A model generated the notes under the pieces. That model made no database searches. It was not told the DNA's origin and worked only from the letters and a program-made list of their open reading frames with translations. The position numbers and the translations under genes are program-made. A stretch of 64,000 nt of DNA from Nostoc sp. TCL240-02 (GTDB lineage Bacteria; Cyanobacteriota; Cyanobacteriia; Cyanobacteriales; Nostocaceae). Of the stretch, positions 1-64,000 are shown one piece after another (the first letter of the stretch is position 1; every line of letters starts with the position of its first letter). The stretch covers positions 6,381,001 to 6,445,000 of the forward strand of contig NZ_CP040094.1 of NCBI RefSeq assembly GCF_013343235.1, read 5' to 3'.

Positions 1-698
1 CGCAGCCGATCTACTAAATCAATGGGGATGTAAGCATTGCCATTAACTAATACTCCTTGTTCTGAGTAATTTTGGCCATTAATATTAATATTAATTGGTG
101 GATAATTTGCTTCGGCTGGAGTGCCAGGAGTAGGATCGATCGCACGACTCCAAGTTACCAATCCATCAGCAATGCCTAAAGCAAAATCACGGCGACGAGT
201 TTGCAGCAAAGCCCGATCCTCTGGATTGCTAAGAAAGCCCACTTGCATTGCCAAAGCTGGAAGCGTTGTCTGGCGACAGAATGCTAAACTACCTAATCCA
301 CTATCTGTATCTGGCTTGACTCCCCGATTCGGTAATTGGGGGACGCGGCGCAATAATCCCACTAGCAACTGTTCACCATTGCTTTTACGATCGCTATTAT
401 TCGCAATATAAAAGACGCTAGCCCCACGCACAGAAGGGCTGCTAGCTGCATCAGATTGAATCTCTAAGGCAACATCACCCCGGCGGCCGCGAGAATTGAT
501 CCAGGTGATGGTTTGGGCGGCACTCAAGTCATCGGGAACTGCTAAAATTTCCAAATTCCGCGCCCTCAGTTCCGTAACGATCAAATCCCGCAGCAGAATC
601 ATCTCTTTCGCTTCAGTTGTACCACCTGCGATCGCACCTAAATCGATTCCTCCTGCTTCTCTGCCTCCATGAGCGGCTGATATAAAAATACGTCCCAT
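1..698 (-). CDS. N-acetylmuramoyl-L-alanine amidase (Amidase_3), partial at window edge
   Basis: This is the N-terminal part of a peptidoglycan amidase that would cleave the bond between muramic acid and the stem peptide; the 3' end lies beyond the window. The visible protein opens with MGRIFISAAHGG, the first zinc-ligand motif of Amidase_3, followed by GGTTEAKEM carrying the ligand glutamate and, near residue 150, a VGFLSNPED motif. After about residue 190 the sequence changes to a second domain with NINGQNYSEQGVLVNG, similar to copper-amine-oxidase-like N domains. The usual second zinc histidine (IHADA-type motif) reads IQSDAA here. No signal peptide is visible. The start at 698 is preceded by a good GAGGAAA ribosome site. 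Confidence 0.8.
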   Translation of the reverse strand, partial: MGRIFISAAHGGREAGGIDLGAIAGGTTEAKEMILLRDLIVTELRARNLEILAVPDDLSAAQTITWINSRGRRGDVALEIQSDAASSPSVRGASVFYIANNSDRKSNGEQLLVGLLRRVPQLPNRGVKPDTDSGLGSLAFCRQTTLPALAMQVGFLSNPEDRALLQTRRRDFALGIADGLVTWSRAIDPTPGTPAEANYPPINININGQNYSEQGVLVNGNAYIPIDLVDRL

Positions 699-839
699 TT
701 TCAGTATTTCCTCTGATAAAATTAAATGTAAGCAATTGTATAGATCATTCTTGGTCTAGCAACAAGAATATAATAGCTATCAGTTGGTAAACCCACCGCA
801 GTGTTAACTACCAACTCATGACTTAACAAATAGACTAGA

Positions 840-2804
840 ATGCAAATCCCCCGCTTGCACCCAGATACAATTGAGGAAGTTAAACTACGGGCTGATATTG
901 TAGATGTCGTCTCGGAATACGTAGTTTTACGCAAACGTGGAAAGGATTTTGTCGGTTTGTGCCCCTTCCATGACGAGAAATCTCCTAGTTTCACCGTCAG
1001 CCAGACTAAGCAAATGTACTATTGCTTCGGCTGTCAAGCTGGAGGAAATGCCATCAAGTTTGTGATGGAGTTGGGAAAGCGCTCTTTTGCCGATGTGGTG
1101 CTGGATTTAGCACGGCGTTACCAAGTACCTGTACAAACCCTCGAACCCGAACAACGTCAAGAATTGCAGCGTCAGCTATCTTTGCGTGAGCAGTTGTATG
1201 AAGTTCTAGCAACGTCCGCCCAATTTTATCAACACGCCCTGAGACAATCCCAAGGGCAAAAGGCGCTTCAATATTTGCAATCTAACCGCCAACTCAAAGA
1301 AGAAACTATCCAGCAATTTGGTTTAGGTTATGCCCCCGTCGGTTGGGAAACTCTTTATCGTTATCTAGTGGAAGATAAACATTACCCAGCGCAGATCCTA
1401 GAAAAAGCGGGATTGATTAAGCCACGCAAGGAAGGAGGCGGTTATTATGATGTATTTCGCGATCGCTTGATGATTCCCATCCGCGATGTTCAAGGGCGCG
1501 TCATTGCCTTTGGTGGCAGAACTCTCACGGATGAACAACCGAAATATCTGAATTCACCAGAAACGGAACTTTTTAGTAAAGGTAAAACATTATTTGCCCT
1601 CGATCAAGCCAAGGGTGGGATTTCTCAACTCGATCAAGCGGTGGTGGTAGAGGGGTATTTTGATGCGATCGCTCTTCACGCTGCTGGGATTAATAACGCC
1701 GTTGCTTCCCTCGGTACAGCCTTAAGTTTAGAACAAGTCCGATTAATTTTACGCTATACCGAATCGAAGCAATTAGTACTCAACTTTGATGCTGATAAAG
1801 CCGGAACCAATGCCGCCGAACGGGCGATCGGTGAAATTGCCGAATTAGCATACAAAGGCGAAGTTCAGCTAAAAATTCTGAATTTAGCCGATGGTAAAGA
1901 TGCTGATGAATATTTGCATAGCCACACGCCAGAAGATTATGGAGAACTGCTAAAAAATGCGCCACTTTGGTTAGATTGGCAGATTCAGCAAATTATTCAA
2001 AACCGAGACTTGAAGCAGGCTACTGATTTTCAGCAAGCAACTCAGCAATTAGTCAAATTACTTAAAAATATAGCCAACAGCGATACACGAAATTATTACG
2101 TTTCCTACTGTGCAGAAATACTCAGTTTGGGAGATACCAGACTTATACCTCTGCGAGTCGAAAATCTGTTAACTCAAATTGCTCCGGCTGCGGCTGCATA
2201 CACTAAACCTGTATCAGCGAAGCAAGCATGGGGAAGTAGTAAAATTTCTCAATCCCCACTTCCTACAGAACGCAGTCTTTTAGAACACGCAGAAGCCTTA
2301 TTGCTGCGAATTTACTTGCATTGTCCTGAACAACGTCAAGCGATTATTACCGAACTAGAGGAGCGAGATTTGCAATTTAGCCTTTCCCACCACCGATTTT
2401 TATGGCAACAGATTTTAGAAATTTCATCCGGTGATGGAGAGACAAGAAATTGGGCTTCGCCCCGCTTCGCTAATGCGTCTCAACCAGATTTAATTTCCCG
2501 CTTGCAAGACCATTTTTTAGAATTTAGCAGCGAAATGGGGTTAATTTCGCACTTATTTCATGTGAATGAAAAAAACCAGAAAGAAATACTTCGGACTCCG
2601 CAAGTAGTTCAAGCTGCGATCGCTTGCATGGACTTGGTGATGCTGGAAAAGCGCTATCGCCACTTTTTGGAACTATGGCAACAAACCGATCCAGAAGCTG
2701 AACCAGAGCGTTATCAATCTTATTATCAAGCTTTCTACGCTGAAAAAATCAAGCTTCAGAAAATAGACCGACAACGGCTATTTTCGATCACAGAGTTGCT
2801 GTAG
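840..2804 (+). CDS. dnaG: DNA primase DnaG
   Basis: DnaG makes the RNA primers for chromosomal replication. The 654-residue protein has the CHC2 zinc finger near the N-terminus (C41, H44, C62, C65 in CPFH...CFGC), then the primase catalytic core with RFRDRLMIPI-like and VVVEGYFDAIAL Toprim segments (EGYFD glutamate, NFDADKAG acidic pair), and a helical C-terminal DnaB-binding region. Length fits the family. The start ATG gives the usual cyanobacterial beginning MQIPRLHPDTIEEVK. Around residues 534-548 the protein carries GETRNWASPRFANAS, encoded by a small dispersed repeat that appears to have been absorbed in frame, in the linker before the last helical bundle. Confidence 0.97.
   Translation: MQIPRLHPDTIEEVKLRADIVDVVSEYVVLRKRGKDFVGLCPFHDEKSPSFTVSQTKQMYYCFGCQAGGNAIKFVMELGKRSFADVVLDLARRYQVPVQTLEPEQRQELQRQLSLREQLYEVLATSAQFYQHALRQSQGQKALQYLQSNRQLKEETIQQFGLGYAPVGWETLYRYLVEDKHYPAQILEKAGLIKPRKEGGGYYDVFRDRLMIPIRDVQGRVIAFGGRTLTDEQPKYLNSPETELFSKGKTLFALDQAKGGISQLDQAVVVEGYFDAIALHAAGINNAVASLGTALSLEQVRLILRYTESKQLVLNFDADKAGTNAAERAIGEIAELAYKGEVQLKILNLADGKDADEYLHSHTPEDYGELLKNAPLWLDWQIQQIIQNRDLKQATDFQQATQQLVKLLKNIANSDTRNYYVSYCAEILSLGDTRLIPLRVENLLTQIAPAAAAYTKPVSAKQAWGSSKISQSPLPTERSLLEHAEALLLRIYLHCPEQRQAIITELEERDLQFSLSHHRFLWQQILEISSGDGETRNWASPRFANASQPDLISRLQDHFLEFSSEMGLISHLFHVNEKNQKEILRTPQVVQAAIACMDLVMLEKRYRHFLELWQQTDPEAEPERYQSYYQAFYAEKIKLQKIDRQRLFSITELL
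2439..2481. repeat. Small dispersed palindromic repeat inside dnaG
   Basis: The segment is bounded by GAGAC and GTCTC and has the inner palindrome GGGCTTCGCCC. Its GC-rich, palindromic make-up contrasts with flanking dnaG codons and resembles the small mobile repeats known from Nostoc genomes. It keeps the reading frame. Confidence 0.55.
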
Positions 2805-2840
2805 CTTTGCACTCCTGAACTTACTCTCGCAGAAATAACG

Positions 2841-4214
2841 CTAGCCATGCCTAAACTCGCAGTTAAAACAGCCGTTATTGAAATGCTCGCTTGTCTTCAA
2901 ATATTGTCGGAAATATAAACGATATAATTCACAGGCAGGAGTACTGCGATCGCCTTCTAAATTAATTAGCCCCATACTTTGTAATTTATAAGCCAAGACT
3001 GGCTCCACTTTCACATAATTTGTAGCGTTAATTACTTCATAAAAAGCATCTTGCAATGTTGATTCATCTCGTAGCGCTAACACATATTGCTTTAAATACT
3101 CGTGATAAATTCCTGCTTCTGTGGGTGCTTCTTGCAATAGCTTTTCTAAATCCCGTTCTAGTCCCCCTTTACCCACCAGGTGATAAAAAGCTAATCGCAC
3201 CAAATAAGGATATCCTCCCACCAGTGCCATCAAACTCTCGACGTTACCATTTGTCCAATCCAAGCCGTGACGTAGTGCTAAATCCTGCACCTGCTCTTTT
3301 GTAAAGGGAGGTAACTTAATCGGTAAACCAATATTAAATGGTGATTGAGTTAGTTTTATGGGAACAAGAATTTCCGTTGAATAAACTAAAATCAGGCGCA
3401 GTTTTTGCCAAATTTCTACCCCTTTGGCTTGTTCATACCACGATCGCACTAACGGTAACAATTCCCCAGCAATTTCCTCATATTCAAATACCCAATCCAC
3501 CTCATTTAATACCAACACAAGGGGAGTTTCCAGCGCAGACAGTAAATAATGTTGAAAATAGATAGAGCAACTTACTTTGCTACCCATATCTTCATCCCAA
3601 TAATCATTGAGTTTTGATTCTAACTGTAACTCTCGGCTGAGATTAGCACAGAACCAGCGCAAAAATTTATCCAAATTAGTAAATATTACTTTATCTACTT
3701 GCTGAAAATCTAACGTCACGGTGCGAAAGCCTTGATTGTTAGCGCGTGCAAGCAACTGCAAAATCAGAGAGCTTTTCCCCATCTTCTTGGGTGCTTGAAT
3801 GCAGATGAGACTTCCAGGTTTAGCCATTTCTGCGTAGGCAATTTCCTCAATTGGTGGGCGAGGGATGTACAATCTGGAATTAAGGGATACTGGGCCACTA
3901 GGAAATTCTAAAGATATAGCCGTAGCTACTTTATTGAATTCCTTAATTAATTGCTGATGGGCTTTGCTAAGACGGTGATTTTCTACAGTCTGGCGGAAGT
4001 TAGATTTATTTATCGGTTCTTTACAAAAATCACTCATTACTTGCCATAAATGAGCAGCAATTTTCCTGACACGTTCCTCGCCGTAGTGAGCTTCACAGGC
4101 AATATTCGTGTAAGTTTTTCCTTCCCACGAAGAACGCAATATAATCTCTTGGAGCGTTGTTAAACCCGTTGCTTGACTGGCTTTTAGTAGCAATACTACT
4201 TCATCTATAGTCAT
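2841..4214 (-). CDS. AAA-like ATPase with vMAP-type N-terminal helical domain
   Basis: A 457-residue cyanobacterial protein. The first 90 residues form a helix-turn-helix-like domain (MTIDEVVLLLKASQATGLTT...) of the kind found at the N-terminus of vWA-MoxR-associated proteins, which act in ternary conflict systems. Residues from about 110 onward form the AAA_35-like NTPase: Walker A APKKMGKSSL, an acidic Walker B-like LVLVLNEVDWVF, and an STAND-like C-terminal helical part. In other cyanobacteria this ATPase is often joined to effector or repeat domains; none is present here. It is convergent with dnaG, 36 bp apart, and has no same-strand partner. The molecular role is unknown; signalling or ATP-dependent assembly is likely. 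Confidence 0.75.
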   Translation of the reverse strand: MTIDEVVLLLKASQATGLTTLQEIILRSSWEGKTYTNIACEAHYGEERVRKIAAHLWQVMSDFCKEPINKSNFRQTVENHRLSKAHQQLIKEFNKVATAISLEFPSGPVSLNSRLYIPRPPIEEIAYAEMAKPGSLICIQAPKKMGKSSLILQLLARANNQGFRTVTLDFQQVDKVIFTNLDKFLRWFCANLSRELQLESKLNDYWDEDMGSKVSCSIYFQHYLLSALETPLVLVLNEVDWVFEYEEIAGELLPLVRSWYEQAKGVEIWQKLRLILVYSTEILVPIKLTQSPFNIGLPIKLPPFTKEQVQDLALRHGLDWTNGNVESLMALVGGYPYLVRLAFYHLVGKGGLERDLEKLLQEAPTEAGIYHEYLKQYVLALRDESTLQDAFYEVINATNYVKVEPVLAYKLQSMGLINLEGDRSTPACELYRLYFRQYLKTSEHFNNGCFNCEFRHG

Positions 4215-4701
4215 TACTCATCGGCTCCAATTAGCATGAATTTTTATCACACCATTATGTTTTGGAACTCAATGTAGTCTACCTTGTATGAATAGCAGCC
4301 AGCCCTTTCCCAAAAAAGCTACAAACAAGGCTTGACAATATTTTTGTATCCTGAAACATTTGACGTAACTCAATCATAGATTTTTTTTACAAAATTTTTC
4401 GAGTTTTTAAGTGATTATATTTGATTTGAACTACTTTTTTTAGACATATCTTAGAATGTAGATGCACACAATGTAGCTATTTTTTCTAAAAAATGGCCAC
4501 GGCGATCGCAACAGAGGTTACATTCGTCCGTTTACCTTTTTCTAAATTCCATCCAAATTGATGATATGGGCTGATATATTTCTAACCAAAGTTACAGCCT
4601 AATCAACCAAGTAGACGATTATATCCATAAATGGATCGTCAGGGTGCTAAGACAGCGTAGAGAGAGAGCTACAGGATATCTTCCTCACCGTACCAGCAGC
4701 T
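4215..4701. other. Divergent intergenic region, no gene seen
   Basis: This 487-bp AT-rich gap separates the divergently transcribed AAA protein and the PAS kinase and must hold both promoters. I see one HIP1-like site near 4501 but no small ORF, RNA gene or strong inverted repeat. Confidence 0.5.
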
Positions 4702-6231
4702 ATGCATATCGAAGAACCCGCTACCCATAAACCGGAAGCTCCACTTTCAGTACCAGATTCCCAGAGTTTCCCAGAATCAAAAGACTTATCTCCAGAACAT
4801 TTAGATCCTTGTCAATGCTCACAAGCCGCCTTACAAATGGCATTAATCGCCAGTGGCTTGGGGTTGTGGGATTGGAATCTCATAACCAATAAAACCTATT
4901 ACGATCCCCAGTGGAAGGGCATTCTGGGGTATGGATTAGACGAAATCGCTCATGAGCATAAATCCTTTGAACGACTTGTACATCCACAAGATTTACCAAA
5001 AATTCGCCAGGTGTTGCACGATTATCTCCAAGGATGCACGCCTATGTTTGAAGTTGAATTGCGAATGTTAACTAAATCCGGTGAATGGAAATGGATTTTG
5101 GCTTGTGGCAAAGTATTTCAGTGGGATGAATCCGGTAAACCAGTGCGAATGGCGGGGACACACAAGGATATTAGTCAGGATAAAGCGATCGCTACTCAAC
5201 AATACCAACTACTTGAACAACTCCAAAGAGAAATTTCCCAACACCAATCTACCGAAGACCAAGTTAGAGAAAAATCACAGCAGCTAGAAACTACCCTCGA
5301 AGAACTCAAATATACCCAAAGGCAGTTATTGCAGAACCAGAAAATGGCTAACCTCGGCCAACTGGTGGCGGATATGGCTAACGAAATTAACAACCCTGTT
5401 AGCTTCATCTACGGCAATCTCCATCCTGCGAGTCAATACGCTGAAGATTTAATCAGAATCATTGAACTTTACCAACATTACTATCCCACCCCCACCCCAG
5501 TCATAGCCTTACATCTGCAATGCCTCGACCTTAGTTTCGTGAAGACAGACTTTTTAAAACTACTGTGGTCAATGCGAGCCGGCTCGGAACGCGTTAAAGA
5601 AATTGTTTTCGCCTTGCGGAATTTTTCAACTTCTGACGAAGGCCAAATGAAAAAGGTTAACCTGCACGAAGGACTTGATAGTGTTCTGAGAATTTTACAG
5701 CATCGGCTTAAAGAAAAGCCTGATAGAGCCGGGATTGGAGTAATTAAAGAGTTTGGGGAACTGCCCTTAGTCGAGTGTTACCCCGGCGATTTAAATCAGG
5801 TATTCATGAACATCTTAACTAATGCCATTGATGCCTTAGAAGAAAGGATGAAATATGATTATTCCTTTACTCCCCAAATTTTTATTCATACAGAAATTGT
5901 TAGAAGTCATTTGTCACTAGTCAATAGTAATGATATTTCACCAAATAACAAACAAATAGGAAAAAAACACAAAGTTATAATTCGCATTTCTGACAATGGT
6001 AAAGGCATACTTCCCCATATCCAAAGACAGATTTTTGAACCATTTTTTACCACCAAGCCAGTAGGTAAAGGTAAGGGACTGGGACTATCAATTAGTCGAG
6101 AAATTATCGTTGACAAACATCAAGGTAAAATTAAGTGTAATTCTAAATTAGGTCAAGGTACAGAGTTGGTAATTGAAATGAATACAACAGCAAGACATTA
6201 TGCTGCTATTAGAAAACACGCCAGCTTTTAA
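4702..6231 (+). CDS. PAS-domain sensor histidine kinase homologue lacking the phospho-acceptor His
   Basis: The 509-residue protein has an N-terminal linker, a PAS_3/PAC sensor domain (about residues 45-160, with the ITNKTYYDPQWKGILGY and AGTHKDISQ motifs), a coiled coil (about 165-210), a HisKA-like dimerisation segment and a C-terminal HATPase_c domain. The ATPase boxes look intact: NQVFMNILTNAIDAL (N box), ISDNGKGI (G1) and GKGKGLGLSIS (G2). The H box, however, reads MANEINNP, so the expected histidine is N227 (codon AAC at 5380-5382). No transmembrane segment or response regulator is nearby. It may be a pseudokinase, a phosphatase-type or an allosteric partner of another kinase. The expected activity is therefore doubtful although the fold is clear. 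Confidence 0.85.
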   Translation: MHIEEPATHKPEAPLSVPDSQSFPESKDLSPEHLDPCQCSQAALQMALIASGLGLWDWNLITNKTYYDPQWKGILGYGLDEIAHEHKSFERLVHPQDLPKIRQVLHDYLQGCTPMFEVELRMLTKSGEWKWILACGKVFQWDESGKPVRMAGTHKDISQDKAIATQQYQLLEQLQREISQHQSTEDQVREKSQQLETTLEELKYTQRQLLQNQKMANLGQLVADMANEINNPVSFIYGNLHPASQYAEDLIRIIELYQHYYPTPTPVIALHLQCLDLSFVKTDFLKLLWSMRAGSERVKEIVFALRNFSTSDEGQMKKVNLHEGLDSVLRILQHRLKEKPDRAGIGVIKEFGELPLVECYPGDLNQVFMNILTNAIDALEERMKYDYSFTPQIFIHTEIVRSHLSLVNSNDISPNNKQIGKKHKVIIRISDNGKGILPHIQRQIFEPFFTTKPVGKGKGLGLSISREIIVDKHQGKIKCNSKLGQGTELVIEMNTTARHYAAIRKHASF

Positions 6232-6300
6232 GTAATTAAATTTTGGTAGTAGGTGTTAATTTTTGCCAATCGATGTATTAAAATCCAATACAGACCAAAG

Positions 6301-6332
6301 TACTTGTAGAGACGGCGATTTATCGCGTCTCA
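6301..6332. repeat. Dispersed hairpin repeat, copy 1
   Basis: A diverged copy of a hairpin (GAGACG...CGTCTC arms around a short AT core) seen again near 14241, 60780 and 63318. Here the left arm has one extra base. Confidence 0.5.
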
Positions 6333-6519
6333 AAACCCACGATTTTGTACAAATAGCGCTTAAAAGTTAATCAATATTTATCAAATGTTGTGATATTTGA
6401 AGGTATGCAATGTGACTTTTGACACCTAAATTACAACACAAGGCATCAGTACATTTCCTCCAATAATCACCATGTAGGCGTAGCCTGTCGTAGACATCGC
6501 TTAACAAAATACAAAGGAG

Positions 6520-6559
6520 TTGACATCCTCCCTGACCTAAAGGACAGGGAGGATGTCAA
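6520..6559. repeat. Perfect 15-bp stem hairpin, possible IS200/IS605-type end remnant
   Basis: The arms TTGACATCCTCCCTG and CAGGGAGGATGTCAA are perfect inverted copies around a 10-base loop. This sequence type is familiar from the ends of TnpB-carrying IS200/IS605 elements in cyanobacteria, but no tnpA or tnpB gene lies alongside. The rest of the 626-bp gap (6232-6857) shows only a small dispersed repeat near 6471-6504. A transcription terminator is the alternative reading. Confidence 0.5.
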
Positions 6560-6857
6560 GAGATATGGTCATTGAATCATCCGGCGCTCAGAAATCCATG
6601 TTTCCTTCATAACCAGTCCAATTAGCGATCGCTAGAAATATACCGGATAGAATATCTTTGGTCGTGGGCACTAGAACAGGGTACAGCACCACTGAACAGC
6701 CCCCCCAATTTTAAATATTTAGCTTAGAACAACCCTATTCATACCTAAACTGACAGTTAAAACAGCAGATGTAGACCATCAATGTCAGAATACTGAATCA
6801 TGGGATGAAAAAATAAAGGTGAGTAATACCCACACCCAAACTTGCTAGTCAAAATCT

Positions 6858-7451
6858 ATGACTTTGACCCCCTCTCAAACTCGAAAGCGACCCACTCAAG
6901 CGATCGCAGCCAAAATTTTCCACTGGTGTAACATCATTAGCCTGTTTATCATGCTCACCAGTGGACTACAAATTTACAACGCCAACCCTGTTTTTGGTGG
7001 ACGTGCAGGTTTGCACATTCCTCCGATATTTACATTAGGAGGTTGGCTTGCAGGAGGTAGACACTGGCATTTTGCTGCAATGTGGCTATTCTCGCTAAAT
7101 CTCTTGTGGTATGGAATTTATATTTTAATTACTCGACGCTGGCGACATCGGTTTGTCGGTGCAAATGACTTCAAAGCATTACAAAAAAGTCACAATTCCA
7201 AGCGCCTAATTTATGCTTGGCATCGGATTGTGTATACAGCAATTATTCCAATCTTGCTGCTGGCGTTATTTACAGGAATAGGAATGTATAAACCTGCTCA
7301 ATTTCCCTGGATTGTGGATTTATTTGGCAATTGGCAAGCATTGCGAATTGTTCACTTTGCCTCAGTGCCAATGGTTATCTTATTTGCAGTGATTCACTAT
7401 CAATTAGGGCAAAAAGCTGGTGGTACTGAATTAACAGAATCAATGTTTTAG
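6858..7451 (+). CDS. Cytochrome b561/b6-like di-haem membrane protein
   Basis: A 197-residue integral membrane protein with about four hydrophobic helices. It begins with a short basic tail and then KIFHWCNIISLFIMLTSGLQIY, the typical first haem-histidine helix of the b561 / formate-dehydrogenase-gamma-like family. Further histidines sit in GGRHWHFAAMW, YAWHRIVYT and VIHYQLGQ, consistent with two b haems. Such proteins usually pass electrons between the quinone pool and a molybdopterin oxidoreductase; no such partner gene is visible next to it, so the electron donor or acceptor is unknown. The gene stands alone after a long non-coding gap. Confidence 0.8.
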   Translation: MTLTPSQTRKRPTQAIAAKIFHWCNIISLFIMLTSGLQIYNANPVFGGRAGLHIPPIFTLGGWLAGGRHWHFAAMWLFSLNLLWYGIYILITRRWRHRFVGANDFKALQKSHNSKRLIYAWHRIVYTAIIPILLLALFTGIGMYKPAQFPWIVDLFGNWQALRIVHFASVPMVILFAVIHYQLGQKAGGTELTESMF

Positions 7452-7485
7452 TAAATAAACTCTGGTCATAAAAGTAGGAAAGCGC

Positions 7486-7520
7486 AATAACCAATGACCA
7501 ATGATCAATGACCAATGACT
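7486..7520 (+). repeat. Short tandem heptamer repeats (CCAATGA type)
   Basis: Four imperfect copies of the heptamer CCAATGA/TCAATGA run up to the next gene. Such heptamer arrays are common in heterocyst-forming cyanobacteria and argue that the pyrF reading frame really starts after them. Confidence 0.65.
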
Positions 7521-7531
7521 ATTTAAAAAAA

Positions 7532-8965
7532 ATGAACTTTTTTGATAAATTGAATCGTAGTATCTTGCACAATCAAAGCTTACTATTTGTAGGACTCGAT
7601 CCAAATCCAGAGATGATGCCTGTGCGTTATGAATCTGAAGAACTCATCGCTGGTTTGGAAAAGTGGTTACAATTCATTATTGCGGAAACTGTTGATTACG
7701 TTTGTGCTTATAAACCGACACTTGGCTTCTACGAAGCGTTAGGTATTCCCGGTTTAGAATTGCTGTACAAAACTTTAGCAGCGATTCCAGCGCACATACC
7801 AGTTATTTTAGATGCAAAACACAGTGACTTAAATACTAGTACCATTTTTGCCCAAACTGTGTTTACACAATGGGAGGTGGATGCAATTACTCTTAGTCCC
7901 TATACAGGACAAGATCATGTAGCCCCTTTTTTGGTCTATCCTGATAAGGCAGTGTTTATCTTATGCTGTACTTCTAATCCAGGCGCAGAAGCTTTACAGC
8001 AATATCCTACAAACGAGTCACCCCTTTATTTACAGGTAGTAAAAGAATCAAAAACCTGGGGAACTCCAGAACAATTGGGTTTGGAAGTGGGAATTACCAA
8101 TCCTGAAGTTTTAGCACTTATTCGAGCGATCGCGCCTGAACGGATTATTATGGCGCGTAGCATCTGGGCGAAGGGTGGAAACTTAAGACAAATTTTAGAA
8201 GCAGGTTTGAATGCTAACGGCGATGGTTTGTTGATTCCTGTCCCTCAAGATATGTTGGGAAACACACAGCTATCTCAAGAAGTACAATCTTTACGCGCAG
8301 AAATTAAGCAAATAAAAACTGAAGTTATTCACGAAAATTCTACGTGTTCTGTGTGGTTTCCTGATGTTTGTTTCTTAAATCAACATCCCTACCAGGATTT
8401 AATTTTACAACTTTATGATATTGACTGCATTATGTTTGGCAGTTTTGTCCAAGCATCAGGAGCAATATTTCCTTATTACATCGACTTACGCAAAATTATT
8501 TCCAATCCCCAAGTTTTTAATCAAGTTCTCACAGCTTATGAGGATATTTTAAAGAATCTCAATTTTGATAGATTAGCAGGTATTCCCTATGGTTCTTTGC
8601 CTACCGCGACTGGTTTAGCTTTGCGCCTTCATTGTCCGATGATTTTCCCTCGTAAAGAAGTAAAAGCCCACGGAACGCGAAGAGTTATTGAGGGTAACTT
8701 TCATCCTGGCGAAACAGTTGTGGTAGTTGACGATATTCTCATCAGTGGCAAAAGTGTTATGGAAGGCGCAGGAAAGTTAGAATCAGCAGGATTAAATGTT
8801 AATGATATTGTGGTACTTATCGATCATGAACAAGGTGTAAAAGATAGGTTACAGCAAAATGGTTATCGTAGCCATTCAGTTTTAACTATTTCGGAAATTA
8901 CTAATACTCTCTATCAAGCAGGACGAATAAATGAGGAGCAATTTTTGGCTTTTGCTGAAAGTTAA
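7532..8965 (+). CDS. pyrF: Bifunctional orotidine-5'-phosphate decarboxylase / orotate phosphoribosyltransferase
   Basis: One protein carries the last two steps of de novo UMP synthesis. The N-terminal half is OMP decarboxylase of the PyrF type-2 class (LLFVGLDPNPEMMP, catalytic DAKHSDLN, RSIWAKGG). The C-terminal half is orotate phosphoribosyltransferase with the PRPP loop VVVVDDILISGKSV. The order decarboxylase-then-transferase is the one known from cyanobacteria. I chose the ATG at 7532 (MNFFDKLNRSI) over one eight codons upstream, because the upstream codons fall in a tandem heptamer repeat. No clear ribosome site precedes either start. It stands as a single gene; the AI-2E transporter follows 89 bp later. 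Confidence 0.93.
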   Translation: MNFFDKLNRSILHNQSLLFVGLDPNPEMMPVRYESEELIAGLEKWLQFIIAETVDYVCAYKPTLGFYEALGIPGLELLYKTLAAIPAHIPVILDAKHSDLNTSTIFAQTVFTQWEVDAITLSPYTGQDHVAPFLVYPDKAVFILCCTSNPGAEALQQYPTNESPLYLQVVKESKTWGTPEQLGLEVGITNPEVLALIRAIAPERIIMARSIWAKGGNLRQILEAGLNANGDGLLIPVPQDMLGNTQLSQEVQSLRAEIKQIKTEVIHENSTCSVWFPDVCFLNQHPYQDLILQLYDIDCIMFGSFVQASGAIFPYYIDLRKIISNPQVFNQVLTAYEDILKNLNFDRLAGIPYGSLPTATGLALRLHCPMIFPRKEVKAHGTRRVIEGNFHPGETVVVVDDILISGKSVMEGAGKLESAGLNVNDIVVLIDHEQGVKDRLQQNGYRSHSVLTISEITNTLYQAGRINEEQFLAFAES

Positions 8966-9054
8966 GAATTGGGAATTGGGAAGATTTTTTTGCCGTTGAG
9001 TATATTTTCCCAATTAAATGTAGTAAATAGAATAATTTTAGTTTTAAATTAATT

Positions 9055-10149
9055 ATGAATTTTCCACTCAATCAACTACTTAGATGGTTAATTTTTACGC
9101 TGTTATTTCCTCTAGTGTTTCTCAATGGTTGGCTAGCATTTTTGCTTGTTAAAAATTTTCAACCTGTCGTAACAATTCTTGTCTTAGCTACTTTGCTTGC
9201 ATTTGTTTTAAACTATCCTGTTACTATTCTTCAAAAGCAAGGAGTGAAACGTGGCTATGCAGTATCATTAGTTTTTATATCAGCATTGATAATTATCGTT
9301 GCTCTGGGTATCACTTTGGTTCCCATTGTTTTAGAGCAATTTAATGAAATGGCGAAAGTTCTTCCTCAATGGATTGATTCTAGCGAAGAAAAACTTCAAA
9401 CTTTAAATGCTTGGTTCTCTAGGCACAAATTAAATGTAAATTTAAGTCAGCTACTAACACAAGTAACTGACCAATTACCTAATGAATTCGAGTTCGTTAC
9501 GGATAAACTTTTAAGCATTATTAGAGATACGATTGATAGTGTTTCTGATGCCTTAATCATAGTAGTGCTGACTTTTTACCTCTTGTTAGATGGCCCAAGA
9601 ATTTGGGAGGTAATATTTAAAAAGTTGCCTGGAAGTTTTGCCCAGAAGGTAAGACAGTCTATTCAGCAAAACTTTCAAAATTACTTGATTGGGCAGGTAA
9701 CTTTGGCTTTTCTGATGGGTGCTTCATTAACATTATTGTTTTTAGCTTTTCAAGTCCAGTTTGCTTTACTCTTCGGTTTGGGAGTTGGACTTTTGAGTTT
9801 AATTCCCTTTGGCGATGTCGTCAGTCTTGTTGTAATCACTTTCATAATAGCCACACATGACTTTTGGCTAGCGGCGAAGGTTTTGGCGGTAGCTGTTGTG
9901 ATAGACCAGTTAATCGATCAGGCGATCGCACCACGGCTTTTAGGCAGATTTACTGGGCTTAGACCAATATGGGTGTTAATTGCTTTACTTGTAGGAACCA
10001 ATGTCGGTGGAGTTTTAGGTTTGCTAATCGCGGTACCTGTAGCTGGTTTTATCAAGGATGCAGCAGATGGTTTTTATAAATCTGGTGATTCTGAGAATGT
10101 AGTTAAAAGTGAAGTAGCATCAGAATTGTTGCCAGAGGAATCAGTATAG
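9055..10149 (+). CDS. AI-2E family transporter (PerM/UPF0118)
   Basis: A 364-residue polytopic membrane protein with about seven to eight helices. It begins with two N-terminal helices, has the soluble loop typical of the family (VLPQWIDSSEEKLQTL...), and ends with the conserved DQLIDQAIAPRLLGR and VGTNVGGVLGLLIAVPVAGFIKD segments. Family members export signalling molecules or act as sodium/proton antiporters; the substrate cannot be told here. The last 25 residues are a charged, probably cytoplasmic tail. Confidence 0.88.
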   Translation: MNFPLNQLLRWLIFTLLFPLVFLNGWLAFLLVKNFQPVVTILVLATLLAFVLNYPVTILQKQGVKRGYAVSLVFISALIIIVALGITLVPIVLEQFNEMAKVLPQWIDSSEEKLQTLNAWFSRHKLNVNLSQLLTQVTDQLPNEFEFVTDKLLSIIRDTIDSVSDALIIVVLTFYLLLDGPRIWEVIFKKLPGSFAQKVRQSIQQNFQNYLIGQVTLAFLMGASLTLLFLAFQVQFALLFGLGVGLLSLIPFGDVVSLVVITFIIATHDFWLAAKVLAVAVVIDQLIDQAIAPRLLGRFTGLRPIWVLIALLVGTNVGGVLGLLIAVPVAGFIKDAADGFYKSGDSENVVKSEVASELLPEESV

Positions 10150-10212
10150 AAATGAGTTGTTTATAAAAATAAGATGCCATATTACCGTTAATACTAAGTT
10201 GCAACGGTATCA

Positions 10213-10503
10213 TTAAGGATGAAGTGTAATAGTCAGAATAGTTATAACTCCTTGTTCAGATCCGTAATACCAAAAAACTCGAAAAGCAGCAGGTGTTTTG
10301 TTTTCTACATAAGCTTCAAAAATTTCTTCTCCATTGGGCCCTGATAAAGATTCATATTTGTGAGTATTCAAACTAGGGTGTCGTAGGTTTGTTTCCATTA
10401 AACCCAGCGTTTTTAAAACTTTTTGGTACTTCTTAGAGTCAGTTTGTTGTAGTTTAGCTAGTGCTGTACTAGCCTCGCTTGAAAATATTATCTTAAAATT
10501 CAC
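10213..10503 (-). CDS. RelE/ParE-type toxin of a type II toxin-antitoxin pair
   Basis: A 96-residue basic protein starting MNFKIIFSSEASTALAKL, with the compact alpha/beta layout and the final strand-rich AAFRVFWYYGSEQGVITILTIT segment of the RelE/ParE fold. Members either cut mRNA at the ribosome or poison gyrase; which applies cannot be read here. It lies 85 bp downstream of an AbrB-like gene on the same strand, the expected antitoxin-toxin order. Confidence 0.7.
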   Translation of the reverse strand: MNFKIIFSSEASTALAKLQQTDSKKYQKVLKTLGLMETNLRHPSLNTHKYESLSGPNGEEIFEAYVENKTPAAFRVFWYYGSEQGVITILTITLHP

Positions 10504-10588
10504 TATTGCTCAGTTTGGTAGATTAACCCTTGTAACAAGGATTATGTTTTAAAATTAGTGTTCAGAGCTAGTGTCCTGGTGACATCCT

Positions 10589-10879
10589 CTATTCATCAAT
10601 TTCTATATCCGCATACTCGGCAAACGAACCTAAGTCGTGAAGTTCACCAGAACTTGCCTGTTTTATACCAACTTCTAATGAGCTACGAGCTACAGAATTT
10701 TGCCATATCCAAAGTTCTCTTTGTGGAATGTTTACAATTGGATCTAGCAGAATTTGTCCTAACTCATTAATCAGCACTCGGTAACTCTTTGCTTTGGCAA
10801 CAGTACCCAAGGTTAATCGTCCTTTGTTATCAGTTTTGACACTATCTTTAACTATTTGGAAGTCCTGATTTTCAATCAT
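10589..10879 (-). CDS. AbrB-like antitoxin partner
   Basis: A 96-residue protein. Its N-terminal half (VKTDNKGRLTLG..., YRVLINELGQILLDP) looks like a swapped-hairpin SpoVT/AbrB DNA-binding domain; its acidic C-terminal half ending EYADIEIDE could wrap the toxin. It precedes the RelE/ParE-like gene and probably represses the pair. The family call rests on motif likeness only. Confidence 0.6.
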   Translation of the reverse strand: MIENQDFQIVKDSVKTDNKGRLTLGTVAKAKSYRVLINELGQILLDPIVNIPQRELWIWQNSVARSSLEVGIKQASSGELHDLGSFAEYADIEIDE

Positions 10880-10961
10880 ATTGCTGCTATGCTGCTATAT
10901 CCTAAACTCATTATAAACATCTGTGGGTAAGTGGGTATTGCCCACTTACAAGAAAATTGCA

Positions 10962-10992
10962 TAAAAAAGCCCCCAGTATATCTACTGAGGGT
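10962..10992 (-). terminator. Rho-independent terminator of clpC
   Basis: On the minus strand, downstream of the clpC stop, the stem CCTCAGTA/TACTGGGG is followed by CTTTTTTAT. A second hairpin (GTAAGTGGG/CCCACTTAC, 10928-10950) lies just beyond it. Confidence 0.75.
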
Positions 10993-11108
10993 GAGAAATA
11001 ATACCATTTCACTTTATGTTTGTCGGAGATGACCCTGCGATCGCCTCTACTTAGATGAGAGGCTAATTATTTCTCAAATATTACAGCAAAAAGCGATCGG
11101 GTATAAAA

Positions 11109-13562
11109 TTAGCCAACATTTGCCAAGAGCAATTCTCGTTTTTCTAATTTTTGTACTCTCACCTGAGAGTCATCATCAACATCGATAAGCGCTGTGTCTC
11201 CATCTGTAATTTGACCAGACAGCATTGCTTCGGCGAGAGAATCTTCTAAAAGGCGCATAATTGCCCGACGTAATGGTCTTGCACCATAGCTGGGGTTATA
11301 ACCTTCTTGCACTACAAGTTCTTTGAAGCGATCGCTAACTTCAAGAGTAATCCCCTTTTCTGTCAAGCGTTTAGAAACTTCACGAAGCATAATTTCAGCA
11401 ATTTGCTTCACTTCATCCCTAGAAAGCTGGGTGAAGACGATAATTTCATCGAGACGGTTCAGGAACTCAGGACGGAAGTAAGCTTTCAATTCTTCATTTA
11501 CCAAGGTGCGGATACGGTTATAACTAGCGTCGGCTTGAGTGTCGAAGTCAAAGCCTAAACCACTACCGCCTTTTTCAATCACCTTGGAACCGATGTTGGA
11601 AGTCAAAATGATCAGCGTATTCTTGAAGTCTACTTTCCGACCTTTGGCATCGGTAAGATGACCGTCATCCAAGAGTTGCAGCAGCATATTGAATACATCG
11701 GGGTGCGCTTTTTCGATTTCGTCAAATAGCAGCACTGTGTAGGGTTTCCGCCGCACGGCTTCTGTAAGCTGTCCGCCTTCGTCATATCCGACGTAACCCG
11801 GAGGCGAACCAATTAACTTAGCGACGGTGTGGCTTTCCATGTATTCGGACATATCTAGCCGAATCATCGAATCTTCCGCACCGAAGAAGTAGGAAGCTAG
11901 TGCCTTCGCCAATTCTGTTTTACCGACTCCGGTAGGGCCAGAGAAGATAAAGCTAGCAATGGGACGATTGGGATTTTTCAAGCCGACGCGGGCGCGACGG
12001 ATACCGCGAGATACAGCCGAAACTGCTTGCTCTTGACCGATAAGGCGTTGATGCAGAGTGTCTTCTAGGTGCAGAAGTAACTCTGACTCAGATTCCGTCA
12101 GTTTGTTGACTGGTACACCAGTCCAAGAGGCAACAATTTGGGCGATGTCTTCTTCGTCAACCACAGTCGAGTTTACAGGTTGCTCGTTTGGTGTAAACGT
12201 TGCTTGCAGTTGTTCTGCAAGTTTTAACTCTTGGTCGCGTAGGGTTACAGCTTTGTCAAAATCTTGGACTCTGACTGCTGCTTCTTTTTCTTTGGTAACG
12301 CCAGCGAGTTCACGCTTGAGTTCTTTATTAGGAGAACTTTGAGAGTTCCGCAGACGAACGCGAGAACCAGCTTCATCAATTAAGTCTATTGCCTTATCTG
12401 GCAAGAAGCGATCGCTAATATAGCGGTCTGATAATTCTGCGGCTGCTACAAGTGCCGAATCCAAAATTGTGACTTTGTGGTGCTGTTCGTAAGCGCCGCG
12501 CAAGCCGTAAAGAATTTGTACGGTTTCTTCTACTGAGGGTTCTCCAACCATAATCGGTTGGAAACGACGCTCTAAGGCGGCATCACGCTCGATATGCTTG
12601 CGATACTCATCGAGGGTAGTTGCGCCGATGCACTGGAGTTCACCCCGTGCTAAGGCAGGTTTGAGGATGTTTGCTGCATCCAAACCACCTTCTGTACCAC
12701 CAGCACCAACCAAGGTGTGAATTTCGTCAATTACCAAGATGATATTGCCGACAGTGCGAACTTCTTCCACAACTTTTTTGATGCGTTCTTCAAAATCGCC
12801 ACGGAAGCGAGTTCCAGCCACCAATGACCCCATATCGAGGCTGATAACTTGCTTGTCTTGCAAACTTTCGGGAACATCTTGGTTGATAATTCTTTGAGCT
12901 AGACCTTCTGCGATCGCAGTTTTACCAACTCCTGGTTCTCCAATCAACACGGGATTATTCTTAGTGCGGCGACCGAGAATTTGGATTGCCCGCTCAATTT
13001 CTTTCTCACGACCAACAACGGGGTCGAGTCTGCCTTCTTGCGCTAATTTGGTCAAATTTCTGCCATATTCTTCCATCGTTAGCGGTTGGGTGCGCTTTTG
13101 ACTACCACTACCAGCGAAAGCTGGTGCATTTTCACCCAAACGGCGAACTATGGCACTGCGAACAGTTTTGAAGTCAACTCCTAGATTTTGTAGAACTTTA
13201 GCGGCGACACCTTCACCAGCCTCAGTTAATCCTAAGAGTAAGTGTTCTGTGTTGATGTAATTCTGTCCCAGACTATGAGCTTCTTTAAAAGATTGCTCGA
13301 AGAGGCTTTTCACCTTGGGAGTGAAAGGAATTTCTGGTGGTACAAAGCCAGAACCCCTACCAATAATTTTTTCTACCTCACGACGTGCGTCTTTGAGGGT
13401 AACGCCTAATTCGGCCAGCACTTTAGCAGCAACCCCAGTTCCTTCTCCCATCAAACCCAGGAGAATTTGTTCAGTTCCTACGAAATTGTGTCCCAGGCGA
13501 CGTGCTTCTTCCTGAGCTAGCATAATTACTCTAATGGCTTCGGAAGTGAAGTGTTCAAACAT
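11109..13562 (-). CDS. clpC: ATP-dependent Clp protease ATP-binding subunit ClpC
   Basis: An HSP100 unfoldase that feeds proteins to ClpP. In order: two Clp-N repeats (from [17 protein letters not shown] to about residue 145), AAA-1 with Walker A GEPGVGKT (208-215), a UVR/M domain (about 422-457), and AAA-2 with Walker A GPTGVGKT (542-549) and the [12 protein letters not shown] pore-type motif. The 817-residue length fits cyanobacterial ClpC. The frame stays open 19 codons upstream, but homologues begin at MFEHF and a GAGGGA-containing stretch precedes that ATG, so I start there. A long 5' leader of about 340 bp separates it from the next gene. Confidence 0.97.
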
Positions 13563-13903
13563 AATGGGTTCTTGCTCCCTCGCTGCTTGGACTTTGGGTG
13601 AGATAAAATTCACCCTCATCTAAAGTTTTTTGTATTTTCTTAAGGACTAATGTAACTTTATTTAAAGTTAAGTGGCAGTGGTGAGAGCCGTAAGACATCA
13701 GGTGTACTAGCCGTCTAAGAGAATTTAAGAGTTGGGAGTTAGAGGTTAAGAGTAAGTAAGGAGTTCTCAATTTTACAGTTAGTTTTTCCGTGTAGAAGAT
13801 GATTTTTTGCCTTTTCTGCTCCTCTGCTCTCGGCTAAACTTAGAACTCAGGACTAAGAACGGGCTAAACCCTAACTATCCGCTAACAACACTCAGGACTG
13901 ACG

Positions 13904-14200
13904 ATGACTGAACCAAAGGTTGGTAAAGACCAACAACACCCTCTTTATAATCGCGATCGCCCCCTTATTGATATCTTACTCGCTCAAGAGGCGACAGACT
14001 ATAACTTAGCAGAATTAGCTAGGTTGCGAATGCGTTATCAAGGCTTTCCAGGCGCAAGAGACATCCAAAAAGACCTAGATAAAGTCTTACAGCAGTGGGG
14101 TTTAACCGAAATTGAGCTTTTTGAGAAAACTCGCAAAATTCACGATTTGGGCGGTATTTACAAAAGTCGCGGTAAAAAAGATGAACAGGATTGGAATTAG
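13904..14200 (+). CDS. DUF3288 family protein
   Basis: A 98-residue soluble protein found across cyanobacteria. It contains the characteristic DQQHPLYNRDRPLIDILL and YNLAELARLRMRYQGFPGARDI stretches. The family has no established function. It is divergent from clpC and convergent with aroC, so it stands as its own transcription unit. Confidence 0.85.
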   Translation: MTEPKVGKDQQHPLYNRDRPLIDILLAQEATDYNLAELARLRMRYQGFPGARDIQKDLDKVLQQWGLTEIELFEKTRKIHDLGGIYKSRGKKDEQDWN

Positions 14201-14240
14201 GGAATTGGAGATTGGGGATTAATTATTCCCTCGTATTTCC

Positions 14241-14274
14241 AACTCTTGTACAGACGCGATGAATCGCGTCTCTC
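14241..14274. repeat. Dispersed hairpin repeat, copy 2
   Basis: AACTCTTGTACAGACGCGAT followed by GAATCGCGTCTCTC. The AGACGCGAT/ATCGCGTCT arms are perfect. It sits between the convergent DUF3288 and aroC genes and could also end transcription. Confidence 0.65.
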
Positions 14275-14295
14275 CTAAGTCGTTATTTATATAGA

Positions 14296-15384
14296 CTACA
14301 AGACTTTGCACTGACCATGATGCCGTAACAAATGGTCACACAGTATCAATGCCACCATTGCCTCAACCATTGGCACTGCACGCGGTAATACACAAGGATC
14401 GTGTCTTCCTTTTGCTGCTAATAGGGTTTCTTCGCCCTCACGAGTTACAGTCTTCTGCTCTTTTCTAATTGTTGCTGTCGGCTTAAATGCAACTCGCAAA
14501 ATGATATTTTCGCCGTTGGAAATACCGCCTTGAATACCGCCAGAACGGTTTGTTACTGTACGGATTTCACCATTTTGATTGATATAAAATTCGTCGTTAT
14601 GCTCAATTCCCGTTAGTAGCGTTCCCGCAAAACCGGAACCAATTTCAAAGCCTTTGCTAGCAGGGAGAGACATGACACCCTTAGCGATATCAGCTTCTAA
14701 TTTATCAAATACTGGTTCGCCCAAACCTTTCGGTACATTTCGGGCTACACATTCTACGACACCGCCGATAGAATCACCTTGTCTACCTATTTGCTCAATT
14801 AATTCAATCATGCGATCGCCACATTCAGCATCGGGACAGCGAACGATATTGCTTTCTACTTGCTCTAAGGTGACAGTATTTGGATCGACTACACCTTCTA
14901 AGTCTTTGATGCGCTTAACGTAAGCAATAATTTCGATATTGGCAACTTGACGGAGAATTTTTTTAGCGATCGCACCTGCTGCTACTCTCCCGATTGTCTC
15001 ACGCGCTGACGACCTACCCCCACCTTGCCAATTGCGAATGCCATATTTTGCATCATAGGTTGCATCCGCGTGAGAAGGCCGATACTTCTGTGCCATCTCG
15101 TCGTAATCTTGGGGACGAGTATCTTGATTACGTACCAAAATTGTTATAGGCGTTCCCAGCGTTTTGCCTTCAAATACTCCTGAGATAATCTCGCAGGTAT
15201 CAGCTTCTTTGCGAGGAGTCGTAATTTTACTTTGTCCCGGTCGCCTTCTATCTAGTTCTACCTGAATTTCTTCTGCCGAAATATCTAGTTGGGGAGGACA
15301 ACCATCAATCACAACTCCCACACCGCCGCCGTGAGACTCGCCAAAAGTACTAATGCGAAATAAATGACCAAAAATATTGCCCAT
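14296..15384 (-). CDS. aroC: Chorismate synthase
   Basis: AroC converts EPSP to chorismate, the last shikimate step, using reduced FMN. The 362-residue protein has all family signatures: [17 protein letters not shown] at the N-terminus, the [13 protein letters not shown] loop, [32 protein letters not shown], and the C-terminal [18 protein letters not shown]. Start at [15 protein letters not shown] is canonical. It is a single gene on the minus strand. Confidence 0.98.
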
Positions 15385-15604
15385 GATTTTGAGGAAAAAG
15401 GTGAGGCTTATGTATTCTACCTAGAGTTCTTCAAAAGTTTGTCTTTGCTTTTTGTAGAATTCTTCGCTATTTCCTAGTATTTATGCAACAGTCTCATTGC
15501 AGTTCCAGTGATGAAAGTGGACGCATATAGTTATCTGCTCAAAGAGTAAATTACCATGCAAGGGTTACACCTGCCAGGAAATCGAACAATTCACAACAGC
15601 TTAA

Positions 15605-15811
15605 TTAGGGGTTAACCGATAGATATAGTGAAAACATTAAGCTCTTTTGCCAACCACAACTGTCACGAGAGTACAAACCACAAAAAATACGGAATAAAGC
15701 TTCTATTTTAGACCTATCATCTATCCAAACTCGTTCAAAATTATGGAGTGGCAATTTAACACTATCTGGCAATGGTTGTTGTGCATTGTCAGAGTTTTGT
15801 TTTGGTAGCTT
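15605..15811 (-). pseudogene. Open reading fragment without start codon, origin unknown
   Basis: About 68 codons are open on the minus strand, including NFERVWIDDRSKIEALF and ending YLSVNP-stop, but there is no ATG and an in-frame stop lies just upstream. I do not recognise the product. It abuts a transposase relic, so it may be a piece of a gene interrupted and then eroded. Confidence 0.3.
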
Positions 15812-15825
15812 GGACTAATTTGCAT

Positions 15826-15944
15826 TTAATAGCAATGAATCTTTTCCGTGGCTTGGACGAATTTGGCGTTGCCGTAGCCTCGGTCATAAGCGGCAAGTAG
15901 TCTTTTGCCTAACTCACGAGTTACTTGTAGAGGTTTCTGATTCG
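15826..15944 (-). pseudogene. Transposase fragment (DDE type, YDRGYGNA motif)
   Basis: Minus-strand translation gives ANQKPLQVTRELGKRLLAAY followed by DRGYGNAKFVQAT and a stop. This matches the middle of the DDE transposase family of which a second, complementary remnant lies at 40805-41669. Immediately downstream, near 15811-15830, is a sequence (CTTGGACTAATTTGCATTTA) like the left terminal repeat of that element. The rest of the 15385-16543 gap holds no convincing gene, only a palindromic dispersed repeat near 16165-16225. Confidence 0.65.
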
Positions 15945-16543
15945 CTCAACATCCTTGACAAAAGTACATTTCCATAAGATGCACTCATGTAACCGTTGTC
16001 TGCGATCGCCTATAGCCATTTACAATACGTAAGTAAGACAAATGACGTAATAACAAGGCTTTTAGGCATCAATTCTGAAAATTAAAGAAAAAAATAATTA
16101 CTAATTGCCTAAAAATTCCGGTTTTTTTGGCTTTGGGATGATAAATAAAAATAATAGCGTTGAATGTCATGCTTCTTGCTGCGAAGGATTACTGAAATTC
16201 TTTGCTGCTTTCAGGATGACTACTGAGCATCAAATAACATCTGCCGCCAATCAGTTTTTTGCTGGGGATGCTGCTACATCCAAAGGCTTTACCACAAAAC
16301 TTGCTCTAGATGTATCTAAGTAATTATGCTGATAAAGTGTAAAGATGTCACCGGATCTAGAAGTGAATTTTAAAGTAACTGTAAAGGATTTTGTACCATT
16401 TTGGCAGGTTTTTATCGGAAAGATGGGATATTAGTAGATTGTACAAATCTTTATTGTTATTCACTATCTACCGACAACTGCTAAGTACAAGCAAATAGCG
16501 ACATAAATAAGTTTAAGTAATTTAATGAAGTAGGAAATAATAC

Positions 16544-17785
16544 ATGGTATTATCACTGTCTTCTCATAACGTTATCCAGTATCTGCAAGAAGCGGGGCTG
16601 TGTAGCTCAGAAGATGACGCATCAGATAAATCTGAGTTGCCAGGAAGTAGTAAGAACAGTTTCGATTTACTCGTGACTTTAGCAGATAATCGGAAACTGC
16701 TCATTAAACAAGAACGTAACGTTAAAAGCAATGACGGCGCTCCTCATGAATTGTTTCAGGAGTGGCTATTTCATCAGTTGCTCCAACAGTTTCCAGTTCT
16801 CGGCAATATTTCTGAGGTTGCACCGTTAGTAGTCCATTTTGACGAAGAAAATTCTATCCTTGTCCGCAACTACTCAAGTGAATATCTTAAGCTTGCGACA
16901 TTGTACCACAATAATGAGATTTGTCCACAAGAAATTGCCACTGCGATCGGCACTACTTTAGCGGGACTCCATCGCGCAACCTACAACCGCCGAGAATATC
17001 GGGATTTTATGGCAACTGCTCCCCAAGGAGAGTTTCGCTATGGCTTTTACAATCCGGCGCAAGGGGTAGGGTCAATTGGGCCGGAGATTTTTGGAACGGT
17101 TCCCACGGATGCACTGAAATTCTATCTACTCTACCAGCAATCGGAGAGTTTGGAATCTGCGATCGCAGATTTGGCGTATGACTGGAATCCTTGCTGCTTG
17201 ACTCACAACGACCTGAAATTGAACAACATCTTGGTTCATTCCAGGTGGGAAAAACTAGACAATTGCCTAGTAAGACTAATTAATTGGGAAGCTTGTTCGT
17301 GGGGAGATCCCGCTTTTGATTTAGGAACTTTACTAGCAAGCTATTTAGGAATTTGGCTAAATAGCCTCGTCGTAGATCCCACCATTGAGTTACAAGAATC
17401 TCTACATCTGGCTTTGACACCGTTGGAGAGTTTGCAACCTTCAATTATTGCCCTCATTAGGGGTTATCTAAATGCTTTCCCAATGATTTTGGAATACCGC
17501 AATGACTTTATTGTGCGCGTTATCCAGTTTGCAGGATTGGCACTAATTCATCAAATTCAGGATATGATTACCTGCCGAAAATCCTTTAATAATGCTGATA
17601 TTTGTATACTCCAAGTCGCTAAAAGTTTACTCACTATGCCACAGCAAGGTGTACTGACTATTTTCGGAATATCAAAGTCAGAAATTCTTAATCCTATAGG
17701 GAAAGTTCATAAACTTCCTGAAGCGTTAAAAGAGCCACAGCTACTTCGTCTTTATTACGAAAAAACTCGACTTCGTGGTTGTTAA
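16544..17785 (+). CDS. APH-family phosphotransferase paired with HopA1 protein
   Basis: A 413-residue kinase-like protein of the aminoglycoside-phosphotransferase fold. Visible features: VLVTLADNRKLLIKQE-type beta hairpin with a candidate ATP lysine (K55), a catalytic HNDLKLNN loop (H221, D223, N228) and LINWEACSWGDPAFDLG. The last motif has N247 where family members usually carry the metal-binding aspartate (IDWE). The gene lies 60 bp upstream of a HopA1-family gene on the same strand. In class V lanthipeptide and thioamitide clusters a kinase of this type phosphorylates Ser/Thr of a precursor peptide and the HopA1 protein removes phosphate. I infer a similar role; no precursor gene is certain. 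A simple antibiotic kinase is unlikely in this context. Confidence 0.75.
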   Translation: MVLSLSSHNVIQYLQEAGLCSSEDDASDKSELPGSSKNSFDLLVTLADNRKLLIKQERNVKSNDGAPHELFQEWLFHQLLQQFPVLGNISEVAPLVVHFDEENSILVRNYSSEYLKLATLYHNNEICPQEIATAIGTTLAGLHRATYNRREYRDFMATAPQGEFRYGFYNPAQGVGSIGPEIFGTVPTDALKFYLLYQQSESLESAIADLAYDWNPCCLTHNDLKLNNILVHSRWEKLDNCLVRLINWEACSWGDPAFDLGTLLASYLGIWLNSLVVDPTIELQESLHLALTPLESLQPSIIALIRGYLNAFPMILEYRNDFIVRVIQFAGLALIHQIQDMITCRKSFNNADICILQVAKSLLTMPQQGVLTIFGISKSEILNPIGKVHKLPEALKEPQLLRLYYEKTRLRGC

Positions 17786-17845
17786 TAGCAGGAAACAGAA
17801 GAATTCTGAATTATGTTGTTTAAAGTTTGAGTTTTAAATGGATTA

Positions 17846-18934
17846 ATGCTAAATTACTCTATCAATCAACCGCTAAACTCTCTATTCGATATTGCTAAGA
17901 ATATTCAGATTGAACCAAATTTTTGTATTTATCATCCCAATTATCAACCCTTTGCTCTGCCGACTAAAGTGGCCGATAGATTTCAGCAAAATTCTGTAGA
18001 TTTACAACAGAAATATTTAACTCTACTGCTGCGGAACTTTCTTTATGGAATCTATTACAATGGCTCTTTACAAAGTACTTTAGCAGTCAATACTGATAGT
18101 AGTAATTGCCCAACAAAGCATAATTTAGCAGATAATTCCATCTTAGAAATTGATTGGAACTTTTACGAGCATCTACACGCCAGTAATCACGGCATAGGTT
18201 ACTTTGACCCTCGATGGCAGGTATTGCGAAAAGAGCCTGATGGTACTATGGCGGTAACTAAAGGCGGTTTAACACTTTATGTTGAGCCAGACTGCCACCT
18301 TAAATCCAGCAAAAAATCTACCAAAGTGGGTGACATGGTAGCAATCTGGATGCCCAAAAATCGATTACAAAATGGCTCTTACTTGGCAGTTAGTAATATC
18401 GGACAGGAACGGCAAAGCAACCCCGATACTGATTTGGGAGCAGGGCGAATTTACTTTAACTTTACGCCATCTGGTGCGATCGCTCTCATGGAAAGCCTGA
18501 CACTGCAATTAAACGCAGCCTCCATACCCTTCAGCTTTCAGGTTCTCCACAACCCTTCTGCATACGGACGCTATGATTCTGGGCTACTCTACTTTGAACT
18601 CCCCGACTATCCAGCAATCCGCACAATCCTTCAGGCTATTTATCTAGAAAATCAATCCCATTTCCAGCCCGAAATCCCTTTGTTTACCAAATTTTTAGCC
18701 CCAGGTTTAGGTTTAGCTGAAGAACCAACCCAAAAATTTGCCGCACAAGAAAGTTTTGGGATGAACCGTTGCCAAATTGTCGCTAATGCTTTGTTGGAAG
18801 CTTGGCAGAAAGGTAAGAATGCGATGGAGGAACGGATGGGGGTTATTGACCAACACTTTGCACGACATCTAATAGATTTACAGCGTCCTTATCTCAATCC
18901 CAGTTCTGAGGATATATATAAACCATTAAATTGA
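17846..18934 (+). CDS. HopA1-family (T3SS effector-like / class V lanthipeptide lyase-like) protein
   Basis: A 362-residue soluble protein resembling the HopA1 family, first known from Pseudomonas effectors and later as a component (LxmY, TvaD-like) of Ser/Thr dehydration in class V lanthipeptide and thioamitide biosynthesis. Landmarks: LLLRNFLYGIYYNGS, the FYEHLHASNHGIGYFDPRW segment, VGDMVAIWMPKNRLQNG, GRIYFNFTPSGA, and FQVLHNPSAYGRYDSGLLYF. The C-terminal half ends with FTKFLAPGLGLAEEP and a helical tail. Cyanobacteria have no type III secretion, so an effector role is unlikely. It follows the APH-type kinase by 60 bp and is probably co-transcribed. Confidence 0.8.
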   Translation: MLNYSINQPLNSLFDIAKNIQIEPNFCIYHPNYQPFALPTKVADRFQQNSVDLQQKYLTLLLRNFLYGIYYNGSLQSTLAVNTDSSNCPTKHNLADNSILEIDWNFYEHLHASNHGIGYFDPRWQVLRKEPDGTMAVTKGGLTLYVEPDCHLKSSKKSTKVGDMVAIWMPKNRLQNGSYLAVSNIGQERQSNPDTDLGAGRIYFNFTPSGAIALMESLTLQLNAASIPFSFQVLHNPSAYGRYDSGLLYFELPDYPAIRTILQAIYLENQSHFQPEIPLFTKFLAPGLGLAEEPTQKFAAQESFGMNRCQIVANALLEAWQKGKNAMEERMGVIDQHFARHLIDLQRPYLNPSSEDIYKPLN

Positions 18935-19084
18935 TAGGAAATGGTGCAGGGAGCAGGGGAGGCAGGAAGACAAGGGGGACAAGGGGGACAAGTCTCTCTC
19001 TTGTCTCCCCCCTCTTCCTTGTCTCCCTTGTCTCTTCTTCATGTTCAATTCCCAATTCCCAATGCCCAATTCAAAATTCAAAAT
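18935..19084. repeat. Low-complexity and heptamer repeats between convergent genes
   Basis: The gap holds tandem GACAAGGGG units (18968-18995), a polypyrimidine mirror (CTTGTCTCCC copies), and then AATTCCCAATTCCCAATGCC followed by AATTCAAAATTC repeats reaching the end of the xth gene. ORFs called across this DNA on the plus strand are repeat translations, not genes. Confidence 0.6.
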
Positions 19085-19867
19085 TCAAAATTCCACAATT
19101 ACCGGCGTATGGTCGCTGGGTTGGGTTAATTTTCTGGGTTCGACATCAATAGTACAACTTGTAGCACGCTCATACAGCACGGGTGTGAGATAGTGATGGT
19201 CAATTCGCCAACCTAAGTTGCGACGAAAGGCGGCGGCGCGATAATCCCACCAGCTATAATTTCCGCCTTCTGTGGTGAATTTGCGAAAAGCATCGGCAAA
19301 CCCTAGTTGCAGAATCTCGCGCAAGGCTTGACGCTCGGTTTCTGTTGCCATAATGTGATTTTCTGTACTCACTTGTTCGTGAATATCCTTGTCTTCTAGG
19401 GCAATGTTGAAGTCACCGCACACACAAATTGCAGGTTCTGACAGCGAAAGCAATCGCAAATACTCGTGTAGCGCTGTTAACCAGCGCAGTTTGTATTCAT
19501 ATTTTTCAGTTCCTACTGCTGCACCGTTGGGAACGTATAAGTTAACAATCCGAACACCATCAATTACACCTGTTATTACCCGTTTTTGCTCATCCCATTC
19601 ATGGTGTAAGTCTGGCAAAATCGCCCTAAACCCGCTACTTACGTTTAAAAGTGGCTGGCGGCTAATCAGGGCTACGCCGTTATAAGATTTCTGTCCTGAT
19701 ATATAAAGGTTATAGCCCAACTGCTCAAAAGGCGATCGCGGAAACTCGGCATCCGCAACTTTGGTTTCTTGTAAGCAGAGAACATCAACGAGATTATTAG
19801 TTAACCAATCAGTAACCTGTTCGAGGCGAGTGCGAATTGAGTTGACGTTCCAAGTAGCGATTTTCAT
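19085..19867 (-). CDS. xth: Exodeoxyribonuclease III
   Basis: A 260-residue AP endonuclease / 3'-exonuclease of base-excision repair. It has the family start MKIATWNVNSIRTRLEQV, the metal-binding LCLQETKV glutamate, the YNGVALISR segment, the CVCGDFNIALEDKDIH catalytic Asp-Asn, and the C-terminal GWRIDHHYLTP and PSDHTPV motifs containing the catalytic Asp-His pair. The full length is present although the 3' end merges with repeats. It is transcribed towards the HopA1 gene and away from the glycosyltransferase. Confidence 0.96.
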   Translation of the reverse strand: MKIATWNVNSIRTRLEQVTDWLTNNLVDVLCLQETKVADAEFPRSPFEQLGYNLYISGQKSYNGVALISRQPLLNVSSGFRAILPDLHHEWDEQKRVITGVIDGVRIVNLYVPNGAAVGTEKYEYKLRWLTALHEYLRLLSLSEPAICVCGDFNIALEDKDIHEQVSTENHIMATETERQALREILQLGFADAFRKFTTEGGNYSWWDYRAAAFRRNLGWRIDHHYLTPVLYERATSCTIDVEPRKLTQPSDHTPVIVEF

Positions 19868-20322
19868 TAGTTATCAGAATTTTTTGAAACTTAATAATTA
19901 CAAATTGTGTAATTATTGTACAATTACTTAATATTTATAATTTCTTTTCCATTTCCCAATTACGTTTAAACAAACCTTTAATCATTTGATCCCATTGAAT
20001 ATTTTAGTATTGTCAGCTACCAAATATTCAATTTTGTAAGTTCTGCTACAAAATATTCTACTTCATTATGATCCCCAAGACAGATGCAACAACTAATTGA
20101 TTAGTTATACGTTAGAAATGTAACTCAGGTCTGACTTTTGCCGAATAATCCTTTAGATTTGTCGATATAAAATTTGCAGGATGGTTAATCGGTATTACGC
20201 TTTTGGTAGCCTGTTAGGTTAATTTAAATGTCAAAATAGTAAGTACAAATGCTCTGTTCTCATATAATAATGATGCAACTCATTATATTGAGGACAATTT
20301 CATAGACTGAACTAAAAAACTT
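19868..20322. other. Divergent intergenic region, no gene seen
   Basis: This 455-bp AT-rich region contains several TACAAAATATTC/CAAATATTC-like short repeats near 20005-20060 but no ORF or RNA gene that I can support. It should contain the promoter of the glycosyltransferase at 20323. Confidence 0.5.
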
Positions 20323-21393
20323 ATGAAAATCGCTCAAGTTGCCCCCTTATGGGAAAGGGTTCCACCTCCAACTTATGGAGGAATAGAACTGGTAGTGAGT
20401 CGCTTGACTGATGAACTTGTTCGTCGCGGTCATGAGGTAACATTATTTGCCTCTGGCGATTCTCAAACTTTGGCTCATTTAGAAGCAGTTTATCCGCGTG
20501 CATTGCGCTTAGATCCGAATGTTAAAGAGTATGCCGTGTACGAAATGCTAGAACTGAGCCAAGTTTACCAACGTGCTAAAGAATTCGATCTTATCCATTC
20601 TCATGTAGGGATTTCGGCATTACCTTTAGCGAGTTTCATAACAGCAACTTCTACAGTGCATACCCTGCACAATAATTTTACAAACGACACCCGTCACGCA
20701 TTTAGCTATTACCAGAAGCAACCATACATCAGCATTAGTAACTCGCAACGTCAAGTCGATCTAAATTATGTTGGTACGGTTTATAACGGAATTGAGCTAG
20801 CAGATTATCCTTTCGTAGCCCAACCGTCAAAACCTCCATATTTGGCATTTTTAGGTCGTTTTTCACCAGCTAAAGGGCCACACCATGCGATCGCTATCGC
20901 AAAGCAGACTGGTTGGCATTTAAAGATGGCAGGAAAGGTTGATGTTGGCGACTCTGAGTTTTTTGAACAAGAGATTGCCCCCCACATTGATGGTCAGCAG
21001 ATTGAATATCTCGGCGAAATTAACCACGCCGAAAAAACTGAACTTCTGGGCAATGCTGCCATAACTCTTTTTCCCATTAACTGGCAAGAACCTTTTGGAT
21101 TAGTGATGATTGAATCAATGGCAACTGGTACACCAGTAATTGCCATGAATTTCGGCTCAGTACCTGAAGTAATTGCCCACGCTAAAACAGGCTTTATCTG
21201 CAAAAGCTATGCAGAAATGACGGCAATGATTCCCCTAGCTTTGGAACTCAATCGTCAAACCTGTCGAAAACATGTAGAAAGCAACTTTAGTGTTAACCAA
21301 ATGGTTAACGGATATGAAGCTATTTACAGACAAATTATTAAAGACCGCATAGAATCGAATGGTCGCATTCATGCTACCAAAATACACTTTTAA
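20323..21393 (+). CDS. Glycosyltransferase family 4
   Basis: A 356-residue GT-B fold enzyme. The N-terminal domain begins MKIAQVAPLWERVPPPTYGG, with the glycine loop contacting the acceptor; the C-terminal domain carries LAFLGRFSPAKGPHHAI, the nucleotide-sugar binding PINWQEPFGLVMIESMA (EPFGLVxxE motif) and GTPVIAMNFGSVPEVI. These are retaining GT4 features. The sugar donor and acceptor cannot be told. No membrane helix is visible. A zinc-ribbon peptide gene and an MDR dehydrogenase follow on the same strand. Confidence 0.92.
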   Translation: MKIAQVAPLWERVPPPTYGGIELVVSRLTDELVRRGHEVTLFASGDSQTLAHLEAVYPRALRLDPNVKEYAVYEMLELSQVYQRAKEFDLIHSHVGISALPLASFITATSTVHTLHNNFTNDTRHAFSYYQKQPYISISNSQRQVDLNYVGTVYNGIELADYPFVAQPSKPPYLAFLGRFSPAKGPHHAIAIAKQTGWHLKMAGKVDVGDSEFFEQEIAPHIDGQQIEYLGEINHAEKTELLGNAAITLFPINWQEPFGLVMIESMATGTPVIAMNFGSVPEVIAHAKTGFICKSYAEMTAMIPLALELNRQTCRKHVESNFSVNQMVNGYEAIYRQIIKDRIESNGRIHATKIHF

Positions 21394-21451
21394 TCAACTG
21401 CTTTTTCTTGCTGAGTTTAAAACAACAAATTTTTTTAAGGAGGACATTGGT

Positions 21452-21637
21452 ATGAGTACGAGAGCCAACACTTGCCCTTGTTGCGGTGGTTCCCTCCTGC
21501 GTCATGCTCGTCATGGTGAACTATATTGGTTTTGCCTGTCGTGCCGACAAGAAGTCCCACTCTTAACTGTTATTCGCTTACCTAATGTGGATACCCGGAA
21601 CACCGGAGTTCTTCCCCAACCAGTGGTAAATACCTAG
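21452..21637 (+). CDS. Small zinc-ribbon protein
   Basis: A 61-residue protein with two CxxC knuckles, CPCCGGSLLRH and WFCLSCRQE, giving a four-cysteine zinc ribbon. The ATG at 21452 is preceded by a perfect AAGGAGG ribosome site at 21438-21444, which decides this start over an in-frame upstream one that overlaps the glycosyltransferase. The tail after the ribbon looks disordered. I do not know its function; similar short proteins are common in Nostoc. Confidence 0.75.
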   Translation: MSTRANTCPCCGGSLLRHARHGELYWFCLSCRQEVPLLTVIRLPNVDTRNTGVLPQPVVNT

Positions 21638-21726
21638 TTCTTGCAATTTTTAAATAGATAAAACTTGACTAGAAATCAATACTGATTTGTTTAGACCTAT
21701 AAATTAGCTTCAACTGGTAAAATCGG

Positions 21727-22776
21727 ATGGAGCTAATTGATAGGTTTAAAGCTTTGTTAGCAGCGTTACTTTATGGGCAAGAAGATTTACGGTTAGAGCA
21801 AGTTCCTGACCCTACACCGGCGGCTGGCGAAGTTGTAATTCAAGTAGGGGCAGCAACAACTTGTGGTACAGATTTGAAAGTTTGGCGGCGTGGTGGTCAT
21901 GCCAAAATGCTGAAACCGCCGACGCTATTTGGTCACGAAGCTGCTGGGCGAATTGTTGCCTTGGGTGCAGGCGTTACAAATTGGCAAGTGGGCGATCGCA
22001 TCGTTGCTAATAATTCTGCCCCATGTATGAAGTGCTTTTTTTGTCAACGCCAAGAGTATTCTTTATGCCCGAATCTGACCTGGAATAACGGGACTTTTGC
22101 GGAATACTTGAAAATTCCCGCATCCATAGTAGAGCATAATTTATTGCAGATTCCCGATAAGTTGCCGTGGGAATTGGCAGCCATGACGGAACCATTAGCT
22201 TGTGTGTTGCATGGTGTAGCCCGTTCTAATATCAAGCCCAAAGATCGAGTAGTCGTCTTGGGAGATGGGGCGATTGGGCTAATGTTTGTGGCGGCGTTGA
22301 GTGAGAAAGCTGAAGTGTTGCTGTGGGGAGGTAATAACCATCGGCTAGAAATTGGTCAAAAATTGGGTGTAACCCAGACCTTTAATTATCATCAAATCCC
22401 GGATATTGCTGGTGTAGTGAAAGAACTTACCCAAGGATGGGGCGCAGATGTGGTGATTGAAGCCACAGGTGTACCAAGTGTTTGGGAAACTGCGATCGCC
22501 TGCGCCCGTCCTGGTGCAACAGTTAACTTATTCGGTGGATGTCCACGAGATACCAGCATTACCGTCAATACAGAACAGTTACACTACAGCGAACTGACCA
22601 TTAAAGGCGTGTTTCATAATACACCTGAGTATGTGCGGGAGGCGTTGGCACTTATCGCTAGTCGCAAAATTTCCTTTGAGTTACTTATTAGTGAACAGCG
22701 GCCATTAAAAGATTTAGAACAGGTGTTTTGTGAGATGAAGGCGCGACAGGTAATTAAGGTAGCGATGATTCCTTAG
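21727..22776 (+). CDS. Zinc-dependent alcohol dehydrogenase (MDR family)
   Basis: A 349-residue medium-chain dehydrogenase. The catalytic zinc site is CGTDLKVW with GHEAAGRIVALG; the structural zinc is provided by four cysteines in CMKCFFCQRQEYSLCPN. The Rossmann motif VVLGDGAIGLMFVAAL binds NAD(P). The end, IKVAMIP, matches threonine/sorbitol-dehydrogenase-like members. Substrate is unknown. The first dozen residues (MELIDRFKALLAALLY) are longer than usual and no ribosome site stands out, so the true start may be slightly further in. Confidence 0.88.
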   Translation: MELIDRFKALLAALLYGQEDLRLEQVPDPTPAAGEVVIQVGAATTCGTDLKVWRRGGHAKMLKPPTLFGHEAAGRIVALGAGVTNWQVGDRIVANNSAPCMKCFFCQRQEYSLCPNLTWNNGTFAEYLKIPASIVEHNLLQIPDKLPWELAAMTEPLACVLHGVARSNIKPKDRVVVLGDGAIGLMFVAALSEKAEVLLWGGNNHRLEIGQKLGVTQTFNYHQIPDIAGVVKELTQGWGADVVIEATGVPSVWETAIACARPGATVNLFGGCPRDTSITVNTEQLHYSELTIKGVFHNTPEYVREALALIASRKISFELLISEQRPLKDLEQVFCEMKARQVIKVAMIP

Positions 22777-22850
22777 TTTTTTGCGGGGTACAGCACAGCA
22801 GATGCGATGAGTCTAGCCAAACAATTTTGAAAATCTGGACACTAAAGGAT

Positions 22851-23909
22851 CTACAATTTACCATCTGGTAATAATTGGGGTGAAAACATTGCCCACAACG
22901 ACTCATAGTAAGGGACAAAATAAGCAGCCTGTTGGGGTTCCAGACGAGACCGGATCTCGATGCCGAGCAAGTGAATCAATTGCCGCACCAATTCCCAACG
23001 TACCTTTAATCGGGGATACAGCATAACACACAGCGGAAATAGCTCTTGTTGTACGGCGCTAATGTTGTTCTCCAAAATACAAACCCATAGATAGACCTGG
23101 AACATCTCTGTATCACGAACACTCGAAATCTGAATGTTGGTGTCATCTAAACGGCCTGTGTAGCAGTAATAATCGGGATACAATTGCATCACCTGTTTCA
23201 CGATGTTGGCCGCAATCTCACTGCACAAGGGCAAGAGTTGCTGGACTGCTTGTAACGGTGGCGCGTCGTAAGCATGTTGTGCTGCTGCCTGGTAAGCACG
23301 CTGGAGTGGCATGTAGAGATGGTCATCAATCACCTTGAAGTAAGCGCTCAACAATGGTTGCTGCGCTAGTGGTGTCAAGTTGAGCAGCATTTGTCCACTG
23401 TAGTGGAATTGCATACTAATGAACCCGATCACTCTAGGATCATTTGCTATGTACTTCTGCCGAATGTGTCCCAAATCCCTCGCAATCCAAGTAGAAAACT
23501 TTGGTGGGGGAATTTGTTGAGCATAGGCTGAGAGGGCAGTTTGATAAATCTGGTGAGCATCCTTTGTTACTGCCCACGGATCAATCAATTGAGCGTCAAT
23601 TTGATGCCGAATTACCTCTTGAGACAAAAGTGCTTCCGTTTTTGCCCACGCTTGAACACTTGTGGTTCGGAGTGTCTGCATTAACGTTGTTGCAATCTCA
23701 GTTGCTATTCCACTGTGGTTGAGGGCTTCGACTTGATCGTCCTGTTCAGCTAGCTTTTGCAAATACTTCTTCGCCCATGCTTCTGAAAATACTTGGTTTG
23801 TTCCTGTATTAAAATCTTCTGGCTGTTCTGGAAATAATGAAATATTTTGTAAATTTATCGGCACCTGATTTATGTATCCAATAAAATATTTCTTAATCTT
23901 TTCCAGCAT
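22851..23909 (-). CDS. Unrecognised helical protein
   Basis: A 352-residue soluble, largely alpha-helical protein rich in Gln, Ala and Leu. I do not recognise a domain. It shows no signal peptide, membrane helix or metal-binding cluster. Notable stretches are FSTWIARDLGHIRQKYIAND and YLWVCILENNISAVQQELFP. The reading frame is long, clean and has normal Nostoc codon use, so the gene is real. It lies tail-to-tail with the dehydrogenase and 215 bp upstream of a membrane glycosyltransferase gene on the same strand. Confidence 0.7.
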   Translation of the reverse strand: MLEKIKKYFIGYINQVPINLQNISLFPEQPEDFNTGTNQVFSEAWAKKYLQKLAEQDDQVEALNHSGIATEIATTLMQTLRTTSVQAWAKTEALLSQEVIRHQIDAQLIDPWAVTKDAHQIYQTALSAYAQQIPPPKFSTWIARDLGHIRQKYIANDPRVIGFISMQFHYSGQMLLNLTPLAQQPLLSAYFKVIDDHLYMPLQRAYQAAAQHAYDAPPLQAVQQLLPLCSEIAANIVKQVMQLYPDYYCYTGRLDDTNIQISSVRDTEMFQVYLWVCILENNISAVQQELFPLCVMLYPRLKVRWELVRQLIHLLGIEIRSRLEPQQAAYFVPYYESLWAMFSPQLLPDGKL

Positions 23910-24124
23910 AGAAGAATAAATCTGACGACAAACACCGCAAGATTACGGAGTTTATTCTTTCTTCAAACTTAATTGCTGATTTTTTATTTTCTCTGGAAAA
24001 AGGCAATGCCTGTCTTGAAAAGTGACGCTCCTGCATCCCTAAAAGCGAACAAGTCGGCAAACCCGTTGTTAGCGCCTGGCTCGGCTTTTCGCTACAACGG
24101 GCGTAGCTGCCGCAACTTGATTTT

Positions 24125-25744
24125 TTACAATCGACTAGTATCTTTTGTAACTAACTTCCAGCCTTCAGCTTGGTCAATTAGCTTCATCGAATCTAGCTGG
24201 AGATTGTTGAAAGCAGATGTATGAAGCAGAAAGTAGGGTTGCCCGTTGTAGTGCCAATAATATTCTAGTTCGCCAACAGAAGCGGGAATGATGGTGCGAT
24301 CGCTATAATAATCCAACGAGGGACGATGGTAGGGAAAAGATGTGTAAATCTTCCTCGTAGCTGGATTTGCCCGCGCAATCATAGCGGCGACTGGTTTAAC
24401 TGGATAGGCTTCAGATAATTCCCAAACCCAGTAGTTAGATTTCATTAACAGCAGCAGCGAAAGATAACTTCCCCAAAACAAAATCTTTAGAAATTGCCCG
24501 TCGCCTCGTTCTGCCAAAATAGCTGCTAAGGTCATAGTTAAAGCTACTGCTGCAAAAATCAGTTGTAAGTCTGTTTGTGATGTTGTACCCCAACTGAAAT
24601 AAATGCTACCAGCAGAAGCGACTACAGCAAGTATTGCCAAACCAGCAACCCAAGCACGGGGATAGGATGAGAGTAAAGGCGAATTTTCTGTATCTGATAA
24701 TTGGATACCAAAAGCTAAAGCTAAACTAGGGTAAATCGGGAATAAATACCAAGGTACTTTGGTAATCATGAAAGAAATTACCAACAGATAAATACCACTC
24801 CACGCCATTACTAGTTTTGCCCAGCTAAGATTGCGATTTTCCCAGGTTAAGCGGACAGTTTGCGGTAAGAATAATAACCACGGCCATGTGTATTTGAGAA
24901 GTTCAATAACATAGTACCAAGGTGGTTCAGGATTACCCTCTACAAACGAGCCAATTCTACCTAGTGATGGGTTTACAATTCCAATTTGGGCGAAAGTGTA
25001 ACCATAGTGAATTAGTTGGGCGCTATACCAAGCAGCTACAGGCAGAATACCAATGAAGATTGCTATCCAAAGATAGTAACAAGTAAGCAGTCGTGGCGTA
25101 TCCCAAAAGAGAAATGCGATCGCGATCGCACCTAGCAACACACCTAGCAGTCCTTGAGTTAGGCAAATTAACCCAAAACTTACACCAACACCAAGGCAAT
25201 AACGTAAATCTCGGCGCGATCGCAACACGCACAACATCATCAGCATCAAAAAACTTACCATCGCCCCATCCAACATTGCCAGCCGCCCATGACGCACCAC
25301 AGGTAGCATTGTTAGATAAATTAAGGCGCTATAAATAGCAGCCCAACGTTGGCGAAATATCTCTCGAGCAATGCAATACAGTAAAGGTACAGATGTCGCT
25401 GTTAAAATTGCTCCAGGTAGACGAGTTGTCAACTCATTTTCGCCTCCTAGAGAATAAGCCCAGGCAATTAGCAAATGTATCAAAGGCGGCTTGTTATGAT
25501 ATGGTTCGCCTCCTAGCGTTGGGAAAAGCCAACGCATTGAACCTGCTGGAGCGTGCCAAATTTCACGAGCAACCTGTGCCACAGTCCCTTCATCCCAATC
25601 TCGCAGGGGCAATCCTCCCAGATTAATGCTAAACAGTAATACTGCTGCCAACAGCAATACTATTAGCCATACCCAATCAATCCATCTGCCAACCGTGCGA
25701 TGCTGTTTTTCTAGATGACTCCAAATAAAGCTTCCTTCTTGCAT
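24125..25744 (-). CDS. Glycosyltransferase family 39 (ArnT/PMT_2-like) membrane protein
   Basis: A 539-residue integral membrane protein with about 11-12 helices. After a cytoplasmic start and first helix comes GGLPLRDWDEGTVAQVAREI, where the acidic pair is the catalytic site of lipid-phosphate-sugar-dependent GT39 enzymes. The family transfers a sugar from a polyprenyl-phosphate carrier to lipid or protein on the outer face. The C-terminal domain ends in a soluble part with SFPYHRPSLDYYSDR. The target is unknown. The downstream gap (23910-24124) contains a palindromic repeat with ACCCGTTGTTAGCG/CTACAACGGGCGTAG arms. Confidence 0.88.
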   Translation of the reverse strand: MQEGSFIWSHLEKQHRTVGRWIDWVWLIVLLLAAVLLFSINLGGLPLRDWDEGTVAQVAREIWHAPAGSMRWLFPTLGGEPYHNKPPLIHLLIAWAYSLGGENELTTRLPGAILTATSVPLLYCIAREIFRQRWAAIYSALIYLTMLPVVRHGRLAMLDGAMVSFLMLMMLCVLRSRRDLRYCLGVGVSFGLICLTQGLLGVLLGAIAIAFLFWDTPRLLTCYYLWIAIFIGILPVAAWYSAQLIHYGYTFAQIGIVNPSLGRIGSFVEGNPEPPWYYVIELLKYTWPWLLFLPQTVRLTWENRNLSWAKLVMAWSGIYLLVISFMITKVPWYLFPIYPSLALAFGIQLSDTENSPLLSSYPRAWVAGLAILAVVASAGSIYFSWGTTSQTDLQLIFAAVALTMTLAAILAERGDGQFLKILFWGSYLSLLLLMKSNYWVWELSEAYPVKPVAAMIARANPATRKIYTSFPYHRPSLDYYSDRTIIPASVGELEYYWHYNGQPYFLLHTSAFNNLQLDSMKLIDQAEGWKLVTKDTSRL

Positions 25745-26341
25745 ATTCTCTGGTAATCATTTTACTTGCTGGTTTGATTACATAGAGACCAAAGTGAATC
25801 TCCAATGTTGCCACCCAGTAGCAACGTATATTCTTAACAATTGCTAGTTTCCAAGATTAACTCAACTTTATCTAATTAGCGCTATTTTTTGAAAAATTTA
25901 TCTTAACTAGTGAAATAACATATAAATCGGAAAATGATAAAAATAATACAGTCAAAAAATTATTCATCACCTGTTACTTAGTCCGTAAATTAACTTGTGT
26001 TTTATTTGATATTTAACGCTTAGTTTAATTTTTATCACTTAGTTTTTATCTGGCTAAATTTAGATTTATAGGAAATAATTGCTACAGACTTTTAATGACC
26101 TGCTGAACAGTCCAAGGAATTAGCTATCATCTTTTTGGATAGTAATTACCAACATCTTTTAAATCTTCCGGTTCGTTACCATCTCAGCTTGGAATTTATT
26201 CTAGGGCTACTAATCTAGTTTTTATCCTCTGGCTGGAAACGCTCATCATTGCCGCTCTGCTGCAAGTAAAGAGGTAGAGCCTCACATTAGACATTCCCCA
26301 TACTGAGAACGAAACAGACTAATGAGCAATAGAACTGAATA

Positions 26342-26437
26342 CAATACTGCTCGGTTAAGAAAATTTGTAGTTGGGTTGAACAAAGTGAAACCCAACCTAT
26401 ATTGGAGTTATTTTTTAGGCTTAACCAAACAGTATTG
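26342..26437. repeat. 96-bp inverted-repeat element (MITE-like)
   Basis: Outer arms CAATACTGCTCGGTTAAG and CTTAACCAAACAGTATTG enclose an inner palindrome GTTGGGTT...AACCCAAC (26370-26396). This nested structure, in a 906-bp gap without genes (25745-26650), looks like a small non-autonomous element. A partial third arm (ACAATTCAGTTAAG) lies near 26490. Confidence 0.6.
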
Positions 26438-26650
26438 GAACTGAATAGTCTAAACGTTTGATTAATTGAACTTGCTAGGTTTTAATACAATACAATTCAG
26501 TTAAGTATTTCTTCTTTTCTATCCTTTGCGTCCTTTGCAGTTAGTTAAAAAAATGACTTTGACAAATAACTTTAGCCTGATTGTGTTTTAATAATCACTT
26601 GATAGTGAGTGGCTTAAGTATCACTATGCCTTTTGATTTTGATATTAGTA

Positions 26651-27991
26651 TTAAAAAATAAAAATAACTTGTAGTTTTAATTCTTGATTCTGAAAATTAA
26701 TTTCAATCTGTCTGATAAATTCTCGAAAGTAAAATCGTCGCTCTGTTTCCGACAAATCTAACCAAAATTGTGGTATGGAAACAGCTTGAGCAACAGAACG
26801 TAAATTAACTGGGGGGAGAGTCGCCAACTTTGCTTCAAGTGCAGAAATTTCTGTGCGGAGTTTGTAAGCCCTTAGCTTTGCTGTTTCAATATCTAAAATC
26901 CCAGTTTCGATTAAAGCAGGTAACTGAGCAAGTATTTCTTGCTGACGAGCGATCGCTTGTCCTAAACTATTCTTGACGGTATCCAATTGGGGAAAATTCA
27001 TCCCCGCGACGGCTAAGGGTAAGTCACGGCAAACGGTTTCAATTGTATGTTCCAACACTTCTTGGTAGGGAATAGCCTTACACTTGGGGCGTTGAGGACA
27101 GCTAGTAGAACGTAAATAAAGATACTCCTTATCTTGATTGCGTTGGGTGACACGAGTAACTGTTAGATGTGACTGACACTCAGCACAAACAACCAACCCA
27201 GCTAAAGAACGCCTAGCACTAGCAGTTCTGGATGGTAAACGGCTATTACGGCGTAAAAGTCGGTCAATTTGGGCTGCTTCTTCTTTGGAAATTATCGGAA
27301 TATGTGTATTAGAGATAATTTCACCATTTTGGTAAGCTGTATTGCCGCGATAAACTGGATTAGTCAACCAGCGTCGCCCAGTTGTGACAGAGATTTTTTT
27401 GCCGTATTTTTTCGCCAAGTAACGAACCGAACCCCGCAGGGAACCGTAGAGTAAAAAGTGTTCAAAAAAATCTTTGACTACTGGTGAGGTACTGCGATCA
27501 ACAGTATATTTTCCCTTACCTCTGCGATAGCCGTAGGGAACTTTGCCGGGTGGTGGTGCAACCTCAAGGCGATTACGGGCGTGTCCTTGACGGATGCGAC
27601 GACTACGTTGTTGACGTTGGATTGCATTTAGCAAATTCAGCAAGTCAGCACCCAAAGGATAATTTTCGGAAGTATAGGGCTGTTCAGTGGCGATTATCGC
27701 TACTCCCATCGCTTCGAGTTTATGTAAGCGATCGCTAATTTCCTCTACAGTATCCCCTAATTCTTCCAGTCGCCGAATCAAGAGATAATCTGCTGGTTCA
27801 GTTTCGCAATCGGTAAATAATTGTTGTAATTGTGATCGCGTAGCGTGTCCGTAGGACTCTCGCGTAGCCTGTCCAGAAGACTCTGGCTTACCCAAATCTT
27901 CATAAACCCAATCCACCTCCCATCCCCAATCGGCTTGATCGGGAGAAGATTCTAATAGCGGATTGGTGTAAGAGTAAGCAATTATTCTCAT
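26651..27991 (-). CDS. Serine-recombinase-family protein with degenerate catalytic domain
   Basis: A 446-residue large-serine-recombinase-type protein: resolvase-like N-terminal domain (about 1-125), recombinase domain with PPPGKVPYGYRRGKGKY (about 145-250), a zinc ribbon (C269, C272, C298, C304), and a C-terminal coiled coil. The N-terminus reads MRIIAYSYTNP; aligned with the resolvase signature GYARVS, the nucleophile serine is N10 and the active-site arginine is Y8, and the DRLGRD motif reads LEELGDT (75-81). Strand exchange is therefore unlikely. Residues 34-52 are encoded by an inserted small repeat. No element boundary is visible nearby. DNA binding or a regulatory role is plausible. 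Confidence 0.8.
   Translation of the reverse strand: MRIIAYSYTNPLLESSPDQADWGWEVDWVYEDLGKPESSGQATRESYGHATRSQLQQLFTDCETEPADYLLIRRLEELGDTVEEISDRLHKLEAMGVAIIATEQPYTSENYPLGADLLNLLNAIQRQQRSRRIRQGHARNRLEVAPPPGKVPYGYRRGKGKYTVDRSTSPVVKDFFEHFLLYGSLRGSVRYLAKKYGKKISVTTGRRWLTNPVYRGNTAYQNGEIISNTHIPIISKEEAAQIDRLLRRNSRLPSRTASARRSLAGLVVCAECQSHLTVTRVTQRNQDKEYLYLRSTSCPQRPKCKAIPYQEVLEHTIETVCRDLPLAVAGMNFPQLDTVKNSLGQAIARQQEILAQLPALIETGILDIETAKLRAYKLRTEISALEAKLATLPPVNLRSVAQAVSIPQFWLDLSETERRFYFREFIRQIEINFQNQELKLQVIFIF
27838..27893. repeat. Tandem small dispersed repeat absorbed into recombinase gene
   Basis: Two related units, GCGTAGCGTGTCCGTAGGAC and GCGTAGCCTGTCCAGAAGAC, each followed by TCTSG/TCTC, stand side by side. 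They encode GKPESSGQATRESYGHATR in frame. Confidence 0.6.
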
Positions 27992-28076
27992 TAGTCATTT
28001 TTCATTGGTCATTGGTTATTGGTCATTAGTCAATAAATAGTTCTTCTTCCCCTGCCTCCCCTGCCCCTGTGCCCCC

Positions 28077-28436
28077 TCACTCCTGACTCAACTCAATAAT
28101 ATTTCCATCAGGATCTTGAGTGAATAGGGCAGGGCGACCGGAAGCGCTGGGTTGAATGGGATAATTATGATCGAGCAACTCTTGTTTTGCAGCGTCCAAG
28201 TTAGCAACCGAGAAAGCGACGTGAGGGTTGCGTCCCCATTTTTCGTTGGGGTTTTCGGTAGGGACAGTAGGTGCAACTATTAGGTGAATCTGATAGTTAC
28301 CGACTTGATACCATGTACCAGCGTATTTCAGGGAACGATCTATTTTGGATAATCCCAATACTTTGCCATAAAAGTGTTCAGAGCGTTCTAAGTCAGTCAC
28401 AAGAATTGCTGTATGGAGACTTTGGGTAATCTGCAT
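28077..28436 (-). CDS. VOC family (glyoxalase/dioxygenase-like) protein
   Basis: A 119-residue protein with two beta-alpha-beta-beta-beta modules: MQITQSLHTAILVTDLERSE with FYGKVLGLSKI, then HVAFSVANLDAAKQELL and PALFTQDPDGNIIELSQ. Metal-ligand candidates are His8, His53 (YQIHLIV), His73 and Glu115. The family includes lyases, dioxygenases and resistance proteins; the substrate is not evident. It is 85 bp upstream of the recombinase-like gene on the same strand, separated by heptamer repeats and a C-rich stretch. Confidence 0.85.
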   Translation of the reverse strand: MQITQSLHTAILVTDLERSEHFYGKVLGLSKIDRSLKYAGTWYQVGNYQIHLIVAPTVPTENPNEKWGRNPHVAFSVANLDAAKQELLDHNYPIQPSASGRPALFTQDPDGNIIELSQE

Positions 28437-28733
28437 TGTCGGTAAGTGCGATCGCGTTTATCTAAATTTTGACGTACTTTGAACCCTTACGAAGTACTTA
28501 TTCTCCACCCCTAGTAGGCTTGTTATTACCAACATCTTTTAAAGTAAGGTAAAGGTGTATTACAGTCAGAGTATGAGGTTGAAAAATTTGACAACCCTGA
28601 ATCCTGACAGCAGTTGACTAATGGGGAAACGCTGAATTAAGAGATAGTCATTGTGCAAATAAGCGATCGCAGGGATTTTTTTGAAAATAACTCAGCTTGT
28701 TTCTAGATAAAAGCAAATAATCAGGTAACTAAA

Positions 28734-29198
28734 ATGGCGAAAGAAATAGAGCGGAAATTTTTAGTGAAAGGAGATAGCTGGAGAGGATTAGTTGAAGGTA
28801 GTGTATATCGTCAAGGATATATTGCCACACAAGACAAAGCGGCTGTACGCATACGTATAGTAGGGGAAAAGAGTTATTTGACTATTAAAGGCCCCAGTAT
28901 AAAATATTCGAGATTAGAGTTTGAGTATCCTATTCCTGTTGAAGATGCTCAAGAAATGCTTGAGGCATTATGTGAACGTCCCTTTATAGAAAAAATCAGA
29001 TATAAAATCCAATCGGGTGGTTTGATTTGGGAAATAGATGAGTTTGATGGTGTTAATAAAGGATTAATCTTGGCAGAAGTTGAACTGAATGATGAAAATC
29101 AACAAATTGAACTACCAAGTTGGATTGGACAAGAAGTTTCTGATGATTCTAGATATTTCAACAGCAATTTAGTAAAACACCCTTTTTCACAATGGTAA
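28734..29198 (+). CDS. CYTH domain protein (triphosphate tunnel metalloenzyme)
   Basis: A 154-residue protein starting MAKEIERKFLV, the EIERK signature of the CYTH/TTM family, followed by the tunnel residues RIRIVGEKSYLTIKGP, RLEFEYPIP, KIRYKI, WEIDEFDG and LAEVELNDE. Bacterial members of this size are usually inorganic triphosphatases. It is a single gene; a long leader of about 300 bp lies upstream. Confidence 0.93.
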   Translation: MAKEIERKFLVKGDSWRGLVEGSVYRQGYIATQDKAAVRIRIVGEKSYLTIKGPSIKYSRLEFEYPIPVEDAQEMLEALCERPFIEKIRYKIQSGGLIWEIDEFDGVNKGLILAEVELNDENQQIELPSWIGQEVSDDSRYFNSNLVKHPFSQW

Positions 29199-29252
29199 TG
29201 CCGAAAAGGGAGCATCCACTTTTGGAAGAAACACCGGGCGATTGGAAATTGC

Positions 29253-29323
29253 GGCTATACAGACTAAACCCACCTACGCGGGTTTTAGAGAGTCCGCGCA
29301 GGCGGACGAAAGTTTGTATAGCC
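29253..29323. repeat. Composite palindromic repeat
   Basis: The ends GGCTATACA and TGTATAGCC are inverted; inside are two hairpins, AAACCCACCTACGCGGGTTT and GTCCGCGCAGGCGGAC. It looks like a mobile miniature element of a kind repeated in Nostoc genomes. Confidence 0.6.
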
Positions 29324-29601
29324 CATCCCATAACGCATTCGACGCAGAATCTGTTGTTTTAACAATTGAGGACAAAAATTATACTTGTTCTTTATTTTTT
29401 TGAGAAGGGTTTCATTATAGACTTAACTCTCGGAATGAATAATATTAATAAATTTTAACAAGCCCTTGTTTTTTAGTGCAATCTATGCAAACCTCATAAA
29501 TATATACTACTGTAAGTCGACCGATTTAAAGTATTTAAAGTAGATTACCCCAAATTAGTTTTTTTTGAGGTTAGGGTTTCCAATCTGAAAAAAGGTCTTT
29601 T

Positions 29602-29700
29602 ATGAATAAAACTGTAAAGGAACTCACAATCAATTTAGTGGTATTAAATATAGTTTTATTAAGCACACTCGGTCTTTTCTGGAAAATCTTAAATCAGTGA
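29602..29700 (+). CDS. Candidate 32-residue single-pass membrane peptide
   Basis: An ATG ORF reading MNKTVKELTINLVVL and then NIVLLSTLGLFWKILNQ. The middle is one hydrophobic helix flanked by lysines, and an AAAAAAGG stretch lies about 9 bases upstream. It is too short to be sure and may be chance; it lies in a 716-bp gap that has no other gene. Regulatory small membrane proteins of this size are common in cyanobacteria. Confidence 0.35.
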   Translation: MNKTVKELTINLVVLNIVLLSTLGLFWKILNQ

Positions 29701-29914
29701 AGGAGTCCAATTAGGTCGAGAAAAAGAACCCAAAACTCAGAAGCTAAACAAGCTACTTAAGTATCCACAAGTGAGAAATTTTATGAAAAAACAATATTAG
29801 GGACAAAGAGTAAGTGTATTTTAAATGCGGATGAAAGATGATAGTTTATTGCTTCGTCTTTCAGAAATTAGGAGTTACTAAACTTAAGCTGTAACATTAC
29901 TGGAGAGTAAACTT

Positions 29915-30121
29915 ATGTTTTCTGGACAAATTGAAAGAGAATGTTTATATGGAGAAAATTGGACAATTTCGCAAAAAACTAAATTACCAGATAATCTACA
30001 GTTATTAGTGGATCAAGAAGAAGTAGCATGTGATATTTGGGAATTGCAGAGGCAAGAGTCTGATGATAAGCTGATTTATCCAAATCTTAATCAGGCTTCT
30101 GCTACGCTACGGCGTAAATAA
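29915..30121 (+). CDS. Small hypothetical protein
   Basis: A 68-residue acidic soluble protein (MFSGQIERECLYGENWTISQ...). A good GGAGAG ribosome site precedes the ATG. Its last residues, SATLRRK, are encoded by a small dispersed repeat (GCTACGCTACGGCGT), so the natural C-terminus may have been changed. I do not recognise a family. Confidence 0.5.
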   Translation: MFSGQIERECLYGENWTISQKTKLPDNLQLLVDQEEVACDIWELQRQESDDKLIYPNLNQASATLRRK

Positions 30122-30307
30122 ACCACCAATTCAAAATCAACGAAACGCTTCCGATATAGGAATTACGCATTCTTTGCGCGTCTCATAGATCATTATTTAA
30201 GAAGTACTTAAGCGACTATTTCATATTTTGGTGCATCATAATGAGTTCTAAAGAGCATACTGCTCTGACCTGACGCAACCAAGTACCATTTTAACTTTAG
30301 CAAAGAC

Positions 30308-30372
30308 GCGATCGCGTTTCCGCAGCCTCTCCTAGAGAAGCATCTCGAAGAGAAGCGGCTTGTCGTAAGATT
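30308..30372. repeat. Small dispersed palindromic repeat in gene-free gap
   Basis: CGATCGCGTTTCCGCAGCC followed by CTCTCCTAGAGAAG and CTCGAAGAGAAGCGGCTTG; several nested arms (CCGC/GCGG, CTCT/AGAG). The gap 30122-30675 has no other supported feature; the ribosome site AGAGAAGGA near 30657 serves the next gene. Confidence 0.5.
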
Positions 30373-30675
30373 AGCAGTGGCCAATGTCTACTACAATCAG
30401 TCGCTACTGGCTGATATGGGACATAGTTTAAATGATCTCTGTCTAGCAGGTGGGATTGATGAGTCTTGTGCAACTCGTTCGTGAACCGCCTATATTACAA
30501 GAAACAGTGTTGAACATTGCACTAGTATTTGCAGCCTTTCATGCTACCTGGGTTACTTTACTTTTTCTACTAGAATCTTCTCCGTATAATATCTCCAGCT
30601 ATTTCATACAAAATTGAGTTCATCCTGTAAATCTCCCCAATTTGTTTTACCTAGCAAGAGAAGGAATCAATATTA

Positions 30676-31743
30676 ATGGCACATCTGTTTGAACCATTCA
30701 AGATTCGTGAAGTTACCTTCCGCAACCGCATTGCTGTTTCACCCATGTGTCAATATTCCAGTACGAATGGATATGCTAATGATTGGCACGTTATTCATTT
30801 AGCTTCTCGCGCAGTAGGCGGTGCGGGTATAGTATTCACAGAAGCAGCAGCTATAGAACCGCGTGGGCGCATTAGTCCGCAAGATTTGGGAATCTGGTCA
30901 GATGCACATATAGAAACTTTAGCCAAAACTGTGGCATTGATTCATAACTTTGGCGCTGTTGCAGGTATTCAACTTGCTCATGCAGGTAGAAAGGCCAGCA
31001 CTGCCAAACCCAGCAAGGGAGGGAAAGCGCTGGATGAATCTCAGGAAGGTTGGCGGCCCCTAGTTTCGAGTAGTGCGATCGCTTTTAGCCAAGATAGTCC
31101 AGTTCCAGAAGCCCTAAGTCTTGAGGGAATTCAGGAAGTTATTGATGCCTTTGTCCAAGGTGCTAAACGTTCTCTGCAAGCTGGTTTTAAGCTAGTGGAA
31201 ATCCATGCTGCTCACGGTTATCTACTCCATCAATTTCTCTCACCCCTTGCTAACCAACGGCAAGATGATTATGGTGGTAGCTTTGAAAACCGGATTCGTC
31301 TACTCATAGAAGTTGTTCAAGCAGTTCGAGACGTTTGGCCCCAGACAAATCCACTCTGGGTACGTATTTCTGCTACCGATTGGGTAGATGGGGGTTGGGA
31401 CATCGAGCAAAGTATCGCTTTAAGTGACAAGCTTAAATCTCTAGGAGTTGATCTCATTGATACTTCATCAGGGGGAATCATACCGGGTGTCAAGATCCCA
31501 ATTCAACCTGGTTATCAGACTCAGTTTGCTGAACGCATCCGCCGCGAAGCAAATATCCATACAGGAGCCGTAGGCTTAATTACAACCCCTGAACAGGCTG
31601 ACGAGATTATTCGCACAGAAGTAGCCGATATAGTGCTGTTAGGACGCGAACTACTCCGCAATCCTTACTGGCCGCATCTGGCAGCTAAACAGTTAGGACA
31701 CGATAAACTCTGGCCTGTTCAATACGATCGAGCTTGGCTGTGA
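30676..31743 (+). CDS. NADH:flavin oxidoreductase, old yellow enzyme family (YqjM/NamA-like)
   Basis: A 355-residue FMN-dependent ene-reductase barrel. Signatures: AVSPMCQYSSTNGYANDWH (the cysteine of the YqjM subclass), AGIQLAHAGRKAS, the active-site VEIHAAHGYLLHQFLSPLAN, RQDDYGGSFENRIR, and the FMN-phosphate loop IVLLGRELLRNPYWP. These enzymes reduce activated C=C bonds in quinones, enals and nitro compounds. The start follows a GAGAAGGA ribosome site. Confidence 0.94.
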   Translation: MAHLFEPFKIREVTFRNRIAVSPMCQYSSTNGYANDWHVIHLASRAVGGAGIVFTEAAAIEPRGRISPQDLGIWSDAHIETLAKTVALIHNFGAVAGIQLAHAGRKASTAKPSKGGKALDESQEGWRPLVSSSAIAFSQDSPVPEALSLEGIQEVIDAFVQGAKRSLQAGFKLVEIHAAHGYLLHQFLSPLANQRQDDYGGSFENRIRLLIEVVQAVRDVWPQTNPLWVRISATDWVDGGWDIEQSIALSDKLKSLGVDLIDTSSGGIIPGVKIPIQPGYQTQFAERIRREANIHTGAVGLITTPEQADEIIRTEVADIVLLGRELLRNPYWPHLAAKQLGHDKLWPVQYDRAWL

Positions 31744-31858
31744 TGTCGCTTGTACTTAATTTACTATTTGGCGATAGGGGAAATTCATAAATTGCCCCTA
31801 CCTGAAAATCAGGGCTTGAGACATTTTTGGCGTAAGTCCTGGATAATTAGAAATTAAT

Positions 31859-32728
31859 TTATGAGCCTTCTTTGGCAAGTTGGGCTTTTGCCTGTTGCCA
31901 CAAATTTTCTAACTCATCCAAACTGTAATCAGAAAGGGGGCGATCGCAAACTGCCTCCATTTTTTCTAATCGCTGGACAAATCGCTGATTTGTACCTTGC
32001 AAACCAGCACTAGGATCAAGATTATGCCAACGGGCTAGCTGAATAACTGCAAAGAGTAAATCGCCTAATTCTGCTTGTTGTCGCGCTGGAGTTTCATCAG
32101 CTAAAGCCTGTTCAAATTCCCCCAATTCTTCATGAAACTTATCCCAAACGCCCTGAATATTTTCCCATTCAAACCCAATAGCAGCAGCCTTTTGAGAAAT
32201 CTTCATCGCTGCTGTCAATGGGGGAAGGGTGCGCCCATAACGACCGAGTTTAGAACTAAGTTTTTGCGCGTCTGGGGATGGTTCGCCTTTTTCCGCAGCT
32301 TTGATTTGTTCCCAATTTTGCCGCACCTCATCCACACTGGCTACTGACACATCACCAAACACATGAGGATGACGGCGAATCAACTTTTGGGAAATCCCCT
32401 GAGTTATTTCTTTGAGAGAAAATTGTCCAGATTCGCTAGCGATTTGGGCTTGCAATACCACCTGTAATAATAAATCGCCTAATTCTTCTGCGATCGCCTT
32501 CTGATCCCCACTCTTAATTGCATCCACCACCTCATAAGCTTCTTCAATCACATAAGGCGTAAGCGTTTCGGCAGTTTGCGCCAAATCCCACGGACAACCA
32601 CCATTAGGCGATCGCAATTTCGCCACCACCTCAATCAATTCCTGCAAAGCTGCCAAAGTCTCAACTTTGTCACTTGTACTGAGCGACTCGTGCCGAGCGG
32701 AGCCGAGGTAATCCGAAGTATTTGTCAT
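31859..32728 (-). CDS. mazG: Nucleoside triphosphate pyrophosphohydrolase MazG
   Basis: A 289-residue all-alpha NTP pyrophosphatase that clears non-standard nucleotides. Two MazG repeats are present; the first has CPWDLAQTAETLTPYVIEEA and EELGDLLLQVVLQAQ (EExxE...ExxD metal site), the second EELGEFEQALADETPAR and AELGDLLFAVIQLARW. The N-terminal stretch LGSARHESLS is encoded by a small repeat (GCCGAGCGGAGCCGAGGTA), so the first 20 residues are probably non-native. It starts 3 bp after the metal-binding protein gene and is likely co-transcribed. Confidence 0.94.
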   Translation of the reverse strand: MTNTSDYLGSARHESLSTSDKVETLAALQELIEVVAKLRSPNGGCPWDLAQTAETLTPYVIEEAYEVVDAIKSGDQKAIAEELGDLLLQVVLQAQIASESGQFSLKEITQGISQKLIRRHPHVFGDVSVASVDEVRQNWEQIKAAEKGEPSPDAQKLSSKLGRYGRTLPPLTAAMKISQKAAAIGFEWENIQGVWDKFHEELGEFEQALADETPARQQAELGDLLFAVIQLARWHNLDPSAGLQGTNQRFVQRLEKMEAVCDRPLSDYSLDELENLWQQAKAQLAKEGS

Positions 32729-32731
32729 TTG

Positions 32732-33352
32732 TCATTTGTCCTTTGTCGTTCTGCCGTTGCTCTTTCTGGTAACTGTAGCTCGACGAGTACCGCGACTTGT
32801 AACTTTCCGCTTCTTCATTTTGCCACTAGGAAGCAACCCCCGAACCCCCTGCTTTCGCACGCGCTTATATGCCGAACCACTCCAATCGCTGAGAGAATGG
32901 CTCATCGCACCAAGTTCCAATCCTAAAAACAGGGCGATATATTCAGTATCATATTGCAGGAGCGATCGCCCCAAAGTTCCACCCAAATCTTGCCAAGTAA
33001 AACTCAGATTCCATAATCTTTCGGCAATTGCCAAAACCAAAATTGCCAAGATAGCTAGCAAACACCCTAGATAAAGTATCCGCAGAATCGTGCCAATAAT
33101 TGGCCCGTGGGATAAAAAAGAACGATGCCGCAGACTTTTTTGATAAGGTAGCCAAATCCAGCGCAAGAAACCCCAGCGTTGAAATTGCACAGAGTAAATA
33201 TCTAAATCAGGGCCAAACATCAGCCCTCCAAATAGAAACCCGCCTGCAACCAACAAAGTCGCATTGCTACTGCGAGTCTGCCAGAAAGTAATGCCCGCCA
33301 CCAACGGCAGAGCATACATAGTAATGCGATCGTGCGTCCGACCAGAGGGCAT
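32732..33352 (-). CDS. DUF2227-type putative metal-binding membrane protein
   Basis: A 206-residue protein with about four hydrophobic segments and a basic tail. It starts MPSGRTHDRITMYALPL and contains GGLMFGPDLDIYS, LRHRSFLSHGPIIG and AMSHSLSDW, a His/Asp set typical of the DUF2227 metal-dependent membrane proteins of cyanobacteria. Function is not established. The C-terminal 35 residues are very basic (MKKRKVTSRGTRR). mazG follows 3 bp downstream. Confidence 0.8.
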   Translation of the reverse strand: MPSGRTHDRITMYALPLVAGITFWQTRSSNATLLVAGGFLFGGLMFGPDLDIYSVQFQRWGFLRWIWLPYQKSLRHRSFLSHGPIIGTILRILYLGCLLAILAILVLAIAERLWNLSFTWQDLGGTLGRSLLQYDTEYIALFLGLELGAMSHSLSDWSGSAYKRVRKQGVRGLLPSGKMKKRKVTSRGTRRATVTRKSNGRTTKDK

Positions 33353-33495
33353 CCTAAATCCTGTTAGCGATAGCGGGGCGTTGAGCCCGTGCTGAGTAAC
33401 TTAATACTGAGCCAGTATAAGAGAAAAAAAGATTTTCCCAAAACTACTAGCGCAATGCAAAATCTTCTGCTATATTAGTTAAGGATTGGTCAAAA

Positions 33496-33568
<73 letters not shown>

Positions 33569-33580
33569 TTAATTAAATTA

Positions 33581-33618
33581 AGGCTAGAGACAGCTTAGAT
33601 GCAGTTTCTAGCCTTTTT
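33581..33618 (+). terminator. Rho-independent terminator after tRNA-Val
   Basis: Stem AGGCTAGAGAC/GTTTCTAGCCT followed by TTTTTT, 12 bp after the tRNA. Confidence 0.85.
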
Positions 33619-33859
33619 TAAACGATTCACAATTCTTAATTAGCTAGCTATTATTAACCCATCTTGCATATCTTCAGAATAGAGAGTACTTGCTCTTGCA
33701 GATAGGGTTAGGTCTGTATGGGAATCATGGGAATTCGGGACTTCCAGAAAATAAATTATCCAGTAGTTACGGGGTTAAGCCTACAGATAACAGGTGCGTT
33801 ACGCTGTTGCGCTAAAACACCTTACTGGAATGTTCTTAAATCCCTAATTCCCAGTCAAA

Positions 33860-34492
33860 ATGCCTAATGAAATTTGGTTATCACAATTGCAAAAACATCG
33901 TGCGATCGCAGTCATCCGCGCTCCTAAAATCGAAGTGGGAGAGGAAATGGCGATGGCTGTAGCATCTGGGGGAATGCAGCTGATTGAGATTACCTGGAAT
34001 AGCGATCGCGCTGGAGAATTAATCAGTCAACTACGCTCAAAATTACCAGCTTGTACTATTGGCACTGGTACGTTATTCAATGTGCAACAGCTACAAGAAG
34101 CGATCGCATCTGGGGCGCAATTCCTCTTCACACCCCACGTTGACTCAGCAATGATTCAAGCAGCACAAGAAAAAGATATACCTATCATCCCAGGAGCGTT
34201 GACTCCTACAGAAATTGTTACCGCTTGGACTCAGGGCGCTAGTTGTGTAAAAGTGTTTCCCGTACAAGCAGTGGGAGGGGCTGATTATATTAAAAGTTTG
34301 CAAGGGCCACTAAGTCAGATTCCCTTAATTCCTACAGGCGGTGTCACTCTGGAAAATGCTAAAGAATTTTTGCAAGCCGGAGCGATCGCTGTCGGTTTGA
34401 GCGGTGAATTATTTCCCAAAAAGCTTGTCACAGAAGGAAATTGGCAAGCGATCGCATCTAGGGCAAAAAACCTTACACAACAGTTAGGTTAA
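33860..34492 (+). CDS. eda: Bifunctional KDPG / KHG aldolase
   Basis: A 210-residue class I aldolase that splits 2-keto-3-deoxy-6-phosphogluconate to pyruvate and glyceraldehyde-3-phosphate (Entner-Doudoroff route). Landmarks: HRAIAVIRAP, the catalytic glutamate in IEITWNS, GTGTLFN, FLFTPHVD, the Schiff-base lysine in CVKVFPVQAVGG, and LIPTGGVTLENA. The Entner-Doudoroff pathway is known in cyanobacteria. Single gene. Confidence 0.94.
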   Translation: MPNEIWLSQLQKHRAIAVIRAPKIEVGEEMAMAVASGGMQLIEITWNSDRAGELISQLRSKLPACTIGTGTLFNVQQLQEAIASGAQFLFTPHVDSAMIQAAQEKDIPIIPGALTPTEIVTAWTQGASCVKVFPVQAVGGADYIKSLQGPLSQIPLIPTGGVTLENAKEFLQAGAIAVGLSGELFPKKLVTEGNWQAIASRAKNLTQQLG

Positions 34493-34605
34493 ATTAGAAT
34501 CAAATCATCAAAAATTCACGTCTATTAAAGTAATAGATAGGGAAATAAAAGTGAAACCTAATAAGTTTCTCAAGACTTCATGATTTGAGTGTGAGTGTAT
34601 CTAAA

Positions 34606-35121
34606 ATGAAAAAACTGATTTATCCCGACTGGGTGCATCGCTTAAAAATACTCCTTACTGGTACAGTACTGTCTTTAAGTGTTTTTACTACTACTGGAAC
34701 GAGTGAAGTTTGGGCAAATTCCAAAGATCAAGTAATTGCTCAAAAAATCCAGACATTACAACAATCAGAGCAGCGCTGGATTCAAATTGACCTTTCAAAG
34801 CAACGATTAATAGCTTGGGAAGGTGACAGAGTAGTTTATGGAAGTGCTATTTCCTCTGGTAAAAAAGCTACTCCCACTCTTGTTGGTACTTTTAAGGTTC
34901 AATCTAAATTCAAAACTACGCGAATGCAGGGAGAAAACTATAATGTTCCCAACGTTCCTTATGCGATGTTTTACGAAGGTAATTATGCTATTCACGGAGC
35001 TTATTGGCATAAGAGATTTGGCACTCCAGTAAGCCACGGCTGTGTGAATATCGCACCCAAACATGCAAAATGGCTATTTCAGTGGGCATCAGTAGGGACA
35101 CCGATAGTCATCCAGAAATAG
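34606..35121 (+). CDS. L,D-transpeptidase (YkuD), copy 1
   Basis: A secreted peptidoglycan cross-linking enzyme of 171 residues. The ATG at 34606 gives MKKLIYPDWVHRLKILL, a signal-peptide-like N-terminus; the frame is open seven codons further to a TTG, which I reject. The YkuD domain starts at WIQIDLSKQRLIAWEGDRVV and ends with the catalytic motif [21 protein letters not shown] close paralogue lies 525 bp downstream on the same strand, suggesting tandem duplication. Confidence 0.9.
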   Translation: MKKLIYPDWVHRLKILLTGTVLSLSVFTTTGTSEVWANSKDQVIAQKIQTLQQSEQRWIQIDLSKQRLIAWEGDRVVYGSAISSGKKATPTLVGTFKVQSKFKTTRMQGENYNVPNVPYAMFYEGNYAIHGAYWHKRFGTPVSHGCVNIAPKHAKWLFQWASVGTPIVIQK

Positions 35122-35645
35122 TAGGTGAAGCAGTCAGAAGGCAATTTAGGTAAAATCATAAATAACAAAAAATCAAGACAATTAAGTAATTCCCAGCAAG
35201 ATTTTATGCTGGGAATCTTCGGAGTCTGAATTACTGAACTTGAAATAAAATATATAAAAGAGGATTCAGACAAATTTTGGATTTTAGATTTGGTATTTAG
35301 GATTAAAATTCCTTTCCTAAATTTGGTATTATCCAGTTTGCCCCAAAGAAATAAGCGTAAATCCTGACAATTACTGTGTGAAACTACAAATGCAAATATT
35401 AATTCCGGGAAAATTTGCATTGACGCATTTAAATTACAGATTTTTTTTGTAAAAGTTGTTATTAGTCATTAATGAATGACAAATGACTAATTAGATGCGG
35501 ATTAGTTTAGGACTGGTTTGGAAAAGCATTAACGGATGAATTGCGTAAATCCTTCACAGCAAATTAGTAATCACCCTGGAAATTTGTAGTTTCCAGAAAA
35601 TTACTTCACTTCATGATTTTTGCGTACTTTAGAAGGTAAGGCATA
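35122..35645. other. Intergenic region between tandem transpeptidase genes
   Basis: This 524-bp AT-rich gap has a CCCAGCA...TGCTGGG hairpin (35188-35217) that could end the first gene's transcript. I see no supported ORF; a minus-strand frame across it overlaps the end of the first gene and has no ribosome site. Confidence 0.45.
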
Positions 35646-36233
35646 ATGCAATCCTGGATTCGTAGTGGTGGGATTCGTTCTTCCAAAACTTTTTGTACAG
35701 GCGTGGCGTTGATGGTGGTGGCTTTATTTTCTTGGTCAGCACCGTTAGCAGGCGTTCCCGCTTCTCCTGTCGGAGACGCTGCGCGAACGGGTTGCTGTAG
35801 GCATCGCCATTCTACTACAGTGATCGCTGCGTCAGTAGATGAAAATGGCATCACTGAGTCTAATATCAGCCAAACATCCCAACCTCGCTTGATTGAAATT
35901 GACCTGTCAGAACAACGGTTACGTGCATGGGAAGGCAAAAAACTTGTTTATTCATACCGTATTTCTGGAGGGAAGCGATCAACTCCCACACCCATAGGTA
36001 GATTTCGGATTAATTCTAAGTATCGCACTCATCGGATGCGAGGCAGGGGCTACAATATTCCTGATGTTCCTTACACAATGTATTTTTACAGAGGCTACGC
36101 CATCCACGGTGCTTACTGGCATAATCGTTTTGGCACTCCAGTCAGCCACGGTTGCGTAAATTTACCTGTTAAGCAAGCACGCAATGTTTACAACTGGGCT
36201 AGCTATGGGACTTTAGTAGTGGTGCATAAATAA
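35646..36233 (+). CDS. L,D-transpeptidase (YkuD), copy 2
   Basis: A 195-residue paralogue of the preceding enzyme. It has a hydrophobic secretion signal ([20 protein letters not shown]), the domain start [20 protein letters not shown] and the catalytic [20 protein letters not shown]. Between the signal and the domain lies [16 protein letters not shown], encoded by an inserted small palindromic repeat; it adds two cysteines to the export linker. The signal cleavage region is therefore altered compared with copy 1. Confidence 0.88.
35752..35808. repeat. Small dispersed repeat inside transpeptidase gene
   Basis: GCGTTCCCGCTTCTCCTGTC and then GGAGACGCTGCGCGAACGGG, with CGTTC/GAACG and CTCC/GGAG arms, followed by GCTGTAGGCATCGCC. 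Typical of the palindromic small repeats of Nostoc. Confidence 0.55.
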
Positions 36234-36350
36234 TTCGTAATTAAGAGTTGCAATTCTGCCTTTGATATATGGACGGGTGCGTTCACGAGTTAAGCACCTG
36301 TCTATACATATTGCTAAACTAAGAACACATCTTCGAAGTATTTAGGAGCT

Positions 36351-36914
36351 ATGAGCTACCCAACTACTAAACTGCTTACCCTGGATGAGTTTCTGAAGCT
36401 CCCAGAAACAAAGCCTGCAAGTGAATATATTAACGGTGAGATTATTCCTAAGCCAATGCCGAAAGGGAAGCATAGTCGATTGCAGCTAAGACTCTGCAAT
36501 ACTATTAACGAAGTAGCAGAAAGCCAAAAAATTGCTTATGCATTTCCAGAGTTGCGCTGTAGCTTTGATATCCGCTCAATTGTCCCTGATGTAGCGGTTT
36601 TTAACTGGTCACGAATTCCATTTGATGTTGATGGGGAAGTTCCCAACGATTTTTTGTTGTGGCCAGATTGGACAATTGAAATACTCTCTCCAGAACAGAG
36701 TTCAAACCGAGTAATTGGCAACATTCTTTACTGCTTACAACATGGTTGACGATTAGGGTGGTTAATTGATCCAACAGATCGCTCAATTTTGGTTTTCCGT
36801 TCGGGCCAACAACCAGTATTACTCCAGGGAGAAGATTTTTTGCCTGTATTACCAGAAATTGAACTTGCACGAACCGTCAATCAAGTTTTTGGATGGTTAA
36901 ATATGGGTGGTTAA
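36351..36914 (+). pseudogene. Uma2 family endonuclease broken by one in-frame stop
   Basis: The frame reads MSYPTTKLLTLDEFLKLPE to ILYCLQHG, meets TGA at 36747-36749, and continues in the same frame as RLGWLIDPTDRSILVFRSGQ to a normal stop at 36914. Rejoined, the 187-codon product has all Uma2 (DUF820) landmarks: SEYINGEI, VPDVAVF, WTIEILSPEQS and HG(C)RLGWLIDP. The stop most likely replaced a cysteine or tryptophan codon. Uma2 proteins have a restriction-endonuclease-like fold and occur in many copies in cyanobacteria. A sequencing error is the alternative. Confidence 0.85.
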
Positions 36915-36969
36915 AAATAACTAGACTGCAATCAGAAGTTGCGTAGACTTAGCCCATTGTAGACATCGC

Positions 36970-37371
36970 TTAATTCTCAAACAAACTAGTATCAACGTGA
37001 AAAAAGCTCCCTAACACCTTAGCCATCTCCTGGGTAATTTCTTGTTTTCCACTCATAACTTGAGAAACAACCTCTCTTGAACCAAGAATTTCTACTAACT
37101 CAGCTTCTTTAACACTCTGAGCTTCGATTAGATGGAGGAACATAGAGTGCGCCGTTGATTCTCCTATTGGATAATGTTCATCCTCATATTTTTCTATTAG
37201 AGTGATCAACAGGTCTAATAATGCCGATTCTTCTAAAGTTCGGTTAACTCGATGAGATAGTTCCTCAGCTAGTGTAATAACTTGCTCATTTTCCTCATCT
37301 GTTTTAATAACCTTGGGTTGATATTTAGCAAGCAAACTAGCATAAGTTTCACGGTTAAAAGTAAGGGTCAT
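36970..37371 (-). CDS. higA: HigA-type antitoxin, copy 1
   Basis: A 133-residue XRE-like antitoxin. Residues 85-133 carry the helix-turn-helix (EAELVEILGSREVVSQVMSG with EITQEMAKVLGSFFHVDTSLF). It overlaps the upstream higB gene by 17 bp, the usual toxin-first HigBA order. HigA should neutralise HigB and repress the operon. Confidence 0.87.
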   Translation of the reverse strand: MTLTFNRETYASLLAKYQPKVIKTDEENEQVITLAEELSHRVNRTLEESALLDLLITLIEKYEDEHYPIGESTAHSMFLHLIEAQSVKEAELVEILGSREVVSQVMSGKQEITQEMAKVLGSFFHVDTSLFEN

Positions 37372-37654
37372 TTTTCCAGTTATCCTTATCGTATTCTGCG
37401 TGCGTCAAAATGTATTTAAGATAAATTATTTGGTCACTATAAACCAAATCAACTATCAGACGATATTTGTTACCTTTGATATTAAAAACAGTAAAATTCC
37501 CAACAGCTTCTGCTTGAGGATAAACTGCTTGCACTTGGGCAAGATTATTCCATGTAGCTTTATTGGCAGTCTTATACCAGTTTTTAAGTGCATCACAGGA
37601 ATCAGCATAATTTTGGCAAAATTCTCGCAGCTTTTTACGACTGATGATGTGCAT
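37355..37654 (-). CDS. higB: HigB-type toxin, copy 1
   Basis: A 99-residue mRNA interferase of the HigB family: MHIISRKKLREFCQNYADSC, VGNFTVFNIKGNKYRLIVDL and YLKYILTHAEYDKDNW. It is intact here. It begins only 5 bp after the stop of the Hsp70-family gene, so it may be transcribed with the island operon as well as from its own promoter. Confidence 0.9.
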   Translation of the reverse strand: MHIISRKKLREFCQNYADSCDALKNWYKTANKATWNNLAQVQAVYPQAEAVGNFTVFNIKGNKYRLIVDLVYSDQIIYLKYILTHAEYDKDNWKNDPYF

Positions 37655-37659
37655 TATAT

Positions 37660-39258
37660 CTAACTCAACTGTGCCACAAGTTGATTTTCCAAAAGCGTGT
37701 CATTCGTTAACAAGTCTTCAACGGTGATTCGCAAAAAGCGTTGTTCATCAACTTGAAAGAGAATTTTGATGCGATCGCTTCCAGGATATCCTGCTGGTTT
37801 CAGTTGAGCAATTGTTCTTGCGCCTTCTTGATCGTTGAGAGGCTTGACGCTGGTTTCATTATTATCCAGACGGCGAGTAATTAAGCGATCGCCATCAAAA
37901 TAAACTTCGGTATTACCTGTATCTGCTCCCAATTCTCCCATAATTAGTTCAATACTAAGCTGATTTTCCAAAGAAGCACCTAGAACTAATTCCACTGGCT
38001 GACTCATTGGATATGCCTGTCCAGCTTTAATTAGAGAATGCCATTTGTGGCGTTGATTGCGGCGATCCCAGTAGCGAATACCATAACTATGATACAGAAA
38101 GTCTTTGATTTGTATCCCTTGAGCTAACTGTAATGCACCTTGAGCGATCGCTTCAAATGGACGTTCGCAACGGATTTTTTCTGGCTCAAAATACTGTTTT
38201 ATCCATGTCTGCACTGCTGGTAATTGCACTGTTCCACCAACTAACAAAACGGCATTAATATCAGGAAGTTCTATCCCTTGGCGTTTTGCTTGCTGCAACA
38301 GTGTCGTCATCGATTCATCCAATAACTCAAAAAATGCGTGTTCTTTGAGGATATTATCAAAAATGTCGCGGTTTAATTCCAATTCATAACTTTCAAATGT
38401 TTCATCATCAAAATAAACTTCACTAGCCTGGTTTTGGGTTGATAGCTGAATTTTTACTCGTTCTGCCAATCGTGTTGTCAAGGGACTTACCGCCAACTCT
38501 TGAGTTTTGGCAAAGTAATCTACTAACCAATTATCAATATCAGTACCGCCTAGGTTTTGCCCAGCTTTCGCCAGGACACGGGCAGTTTTAACTTTTTGTT
38601 TTGAATCTTCAGCTAGAGACTTATTACCCCACTTGAGGAGAAATCCCAACGGCTTTGTAGTTGCTTGCACGCCTTGATCCAACCGGATAAGGGACAAATC
38701 TAAAGTACCGCCGCCGAAGTCAATTACCAAGAGAATTTCTTGATCTGCTAAACCATAACCCAAGGCTGCGGCTGTGGGTTCATCCAGCATCCGCACCTGT
38801 TCGACGGGAAGGGATTGGCAAACGTTTCCCAACCAGTGACGATAGGCTTCAAAGCTGTCCACAGGTACGGTTAACACGAGAGAATCTAACCCACCTTCCA
38901 GAGGCGCTAGTTCTTCAATTACTTTGGTAAGGAACCATTGCCCTACTTGCTCAAAAGTGACAATTTGCCCATCTAATTCGGGTAAGAAACCTTGGATATC
39001 TGCACCAATACCCCGCTTGAAGCTGCGGAAAAATCGCGTTTCGCCTTTGAGGTCAAAACCGCGATCGCGTACTTGTTGACCGACTAAGACTTTATTTTGG
39101 GTTGCGTCTTCAACATAAACCAAGCTGGGAATCAGTGGTGGATTGAGACTTTGTTTGATTGATAAACCTGGTAGAGTCAGGGTTTCTGGCTGCTGGGTTA
39201 CGGGGTTCCAACGAGCAATGACTGTGTTGCTAGTACCAAAATCGATTGCGATCGCCAT
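37660..39258 (-). CDS. Hsp70-family ATPase (DnaK-like)
   Basis: A 532-residue actin-fold chaperone-like protein, shorter than DnaK because the substrate-binding part is reduced. ATP-site motifs: MAIAIDFGTSNTVIARW, VRMLDEPTAAALGYG, LLVIDFGGGTLDLSLI and AVLLVGGTVQLPAVQ. It lacks a GrpE or DnaJ gene next door; instead two coiled-coil genes precede it on the same strand. Divergent Hsp70s with dedicated small partners occur in bacterial accessory regions. I infer it is the energy-using part of the island system; the client is unknown. Confidence 0.88.
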   Translation of the reverse strand: MAIAIDFGTSNTVIARWNPVTQQPETLTLPGLSIKQSLNPPLIPSLVYVEDATQNKVLVGQQVRDRGFDLKGETRFFRSFKRGIGADIQGFLPELDGQIVTFEQVGQWFLTKVIEELAPLEGGLDSLVLTVPVDSFEAYRHWLGNVCQSLPVEQVRMLDEPTAAALGYGLADQEILLVIDFGGGTLDLSLIRLDQGVQATTKPLGFLLKWGNKSLAEDSKQKVKTARVLAKAGQNLGGTDIDNWLVDYFAKTQELAVSPLTTRLAERVKIQLSTQNQASEVYFDDETFESYELELNRDIFDNILKEHAFFELLDESMTTLLQQAKRQGIELPDINAVLLVGGTVQLPAVQTWIKQYFEPEKIRCERPFEAIAQGALQLAQGIQIKDFLYHSYGIRYWDRRNQRHKWHSLIKAGQAYPMSQPVELVLGASLENQLSIELIMGELGADTGNTEVYFDGDRLITRRLDNNETSVKPLNDQEGARTIAQLKPAGYPGSDRIKILFQVDEQRFLRITVEDLLTNDTLLENQLVAQLS

Positions 39259-39430
39259 ATTTTATATTTATTATCTCGCACAAAGAGGCTAAAGCTGCTT
39301 TATCTGTGATTATTCTCCATAAGCCATCAATAATGCAAATGCGCCAAACGCAATTTTTCTACAGAGTAGTCTATTAACTAATGCTTTTGTTATGGTGCAG
39401 CTAGTTTTTATCTGTTCTCTGATGTCAAAA

Positions 39431-39826
39431 CTAGTTCAGTCTGGCTTGTTTGGAAATTCGTCTAGTTATTTCAATTTCTTGCTTAATTTTATCAGCTTCG
39501 TCTTGGCATTCCTCTGCTAGTTCTTCAAGATTATTCGCTATTGACGATACCTCTCGTACTAACTGTTTTGTCTGCGCTGATTTGTGATCGTATTTTTGCG
39601 AGGCTTCTGTAATTTCAGAAAAAATATCTTTGTATTCTTCAGGCGGATTTTCCAACCACTCGTCAAACTCACTTTGCGGTTTTTGAAGAATAGCAAGAGT
39701 TTTTTCCCAGGAGATTTTAAGACGCATATCTAACGTCTTAATCTCCTGGATTTTTGCCTTGAGTTGTTTGGTATTGTTTACTCCAGCTAACTCGTAGACT
39801 TTAGCTTTTAGCTCTTGAAGTTTCAT
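39431..39826 (-). CDS. Small coiled-coil protein
   Basis: A 131-residue charged helical protein (MKLQELKAKVYELAGVNNTK...). The last 50 residues form a heptad-rich coil (QLVREVSSIANNLEELAEEC). No known family is recognised. It lies between another coiled-coil gene and the Hsp70-family gene, on the same strand, and may act as a nucleotide-exchange or adaptor factor for that Hsp70; this is inference from position. Confidence 0.65.
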   Translation of the reverse strand: MKLQELKAKVYELAGVNNTKQLKAKIQEIKTLDMRLKISWEKTLAILQKPQSEFDEWLENPPEEYKDIFSEITEASQKYDHKSAQTKQLVREVSSIANNLEELAEECQDEADKIKQEIEITRRISKQARLN

Positions 39827-39871
39827 AATTACTGTCGAGCATCCCCAATTTAGAGCATTTTATCGATCTAC

Positions 39872-40558
39872 TTATTTTAATTTCTGATAAAGCCTTTCAT
39901 TCTCTTCACGAAGACGCTGACTCTCTTGAACTAATGTAGCAATTTGCTGTTTTTGCTGTTCAATGAAAGCTCTTGCTTCATCTCTTTGCTGCTTATACCG
40001 TTTGGTATGGGCAACTCTTCCACCTAAACTCTTATTATTTTGAGCTAATTCCTGTCTTCGCTTCTCAACTTCATTGTATTTCTTTTTAAGCTGCTCCAGT
40101 TCTTTAACCAATTCCACCTGAGCTTTACTCTTTTCAGCTTCAGATTGGAAAGCTTCATTTTCAGCTTTTAACGAGGCAATTCGTGCTTCTAATCTCTTAA
40201 TTTCTTTGTCTTTGCCAAACAGTTTCTCTTGTAATGCTTTGAGCAGACCCAAGAGCTTGGAGTTTTGTTGATCTTGTTCATTACAAGCTGCTTCAAGCTC
40301 ATTAGCGCGCTCGCGGAGACGACCAGCCCGATTCTGTAGAACTTTAGCTGTACATTCATACTTAATAACAGCAATAACTCTGCTACGCTCTGGTTCATCC
40401 AGTTGTTGAACTTCAGGGCTACGCCAAAGATCATCGTAGTTGGTACAATCATGCCGTAGATCCTGGGTTTTGACGTGTCCAGGAGCCGCAATTAACTCAG
40501 AGTTTTTCAGCCGAACTCGGTCATGCCAGTAGTCAAACAATGCCTTGCTGTCGTCCAT
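39872..40558 (-). CDS. Coiled-coil protein
   Basis: A 228-residue protein. The N-terminal 70 residues (MDDSKALFDYWHDRVRLKNS...) look globular; residues 75-228 are an almost unbroken coiled coil rich in Glu, Gln and Lys. No family is recognised. It follows the interrupted HEPN-like gene once the insertion sequence at 40693-41753 is removed, and ends 45 bp before the next coiled-coil gene, so it belongs to the same operon. Confidence 0.65.
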   Translation of the reverse strand: MDDSKALFDYWHDRVRLKNSELIAAPGHVKTQDLRHDCTNYDDLWRSPEVQQLDEPERSRVIAVIKYECTAKVLQNRAGRLRERANELEAACNEQDQQNSKLLGLLKALQEKLFGKDKEIKRLEARIASLKAENEAFQSEAEKSKAQVELVKELEQLKKKYNEVEKRRQELAQNNKSLGGRVAHTKRYKQQRDEARAFIEQQKQQIATLVQESQRLREENERLYQKLK

Positions 40559-40692
40559 GATTGTGCGATCGCTTGTAAAATAGCTATTTATCTTTAAACA
40601 TAGAGTAACTGAAAGCTCAATAGAAGCCGTATTTACTCTGAACTGCTGTAAAAAATCTTCACTTTGTTGAGTAATCTGCTATCTTCCTTGAG

Positions 40693-41753
40693 TTTGGACT
40701 AATTGGCATTTAGCAGCAATGATAATGATATAGAAGGCAAGAGAAAGTGACCTAACTTCTTTTAGAGGCTGAGTTAAGTGGAATCGTTAAAAAAGAAGCA
40801 GAAACTAAGCAGCAGTTAGATCAGCATTCTTAAGTGATTCTTCGGTTTTAGGTTTTTTAGATGCGTGTTTTTTGACAGTGGAATAACGAGGACGTTGAGG
40901 AGGCTGATGCCCTTGGGCACGCCCAGGTGATTTACCGCGAGTTTTCGGGGGTTGAGCAGGAGTGCCAATACTGGCTAAAATTAGAGGAAAAGCTTGTGCT
41001 ACACGTCCTGGAGACAGTTTATCCTGAGTCGATTGCCAGGGCAAGAGGGAATCAATACAGGCAACTCTTGCGAACCAGAGTTGCCAAGTTAGCAGGGGCA
41101 TCAGGTCACTCCATCGCTCTGCCGCCCGAGTAGAACTCAATTGAGGCTGTGTCCAATATAGCCTCTGTTTGGCAAATCGATACCAATGCAAAGCGAGCAA
41201 AGCGGCGTAGGTATTTTTGCCAGAGATCCTCTAATAGAGGCATTGTCTGACCCAACCAAGCGAGCCATAAGGGTTGGAACTTACGATTGCGTCCAACTGG
41301 TTGGATCACCTTGACGCGAATGATTTCCATTGCCCGGTTTGGGGATTGAAGAAAATGAAACCCACTCCAGCGCATTTCTGGTCGTGACCAAAAGCTATGA
41401 TCTCCTGCTAGAAATGGCTGCTCTTCTGTCGCTACCTGCTTCACCATCAGTTTCATCAGTTTCCTTCTGGGTGGACGACTATCATGCAGTGCTGCATAAA
41501 TGCTCGACCATTGCCGTCGAAATACTGGGCTTTGAGACAAGCTGACAAATGATCGGATACTTGGACTTGTCAATACTGCATTCATCAATTCAAATACTGC
41601 ATCTTTGACCTTCCCCAAACTATCGTAGATAGCTTGGCGGAATTTTTCTAGTTGTGTCAGGATCATCACGTCAATGATTTATCGATTACTTTCATTGACT
41701 TTACGGCAGTCAGTGTTACTGCTGACTGCTTTCCTCTAGCCTTTTAGTCCAAA
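40693..41753 (-). mobile_element. Decayed insertion sequence with DDE transposase
   Basis: About 1.06 kb bounded by inverted ends TTTGGACTA (40693-40701) and TAGTCCAAA (41745-41753). It carries only a broken transposase. I cannot find a clear target duplication, consistent with age. A second remnant of the same family is at 15.8 kb. Confidence 0.65.
40805..41669 (-). pseudogene. Transposase pseudogene, internally deleted and frameshifted
   Basis: The 5' frame (start 41669) reads MMILTQLEKFRQAIYDSLGK through VFRRQWSSIYAALHDSRPPR to AGDHSFWSRPE and then jumps straight to FLQSPNRAMEIIRVKVIQP, a region that in intact members is about 200 residues further on; the YDRGYG catalytic segment is missing. 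Near 41190 the frame shifts, and a second frame continues LALHWYRFAKQRLYW to the proline- and lysine-rich C-terminus at 40805. The element cannot move on its own. Confidence 0.8.
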
Positions 41754-41819
41754 GTCCAGATCTTCGCCATATTTAGACGGGATTTGATAAATGCTTACCC
41801 TGCAATTGAACTAGGAATT

Positions 41820-41937
41820 CTATTTTTGGGGAACGAGCTTAGGCAATACCTGCTCAAGGATTCGTTTTTGGCCATTAGGAGTGAGAGCAACTTCATCCTC
41901 TGCAACAGGTCGAATATCCTTACTTTTGATTAGCCTA
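41820..41937 (-). pseudogene. Severed C-terminal part of the HEPN-like gene
   Basis: Minus-strand translation gives RLIKSKDIRPVAEDEVALTP followed by NGQKRILEQVLPKLVPQK and a stop at 41820. It looks like the wing of a winged-helix domain. Joining it to the 42875-43537 gene through one TA copy restores a single 257-residue frame, so this is the displaced end of that gene, separated by the IS5-like element. Confidence 0.8.
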
Positions 41938-41939
41938 TA

Positions 41940-42879
41940 TAGAACCCATTTGACATCTTTTACTGTATTGAAGTAGAGTGACGGCAAAAGCCATATCCAG
42001 CAGCCATGCCGTACTCTAGCAGCCTAACAGACGAAGAATGGGAAATTCTCGAACCCCTACTGCCGACTATATTGCCTGCTAAGAAACAGACTAGACCCGC
42101 CAACTGGACAAAAAGAGAACTCTTAGATGGCATCTTCTATCAACTAAAGAATGGCTGCAATTGGGAAGACTTACCCAAGGACTTGCCCCCTACTCGACTG
42201 TATATTGGCATTACAAGCAGTGGCGGGGCCAAAAGGAGTGATAGAAGAATTGATGAGAGTTTTACATGGACGAGTGCGTGAACAGGTAAAAAAAAGCTAA
42301 GTGGACGACGCTGATAATTATCGACTCTCAAGCGGTGAAAAACACCTGTAATGCGAGTATTACATCGAAAGGGTATTGTTTCTACTTTCTCGACAAATGG
42401 CATTAAAAGACATCTAGCCGTTGATACCCTGGGGTTTCCCTTCTTTACTCATTGCACTAAAGCAAATGTATCTGATGATAGGGGTTTGATTGAGATGTTG
42501 ACTAAAAACATTGATTATTTCCAGTCAAAACCCGTCAATATTCCCAAAATCACCATTCTGCTAGACCACGGTTATCACCCTGAGTATTTGAGGGAGGAGC
42601 TAGAAAAAGTTTATCCCCAAATGATGACGAAAATCAGGTTTGAACTTTCGGCAAAACCATCAAAACAACAAAACAAAGAATTAGGGAAATCTGGGTTTGT
42701 TCCGGTTGCCGCGAGGTGGGTAATTGAACGGTCAAATGCTTGGATTGAGAGATGCAAAATTCTCGTTAAGAACTTTGAGAGAACTCTAGATAATGCAACT
42801 GCCAAGGTTAATCTTTGTTTCATTCGGCTAATGCTTCAGAGGCTTGCAGCCTCTTCTTAGATGTCAAATGGGTTCTATA
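41940..42879 (+). mobile_element. IS5-like insertion sequence, 940 bp, TA target duplication
   Basis: Perfect inverted ends TATAGAACCCATTTGACATC and its complement at the right, flanked by TA on both sides (41938-41939 and 42880-42881). It carries a frameshifted IS5-family transposase. It has landed inside the HEPN-like gene. Confidence 0.85.
42006..42860 (+). pseudogene. IS5-family transposase pseudogene
   Basis: The N-terminal part is open from MPYSSSLTDEEWEILEPLLP to NGCNWEDLPKDLPP, then several frame changes occur between 42186 and 42400. The C-terminal part continues NGIKRHLAVDTLGFPFFTHC, LLDHGYHPEYL and AARWVIERSNAWIERCK, the last holding the catalytic glutamate region. At least three frames are used, so no active transposase is made. 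Confidence 0.88.
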
Positions 42880-43537
42880 TAGCAACATTAACGTTTTGAG
42901 GGTTCTGGCTGACAGCATGTTCACGTAGTTCAGCCCGACTCAAGCGATTATTGGCGGCATGATACAACAGCAACAGAACTTCATCCGTTGCATAAATATC
43001 TCTTGCCAGAACTAGAGGTTTTCCGTCTAATTCATGAATTACTGAATGTTCTAGTTGAACAATTTGGGCAATAGTTTCTGCAACAATCTTTCGATCTCGA
43101 TTCCAAACTAGGCGGAGAAATTCTGCAAAAATCCATTTGCTTGCATGAAGCACTAGCATTGAATCGATATAATTTGCGGTGTACTCGGTTGATATGTGAA
43201 CAGCACCGCGATCAGAGCGAAACCCATATACAACCTCAATCACTTTAGCCAAATGATAACGATCCTTCGAGCCAAGTTGATGGGGAATATTTTTGTTCAA
43301 TAAATCTTCACGAACCTTACCAGGCAATTTTCGATGATCAATCTTTCCGGTATCCATTTGAAGCAAGCAACGCGAAATCGCTTCACAAAACCGCCCACCG
43401 TCTAGTTCTGTTGGTTGCCAGTCACCAGCTAGAAATCGTTGCTGCATTTCGACGTAGCATTCAACCACTGCATGGGCAAAGTGAGAGTCAATAATTGTCG
43501 AAAGTTCCTGAATTAGTTGCTCAGATGTCCTTCTCAT
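42875..43537 (-). CDS. HEPN-like / abortive-infection-type protein, truncated by IS5
   Basis: The surviving frame gives 220 residues, the last one coded by the IS end. The helical middle (YHLAKVIEVVYGFRSDRGAVH, with R107 and H114 spaced as in the HEPN RNase motif R-X4-6-H) and the following YIDSMLVLHASKWIFAEFLRL resemble HEPN/Abi-C-like domains of defence proteins. The C-terminal 60 residues begin a winged-helix-like domain (RLSRAELREHAVSQN) that is cut; its end survives at 41820-41937. It starts 2 bp after the zinc-ribbon gene, clearly one operon. The assignment is motif-level only. Confidence 0.6.
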   Translation of the reverse strand: MRRTSEQLIQELSTIIDSHFAHAVVECYVEMQQRFLAGDWQPTELDGGRFCEAISRCLLQMDTGKIDHRKLPGKVREDLLNKNIPHQLGSKDRYHLAKVIEVVYGFRSDRGAVHISTEYTANYIDSMLVLHASKWIFAEFLRLVWNRDRKIVAETIAQIVQLEHSVIHELDGKPLVLARDIYATDEVLLLLYHAANNRLSRAELREHAVSQNPQNVNVAI

Positions 43538-43539
43538 AG

Positions 43540-44850
43540 TTACACCTCACCAGAATTTTCAGAAGATTCATCGGTGGATGCGTTACTTTGTATAAAGCCT
43601 GTCAATCGTTCAACCTCAGCCAAACCTGGAGATAGTAATTGGAAGCCACTTTGCACTTTAATCAAACTTCCTTGTCCTGAAGCTGCTTGTAAAGTGCGTT
43701 CTAAATGACGCTCATCTATCTTGATACCAAATCCCAAATACAGAAACTGTTTTAGCTTGTAGCTTGAAACCACTATTTCAGGGTTGCTTATTGCTTTACC
43801 AATTGCCCACAGGCCAAACAATCCCTTCTGAATGACTGTGCAATCTTTAATGGCTGCATGAAAATCAATATTAGAGGCGAGTGGTTTCCAGTTAGCTACC
43901 CAAGACTCCACTTCTTTGGAAAATACATTATTCTTGCGTTTGCTAGTCTTTGTGGAATTTTCTGAATCCTCCTCACTTTTCGCACTAGACTTGGAGCCTC
44001 GTGAAGTTGCACCTGTAGTTAAATTCCACTTGCCCGTTATCTTGTCATCAAGTACCTCTGCGAGAACTTTTCGCGCTTGCTCTTGTCCCGACAGTCGTAG
44101 CCCAACCATATCTCTCTCAACAATCAAGTCAGCACTTCTGCCAATCCATGCGATGGCATTGTTGTCATACAACCCAACTCTTTTAAGAATGTCATTTAAC
44201 TCATTACGAGGAATTTCCTCTCGTCCATCGACATCCAATGAGTACAGGAGAACCAAATATGTCAGCCTACGTCCCGCATCTAATCTGTTTCCAGCTTTGA
44301 GCCGCGTTTCCATTAGCTGTAGCTGTTCTCCATTGTGCCGGAAAATATGTTTTAACTTGTCAGCGTCAATTCCATGAGCAGCAGGAAGTTGAGCAACTGT
44401 ATCAATTGTAGATTTATTGTTCTCGTCGCCGGATTCGTCGTTGAACAAGGAAAGTTGTTGAGGTTCGGCATTACTTAAATCACGAATCACAGAACGACTA
44501 TTAGGTGGTTTTCCAGGTGTCATTTGTCCACCAACGATCGCGGTGATCGCGGCACCACCCCAGCTAATACCTACTTCGTTGCTCAGAGATGCCTCAATCT
44601 CTCGTGAGTAGCCTTTGCTGGTTTCAACAAATTTTAATGTATTCATTACGGCAGGTAGAAGACCATTATTACTGGATGCTGATCCGTTATGCCCTTCACC
44701 TATTGGGGTTCCACACATTACACATCCTTTTGCACCGGGAAGAAGTATTTCATAGCAGTCTTTGTTTTTACACCGAATCTGTTGAGGACAGTTAGAACAG
44801 TAGAATCCATTGCTAGACAAGGGATGTTGGCAGGAGGGGCATGTTTGCAT
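43540..44850 (-). CDS. Double-zinc-ribbon protein with winged-helix-like C-terminus
   Basis: A 436-residue protein. Residues 1-50 hold paired zinc knuckles (CPSCQHPL, CSNCPQQ, CKNKDC, CVMCGTP). A low-complexity linker follows, then a helical central domain (about 150-265), a Ser/Lys-rich linker (KSSAKSEEDSENSTKTSKR) and a C-terminal helical region with a winged-helix-like end (KIDERHLERTLQAASGQGSL). I do not recognise the family; nucleic-acid binding is likely. It is the first gene of the minus-strand set, facing the WYL regulator across 191 bp. Confidence 0.65.
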   Translation of the reverse strand: MQTCPSCQHPLSSNGFYCSNCPQQIRCKNKDCYEILLPGAKGCVMCGTPIGEGHNGSASSNNGLLPAVMNTLKFVETSKGYSREIEASLSNEVGISWGGAAITAIVGGQMTPGKPPNSRSVIRDLSNAEPQQLSLFNDESGDENNKSTIDTVAQLPAAHGIDADKLKHIFRHNGEQLQLMETRLKAGNRLDAGRRLTYLVLLYSLDVDGREEIPRNELNDILKRVGLYDNNAIAWIGRSADLIVERDMVGLRLSGQEQARKVLAEVLDDKITGKWNLTTGATSRGSKSSAKSEEDSENSTKTSKRKNNVFSKEVESWVANWKPLASNIDFHAAIKDCTVIQKGLFGLWAIGKAISNPEIVVSSYKLKQFLYLGFGIKIDERHLERTLQAASGQGSLIKVQSGFQLLSPGLAEVERLTGFIQSNASTDESSENSGEV

Positions 44851-45041
44851 ATTTTTAAGTCTCCAAAACTCTATTTGAACTGCATTTTACAAAGAGGTTC
44901 AGATAGAGCGCGACTATTTGGCAGTATTAGAGGCTATAAAATGAAATCTTTAGGAACTATACTTAGCAAAAGTTTTAAACTTTTTAGAAATTACAGGTCA
45001 ATACTTTTATATTATTGACTTTTCAGGGTGAAATATAGTTT
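44851..45041. promoter_or_regulatory. Divergent control region of the island
   Basis: The 191-bp gap separates the zinc-ribbon gene and the WYL gene. It holds a near-palindrome around AAAAGTTTTAAACTTTTT (44968-44985) and a clear inverted repeat at 44997-45019. Both promoters must lie here. Confidence 0.5.
44997..45019. promoter_or_regulatory. Candidate operator GTCAATA-N9-TATTGAC
   Basis: A perfect 7-bp inverted repeat with 9-bp AT-rich centre, ending 22 bp before the WYL regulator start. Its place and symmetry suit a dimeric WYL/HTH repressor controlling its own gene and the divergent operon. Confidence 0.5.
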
Positions 45042-46208
45042 ATGGCGCATTCTTATGCTGCTCTTCCTGCCTTCGAGCGACTTTTACTATTAATTGCAAC
45101 CTTTGTCCGATACCCAGGAGTTGGTTGTATTGATCCTATGCAATCTGACTCTAATAATCATGATACATTACAATTAGTACAATTGTACCTACAAAAAGTA
45201 GCAAGCGAATTAAATGTAAAGCTATCGCCATATTCGCGTTATACCATCCAAAAAGATTTGAAGACTCTTCGTCGCTATGGACTTTTGGATAGGCGACCTT
45301 ATCGATGGGGTTACTATGTTGGTAGAGGTTTAATGAATCAGGAGGAGTTACAAGTTGCGCTCAATGCCCTACACTCTCAGGCAAGATATCAGGAAGACCC
45401 TCAAATTAACCGGATCTATGAAAGACTAATGCGGCGATTAGGAGGGTTAAACCTGAAAGATGAGATGCTTTATCCGGTGAGAACCCAATTAGACCGAGTT
45501 ATTGTCTACACCGATCCGGTGGAAATGATGGCCAAGGGCAAATATCAAAGCCGAGGCACGTTATTTGAAAAACTAAATATACTTGAAGCAGCAATTATTA
45601 AAGGACAAGCAGTTGAGCTTTATCGCTGTCGTAATCCGTACAATCCCAACAAAACTAGATATGAGCAAGTTTATCCTTTACAATTGATTTATGCAGACAT
45701 TGCTTGGTATTTGTTGCTGGAAGACTATAACAACGGTCATCTCGTAGTGTCACGTATTGATCGCTTTAGCGATCACTTCAATGTTCTGGATAGCAAAGGC
45801 CGCGGCTTAGATAGCCAATGGAAAAGCTTACATATCGCTCATCAGCTCTTAAAGGCAGGTTGTGGCTTGAAGTTGGGTTTAAGAGAAGAGCAACAAAAGG
45901 AGATCCGTGGAGAACTGGAGCTTGTAGAAGTGAAAGTTCGATTTTTCCCTGAAGTTATGGAATTTATACAGGAGGGAGAAAAGCGACATCTTCACCAAGA
46001 AATCAAACCAGGACCTAAGGAAAAAAATGGTAAACCTGCTTACGTAGATTACATTGTTAAATTGCCTGAGCGATCGCTGGAGGAGTTTTGTCGCTGGGTG
46101 TACCGCTTCATGGGCAATGCTCAGTTCATCTCTCCTCAATATCTAGCTGAACAACACCAGAAATTTGCCCGTGCATTAATAGATCGGTATTCTTCCAAAG
46201 CTATATAG
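45042..46208 (+). CDS. WYL-domain transcriptional regulator
   Basis: A 388-residue regulator. The N-terminal third is a winged HTH region (FERLLLLIATFVRYPG, YTIQKDLKTLRRYGLLDRRP). The WYL domain spans about residues 170-250 with QVYPLQLIYADIAWYLLLED and VVSRIDRF; a WCX-like C-terminal extension follows. WYL proteins such as CapW and BrxR sense ligands and silence neighbouring phage-defence operons. This one is divergent from the island operon and therefore its likely regulator. Confidence 0.82.
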   Translation: MAHSYAALPAFERLLLLIATFVRYPGVGCIDPMQSDSNNHDTLQLVQLYLQKVASELNVKLSPYSRYTIQKDLKTLRRYGLLDRRPYRWGYYVGRGLMNQEELQVALNALHSQARYQEDPQINRIYERLMRRLGGLNLKDEMLYPVRTQLDRVIVYTDPVEMMAKGKYQSRGTLFEKLNILEAAIIKGQAVELYRCRNPYNPNKTRYEQVYPLQLIYADIAWYLLLEDYNNGHLVVSRIDRFSDHFNVLDSKGRGLDSQWKSLHIAHQLLKAGCGLKLGLREEQQKEIRGELELVEVKVRFFPEVMEFIQEGEKRHLHQEIKPGPKEKNGKPAYVDYIVKLPERSLEEFCRWVYRFMGNAQFISPQYLAEQHQKFARALIDRYSSKAI

Positions 46209-46330
46209 ATCGGGATGATTGACCATCCAACTTTAACATAAATTTTTCCGTGCCCAGTTTTTGTAATACAACCCTCTTCCGAATTCGCTATAATTTTATC
46301 CGTCAAAAAAAGACTGATCCTCTCAATTAG

Positions 46331-46378
46331 TAAACTACCTACCACTAACTCGTAGTATTGGGTTAGTGGTGGGTAGTT
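46331..46378. terminator. Bidirectional hairpin between convergent genes
   Basis: Arms AAACTACCTACCACTAAC and GTTAGTGGTGGGTAGTTT (18 bp, one G-T) around a 12-base loop, with short A and T runs outside. It separates the WYL gene from the convergent small exported-protein gene. Confidence 0.75.
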
Positions 46379-46383
46379 TATGC

Positions 46384-46623
46384 TCAATCTTCATGCCGTA
46401 ACTGCCATGCTGCACCGCAAGCGGCCCCAGCCCCAGCTAACAATCCGGTACTCATTCCTTGGATAGTTTTTTGGATGGGATCTTGAATTAGACAGTCACT
46501 TGTAACCTTACTGTCTTCCAAGCAGAGATTACTTTCTGCCCAAGCAGCAGTACCTCCCAAAATTACACCAGTTATACTACACGAAACAACTAGCAGCAAA
46601 AGGCGTTGAGTTTTTCTAACCAT
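46384..46623 (-). CDS. Small exported or membrane protein
   Basis: A 79-residue protein with a typical signal (MVRKTQRLLLLVVSCSITGV, ending TAAWA), a short loop with two cysteines (CLEDSKVTSDC) and a C-terminal glycine/alanine-rich hydrophobic helix (GLLAGAGAACGAAW). Function unknown. The clear signal and the terminator just downstream support it as a gene. Confidence 0.6.
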   Translation of the reverse strand: MVRKTQRLLLLVVSCSITGVILGGTAAWAESNLCLEDSKVTSDCLIQDPIQKTIQGMSTGLLAGAGAACGAAWQLRHED

Positions 46624-46784
46624 AGATAGATGTGCTAAAGATTAGAGATAGTAATTTACTTTCAATTACTTTACACATTCTTGCTAGCAAATGTCAGCTG
46701 GTTTCAAAATCGAAACAGGTCAAAGTTGATTTTACCTTTATTAAGGATACAAATTGAACTAAATCAATCGCATAAATTATATTT

Positions 46785-47768
46785 TTACCTCTTCTGAGGC
46801 ACTAATACTGGTATTTTATGGGCATCAGCTACGGATTTGGCATGTTGACCAACAGTCACAACATTGAACTGACTGGATATAATTTCCAAACTTTTATTCA
46901 CTATTGCCAACTTCTTGTAGGTGGGGAGACTCATTCCAGGGAAGAATGATAACTCTGGCACATCTTCTTGACTTACAAAGTCTGTAGGATGGAATAACAA
47001 AGAAGGCTGGACACGTGTAAGTTTACACAGCCATAAAGCAATTCTGAGGTATAGTAACGCGGCTTCCGAAGAAAATGTACTGATATACATTATGTAACTG
47101 AAGTGAATTGGCACCTTGAAAATTGGCATTGTGGTGACAGGAATTTCAGTCAATTTATCCTTGCCCATCTTCCACTGGAAAGGTTTTAAAGGCTGCAAAC
47201 CGTCTTTTAAACCGCCAAACAAGGCTTCACGTTTCTTGCGTTCTTCCTTGCTTAGTTTACAAGTCATTAAATAATAGGCTCGTGCTAGAGGCCCCAAAAA
47301 TGTGGGAAAAGTTGAAGCATCATATTCGTATCCCCGTCTGGCTAAGACTTTCAATACCGCAGGCGAAAAACTGTATCCAGGCCCCCGAAAGCCGATAGGA
47401 TGTTGATGGGTAACGCGCTTGATATGTTGTTCGGCCAACGCCACTTCTTGTTCAATTTCATCTTCTGAATATAGGTGTAGCCAAGGATCGTGGTAGAATG
47501 AATGATTGCCTATTTCGTGACCAGCGTTAGCGATCGCTTGTAATGCCTTAGTGTTCTTTTCCAGGGCGGCATCCTGACCCACAATGAAGACTGTGATTGT
47601 CACATCCCACTGCTGAAAAATATCTAAGAAACGAGGGACTGCAATATCTAAGTAAGAGGGAAAAGTCTCCCAACCAGGAGCGCCCTGATTTTTTAGAAAA
47701 GACCAAACATTATCCAAGTCTAAAGAAAGACTGGCTATTGGTTTGTTTCCTCGTCGCTTCGTTTTCAT
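46785..47768 (-). CDS. Polysaccharide deacetylase family protein
   Basis: A 327-residue NodB-homology enzyme. The motif-1 Asp pair is in SLSLDLDNVW, the zinc site in HEIGNHSFYHDPWL (motif 2), and FRGPGYSFSP is motif 3. No signal peptide is visible, so it may act on cytoplasmic or lipid-linked sugars. The late region (LLFHPTDFV) gives motif 5. Substrate unknown. It is a single gene. Confidence 0.88.
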   Translation of the reverse strand: MKTKRRGNKPIASLSLDLDNVWSFLKNQGAPGWETFPSYLDIAVPRFLDIFQQWDVTITVFIVGQDAALEKNTKALQAIANAGHEIGNHSFYHDPWLHLYSEDEIEQEVALAEQHIKRVTHQHPIGFRGPGYSFSPAVLKVLARRGYEYDASTFPTFLGPLARAYYLMTCKLSKEERKKREALFGGLKDGLQPLKPFQWKMGKDKLTEIPVTTMPIFKVPIHFSYIMYISTFSSEAALLYLRIALWLCKLTRVQPSLLFHPTDFVSQEDVPELSFFPGMSLPTYKKLAIVNKSLEIISSQFNVVTVGQHAKSVADAHKIPVLVPQKR

Positions 47769-47990
47769 TATGAGTTTAAGTATTTGGATAATTTTAAGCG
47801 TAAATTAAGTTTTAGGAAAACAGATTGAATAACCTGCAACTTTATTCCTTAGAAATAGCTACAACGCGCTATTAGACATCGCACCAGCTACAGAGATTAT
47901 AAATTAGATTAGCAGATTTTCTAGATTATAATGCTCAATTTATATCATTAGTTTCAATAAAAAGCGATTATACAAAAAATTTTCAACATC

Positions 47991-48875
47991 CTAAATATTG
48001 ATTTGCTGCTTTTGAGTCAAACACATTGCAATTCCCTTTTCGTAGTAAGCTGCCTCATTAATAAAAATCGGCCAAACAGTAGATGCACCCTTATAAACAA
48101 TTGTTTTATTATCAAAATTTATAAACATTGGGTCTCCTGGGTTCAAAGCTTGGTAATCTTTGTCCTGAAGCTCTGGATGAATCATCGCAAAGATTTTACC
48201 ATCCTGTTGTTTTGGATAGTCCACAACTGATAAATGATCATAGAGAATCAATGTTTCATTAGTTGATGCAATTTTACCTTGATTGAACCGTTCTAGATAG
48301 TTGAGAACCGCATAAACAAGTTCTTCTGTTTGTTGGAACAACGTCGCTTTTAAGATACCTTGGGCAATAGGACCAACCTCGAATGCAAAGCCTAATTCGC
48401 ACAGGGAATTTACAAATTGATTTTCTGTAATTGATTTAAAAGAACAGCGATAAATCCTCACCAAAGGGCTAATCTGACTGAGATAAGCAGCCAATTGCAA
48501 GTTTAAGGGATGACTGTTTACCAAAATAATTGTCAGACCCATATTAGAAGTAGTGCTGTGCAAGTCTAAGATAAAATCTGCTTGTTTATTTCTGTTTGAT
48601 CCTAGAGTGTCATGAATTGATTTAGCTTGCAATTCTTCATAACTGTTAAGAGTTGGATCTTGTAAATCTTGCTGAAGAAAACAGCGATTTAAATCCTTCT
48701 CTAAATATCGCCTACCTGCGGCAAAAGCGTTAGGATTTGCTAGCAAAGTAACTGTCTCAAAACTTTGTCTAGTAATCAAGTCGGGAAATTGAGCAAATTT
48801 TTGGATTAAATAGGCCCCAGTAAACTCATTGCCATGAGTTCCACCAACAATTGCAACTCGATTAATCTGGTTCAC
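47991..48875 (-). CDS. Aspartoacylase (AstE/AspA family)
   Basis: A zinc-dependent N-acyl-aspartate deacylase. Zinc ligands are in VGGTHGNEFTG and later LHSTTSNMG; substrate residues are in NPNAFAAGRRYLEKDLNRCF. The GTG at 48875 gives NQINRVAIVGGTHGN as the usual beginning and has a GGAG ribosome site; a TTG 11 codons upstream is less likely. About 294 residues, normal for the cyanobacterial group. Confidence 0.9.
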   Translation of the reverse strand: MNQINRVAIVGGTHGNEFTGAYLIQKFAQFPDLITRQSFETVTLLANPNAFAAGRRYLEKDLNRCFLQQDLQDPTLNSYEELQAKSIHDTLGSNRNKQADFILDLHSTTSNMGLTIILVNSHPLNLQLAAYLSQISPLVRIYRCSFKSITENQFVNSLCELGFAFEVGPIAQGILKATLFQQTEELVYAVLNYLERFNQGKIASTNETLILYDHLSVVDYPKQQDGKIFAMIHPELQDKDYQALNPGDPMFINFDNKTIVYKGASTVWPIFINEAAYYEKGIAMCLTQKQQINI

Positions 48876-48908
48876 AATTACACCAACTCCAGACGTGCAG
48901 CCTCTCAA

Positions 48909-49074
48909 TCAAGAGGCAGGGGGAAGGGAGCAGGGAGCAGGGGAAGATGAGGGAGCAAAGATAAATATTTAGTAATTTTTACTACTAAAATAGCTCGAAA
49001 TACACTTCTTTGTTTCTCTCCCCTACCCCCTTGCTCCCCTGCTCCCCGCTCCCTTGCCTCTTTTTCAATGTACA
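48909..49074. repeat. Purine-rich inverted repeats between genes
   Basis: GGGAGCAGGGAGCAGGGG (about 48929-48946) has an inverted counterpart CCCCTGCTCCCCGCTCCC (about 49036-49053), both next to GAGGCA/TGCCTC. The flanking arms could form a long hairpin in transcripts. Such G-rich blocks recur in this window at 18950 and 28050. Confidence 0.5.
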
Positions 49075-50130
49075 TTATGAAGCATTCAGCATGCCGATGC
49101 GATCACGCCCAGATGGTTCATAAAGATAAGACATATCAGGCCCATCAGGAATAATCCCACCCGGATTGAGTGGGAATAGGTTCCCGTAGTAGTCCCGCTT
49201 CACACTCTCGACATCGCAGGTATCAGCTACACCAGGAAGCTGATATAAATCGCGTAAGTAAGCTCCCAAGTTGTGATAGTCTCGAATTCGCTGCCTATTA
49301 CACTTAAACAACCCGTAGTAGGCACTATCAAACCTAAACAACGTTGTGAATAAACGGACATCTGCAAGCGTGAGATTGTCTCCACACAAATATCGACTAG
49401 TTTGCAATGCAATATCAATCTCATCAAGAGTCGCAAACAGTTCATTACAAGCTTGATTGTATGCTTCTTGGGTTTGGGCAAAACCGCAGCGATACACACC
49501 GTTATTTACCGCGTGATAAATTTTCTCATTCCACCAGTCAATTTTCTCTTTGTGTGCTTCTGGGTAAAGATTCAGTGTGGGATTGTTGGCGAACTCGTTA
49601 AATTCCGAGTTCAACATGACGATAATCTCTGAACTCTCATTATTAACAATAGTTTTTGTTTGGTTGTCCCATAAAATTGGAACTGTTGAGCGTCCACTGT
49701 AACCAGGTTCTGCCAGTTGATAAAATTCAGCTAGTGTACGACAACCTTCTTCTTCGTCGTTGAATATCCAACCGCCTTCAATGGGAGAAGGAGAGACGAT
49801 ACATACTGATATTACCGCTTCGAGCTTTTTGAGCGATCGCACAACCAGGGTTCGATGCGCCCAAGGACAACCCAGCCCAACATAGAGTTTGTAGCGCCCT
49901 GCTGCTGGTGGGTGTGGATTTCCTTCTTCTGTGCCAATGAACTTGCGAAACTGACTATTAGGACGAATATATGCTCCCGACTGATTGCTAGGAGCAAGTT
50001 TTGACATCATTATCTGCCACATAGTCGTCCAGACGAACTTTCCCAGCCAAATGATTAACTTTGGAGGAAGTGTCTTACCCTTTTTCTTGGGAGGATTTTT
50101 TTCGTCATTCATTGGAGTTGAATTGCTCAT
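49075..50130 (-). CDS. Xi-class glutathione S-transferase (glutathionyl-hydroquinone reductase)
   Basis: A 351-residue protein with the thioredoxin-like catalytic CPWAHRTLVVRSL in GLGCPWAHR, the VPILWDNQTKTIVNNESSEI glutathione site, and a helical C-terminal domain with YLCGDNLTLADVRLFTTLFR. The family (YqjG/ECM4) reduces glutathionyl-quinones. The first 50 residues (MSNSTPMNDEKNPPKKKGKT...) are a basic extension. Single gene. Confidence 0.92.
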   Translation of the reverse strand: MSNSTPMNDEKNPPKKKGKTLPPKLIIWLGKFVWTTMWQIMMSKLAPSNQSGAYIRPNSQFRKFIGTEEGNPHPPAAGRYKLYVGLGCPWAHRTLVVRSLKKLEAVISVCIVSPSPIEGGWIFNDEEEGCRTLAEFYQLAEPGYSGRSTVPILWDNQTKTIVNNESSEIIVMLNSEFNEFANNPTLNLYPEAHKEKIDWWNEKIYHAVNNGVYRCGFAQTQEAYNQACNELFATLDEIDIALQTSRYLCGDNLTLADVRLFTTLFRFDSAYYGLFKCNRQRIRDYHNLGAYLRDLYQLPGVADTCDVESVKRDYYGNLFPLNPGGIIPDGPDMSYLYEPSGRDRIGMLNAS

Positions 50131-50441
50131 GGTGACAATCTTGCTTTAGGAGCGATTGACGTTATCAATATATATACTAAATACAACAATTCATTAATTC
50201 CTAAAGAATTCTCTGCGTACCTTTGCGTTTAAAATTTAGCCCTCAATTCGCCACGATTTTACGCAAAGCTCTAATCTTATCTATTTTACTACGCTAGCGC
50301 TGATTGCGAAAAATCCCTGAGTTTTAAGGAACCACAGAGGCGCAGAGTCCACAGAGAAATGAAGAAGAGAGAGGATTTTTGGATGTTTTGTAATTTGTAA
50401 GTTTTTTAAGTTAATTATGCCAAACTTGCTTGCGATCGCAG
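50131..50441. other. Intergenic region, no gene seen
   Basis: This 311-bp gap holds a common dispersed motif (AACCACAGAGGCGCAGAG, 50330-50347) and TTTGCGT-type short repeats but no ORF or RNA that I can support. Confidence 0.45.
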
Positions 50442-51362
50442 CTAAAAGTTTTCCCTAAGAAACGCATCAAATGTCAATCTATCGGGTAATGAAGTTTGTG
50501 CGCCTGATTTTGTCGTCGCTAAAGCACCTGCTGCTGCACCCCAAACAACTGCTTGATTTAAAGAAAGTCCTGTAAAAAGTGCTGCCGTTAAGCCACCATT
50601 AAAAGCATCACCAGCCGCTACTGTATCAACTGCATGAACTGCAAAGGCGGGGACAAAAAACTTTTCCTCAGCAGTGGCACAAAAAACACCTTTAGCACCA
50701 AGTTTAACGATCGCACATTTAACACCCCGTTGTAATAAAACTTCGGCTGCCTTTGCTGCTTGTTCTTGTCCATCCACAGGAAAACCCACTAACTGCGCGG
50801 CTTCAACTTCATTCGGTGTAATAATGTCCACTAATGGGTAAAGTTCATCTGGAAAATCAGATTGTGCTGGTGCAGGATCGAGAATTACCTTGATTTTATT
50901 TTTTTTCGCGGCTTTAGCGGCTGCAACCACAGCAGTAATCGGAATTTCTAATTGTAAAAGCAGTGCTGTCGCTTCTGGTAATAACTGGGACAATCGTTCT
51001 ACATCTTCTTGATTAACACGCCCATTTGCACCAGGAATTACAATAATTTGGTTTTCCCCAGCATCATTTACCGCGATAATGGCGACTCCAGAACTAACAG
51101 TTTCATCGACGAAAATATTGCCAATCTGCACACCAGATGATTGCAAATTGTTGATAAGTTCCACACCAAAATCGTCTGCACCGACACGCCCCAGCATTTG
51201 CGTAGGAATTCCCAGTTTTACTAATGCTACGGCTTGATTTGCTCCTTTACCTCCCGAAACTTTCAAAAATTCTTCTCCTAGCAACGTTTCCCCTGGGACT
51301 GGCAAGCGGGATGTTCTTGCCACCAAGTCTATATTTATGCTGCCGAAGACGATAATGCTCAT
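50442..51362 (-). CDS. rbsK: Ribokinase
   Basis: A 306-residue PfkB-family sugar kinase. Motifs: MSIIVFGSINIDLVAR, GGKGANQAVALVKLG (PfkB-1), and the C-terminal DTVAAGDAFNGGLTAAL with the catalytic aspartate. Most likely phosphorylates ribose. It lies 55 bp downstream of mntH on the same strand but the functions are unrelated. Confidence 0.93.
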   Translation of the reverse strand: MSIIVFGSINIDLVARTSRLPVPGETLLGEEFLKVSGGKGANQAVALVKLGIPTQMLGRVGADDFGVELINNLQSSGVQIGNIFVDETVSSGVAIIAVNDAGENQIIVIPGANGRVNQEDVERLSQLLPEATALLLQLEIPITAVVAAAKAAKKNKIKVILDPAPAQSDFPDELYPLVDIITPNEVEAAQLVGFPVDGQEQAAKAAEVLLQRGVKCAIVKLGAKGVFCATAEEKFFVPAFAVHAVDTVAAGDAFNGGLTAALFTGLSLNQAVVWGAAAGALATTKSGAQTSLPDRLTFDAFLRENF

Positions 51363-51417
51363 TTTTGCCGATCTTTAAAGTCATTTAGCTAATACTACAG
51401 CAAGCGATCGCTACGCT

Positions 51418-52722
51418 TCATCCCAAAACCATTTGTAATAGCAACCAAACATTTAACCCAACTATCACAATAGCAACTAACCAAGCCAAGGATTTTAACC
51501 ACAAGGGATTCACAAACTCACCCATCAAGCGGCGATTACTTGTAAACATCACTAATGGAATCACTGCAAACGGTAGCTGTAAGCTGAGGATAACTTGACT
51601 GAGAACTATCAGCCTGCTTGTACTATGTTCGCCAAAAATAATGATTGTAATTATCGCTGGAATGATGGCAAGCAAACGAGTTATTAAACGGCGTAACCAA
51701 GATGGAAAGCGAAATTGCAAAAAGCCTTCCATCACAATTTGTCCCGCCAGGGTTGCAGTTAGCGTTGAACTTTGCCCAGAAGCAAGTAAGGCTATGCCAA
51801 AAATAGCACTAGCAAAACTAACTCCTAACAATGGGGAAAGTAATTTATAAGCATCTTGAATTTCTGCCACATTCTGATTACCAGAAAAATGAAATGTTGC
51901 GGCAGAGACAATTAAAATTGCTGAGTTGATAAATAGTGCTAAGGATAAAGCAAAAGTAGAATCGATTGTGCCAAACTTAATTGCTTCCCATCTTTTCTCA
52001 GTATTAAGCTGCCAATTACGGGTTTGCACAATTGAGGAGTGTAAATATAAGTTGTGAGGCATCACTGTTGCCCCTAAAATCCCGATAGCAATATAGAGCA
52101 TTTCTGGATTCTGTAAAATCTCTTTATTAGGTAGATATCCCAATAAAATTCCCCCCATATCAGGGCGAGAAAATAGAATTTCGGCTGTAAAACAGATACC
52201 TACCGTTGCTACCAGCATTATTACCAAAGCTTCTGTATAGCGAAAGCCTTTATTTTGCAAGAATAACAATACCAAAACATCCACTGCTGTGATACAAACA
52301 CCCCATACTAAGGGAATACCGAATAAAAGTTGCAGTGCGATCGCACTTCCTAGTAGTTCTGCTAAATCACAAGCTGCGATCGCAATTTCACACAGTATCC
52401 ACAAAAAAAAGCTTACCTTTGGACTGAAATAGTCTCGACAAGCCTGTGCCAAATCTCGCCCCGTAGCAACTCCCAAACGTACACATAATGATTGGAGTAA
52501 TACCGCCATCAGGTTCGACAGCAAAATCACTGTTAACAGAGTGTAGCCAAACTTTGACCCCCCAGCGATGTCTGTTGCCCAATTTCCAGGATCAATGTAT
52601 CCGACTGAAACCAGATACCCCGGCCCTGTGTAAGCCATCATCTTGTGCCAAAAGCTGCTGTTAGGAACTCCAATACTACGGTGAACCTCTGGTAAGCTAG
52701 GTTTATTTTCTGGGGGAGTCAT
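51418..52722 (-). CDS. mntH: Nramp divalent metal transporter MntH
   Basis: A 434-residue proton-coupled Mn/Fe importer with 11 helices. The TM1 metal motif DPGNWATDIAGG and the TM6 motif VMPHNLYLHSS are both present. Start MTPPENKPSLPEVHRSIGVP is typical. It may be transcribed with rbsK. No riboswitch or Fur-like box was recognised upstream. Confidence 0.95.
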   Translation of the reverse strand: MTPPENKPSLPEVHRSIGVPNSSFWHKMMAYTGPGYLVSVGYIDPGNWATDIAGGSKFGYTLLTVILLSNLMAVLLQSLCVRLGVATGRDLAQACRDYFSPKVSFFLWILCEIAIAACDLAELLGSAIALQLLFGIPLVWGVCITAVDVLVLLFLQNKGFRYTEALVIMLVATVGICFTAEILFSRPDMGGILLGYLPNKEILQNPEMLYIAIGILGATVMPHNLYLHSSIVQTRNWQLNTEKRWEAIKFGTIDSTFALSLALFINSAILIVSAATFHFSGNQNVAEIQDAYKLLSPLLGVSFASAIFGIALLASGQSSTLTATLAGQIVMEGFLQFRFPSWLRRLITRLLAIIPAIITIIIFGEHSTSRLIVLSQVILSLQLPFAVIPLVMFTSNRRLMGEFVNPLWLKSLAWLVAIVIVGLNVWLLLQMVLG

Positions 52723-52927
52723 TTACTTTGTCGTTAAATATTCTCATATTCTTTTCATAATCTCATGAAATATAGAATAAATATCAACCTTTAGGTGAGT
52801 ATAGATCAATACATTTTGGTTATAGCCATTCCATGCGATCCTGCGCCTTATTTATTCATATAGGGGCAATACTCTGCGGGTAATCCGTTGAAGAACTCGT
52901 AGAGTATGCTCCGCGTCTACATAAATT

Positions 52928-52949
52928 GCCTCTATAGGCTTATAGAGGC
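52928..52949 (-). terminator. Hairpin downstream of the SulP gene
   Basis: Stem GCCTCTATA/TATAGAGGC with a 4-base loop, 24 bp after the SulP stop and followed on that strand by AATTTAT. The T-run is weak. Confidence 0.5.
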
Positions 52950-52973
52950 ATCTTCAAACACAAATAAACGGTA

Positions 52974-54662
52974 TCAGTCATTTAATTCCATCAATTCTTT
53001 TGTTTTCAAAGCAGCAGCTACAGGCTGAGAACATTCTCGAATTTGAGGAGAGATAGAGCAAATGGCATCTGTCGTTGTTTCAAAACAATTTGATAATCCA
53101 ATTGTTTCTAACAATCCTGTGCGTTCTAATAGTTGTTTGACTTCGGGTTGTAAACCTGTAAGAATTAAGCGGCAATTGTGCCGTTCTAAATCGTGGTAGA
53201 TATCCTCTAACGCTACTAACCCAGTTGTGTCCATATTTGGCACAAAGCGTAACCGAAGAATTAAATACTTCACTTCTGGTTCATCGCGGAGGAAGGTAGC
53301 AAACCGTTCAGCAGCACCAAAAAATACAGGGCCATCTACCCGATAAACGGCAATTTCCTTGCCTAATTCTAAAGGAGTACCAGGGGGAAATACTTCGGTT
53401 TCAGGTATTTTAACTAGGCTTAAATCGCTCATCCGTTTGATAAACAATGCTCCAGCTGCAATCAATCCTACTTCTACAGCGAGAACTAAATCAAACAAGA
53501 TTGTTACTAGCCAGGTGAGAATCATTACTGCAAAATCTGAGTAGGTAGCACGCATTAATAAACCAATGGCTTCCCACTCAATCATCCGCAGGCTAACCAC
53601 CATCAGAATGCCAGCGAGTGCTGCTAAAGGAATCTGTGCTGCTAAGGGTGCTAAGGTTAAAACGATAATGCCTAAAGCAACGCCGTGAATTACCCCAGAT
53701 AATCGAGTTTTCCCTCCAGAACGGACATTGACAGCAGTCCGAGCGATCGCACCTGTTGCTGGGATGCCGCCAAAAAATGGGATAATGATATTTGCTAATC
53801 CTTGACCAATTAATTCGCGATCGCTATTGTGTTTTTCGCTCACTGTCATCCCATCAGCCACAACCGCCGACAGTAACGATTCAATACTTCCCAGTGCCGC
53901 CAAAGCCAAAGCCGGATTAATCAGTTCTCGAATTACACTAAAATCATTCCAGTGGGGAATACCTTGAGGCATCGGTAAAGATTGCGGAATGCTGCCAATG
54001 GTGGGTACATCCAGATGGAAATAAGTTGCTATCCCTGTTGCTAACACCAACCCCACTAAAGAACCCGGTATTGTCGTATTAATCTTGGGCCATAAAATAT
54101 TGGCTGCCATCACCACCATTGCCAACCCAACAGCATCCCAATTTAGAGCTTCTACATGAATTAAACTTTGCCAAAGTCCCGGTAAAAAGTGTTCGCTACG
54201 TGGTAGTTGTAAACCAAAAAAATTATTTAATTGACCACAAAATATAATTACGGCAATACCATTGGTAAAGCCTGCCGTCACTGGATAGGGAATAAACTTC
54301 ACTAGCTGTCCCAGTTTAGCAACTCCCAAGGCAATCTGGATAATTCCAGCCATCACCCCAGCAATCCAAACTTTCTCAAGGCCATACTTGGCGACAATTC
54401 CTACCAAAACTACAGCCATTGCCCCTGTCGGCCCTGTAATTTGTACTGGCGAACCGCCAAAAATTGCCGCAACAATTCCCGCCACAATAGCGGTATATAG
54501 TCCCGCCTTTGGTTCCACACCACTTGCTACCGCAAAAGCTAAAGCCAAAGGCAATGCTACCACTGCTGCTGTTAATCCTCCCGTTAAATCGCCACGCAGT
54601 CCACCAAACCAGCGATTCAGACGCAAAAACTGTGGTTCTTCGACGTTATCGGAGATTGCCAT
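52974..54662 (-). CDS. SulP family anion transporter with STAS domain
   Basis: A 562-residue transporter. N-terminal membrane part: LRGDLTGGLTAAVVALPLAL, GSPVQITGPTGAMAVV, GQGLANIIIPFFGGIPATGA; C-terminal STAS domain with VKYLILRLRFVPNMDTTGLV. SulP members carry sulfate, bicarbonate or other anions; sequence differs enough from BicA that I do not name the substrate. I start at the ATG at 54662 rather than a TTG four codons upstream. Confidence 0.9.
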   Translation of the reverse strand: MAISDNVEEPQFLRLNRWFGGLRGDLTGGLTAAVVALPLALAFAVASGVEPKAGLYTAIVAGIVAAIFGGSPVQITGPTGAMAVVLVGIVAKYGLEKVWIAGVMAGIIQIALGVAKLGQLVKFIPYPVTAGFTNGIAVIIFCGQLNNFFGLQLPRSEHFLPGLWQSLIHVEALNWDAVGLAMVVMAANILWPKINTTIPGSLVGLVLATGIATYFHLDVPTIGSIPQSLPMPQGIPHWNDFSVIRELINPALALAALGSIESLLSAVVADGMTVSEKHNSDRELIGQGLANIIIPFFGGIPATGAIARTAVNVRSGGKTRLSGVIHGVALGIIVLTLAPLAAQIPLAALAGILMVVSLRMIEWEAIGLLMRATYSDFAVMILTWLVTILFDLVLAVEVGLIAAGALFIKRMSDLSLVKIPETEVFPPGTPLELGKEIAVYRVDGPVFFGAAERFATFLRDEPEVKYLILRLRFVPNMDTTGLVALEDIYHDLERHNCRLILTGLQPEVKQLLERTGLLETIGLSNCFETTTDAICSISPQIRECSQPVAAALKTKELMELND

Positions 54663-54790
54663 ATTTAGTTTCAACTCTTATACACAATTTGTTGATGCAC
54701 ACTATGATATGCGGGCAATTAAACATATACCAGGTGCTTCAAATAGTTTATTTTTGAAAATTCCTTAGTACAGTTTCGAGTAAAAGCTTG

Positions 54791-54870
54791 CATTAACAAT
54801 GCAAGCCGACACATTAACAATGTAAGCTGACGCATTAACAATGCAAAGCGACGCATTAACAATGCAGACG
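54791..54870 (+). repeat. Four tandem 21-bp repeats
   Basis: Units CATTAACAATGCAAGCCGACA, with small changes, start at 54791, 54812, 54833 and 54854 (last one partial). They lie in the divergent region between the SulP gene and the ABC exporter gene, where they could bind a regulator. The rest of the gap (54675-55127) shows no gene. Confidence 0.8.
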
Positions 54871-55127
54871 ATTACTAAATTTAGTTTGCCATAAATTAAT
54901 AAAATGCTGTATTTAAGTTGTGAGGTGTATCCTTGAAGAATGTACGTGTTTTGATTTTAGATGAAGGTACCTTGACAATAGATAAGATTTCGCTCTATTC
55001 TATTCCTTCATAAATTACTGATTTAAGTTCCTCATCAGTCTGTCTAAAATTAAGTCTTTCATCTTCAGACTCAAGACTCAGAACAAAGTTTTGTGGTAAT
55101 ATCAACTGCACAAAACTGCAAAAAGCC

Positions 55128-56936
55128 GTGGCTACTGAATTAAAATCTCATCAAGCTTCAAGAAGGCGTAAACGTTCAACCTATCCTCTCCAGCGTTTGC
55201 TTGAGTATGGACATCAGTATCGTAAACAAATTTGGCTAGCAACTACTTATTCTATCCTCAATAAATTTTTTGACTTAGCACCACCAGGTTTAATTGGGGT
55301 GGCAGTGGATGTAGTCGTCAAGCAGCAAGATTCTATAATTGCCCAGTTAGGGGTACGCGATGTCTTTCAACAATTTTTGATTATTTCCTTCCTCACTGTC
55401 ATCATTTGGATACTAGAATCTGTTTTTGAATACGCCTACGCTCGACTTTGGCGAAATTTGGCTCAAAATATTCAGCATGACTTGCGTTTGGATGCCTACA
55501 AACATTTGCAAGAGTTGGAATTAGCTTATTTTGAAGAACGCAGTACTGGCGGTTTAATGTCTGTCCTCAGTGATGATATTAACCAATTAGAGCGGTTTTT
55601 GGATGGAGGAGCCAATGATATTATCCAAGTTTCTGCAACTGTTTTAATTATTGGCGCAGCTTTCTTTATCTTGGCTCCTAGTGTAGCGTGGATGGCTTTA
55701 TCACCAATGCCATTTATCCTTTGGGGTTCCTTTGCTTACCAACGACTGCTTGCACCTCGCTATGCTGAAGTGCGGGAAAAGGTAGGTTTCCTAAATTCGC
55801 GTTTATCAAACAATATTAGTGGAATAACTACTATTAAAAGTTTCACTGCTGAAACTTATGAAGCCTCTCGTTTGGAATTAGATAGTGAAGCTTATCGTCG
55901 TAGTAATGCCAAGGCAATTACTCTTTCTGCTGCTTTTGTACCGTTAATTCGGATGCTGATCTTGGTAGGTTTTACGGCATTACTTTTATATGGCGGGATG
56001 GCAGCAGTTTCGGGAAAAATGTCTGTAGGTACTTACAGCGTATTAGTATTTTTAATCCAGCGCTTGCTGTGGCCTTTAACAAGATTAGGCGAAACATTTG
56101 ACCAATATCAACGGGCAATGGCTTCTACTAATCGAGTCATGAATTTGTTAGATACTCCTATCGCCATTCATACAGGTGATGTGGCGTTACCTGTGAATGA
56201 AGTGCGCGGTGAAGTGCAATTTAAAAATGTTTATTTTGCTTATAAAGATAGATTTCCAGTAATTAAAAATCTGTCTTTGGATATTCCGGCGGGGAAAACC
56301 ATTGCAATTGTCGGTTCAACGGGTTCTGGTAAAAGCACTTTAGTTAAACTTTTGTTGCGGTTATATGAAGTGCAAACTGGAAACATTACTCTTGATGGTG
56401 TTGATTTGCAAAGTTTGAATTTGCAAGATTTACGCCGTTGTATTGGTTTGGTGAGTCAAGATGTCTTTTTATTTCATGGCACTGTAGCAGAGAATATTGC
56501 TTATGGTAGCTTTGAGACTACAAAAGAAGAAATTATCACGGCGGCGAAGATAGCCGAGGCGCACGAATTTATTATTAACTTGCCCGAAGGTTATGAGACA
56601 ATTGTGGGGGAAAGAGGACAAAAGTTATCTGGTGGACAAAGACAACGGATTGCGATCGCCCGTGCAGTCTTAAAGAATCCCCCCATTCTGATTTTAGATG
56701 AAGCTACCTCAGCAGTAGATAATGAGACAGAAGCAGCAATCCAGCGATCGCTAGAACGGATTACAGTAGATAGAACTACAATTGCGATCGCTCATCGTCT
56801 TTCCACCATCCGCAATGCCGATTGCATTTATGTCATGGAACATGGGAAATTAGTAGAGTCGGGAACCCACGAGCAATTGCTAGAAAAAGATGGGATTTAT
56901 TCTAGTCTCTGGCGCGTACAGTCAGGCTTAAGGTAA
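55128..56936 (+). CDS. ABC exporter, fused permease-ATPase (MsbA/lipid-exporter type)
   Basis: A 602-residue half-transporter: six-helix type I exporter domain (about 35-330) and nucleotide-binding domain with Walker [10 protein letters not shown], signature LSGGQRQR, Walker [12 protein letters not shown] and the H-loop [10 protein letters not shown]. Works as a dimer to export lipids or peptides. The start is GTG (55128). The small CcmS-like gene follows after 45 bp on the same strand. Confidence 0.93.
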
Positions 56937-56981
56937 CTTTCGCGCCTTGTTTGTGTGTCAATTACGAATTACAAATTATTT

Positions 56982-57410
56982 ATGTTTTTTGGTAATAGTC
57001 AACCAGAATCAAGTGATAGTAAGTGGCGTGGCCAGTTGGATAAATTTGTGAAAGCAAATCAGCAAGAGTTGGCAGCGCTGTTTTGGGGATTGTGGCTAGC
57101 AAATGGTGACAGTAAAGGTACTGTTGGTATTGATTTGCAACCAACGCCGCATTTTGTTTATTGTCCGAAAGAACAGATAGAGAATTTAAATATTAAGGTT
57201 GAGAATCGGCTTCAGGAAATTTTGGGAATTGTCGAGAATCATAAGCCGGAAGTGGAAGTTGTGATGATTGGGATTGGGAAGGGGGAAATTAAGTTAATTC
57301 AGTTTGCACCGGAACCAGCACCACCGATTTGTTTTGAGCAATCTGGGAAGGATGTGGATGGGTTATTGGATGTGCTGGAAGAGAGGATGAGGGAGGAGAT
57401 TGTTTTTTAA
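56982..57410 (+). CDS. ccmS: CcmS-like beta-carboxysome assembly chaperone
   Basis: A 142-residue soluble protein starting MFFGNSQPESSDSKWRGQLD; the nine codons upstream are repeat-like (TTACGAATTACAAATTA), so I prefer this ATG. It has ELAALFWGLWLANGD, GIDLQPTPHFVYCP, LQEILGIVENHKPEVEVVMI and KLIQFAPEPAPPICFEQ, as I recall for the cyanobacterial family annotated CcmS. CcmS helps beta-carboxysome assembly through CcmK1. The carboxysome shell genes at the window end are 6 kb away. Family call from memory only. Confidence 0.65.
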   Translation: MFFGNSQPESSDSKWRGQLDKFVKANQQELAALFWGLWLANGDSKGTVGIDLQPTPHFVYCPKEQIENLNIKVENRLQEILGIVENHKPEVEVVMIGIGKGEIKLIQFAPEPAPPICFEQSGKDVDGLLDVLEERMREEIVF

Positions 57411-57436
57411 CGCAGAGGGACGCTAAGTTTTCCGTC

Positions 57437-57844
57437 TTATGACTCAAAAAAAGCAGCAGGCGAAATATGAAAAAACTGCGCGAGGCGAGCGATATGGTTA
57501 ACTGTCAATTTGCGCTGTCCACTCAAGATTTCAGAGACAATAGACTCAGTTTTAAAGATAGGAATTAAATCTTTTTGTCGCAAAACAAATTCGGCTATTA
57601 ACGCTTGAAGTAATTCTACGCCATGAATATCAGGTATAGAATGATGTTTTTGCTCGTACTCGTAAACCAGAGTACCTAAAACATTAAGATAGTCTTTTTC
57701 ATCTGGTGTTAATTCACCTTTATCAATTAGAGAATCGATTACTTCTTGCGTAGCCAGAAATTCTTCCTCGGAAGTTACGGGACGAGGAGGAAAAGATTTG
57801 AGTAATTTAATATAGGTTTTAGTAACACGTGTTTCAGAGGTCAT
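57437..57844 (-). CDS. higA: HigA-type antitoxin, copy 2 (orphaned)
   Basis: A 135-residue paralogue of the antitoxin at 36970. The C-terminal HTH reads DLIPIFKTESIVSEILSGQR and then KLTVNHIARLAQFFHISPAAFF. Its toxin gene upstream is broken by an amber stop and is 227 bp away instead of overlapping. It could still act as a repressor or cross-neutralise other HigB toxins. Confidence 0.85.
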   Translation of the reverse strand: MTSETRVTKTYIKLLKSFPPRPVTSEEEFLATQEVIDSLIDKGELTPDEKDYLNVLGTLVYEYEQKHHSIPDIHGVELLQALIAEFVLRQKDLIPIFKTESIVSEILSGQRKLTVNHIARLAQFFHISPAAFFES

Positions 57845-57862
57845 TTTGCCAGATATCTAATA

Positions 57863-58053
57863 GTTTCAATCCCTAATAGGGATTTTGATTAATTGGAACT
57901 CAAACAATTTGGCTCATATTAACATCCAGATTATCTGATATTTTCAATCTCTAAAAGGAATTTTAATTAATTATAACTTAGGAATTATATTCATGCTGCT
58001 GTTCAACTATCTGATGGTTTCAATTTCTAAAAATGATTTTTTAAATTGTTAGC
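57863..58053 (-). CRISPR. Three degenerate CRISPR-like repeats (relic array, no cas genes)
   Basis: Three 37-bp repeats at 57863-57899, 57941-57977 and 58017-58053, spaced 41 and 39 bp. On the minus strand the best copy begins GTTCCAATTAATCAAAATCC and ends CCTATTAGGGATTGAAAC, with the CCCTAATAGGG palindrome and the GATTGAAAC tail typical of cyanobacterial CRISPR repeats. The second differs at 7 positions, the third at more. The base pairs right after each repeat on that strand are alike (TATCAGATA), which true spacers would not show. No leader or cas gene is seen. Confidence 0.45.
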
Positions 58054-58071
58054 CTAAAAGAATATTTAGCA

Positions 58072-58374
58072 TCAAGCGAACCAATGATCATTTTTCCAGT
58101 CATCTTTGTCATATTCGGCATGTGTCAGTATATGGCGAATAAAAACTTTTTGATATTCGTAATCTACTAAAGTAATCAGTCGATAATTATTACCACCTAT
58201 GTTAAAAACTGTGAAATTACCGACTTGATCGGCTGATGGAAAAGTTTGGCGTAACTCTACTAAGTTCTGCCACTTTGCTACAGATGTAAGTTTGTACCAT
58301 AATCGCAGGCTAGTTTCTGCATTAGAGTGCTTTTCCTAGAACTCAGAAAGTCTTGCACGACTGATAATGTGCAT
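58072..58374 (-). pseudogene. higB: HigB-type toxin, copy 2, with amber stop at codon 13
   Basis: Translation from 58374 gives MHIISRARLSEF, then TAG (58336-58338), then an otherwise complete HigB: LRLWYKLTSVAKWQNLVEL, VGNFTVFNIGGNNYRLITLV and ILTHAEYDKDDWKNDHWF to a TGA at 58072. It is closely similar to the intact HigB at 37355. One base change disables the toxin. Confidence 0.85.
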
Positions 58375-58613
58375 AAAATTTTGGTGAAGGGTATTTTTTC
58401 ATAGAGGTATTTTTTGGTCGGATACTAGATAATCTTAGCAAATTGCGAAGTTATTGTAGATATTGCCCAATTGACTTTTAAAAAAACGGTATTCACACGG
58501 GAGAAAATACTCTCATCGGGGAAAACTAATAAATGTGAAGGGTGCTAAAGTATCTGCGTCTTTTTCCCTTCCTGGTTTAAAGCCATAGGGTTCCTAAACT
58601 TCCATGAGGTTAT

Positions 58614-59207
58614 ATGAAAGAGATAAAAAATAAAATTACGAATAAATTAGAACGACTATTAGAACAATGGCTAGTACCTCGTCTGGTATGGTGGGGAGAA
58701 TACCTAGAAACCAAAATCAGGCGATACAAGCATCAAGAACTGAAGAGTAAATTAAAGTTTTGTGGTGCAGGTCTACGATTTAAGCGAGATATTACAATTG
58801 ACCATCCGCAAAATGTATCTTTGGGAAATAAAGTCTACATCGGTCCAGATGTCTTATTAGATGGACGTGGCGGAATCACAATTGGCGACAACACCACACT
58901 TGGATTTAATGTTATTATCCTCTCTGCAAACCACGACTATCAAAGTAATGATTTGCCTTATGAACATAATGTCTATATTCATAAACCTGTTGTCATCGGT
59001 CGCAATGTTTGGATTGGCGGAAATGTCCTAATTATTCCGGGAGTTACTATTGGAGATGGTGCAATTGTGGCGGCTGGTACGGTTGTAACTGCTAATGTTG
59101 AACCTTTAGCAATTGTTGGAAATCAACCGATGAGAACAATTAAATACCGTGACAAAGAACATTATGAACAACTCGCTAACAACCAAGAAAATCAGGATAT
59201 CTCGTAA
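58614..59207 (+). CDS. Left-handed beta-helix acyltransferase
   Basis: A 197-residue hexapeptide-repeat protein of the maltose/sugar O-acetyltransferase type. After a basic amphipathic N-terminal helix come the repeats (VSLGNKVYIGPDVLLDGRGG, TIGDNTTLGFNVIILSANHD with the catalytic His, VVIGRNVWIGGNVLIIPGVT, IGDGAIVAAGTVVT). It probably acetylates a sugar of the surface polysaccharide; no polysaccharide cluster is adjacent. A 240-bp leader lies upstream. Confidence 0.9.
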   Translation: MKEIKNKITNKLERLLEQWLVPRLVWWGEYLETKIRRYKHQELKSKLKFCGAGLRFKRDITIDHPQNVSLGNKVYIGPDVLLDGRGGITIGDNTTLGFNVIILSANHDYQSNDLPYEHNVYIHKPVVIGRNVWIGGNVLIIPGVTIGDGAIVAAGTVVTANVEPLAIVGNQPMRTIKYRDKEHYEQLANNQENQDIS

Positions 59208-59254
59208 TTATTACACGATCGTAGGGTGGGCATTTTAATACCCACCCTACTTGC

Positions 59255-60637
59255 CTAAACTAGGGCTGGCGTATTTGCACGCTTGACTTGAGGTGTAGCA
59301 ACCATCCGCATTCCGGCTGGTGCGGCTAAAGTTAACCCCCGACGCACAGGACGCACAGGACGTTTATTCACTAGCGATACTTGAAAGTCAGATAGAACAG
59401 TTGCTAAGACAATTTTCATTTCATACTGGGCAAATGCCATCCCAATACAGCGACGATTACCACCACCAAATGGTAAATATTCATAAGGTGAATATTGTCT
59501 TTCTAAAAAGCGTTCTGGTTTAAACTGCTTGGGTTGTGGGTAAACTTCTTCTCGATGATGCGCTAAATAAATACTAGGCACTATTGCCGTTCCCTCTCGC
59601 AGTTCGTAGCCCATAATTGTAATTGGGGTTTTCACAATCCGGGGGAAAGCGGTCATGACAATTGGGTAAATTCGTAGTGTTTCTTGGCAAACTGCTGTCA
59701 AATAGGGCAATTTACCTACACTACTCAAATCGTGGTTAACTCCAATGGTTTTGAGTTCCTTTAGCAACTTCTCACGCACCTCTGGTAAACGATCAATCCA
59801 GTAAAAAGCCCACGTCAATGCCGAAGCAGTAGTTTCATGTCCCGCAACTAGCAGTGTCATTAACTCGTCGTGTAATTCTTCATCTGACATCCCTTGACCA
59901 TCGTCATAACGAGCCGCCATCATCAAACTTAGGATATCTTGGCGATTTTGATCTGCTTGGGCCCGACGTTCTCGAAGTAAAGCATAAATCGGTCGATCAA
60001 TTTTTTGCCGTTGTTGCAGAACCCAACCCCACGGACTCCATGCACCGAAATCTTTTTGCATGAACTGGAAAAAGAAGGCGCTGGACATTATGGGTGAAGT
60101 GATGAAGTCTAATAAGTCACTTAGCGATCGCCTCAGTTCTTCAAAGAGCTTTCCTTCATCCAAACCAAATACAACCCGTAGGATAACACGCAAAGTAATT
60201 TCTTGCATCGACTCACGGATATTAAAAGGTTTGCCAATTTGCCATTCATGGCTCACCTGCTGAGTTATTTCCCGAATATCCTCACCATAAGCCCGCATCC
60301 TTTCGCCATGAAAAGGAGGTGCTAATAGTTGCCGTTGGCGCTGGTGGCGATCGCCATCTGATAACATAAAGGAGCGATCGCCAAGTAAAAATCTTAGTCC
60401 TGTGTTTCCCCTCCCAACCTCAAAATGCCTCGAATCCGCAGTAAAAATCTGCTCAAGTGCTTGGGGTTGACTAAAATACACAAGATGGTTATCAGAGCTA
60501 CTACTCCTGATTGCGAAAGTGTCACCATAGATTTTGGCAAAATCATCGACATATTTCACTGGCTGAGTAATAAACTTGATCATCCGCAACCAGCTCGGCA
60601 TTTGAGGCCCATTAGGCAGATTGTAAATTGCTGTCAT
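59255..60637 (-). CDS. Cytochrome P450, CYP110-like
   Basis: A 460-residue soluble P450 monooxygenase. Haem loop FGGGNRRCIGMAFAQYEMK with the ligand cysteine, I-helix AGHETTASALTW, ExxR in ETLRIYP, and the PERF segment PKQFKPERFLER. Overall likeness is to the CYP110 family of filamentous cyanobacteria, which oxidises fatty acids or terpenoids. No terpene synthase lies next door, so the substrate is open. Confidence 0.93.
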   Translation of the reverse strand: MTAIYNLPNGPQMPSWLRMIKFITQPVKYVDDFAKIYGDTFAIRSSSSDNHLVYFSQPQALEQIFTADSRHFEVGRGNTGLRFLLGDRSFMLSDGDRHQRQRQLLAPPFHGERMRAYGEDIREITQQVSHEWQIGKPFNIRESMQEITLRVILRVVFGLDEGKLFEELRRSLSDLLDFITSPIMSSAFFFQFMQKDFGAWSPWGWVLQQRQKIDRPIYALLRERRAQADQNRQDILSLMMAARYDDGQGMSDEELHDELMTLLVAGHETTASALTWAFYWIDRLPEVREKLLKELKTIGVNHDLSSVGKLPYLTAVCQETLRIYPIVMTAFPRIVKTPITIMGYELREGTAIVPSIYLAHHREEVYPQPKQFKPERFLERQYSPYEYLPFGGGNRRCIGMAFAQYEMKIVLATVLSDFQVSLVNKRPVRPVRRGLTLAAPAGMRMVATPQVKRANTPALV

Positions 60638-60778
60638 AGAATTTTTAGATTTGATGGCTTCTGAATTTTATTGTTACGACTTTTCATGTTACTTAGGGTT
60701 ACAGAAAGCGGTATATTCATGATTGGGGACTAGAGACTGGAGACTAAGAACTGAAAAGAAAACAAAGAGGATAATATA

Positions 60779-60853
60779 TAACTCTTGTACAGACGCGATT
60801 CATCGCGTCTCTACTCCTAACTCAGCACTCAGCACTCCTAACTCAGCACTCAA
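60779..60853. repeat. Dispersed hairpin repeat, copy 3, and tandem CTCAGCA repeats
   Basis: AACTCTTGTACAGACGCGAT + TCATCGCGTCTCTA, followed by tandem ACTCAGCACTC units up to 60853. The upstream frame of the next gene runs through this repeat DNA, so its true start lies after it. Confidence 0.65.
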
Positions 60854-60875
60854 GAGGCAGCATCGGAAGCAAGCA

Positions 60876-61508
60876 GTGCCAAAAATCATCGCTATTCTCA
60901 ACGGTAAAGGAGGAGTCGGCAAAACGACTACCGCAGTCAATCTGGCTGCAAACTTTGCGAAGAAAAAAAAGGTGTTGCTGATTGATGCAGATATTCAAGG
61001 TTCTGCCAGTTGGTGGTTTGGGCGCAGTCAGCAGGGAATGGGATTTGATTTATCTCAAGAAACAGATCCTAAGCTTTTAAGTGATTTAGGAAAGATAACA
61101 GGTTACGATTTAGTAGTGGTGGATACACCTCCCGCACTGCGCTCTGAAGCATTAGTGGCGGTAGTTGCGATCGCAGATTATCTAGTTTTGCCTACACCCC
61201 CATCCGCAATGGATTTAGCTATCCTCGTGGAAACAGTCAAGGAAGCCGTCATCCCCGTGGGAACCCCCCATCGGGTACTGCTTACCAAAGTCGATACGCG
61301 CAGTATCGGGGAAGCGCTAGAAGCAAAAAACACTCTCACTAGATTAGGTATTCCTGCTTTTAATACCTTTATCCGTGCTTATAAGGCTCATGAACGAGCG
61401 GCGCTTGAGGGTGTAGCGATCGCTCAATGGCGAGGAAGTAATGCACGAGAGGCGGAGTTAGACTACCGTCGTGCAGCTGATGAATTACAGCGTGATTGGA
61501 GAAAATAA
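60876..61508 (+). CDS. mcdA: ParA-type ATPase, McdA-like carboxysome positioning protein
   Basis: A 210-residue ParA/MinD ATPase: deviant Walker A NGKGGVGKTTTAVNLA, LLIDADIQGSASWWFG, and DLVVVDTPPALRSEALVAVV. I take GTG 60876 (MPKIIAILNGKGG-type start), because codons upstream are dispersed repeat. The gene directly downstream is a small coiled-coil protein with an MWLLD tail, the layout of McdAB, and ccmK3-ccmK4 are 2 kb downstream. McdA forms a gradient on the nucleoid that spaces carboxysomes. Plasmid-type ParA without ParB is the alternative. Confidence 0.75.
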   Translation: MPKIIAILNGKGGVGKTTTAVNLAANFAKKKKVLLIDADIQGSASWWFGRSQQGMGFDLSQETDPKLLSDLGKITGYDLVVVDTPPALRSEALVAVVAIADYLVLPTPPSAMDLAILVETVKEAVIPVGTPHRVLLTKVDTRSIGEALEAKNTLTRLGIPAFNTFIRAYKAHERAALEGVAIAQWRGSNAREAELDYRRAADELQRDWRK

Positions 61509-61510
61509 TA

Positions 61511-62131
61511 ATGGCTAGGAAACAAAGTCTCTCTGACTTACTACAAGAAGAGGCACAAAAATTTACACCCCCAGAAGGTGAATCTGCGATCGAAGTTACA
61601 GCAAAAGCAATTACCGAAGAACAGGCTTCATCTGATGAAGAATCCTCAGCACAAACATCTGAGCCAAATTCTACTAAGCGCACAAGCCCAACTAAAGCTG
61701 ATTTAGAAGCAACTGTCAAAGAATTAACAACTAATCTAGAAAAAAGCCATAACAAGGAAGCATCTCTAGGGCAAGAAATTGCTGATTTGCAATCAAAATT
61801 ATCTAAACAACAAACATTAACATCGGAACACAAATTATTAGCACAACAGGTAACAAAAGAACTTGAAGAAACCAAAAAAACAGCACTGCAACTTGCAGAA
61901 GCAAATTCCAAGCTTATAGAAGAAATTAATGCTTTAAAACAAACAGCAGAAGATAATTCTAAAAAACTTGTTGTCAAAGAAAGCACTGCTATCAAACCAG
62001 TCAAAGACCATTACAATCCACTTAACTACAAAAAATCACATCGTTCATCGGAAACATTAGCTCAAAATCAACCACAAAATCAACCAGTAGAGTATCCTGA
62101 TAGTTCTAATGAGATGTGGTTACTTGACTAG
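61511..62131 (+). CDS. mcdB: McdB-like carboxysome positioning partner
   Basis: A 206-residue protein beginning MARKQSLSDLLQEEAQKF, 2 bp after the ParA stop. The N-terminal third is acidic and disordered, the middle a coiled coil (VKELTTNLEKSHNKEASLGQ...), and the Gln/Asn-rich tail ends SNEMWLLD. McdB proteins share this charge layout and a near-terminal tryptophan, and bind both McdA and carboxysomes. Sequence identity between McdBs is low, so the call rests on architecture plus context. Confidence 0.72.
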   Translation: MARKQSLSDLLQEEAQKFTPPEGESAIEVTAKAITEEQASSDEESSAQTSEPNSTKRTSPTKADLEATVKELTTNLEKSHNKEASLGQEIADLQSKLSKQQTLTSEHKLLAQQVTKELEETKKTALQLAEANSKLIEEINALKQTAEDNSKKLVVKESTAIKPVKDHYNPLNYKKSHRSSETLAQNQPQNQPVEYPDSSNEMWLLD

Positions 62132-62155
62132 TACAGCTTGGCGCAAATCAAGCTA

Positions 62156-62190
62156 CCTTTAACAAGGGGGATTATGCCCCTTGTTAAAGG
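62156..62190. terminator. Strong hairpin between convergent genes
   Basis: Arms CCTTTAACAAGGGG and CCCCTTGTTAAAGG (14 bp) 25 bp after mcdB and about 100 bp before the convergent hydrolase stop. Probably ends transcription in both directions. Confidence 0.7.
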
Positions 62191-62289
62191 CAAACTTCCG
62201 ACACTGTATAATAGAGTATTTTTTAAAACATTTTCCCTAAATACATTCAAATAAGGTGCAAGAGATGCAGCAGACTTCTTGGGTTTGAA

Positions 62290-63183
62290 CTACAATTCAA
62301 CTCGAAAATCTAAAATATGCTGTGCGGTAATTTGTGGTTGTTCCAGATGCGGAAGATGGCCACAATCTTGAATCCAGAGGAGGGTACTATGTGGAATTGC
62401 TCTTTTAAATCTCATAGCATCCTTAGTACCCAAAATTTTATCGGAATCGCCCCATAAAATTAGCGTCTGTTGCAGAATTTGTGATATTTTTTTAAATCTA
62501 AAAGCACTGTAACCACCACTTTTAGTAAAAGCAATCAAAGCTTGATTCCAACTGGGCATTTGTAGATGTAATGCGCCACAACATAAAGCATCGACAGAAG
62601 CAAGACTTTGATTTTTATATCCAATGCGAGAAACGCGATCGCGCACCTTTAGATTACTCAAAAATTGAGTTGCTAAATAATCCAATGGGGGAAACATGAA
62701 TTTACTTAACGGTGAACCACCAGCTAACCCCGCACTATCAATTAACACCAGCTTTTTTACAACTTCTGGGTAAGTCAGCGTAAAATCAATCGCCGTCGCA
62801 CCCCCCATCGAAGCGCCCACTAAAATTACAGGTTGCTTAATTAAGCTTTTCCAGAAATAATAAAGATGGGTTTTAATTGCAGTTGGGCTATAAGCAATTC
62901 CTGAGAGTCTATCTGTAAACCCAAAACCCAACAAATCCACAGCCCACGTTTCATTATCTCTAGAGAGTAGTGGCAAAAGCCGTCGAAATTCTAATACAGA
63001 ACTGTCAAAGCCGTGAATTAATAAAATAGGAGTTCCACCACTCCCTTGCTTGACATAAGTTGTGGTAACTGGTTGATTAATTAAAGGAGTAGCGATCGCA
63101 GCAGTTTGAATACTCTGAGCTAGTGCGATCGAGGCAGATTCTGTCAGTTGCCCAACTGCTTTAGGAAGAAAATTCGGAAACAT
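62290..63183 (-). CDS. Alpha/beta hydrolase
   Basis: A 297-residue hydrolase. Oxyanion region ILLIHGFDSSVLEF, nucleophile elbow GASMGG (Ser), catalytic Asp in WGDSDKIL, and His in CGHLPHLEQP. The fold fits epoxide hydrolase/haloalkane-type or carboxylesterase members; the substrate is unknown. The N-terminal 40 residues are moderately hydrophobic. It lies between the McdAB-like pair and ccmK3, transcribed the other way. Confidence 0.9.
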   Translation of the reverse strand: MFPNFLPKAVGQLTESASIALAQSIQTAAIATPLINQPVTTTYVKQGSGGTPILLIHGFDSSVLEFRRLLPLLSRDNETWAVDLLGFGFTDRLSGIAYSPTAIKTHLYYFWKSLIKQPVILVGASMGGATAIDFTLTYPEVVKKLVLIDSAGLAGGSPLSKFMFPPLDYLATQFLSNLKVRDRVSRIGYKNQSLASVDALCCGALHLQMPSWNQALIAFTKSGGYSAFRFKKISQILQQTLILWGDSDKILGTKDAMRFKRAIPHSTLLWIQDCGHLPHLEQPQITAQHILDFRVEL

Positions 63184-63317
63184 AAATTTCAGTTTATCGT
63201 ATTAGCTTGCTTTGGCGCATCGCTAATTTTGTTGTTTAACAAAATTACCCAAACTAATCTGCTCAAGTATTATTTTTAATACATAAAACATAGTCTAGCG
63301 GCTAATCAAAATATTCT

Positions 63318-63350
63318 AACTCTTGTACAGACGCTATTAATCGCGTCTCC
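63318..63350. repeat. Dispersed hairpin repeat, copy 4
   Basis: AACTCTTGTACAGACGCTAT then TAATCGCGTCTCC. One base in the left arm breaks the pairing found in copies 2 and 3. Confidence 0.6.
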
Positions 63351-63441
63351 ATCACCAAAGAAAATTTTGCAAAATGTCAAAATTGGGACTAAAGCCACGT
63401 ACAATTGATATCGCCTATCCCTTATTCCAGGAGCTAATGCC

Positions 63442-63753
63442 ATGCCAATGGCGGTTGGCGTAATTGAAACTTTAGGTTTTCCTAGTGTTTTAGCCGCAGC
63501 AGATGCAATGGTCAAAGCTGCCGCAGTCACGATTGTGTATTATGGTCAAGCTGAAAGCGCTCGTTTGTTAGTCGCCGTCCGGGGACACGTTTCTGAAGTC
63601 AATAGAGCTGTTGAAGCCGGAATCGAAGCTGGAGAGCAAGTCAAGGTTGGTACAGTAATTACCCACTATATTGTTCCTAATCCTCCAGAAAACGTGGAAA
63701 CCATATTACCAATCCATTTCACCGAAGAATCAGAACCTTTCCGCATGTTCTAA
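63442..63753 (+). CDS. ccmK3: Carboxysome shell hexamer protein CcmK3
   Basis: A 103-residue BMC-domain protein: [55 protein letters not shown], and VITHYIVPNPPENVETILPI. Of the CcmK paralogues it is closest to CcmK3, which has a divergent pore region and mixes with CcmK4. The AGGAG ribosome site is at 63429-63433. It is followed 85 bp later by ccmK4, the usual satellite pair of beta-carboxysomes. Confidence 0.9.
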   Translation: MPMAVGVIETLGFPSVLAAADAMVKAAAVTIVYYGQAESARLLVAVRGHVSEVNRAVEAGIEAGEQVKVGTVITHYIVPNPPENVETILPIHFTEESEPFRMF

Positions 63754-63838
63754 GCAATTTTGCTATCAAAATCTGTAGCGAAGCTTCGTACAATTACCTT
63801 TTAGCCCCCATATCGTTTATTCATACAGGAGATTAATA

Positions 63839-64000
63839 ATGTCATTACAGGCAGTTGGAGCACTTGAAACGAAAGGTTTCCCTGCGGTGCTAGCAGCAGC
63901 AGATGCTATGGTAAAAGCTGGTCGAGTCACCCTTGTTGGATATATCAGAGTGGGTAGCGCCCGTTTTACAGTTAATATTCGTGGCGATGTCTCTGAGGTA
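63839..64000 (+). CDS. ccmK4: Carboxysome shell hexamer protein CcmK4, partial at window edge
   Basis: The first 54 residues of a BMC-domain shell protein: [40 protein letters not shown] and NIRGDVSEV. The pore-forming RVGS and its match to CcmK4 identify it; the 3' half lies outside the window. An AGGAG ribosome site precedes the ATG. Confidence 0.92.

Follow-up and report, generated by a model that had tools for sequence, protein, structure and literature searches.

Which genes of a dense minus-strand cluster in the cyanobacterium Nostoc sp. TCL240-02 belong together, and what might they do? The cluster encodes, in order, a double-zinc-ribbon protein (ZnR), a HEPN-like protein (HEPN), two coiled-coil proteins (CC228 and CC131), an Hsp70-like protein and HigBA, and it faces a WYL regulator. 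The original prediction took all of these genes as one defence or abortive-infection system matching no named type, and held that two insertion sequences had inactivated it in this strain. We examined these claims in a window of 64,000 nucleotides (G000:C1:6381001-6445000), which is part of a single 7.89-Mb contig, and in related loci from other genomes.

Gene organisation of the locus

The predicted layout was confirmed. The genes follow one another in the order given, each open at the coordinates listed in Table 1, with ZnR and HEPN 2 bp apart and HigB beginning 5 bp past the Hsp70 stop. The divergent WYL gene lies opposite ZnR across a 191-bp control region, and two insertion sequences (IS-A and IS-B) lie inside the locus. 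Weak matches of CC228 and CC131 to Pfam, PADLOC and NCBIfam families resemble coiled-coil noise.

Table 1. Features of the locus, with positions counted from the first base of the window.
Feature	Position	Strand	Basis or remark
HigA	36970-37371	-	open frame; resident neighbour, outside cassette
HigB	37355-37654	-	Pfam above cut-off; resident neighbour, outside cassette
Hsp70-like protein	37660-39258	-	Pfam above cut-off; resident chromosomal gene, outside cassette
CC131, coiled coil, 131 aa, last cassette gene	39431-39826	-	open frame
CC228, coiled coil, 228 aa, in cassette	39872-40558	-	open frame
IS-B, transposase in two overlapping frames	40687-41759	-	ATCTTC direct repeats at flanks
Stranded HEPN 3' coding part	41823-41957	-	residues 215-259; edge overlaps IS-A end
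IS-A	about 41935-42882 (ends uncertain by a few bases)	+	24-bp terminal inverted repeats
HEPN-winged-helix protein, cut at residue 220; proposed RNase effector	42875-43537	-	motif and predicted fold
HEPN Rx6H motif, R107-H114, RSDRGAVH	43196-43219	-	alignments
ZnR, 436 aa, proposed sensor/partner	43540-44850	-	8-Cys double zinc ribbon, linker, two predicted winged helices
Shared ZnR-WYL control region, 191 bp	44851-45041	.	contains candidate operator
Candidate operator inverted repeat	44869-44908		19 bp upstream of ZnR start
WYL/WCX regulator, 388 aa, divergent from operon	45042-46208	+	

A mobile cassette at four chromosomal sites

Related loci were gathered by scanning genome contigs with a profile of the HEPN alignment, which gave 16 loci, and by taking 31 wider stretches from genomes; the two sets overlap in part, L008 and G617 giving identical coordinates. 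The cassette is 4.8 kb long and comprises WYL and the divergent ZnR-HEPN-CC228-CC131 operon. DNA comparison of related loci places the edges of the conserved block at the WYL stop codon and just beyond CC131. Positions 2782-7551 of L010 align with 4349-9113 of L111 at 85% DNA identity, and the L010 block matches those of L009 and L011 at 81–87%, with unrelated flanks in each comparison.

Four chromosomal sites carry the cassette in Nostocaceae. One is beside Hsp70 (the window, L010, L012, L013 and L014), and another, seen in L009 and by clustering in L011, adjoins a pPIWI_RE operon that in L009 matches PADLOC PprPIWI (E 1e-48) and Pfam pPIWI_RE_Z. A third set of flanks surrounds the cassette in L008 and L111, and the fourth site is that of L113, where the DNA match of 67–68% is partial. 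CC228 and CC131 follow HEPN in all 10 readable Nostocaceae loci (the window, L008-L014, L111 and L113), and WYL lies opposite ZnR in all eight of these that have sequence there, being broken in L014 and L113. In L112, too, WYL faces ZnR, here an incomplete gene close to the contig end. The proposal of a single, co-occurring gene set thus stands for ZnR, HEPN, CC228, CC131 and WYL, which are found together at the four sites, and falls for Hsp70 and HigBA, which are not members. We regard the cassette as mobile; it has several sites, empty sites and deletion scars. A search for carriage on phages or plasmids gave no match.

CC228 was detected in 10 of the 145 family genomes (E 1e-20), four of which (G000, G542, G610 and G617) have a close HEPN. 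G536 holds CC228 with a ZnR remnant and no HEPN, G077 only a CC228 fragment beside a pPIWI_RE cluster, and the stretches fetched from G523, G606, G556 and G321 contained no trace of ZnR or HEPN. Since CC228 occurs without HEPN in these six genomes, it can exist alone, which weakens the case for calling it a required component. L116 has no ZnR-HEPN with its coiled-coil pair, which lies close to a DrmD-like helicase.

Hsp70 and HigBA are resident neighbours

We inspected the Hsp70 site in the six same-genus survey genomes (L120-L125), none of which had a HEPN match. L125 and L123 align with the window on either side of an absent cassette: window position 39341 is followed by 46383 in L125, with 142 bp of other sequence between, and 39345 by 46337 in L123, with 658 bp between. 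Hsp70 is followed by the far-side gene in L122 and has different neighbours in L124. The remaining two genomes carry scars, which consist of a 50-residue WYL end adjoining a pentapeptide-repeat gene in L120, and of a 44-residue WYL end plus fragments of the CC228 N terminus (its first 33 residues) in L121. HigB starts 5 bp after Hsp70 in L120, as it does in the window, and remnants of HigBA lie behind Hsp70 in L122 and L123 but not in L125.

Hsp70 is present in 142 of the 145 family genomes (E 1e-60) and does not adjoin the cassette in L008, L009, L011, L111 or L113. Because Hsp70 is near-universal and is found at cassette-less and scarred sites, we regard Hsp70 and HigBA as resident neighbours. 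Their predicted membership of the system was ruled out by this distribution and by the sites without the cassette, HigBA keeping its place beside Hsp70 even where the cassette is a scar.

ZnR and HEPN form the core pair

Of the 29 loci scanned, 28 have a HEPN match, and in 26 of them the gene immediately upstream of HEPN, in the same orientation, is ZnR; the 29th, L138, holds only a HEPN fragment that the scan missed. Among the 26, ZnR is a remnant in L014 and is cut near the contig end in L008, L013, L015 and L019. The exceptions are L023, in which an intervening reading frame splits HEPN and ZnR lies beside the first half, and L132, in which the HEPN partner is 206 aa long and lacks a zinc ribbon. 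The two genes overlap or lie close together (spacing of -4 to 26 bp across 18 loci).

The pair also occurs in Acidobacteria and in a Ktedonobacterales genome. Outside Nostocaceae (L015-L023), CC228 and CC131 were found in none of nine loci in the readable stretch, which reaches only about 0.6 kb downstream in L023, and there was no cassette-type WYL in the seven of these loci with upstream sequence. Because the pair occurs there without CC228 and CC131, ZnR-HEPN is the core. Locus-tag names in protein searches suggest that the pair is also linked to CC228 in Leptolyngbya sp. AN03gr2, where ZnR is 05385, HEPN 05395 and CC228 05400 and a single tag separates ZnR from HEPN. We also considered a common downstream gene in Acidobacteria and rejected it: the genes of 478–602 aa that follow HEPN in L017, L018 and L021 do not cluster, and their PADLOC matches are weak or absent.

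ZnR and HEPN are co-inherited, their identities being correlated with a Spearman coefficient of 0.89 over 153 pairs from 18 loci, which share members and ancestry. ZnR diverges faster than HEPN; where HEPN identity is 50–75% (53 pairs), the mean is 58.7% for HEPN and 31.8% for ZnR.

The HEPN and ZnR proteins

Neither Pfam nor NCBIfam has a family that the 220-residue HEPN protein matches above cut-off, PADLOC has none that it matches beyond noise, and PADLOC-DB 2.0.0 (2023) returned no family for either ZnR or HEPN at E 1, in keeping with the prediction that no named type matches. R107, R110 and H114 are invariant in 116 sequences and in 18 divergent sequences. The Rx4-6H motif of the HEPN superfamily is present as R107-x6-H114, and the residue after the arginine is Ser or Asn in all 22 sequences of alignment A4. 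A further motif defined for the superfamily, Ex3[KR] (PMC3710099), appears as E52-x3-R56, which is invariant in 18 divergent sequences. All five residues are unchanged down to 21–25% identity. The predicted fold of HEPN may be helical and HEPN-like, its model has a C-terminal MarR-like winged helix, and a search of solved structures with the HEPN profile found no sequence relative at E 10.

ZnR has eight conserved cysteines, and its sole family match is a weak one to Pfam DZR, below cut-off. Its model contains two predicted MarR-like winged helices. We found no nucleotidyltransferase partner for HEPN, ZnR matching DZR alone and having winged helices in its model. A zinc ribbon-HEPN fusion, Npun_R5629, is mentioned in PMC3710099.

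Insertion sequences and the state of the local copy

IS-A, whose terminal repeats are perfect (41935-41958 and 42859-42882), splits the HEPN gene at codon 220, the HEPN of relatives being about 259 aa long. The lost end lies past IS-A, is 87% identical to residues 215-259 of the relative P0056 and has no internal stop. Nine near-full copies of IS-A at 99–100% are present in the genome, the window copy included. IS-B sits in the HEPN-CC228 spacer between 6-bp direct repeats and is found once more as a long copy, and also as fragments, elsewhere in the genome. The corresponding region of L010 and L012 contains neither element. Because IS-A removes much of the HEPN winged helix, the HEPN copy of the window is probably dead. 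The predicted inactivation by both elements is plausible as to its outcome, but only IS-A breaks a gene, IS-B being confined to the spacer. A distant, intact ZnR-HEPN paralogue pair lies elsewhere in the same genome (L005).

The WYL regulator and its control region

The WYL protein matches Pfam WCX above cut-off, WYL below it (19.1 bits against a cut-off of 21.8) and HTH_11 at E 0.048; no solved structure matched its sequence at E 1. Complete copies, 81–90% identical, stand opposite ZnR in L009-L012, L111 and L112, and the broken copy of L113 is 52–65% identical. A match (E 1e-30) is present in 37 of the 145 family genomes, its own included.

Five loci with WYL relatives (52–60% identity), taken from the top of the list and not at random, were viewed over a wider stretch. 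A common divergent gene set faces the relative in L126-L128, with a DEAD helicase in L127 that matches DruE1 at 8e-126, and the operon that it faces in L130 has Cas1 as its second frame. In L129 the relative faces a 291-aa ZnR, 40% identical to the first 165 residues of the window ZnR, and a 251-aa protein that has no family match, contains RNMAAH and may, on a reading of that motif, be HEPN-like. Position beside defence operons, as in CapW and BrxR, is thus seen among these five top-of-list relatives (DruE-like and Cas1), in support of the link to defence genes suggested in the original prediction.

The control region contains an inverted repeat that is a candidate operator, with 12-bp arms and a 16-bp spacer. 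Between 9 and 12 of the 12 arm positions match in seven of eight cassettes (12 in L009; 11 in the window, L011, L111 and L112; 10 in L012; 9 in L010, by eye), and the repeat is missing from the control region of L113. Among 200 first-order shuffles of the L009 region, 12 matches arose in none, 11 in three and 10 in 57, and the 10 of 12 in L012 is itself at chance level. Because the cassettes are related, these matches come close to one observation, and the operator stays a candidate. The motif was sought in the WYL relatives L126-L130 and not found.

Proposed mechanism and alternative explanations

We interpret the locus, with a probability of roughly 0.57, as a mobile, WYL-controlled HEPN-RNase cassette acting in defence (abortive infection) or in a toxin-antitoxin-like manner. 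On the model of CapW and BrxR, WYL would act at the shared 191-bp region to repress the ZnR-HEPN-CC228-CC131 operon, releasing it upon an infection or damage signal, phage being a putative trigger. ZnR, encoded ahead of HEPN, would bind HEPN and, by means of its zinc ribbon and winged helices, serve as a sensor or hold HEPN in check. Triggered HEPN, modelled on the HEPN toxins of PMC3710099, would work as an RNase that needs no metal and cleaves RNA of the cell or of the phage, stopping growth and leading to dormancy or death. CC228 and CC131 would be accessory and lineage-specific. From sequence it is difficult to tell this apart from the toxin-antitoxin reading, in which chiefly the trigger is different.

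In its stand-alone form, that reading makes ZnR the antitoxin and autorepressor of a type II-like system and HEPN its RNase toxin, the pair persisting by addiction instead of phage defence, with WYL, CC228 and CC131 added later. The two-gene core, overlapping or close with the partner gene first, is consistent with it, as are the pairs that exist without WYL or coiled-coil genes; in MNT-HEPN pairs, too, the MNT partner is almost always first (PMC3710099). The losses that left scars in L120 and L121, however, argue against strong addiction, and the WYL link is retained at all four Nostocaceae sites. ZnR is also large for an antitoxin, and we judge this explanation unlikely. Winged helices resembling MarR in both models would equally suit a stress or transcription regulator outside defence, made of two DNA-binding proteins, the HEPN domain serving as a scaffold for binding, and some HEPN families have lost the motif (PMC3710099). 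Against such a role stand the invariance of R107, R110, H114, E52 and R56 and a distribution that is patchy, mobile and often broken, and it seems quite improbable. That the full predicted set is one CoCoNuT-like system, in whose function Hsp70 and HigBA take part, would account for their adjacency on one strand in the window and for the same position of Hsp70 in L010, L012, L013 and L014. This reading is already contradicted by the near-universal, resident Hsp70, by the five loci where Hsp70 is not beside the cassette and by the absence of a McrB-like GTPase among the eight proteins, and we give it hardly any weight.

Beyond the WYL-controlled cassette, we offer tentatively that ZnR-HEPN may be a modular immune chassis in at least three bacterial groups, joining a fast-evolving zinc-ribbon/winged-helix sensor to exchangeable HEPN RNases and packaged in Nostocaceae with WYL and the two coiled-coil genes as a mobile cassette. 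Examples would be L129, where a related zinc ribbon and linker, controlled by a WYL from the same family, precede a different RNxxAH protein, and L132, with its partner lacking a zinc ribbon.

Relation to known systems and significance

The cassette resembles several known systems in part. With HEPN toxins and Abi effectors (Anantharaman 2013, PMC3710099) it shares Rx4-6H with a polar residue after the arginine, Ex3[KR] and a partner gene that is first in the operon, and perhaps, by prediction, the helical HEPN-like fold; it differs in having neither MNT nor a ParA-like protein in the partner position but one with a zinc ribbon and winged helices, and in the C-terminal winged helix of the effector. 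The MNT-HEPN toxin-antitoxin pairs have the same two-gene layout with HEPN second, whereas no nucleotidyltransferase was found with the cassette HEPN. CapW and BrxR (PMC9122588, PMC9122601) share the C-terminal domain and probably the WYL domain, have family members next to defence genes and, like the cassette with its candidate operator, show an inverted repeat in their control region; BrxR has about 295 aa against 388 aa here, and the cassette WYL stands opposite a ZnR-HEPN operon. CoCoNuT type IV restriction (PMC11090510) has coiled coil, zinc ribbon, HEPN and Hsp70 as shared terms, whereas the cassette lacks the McrB-like GTPase and the Hsp70 that adjoins it is resident. In the titles and abstract openings covered by our literature search we recognised no description of a ZnR-HEPN pair, and newer defence catalogues may name the system.

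The empty sites and scars in close relatives are ready natural comparisons. If the cassette works as proposed, the defence repertoire known from filamentous cyanobacteria and from Acidobacteria would grow by one HEPN-RNase system, for which no matching name was found and whose sensor protein is unusually built, and one WYL family would switch several unrelated defence operons within Nostocaceae.

Neighbouring defence-type genes

A pPIWI_RE operon is a recurrent neighbour of the ZnR-HEPN cassette, immediately adjoining it in two Nostocaceae loci (L009 and L011) and, in L119, adjoining a fragment of the coiled-coil gene CC228 (assigned by clustering). Genes for YhcG (DUF1016/PDDEXK) adjoin or stand near ZnR-HEPN in three loci outside the Nostocaceae. 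At L116 (8521–11616), a DrmD/BrxH-like helicase gene lies close to a CC228-CC131 pair without ZnR-HEPN.

Defence-type features near the cassette genes and in the window
Feature	Locus	Position	Strand	Basis
pPIWI_RE operon	L009 and L011	about 10300–16777		
YhcG (DUF1016/PDDEXK)	L015	1765–2424		
YhcG (DUF1016/PDDEXK)	L016	8950–10016		
YhcG (DUF1016/PDDEXK)	L020	496–1737		clustering only
CRISPR-DR5 repeat	window	57863–57899	minus	Rfam, 56.5 bits

No direct repeats of at least 20 bases were found in window 57400–58500; the CRISPR-DR5 repeat is therefore solitary, and a CRISPR array at this position was ruled out. Window 57437–57844 codes for a 135-aa protein that, judged by eye, resembles the resident HigA antitoxin (36970–37371).

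Broken and possible variant ZnR-HEPN pairs

A further broken copy occurs in a Ktedonobacterales genome (L023, 6313–8594), where a 409-aa reading frame divides the HEPN gene. In the Nostocaceae locus L129 (8270–9908), a related zinc-ribbon protein is paired with a different protein having an RNMAAH motif, and the pair, which faces a WYL relative, possibly represents an effector swap.
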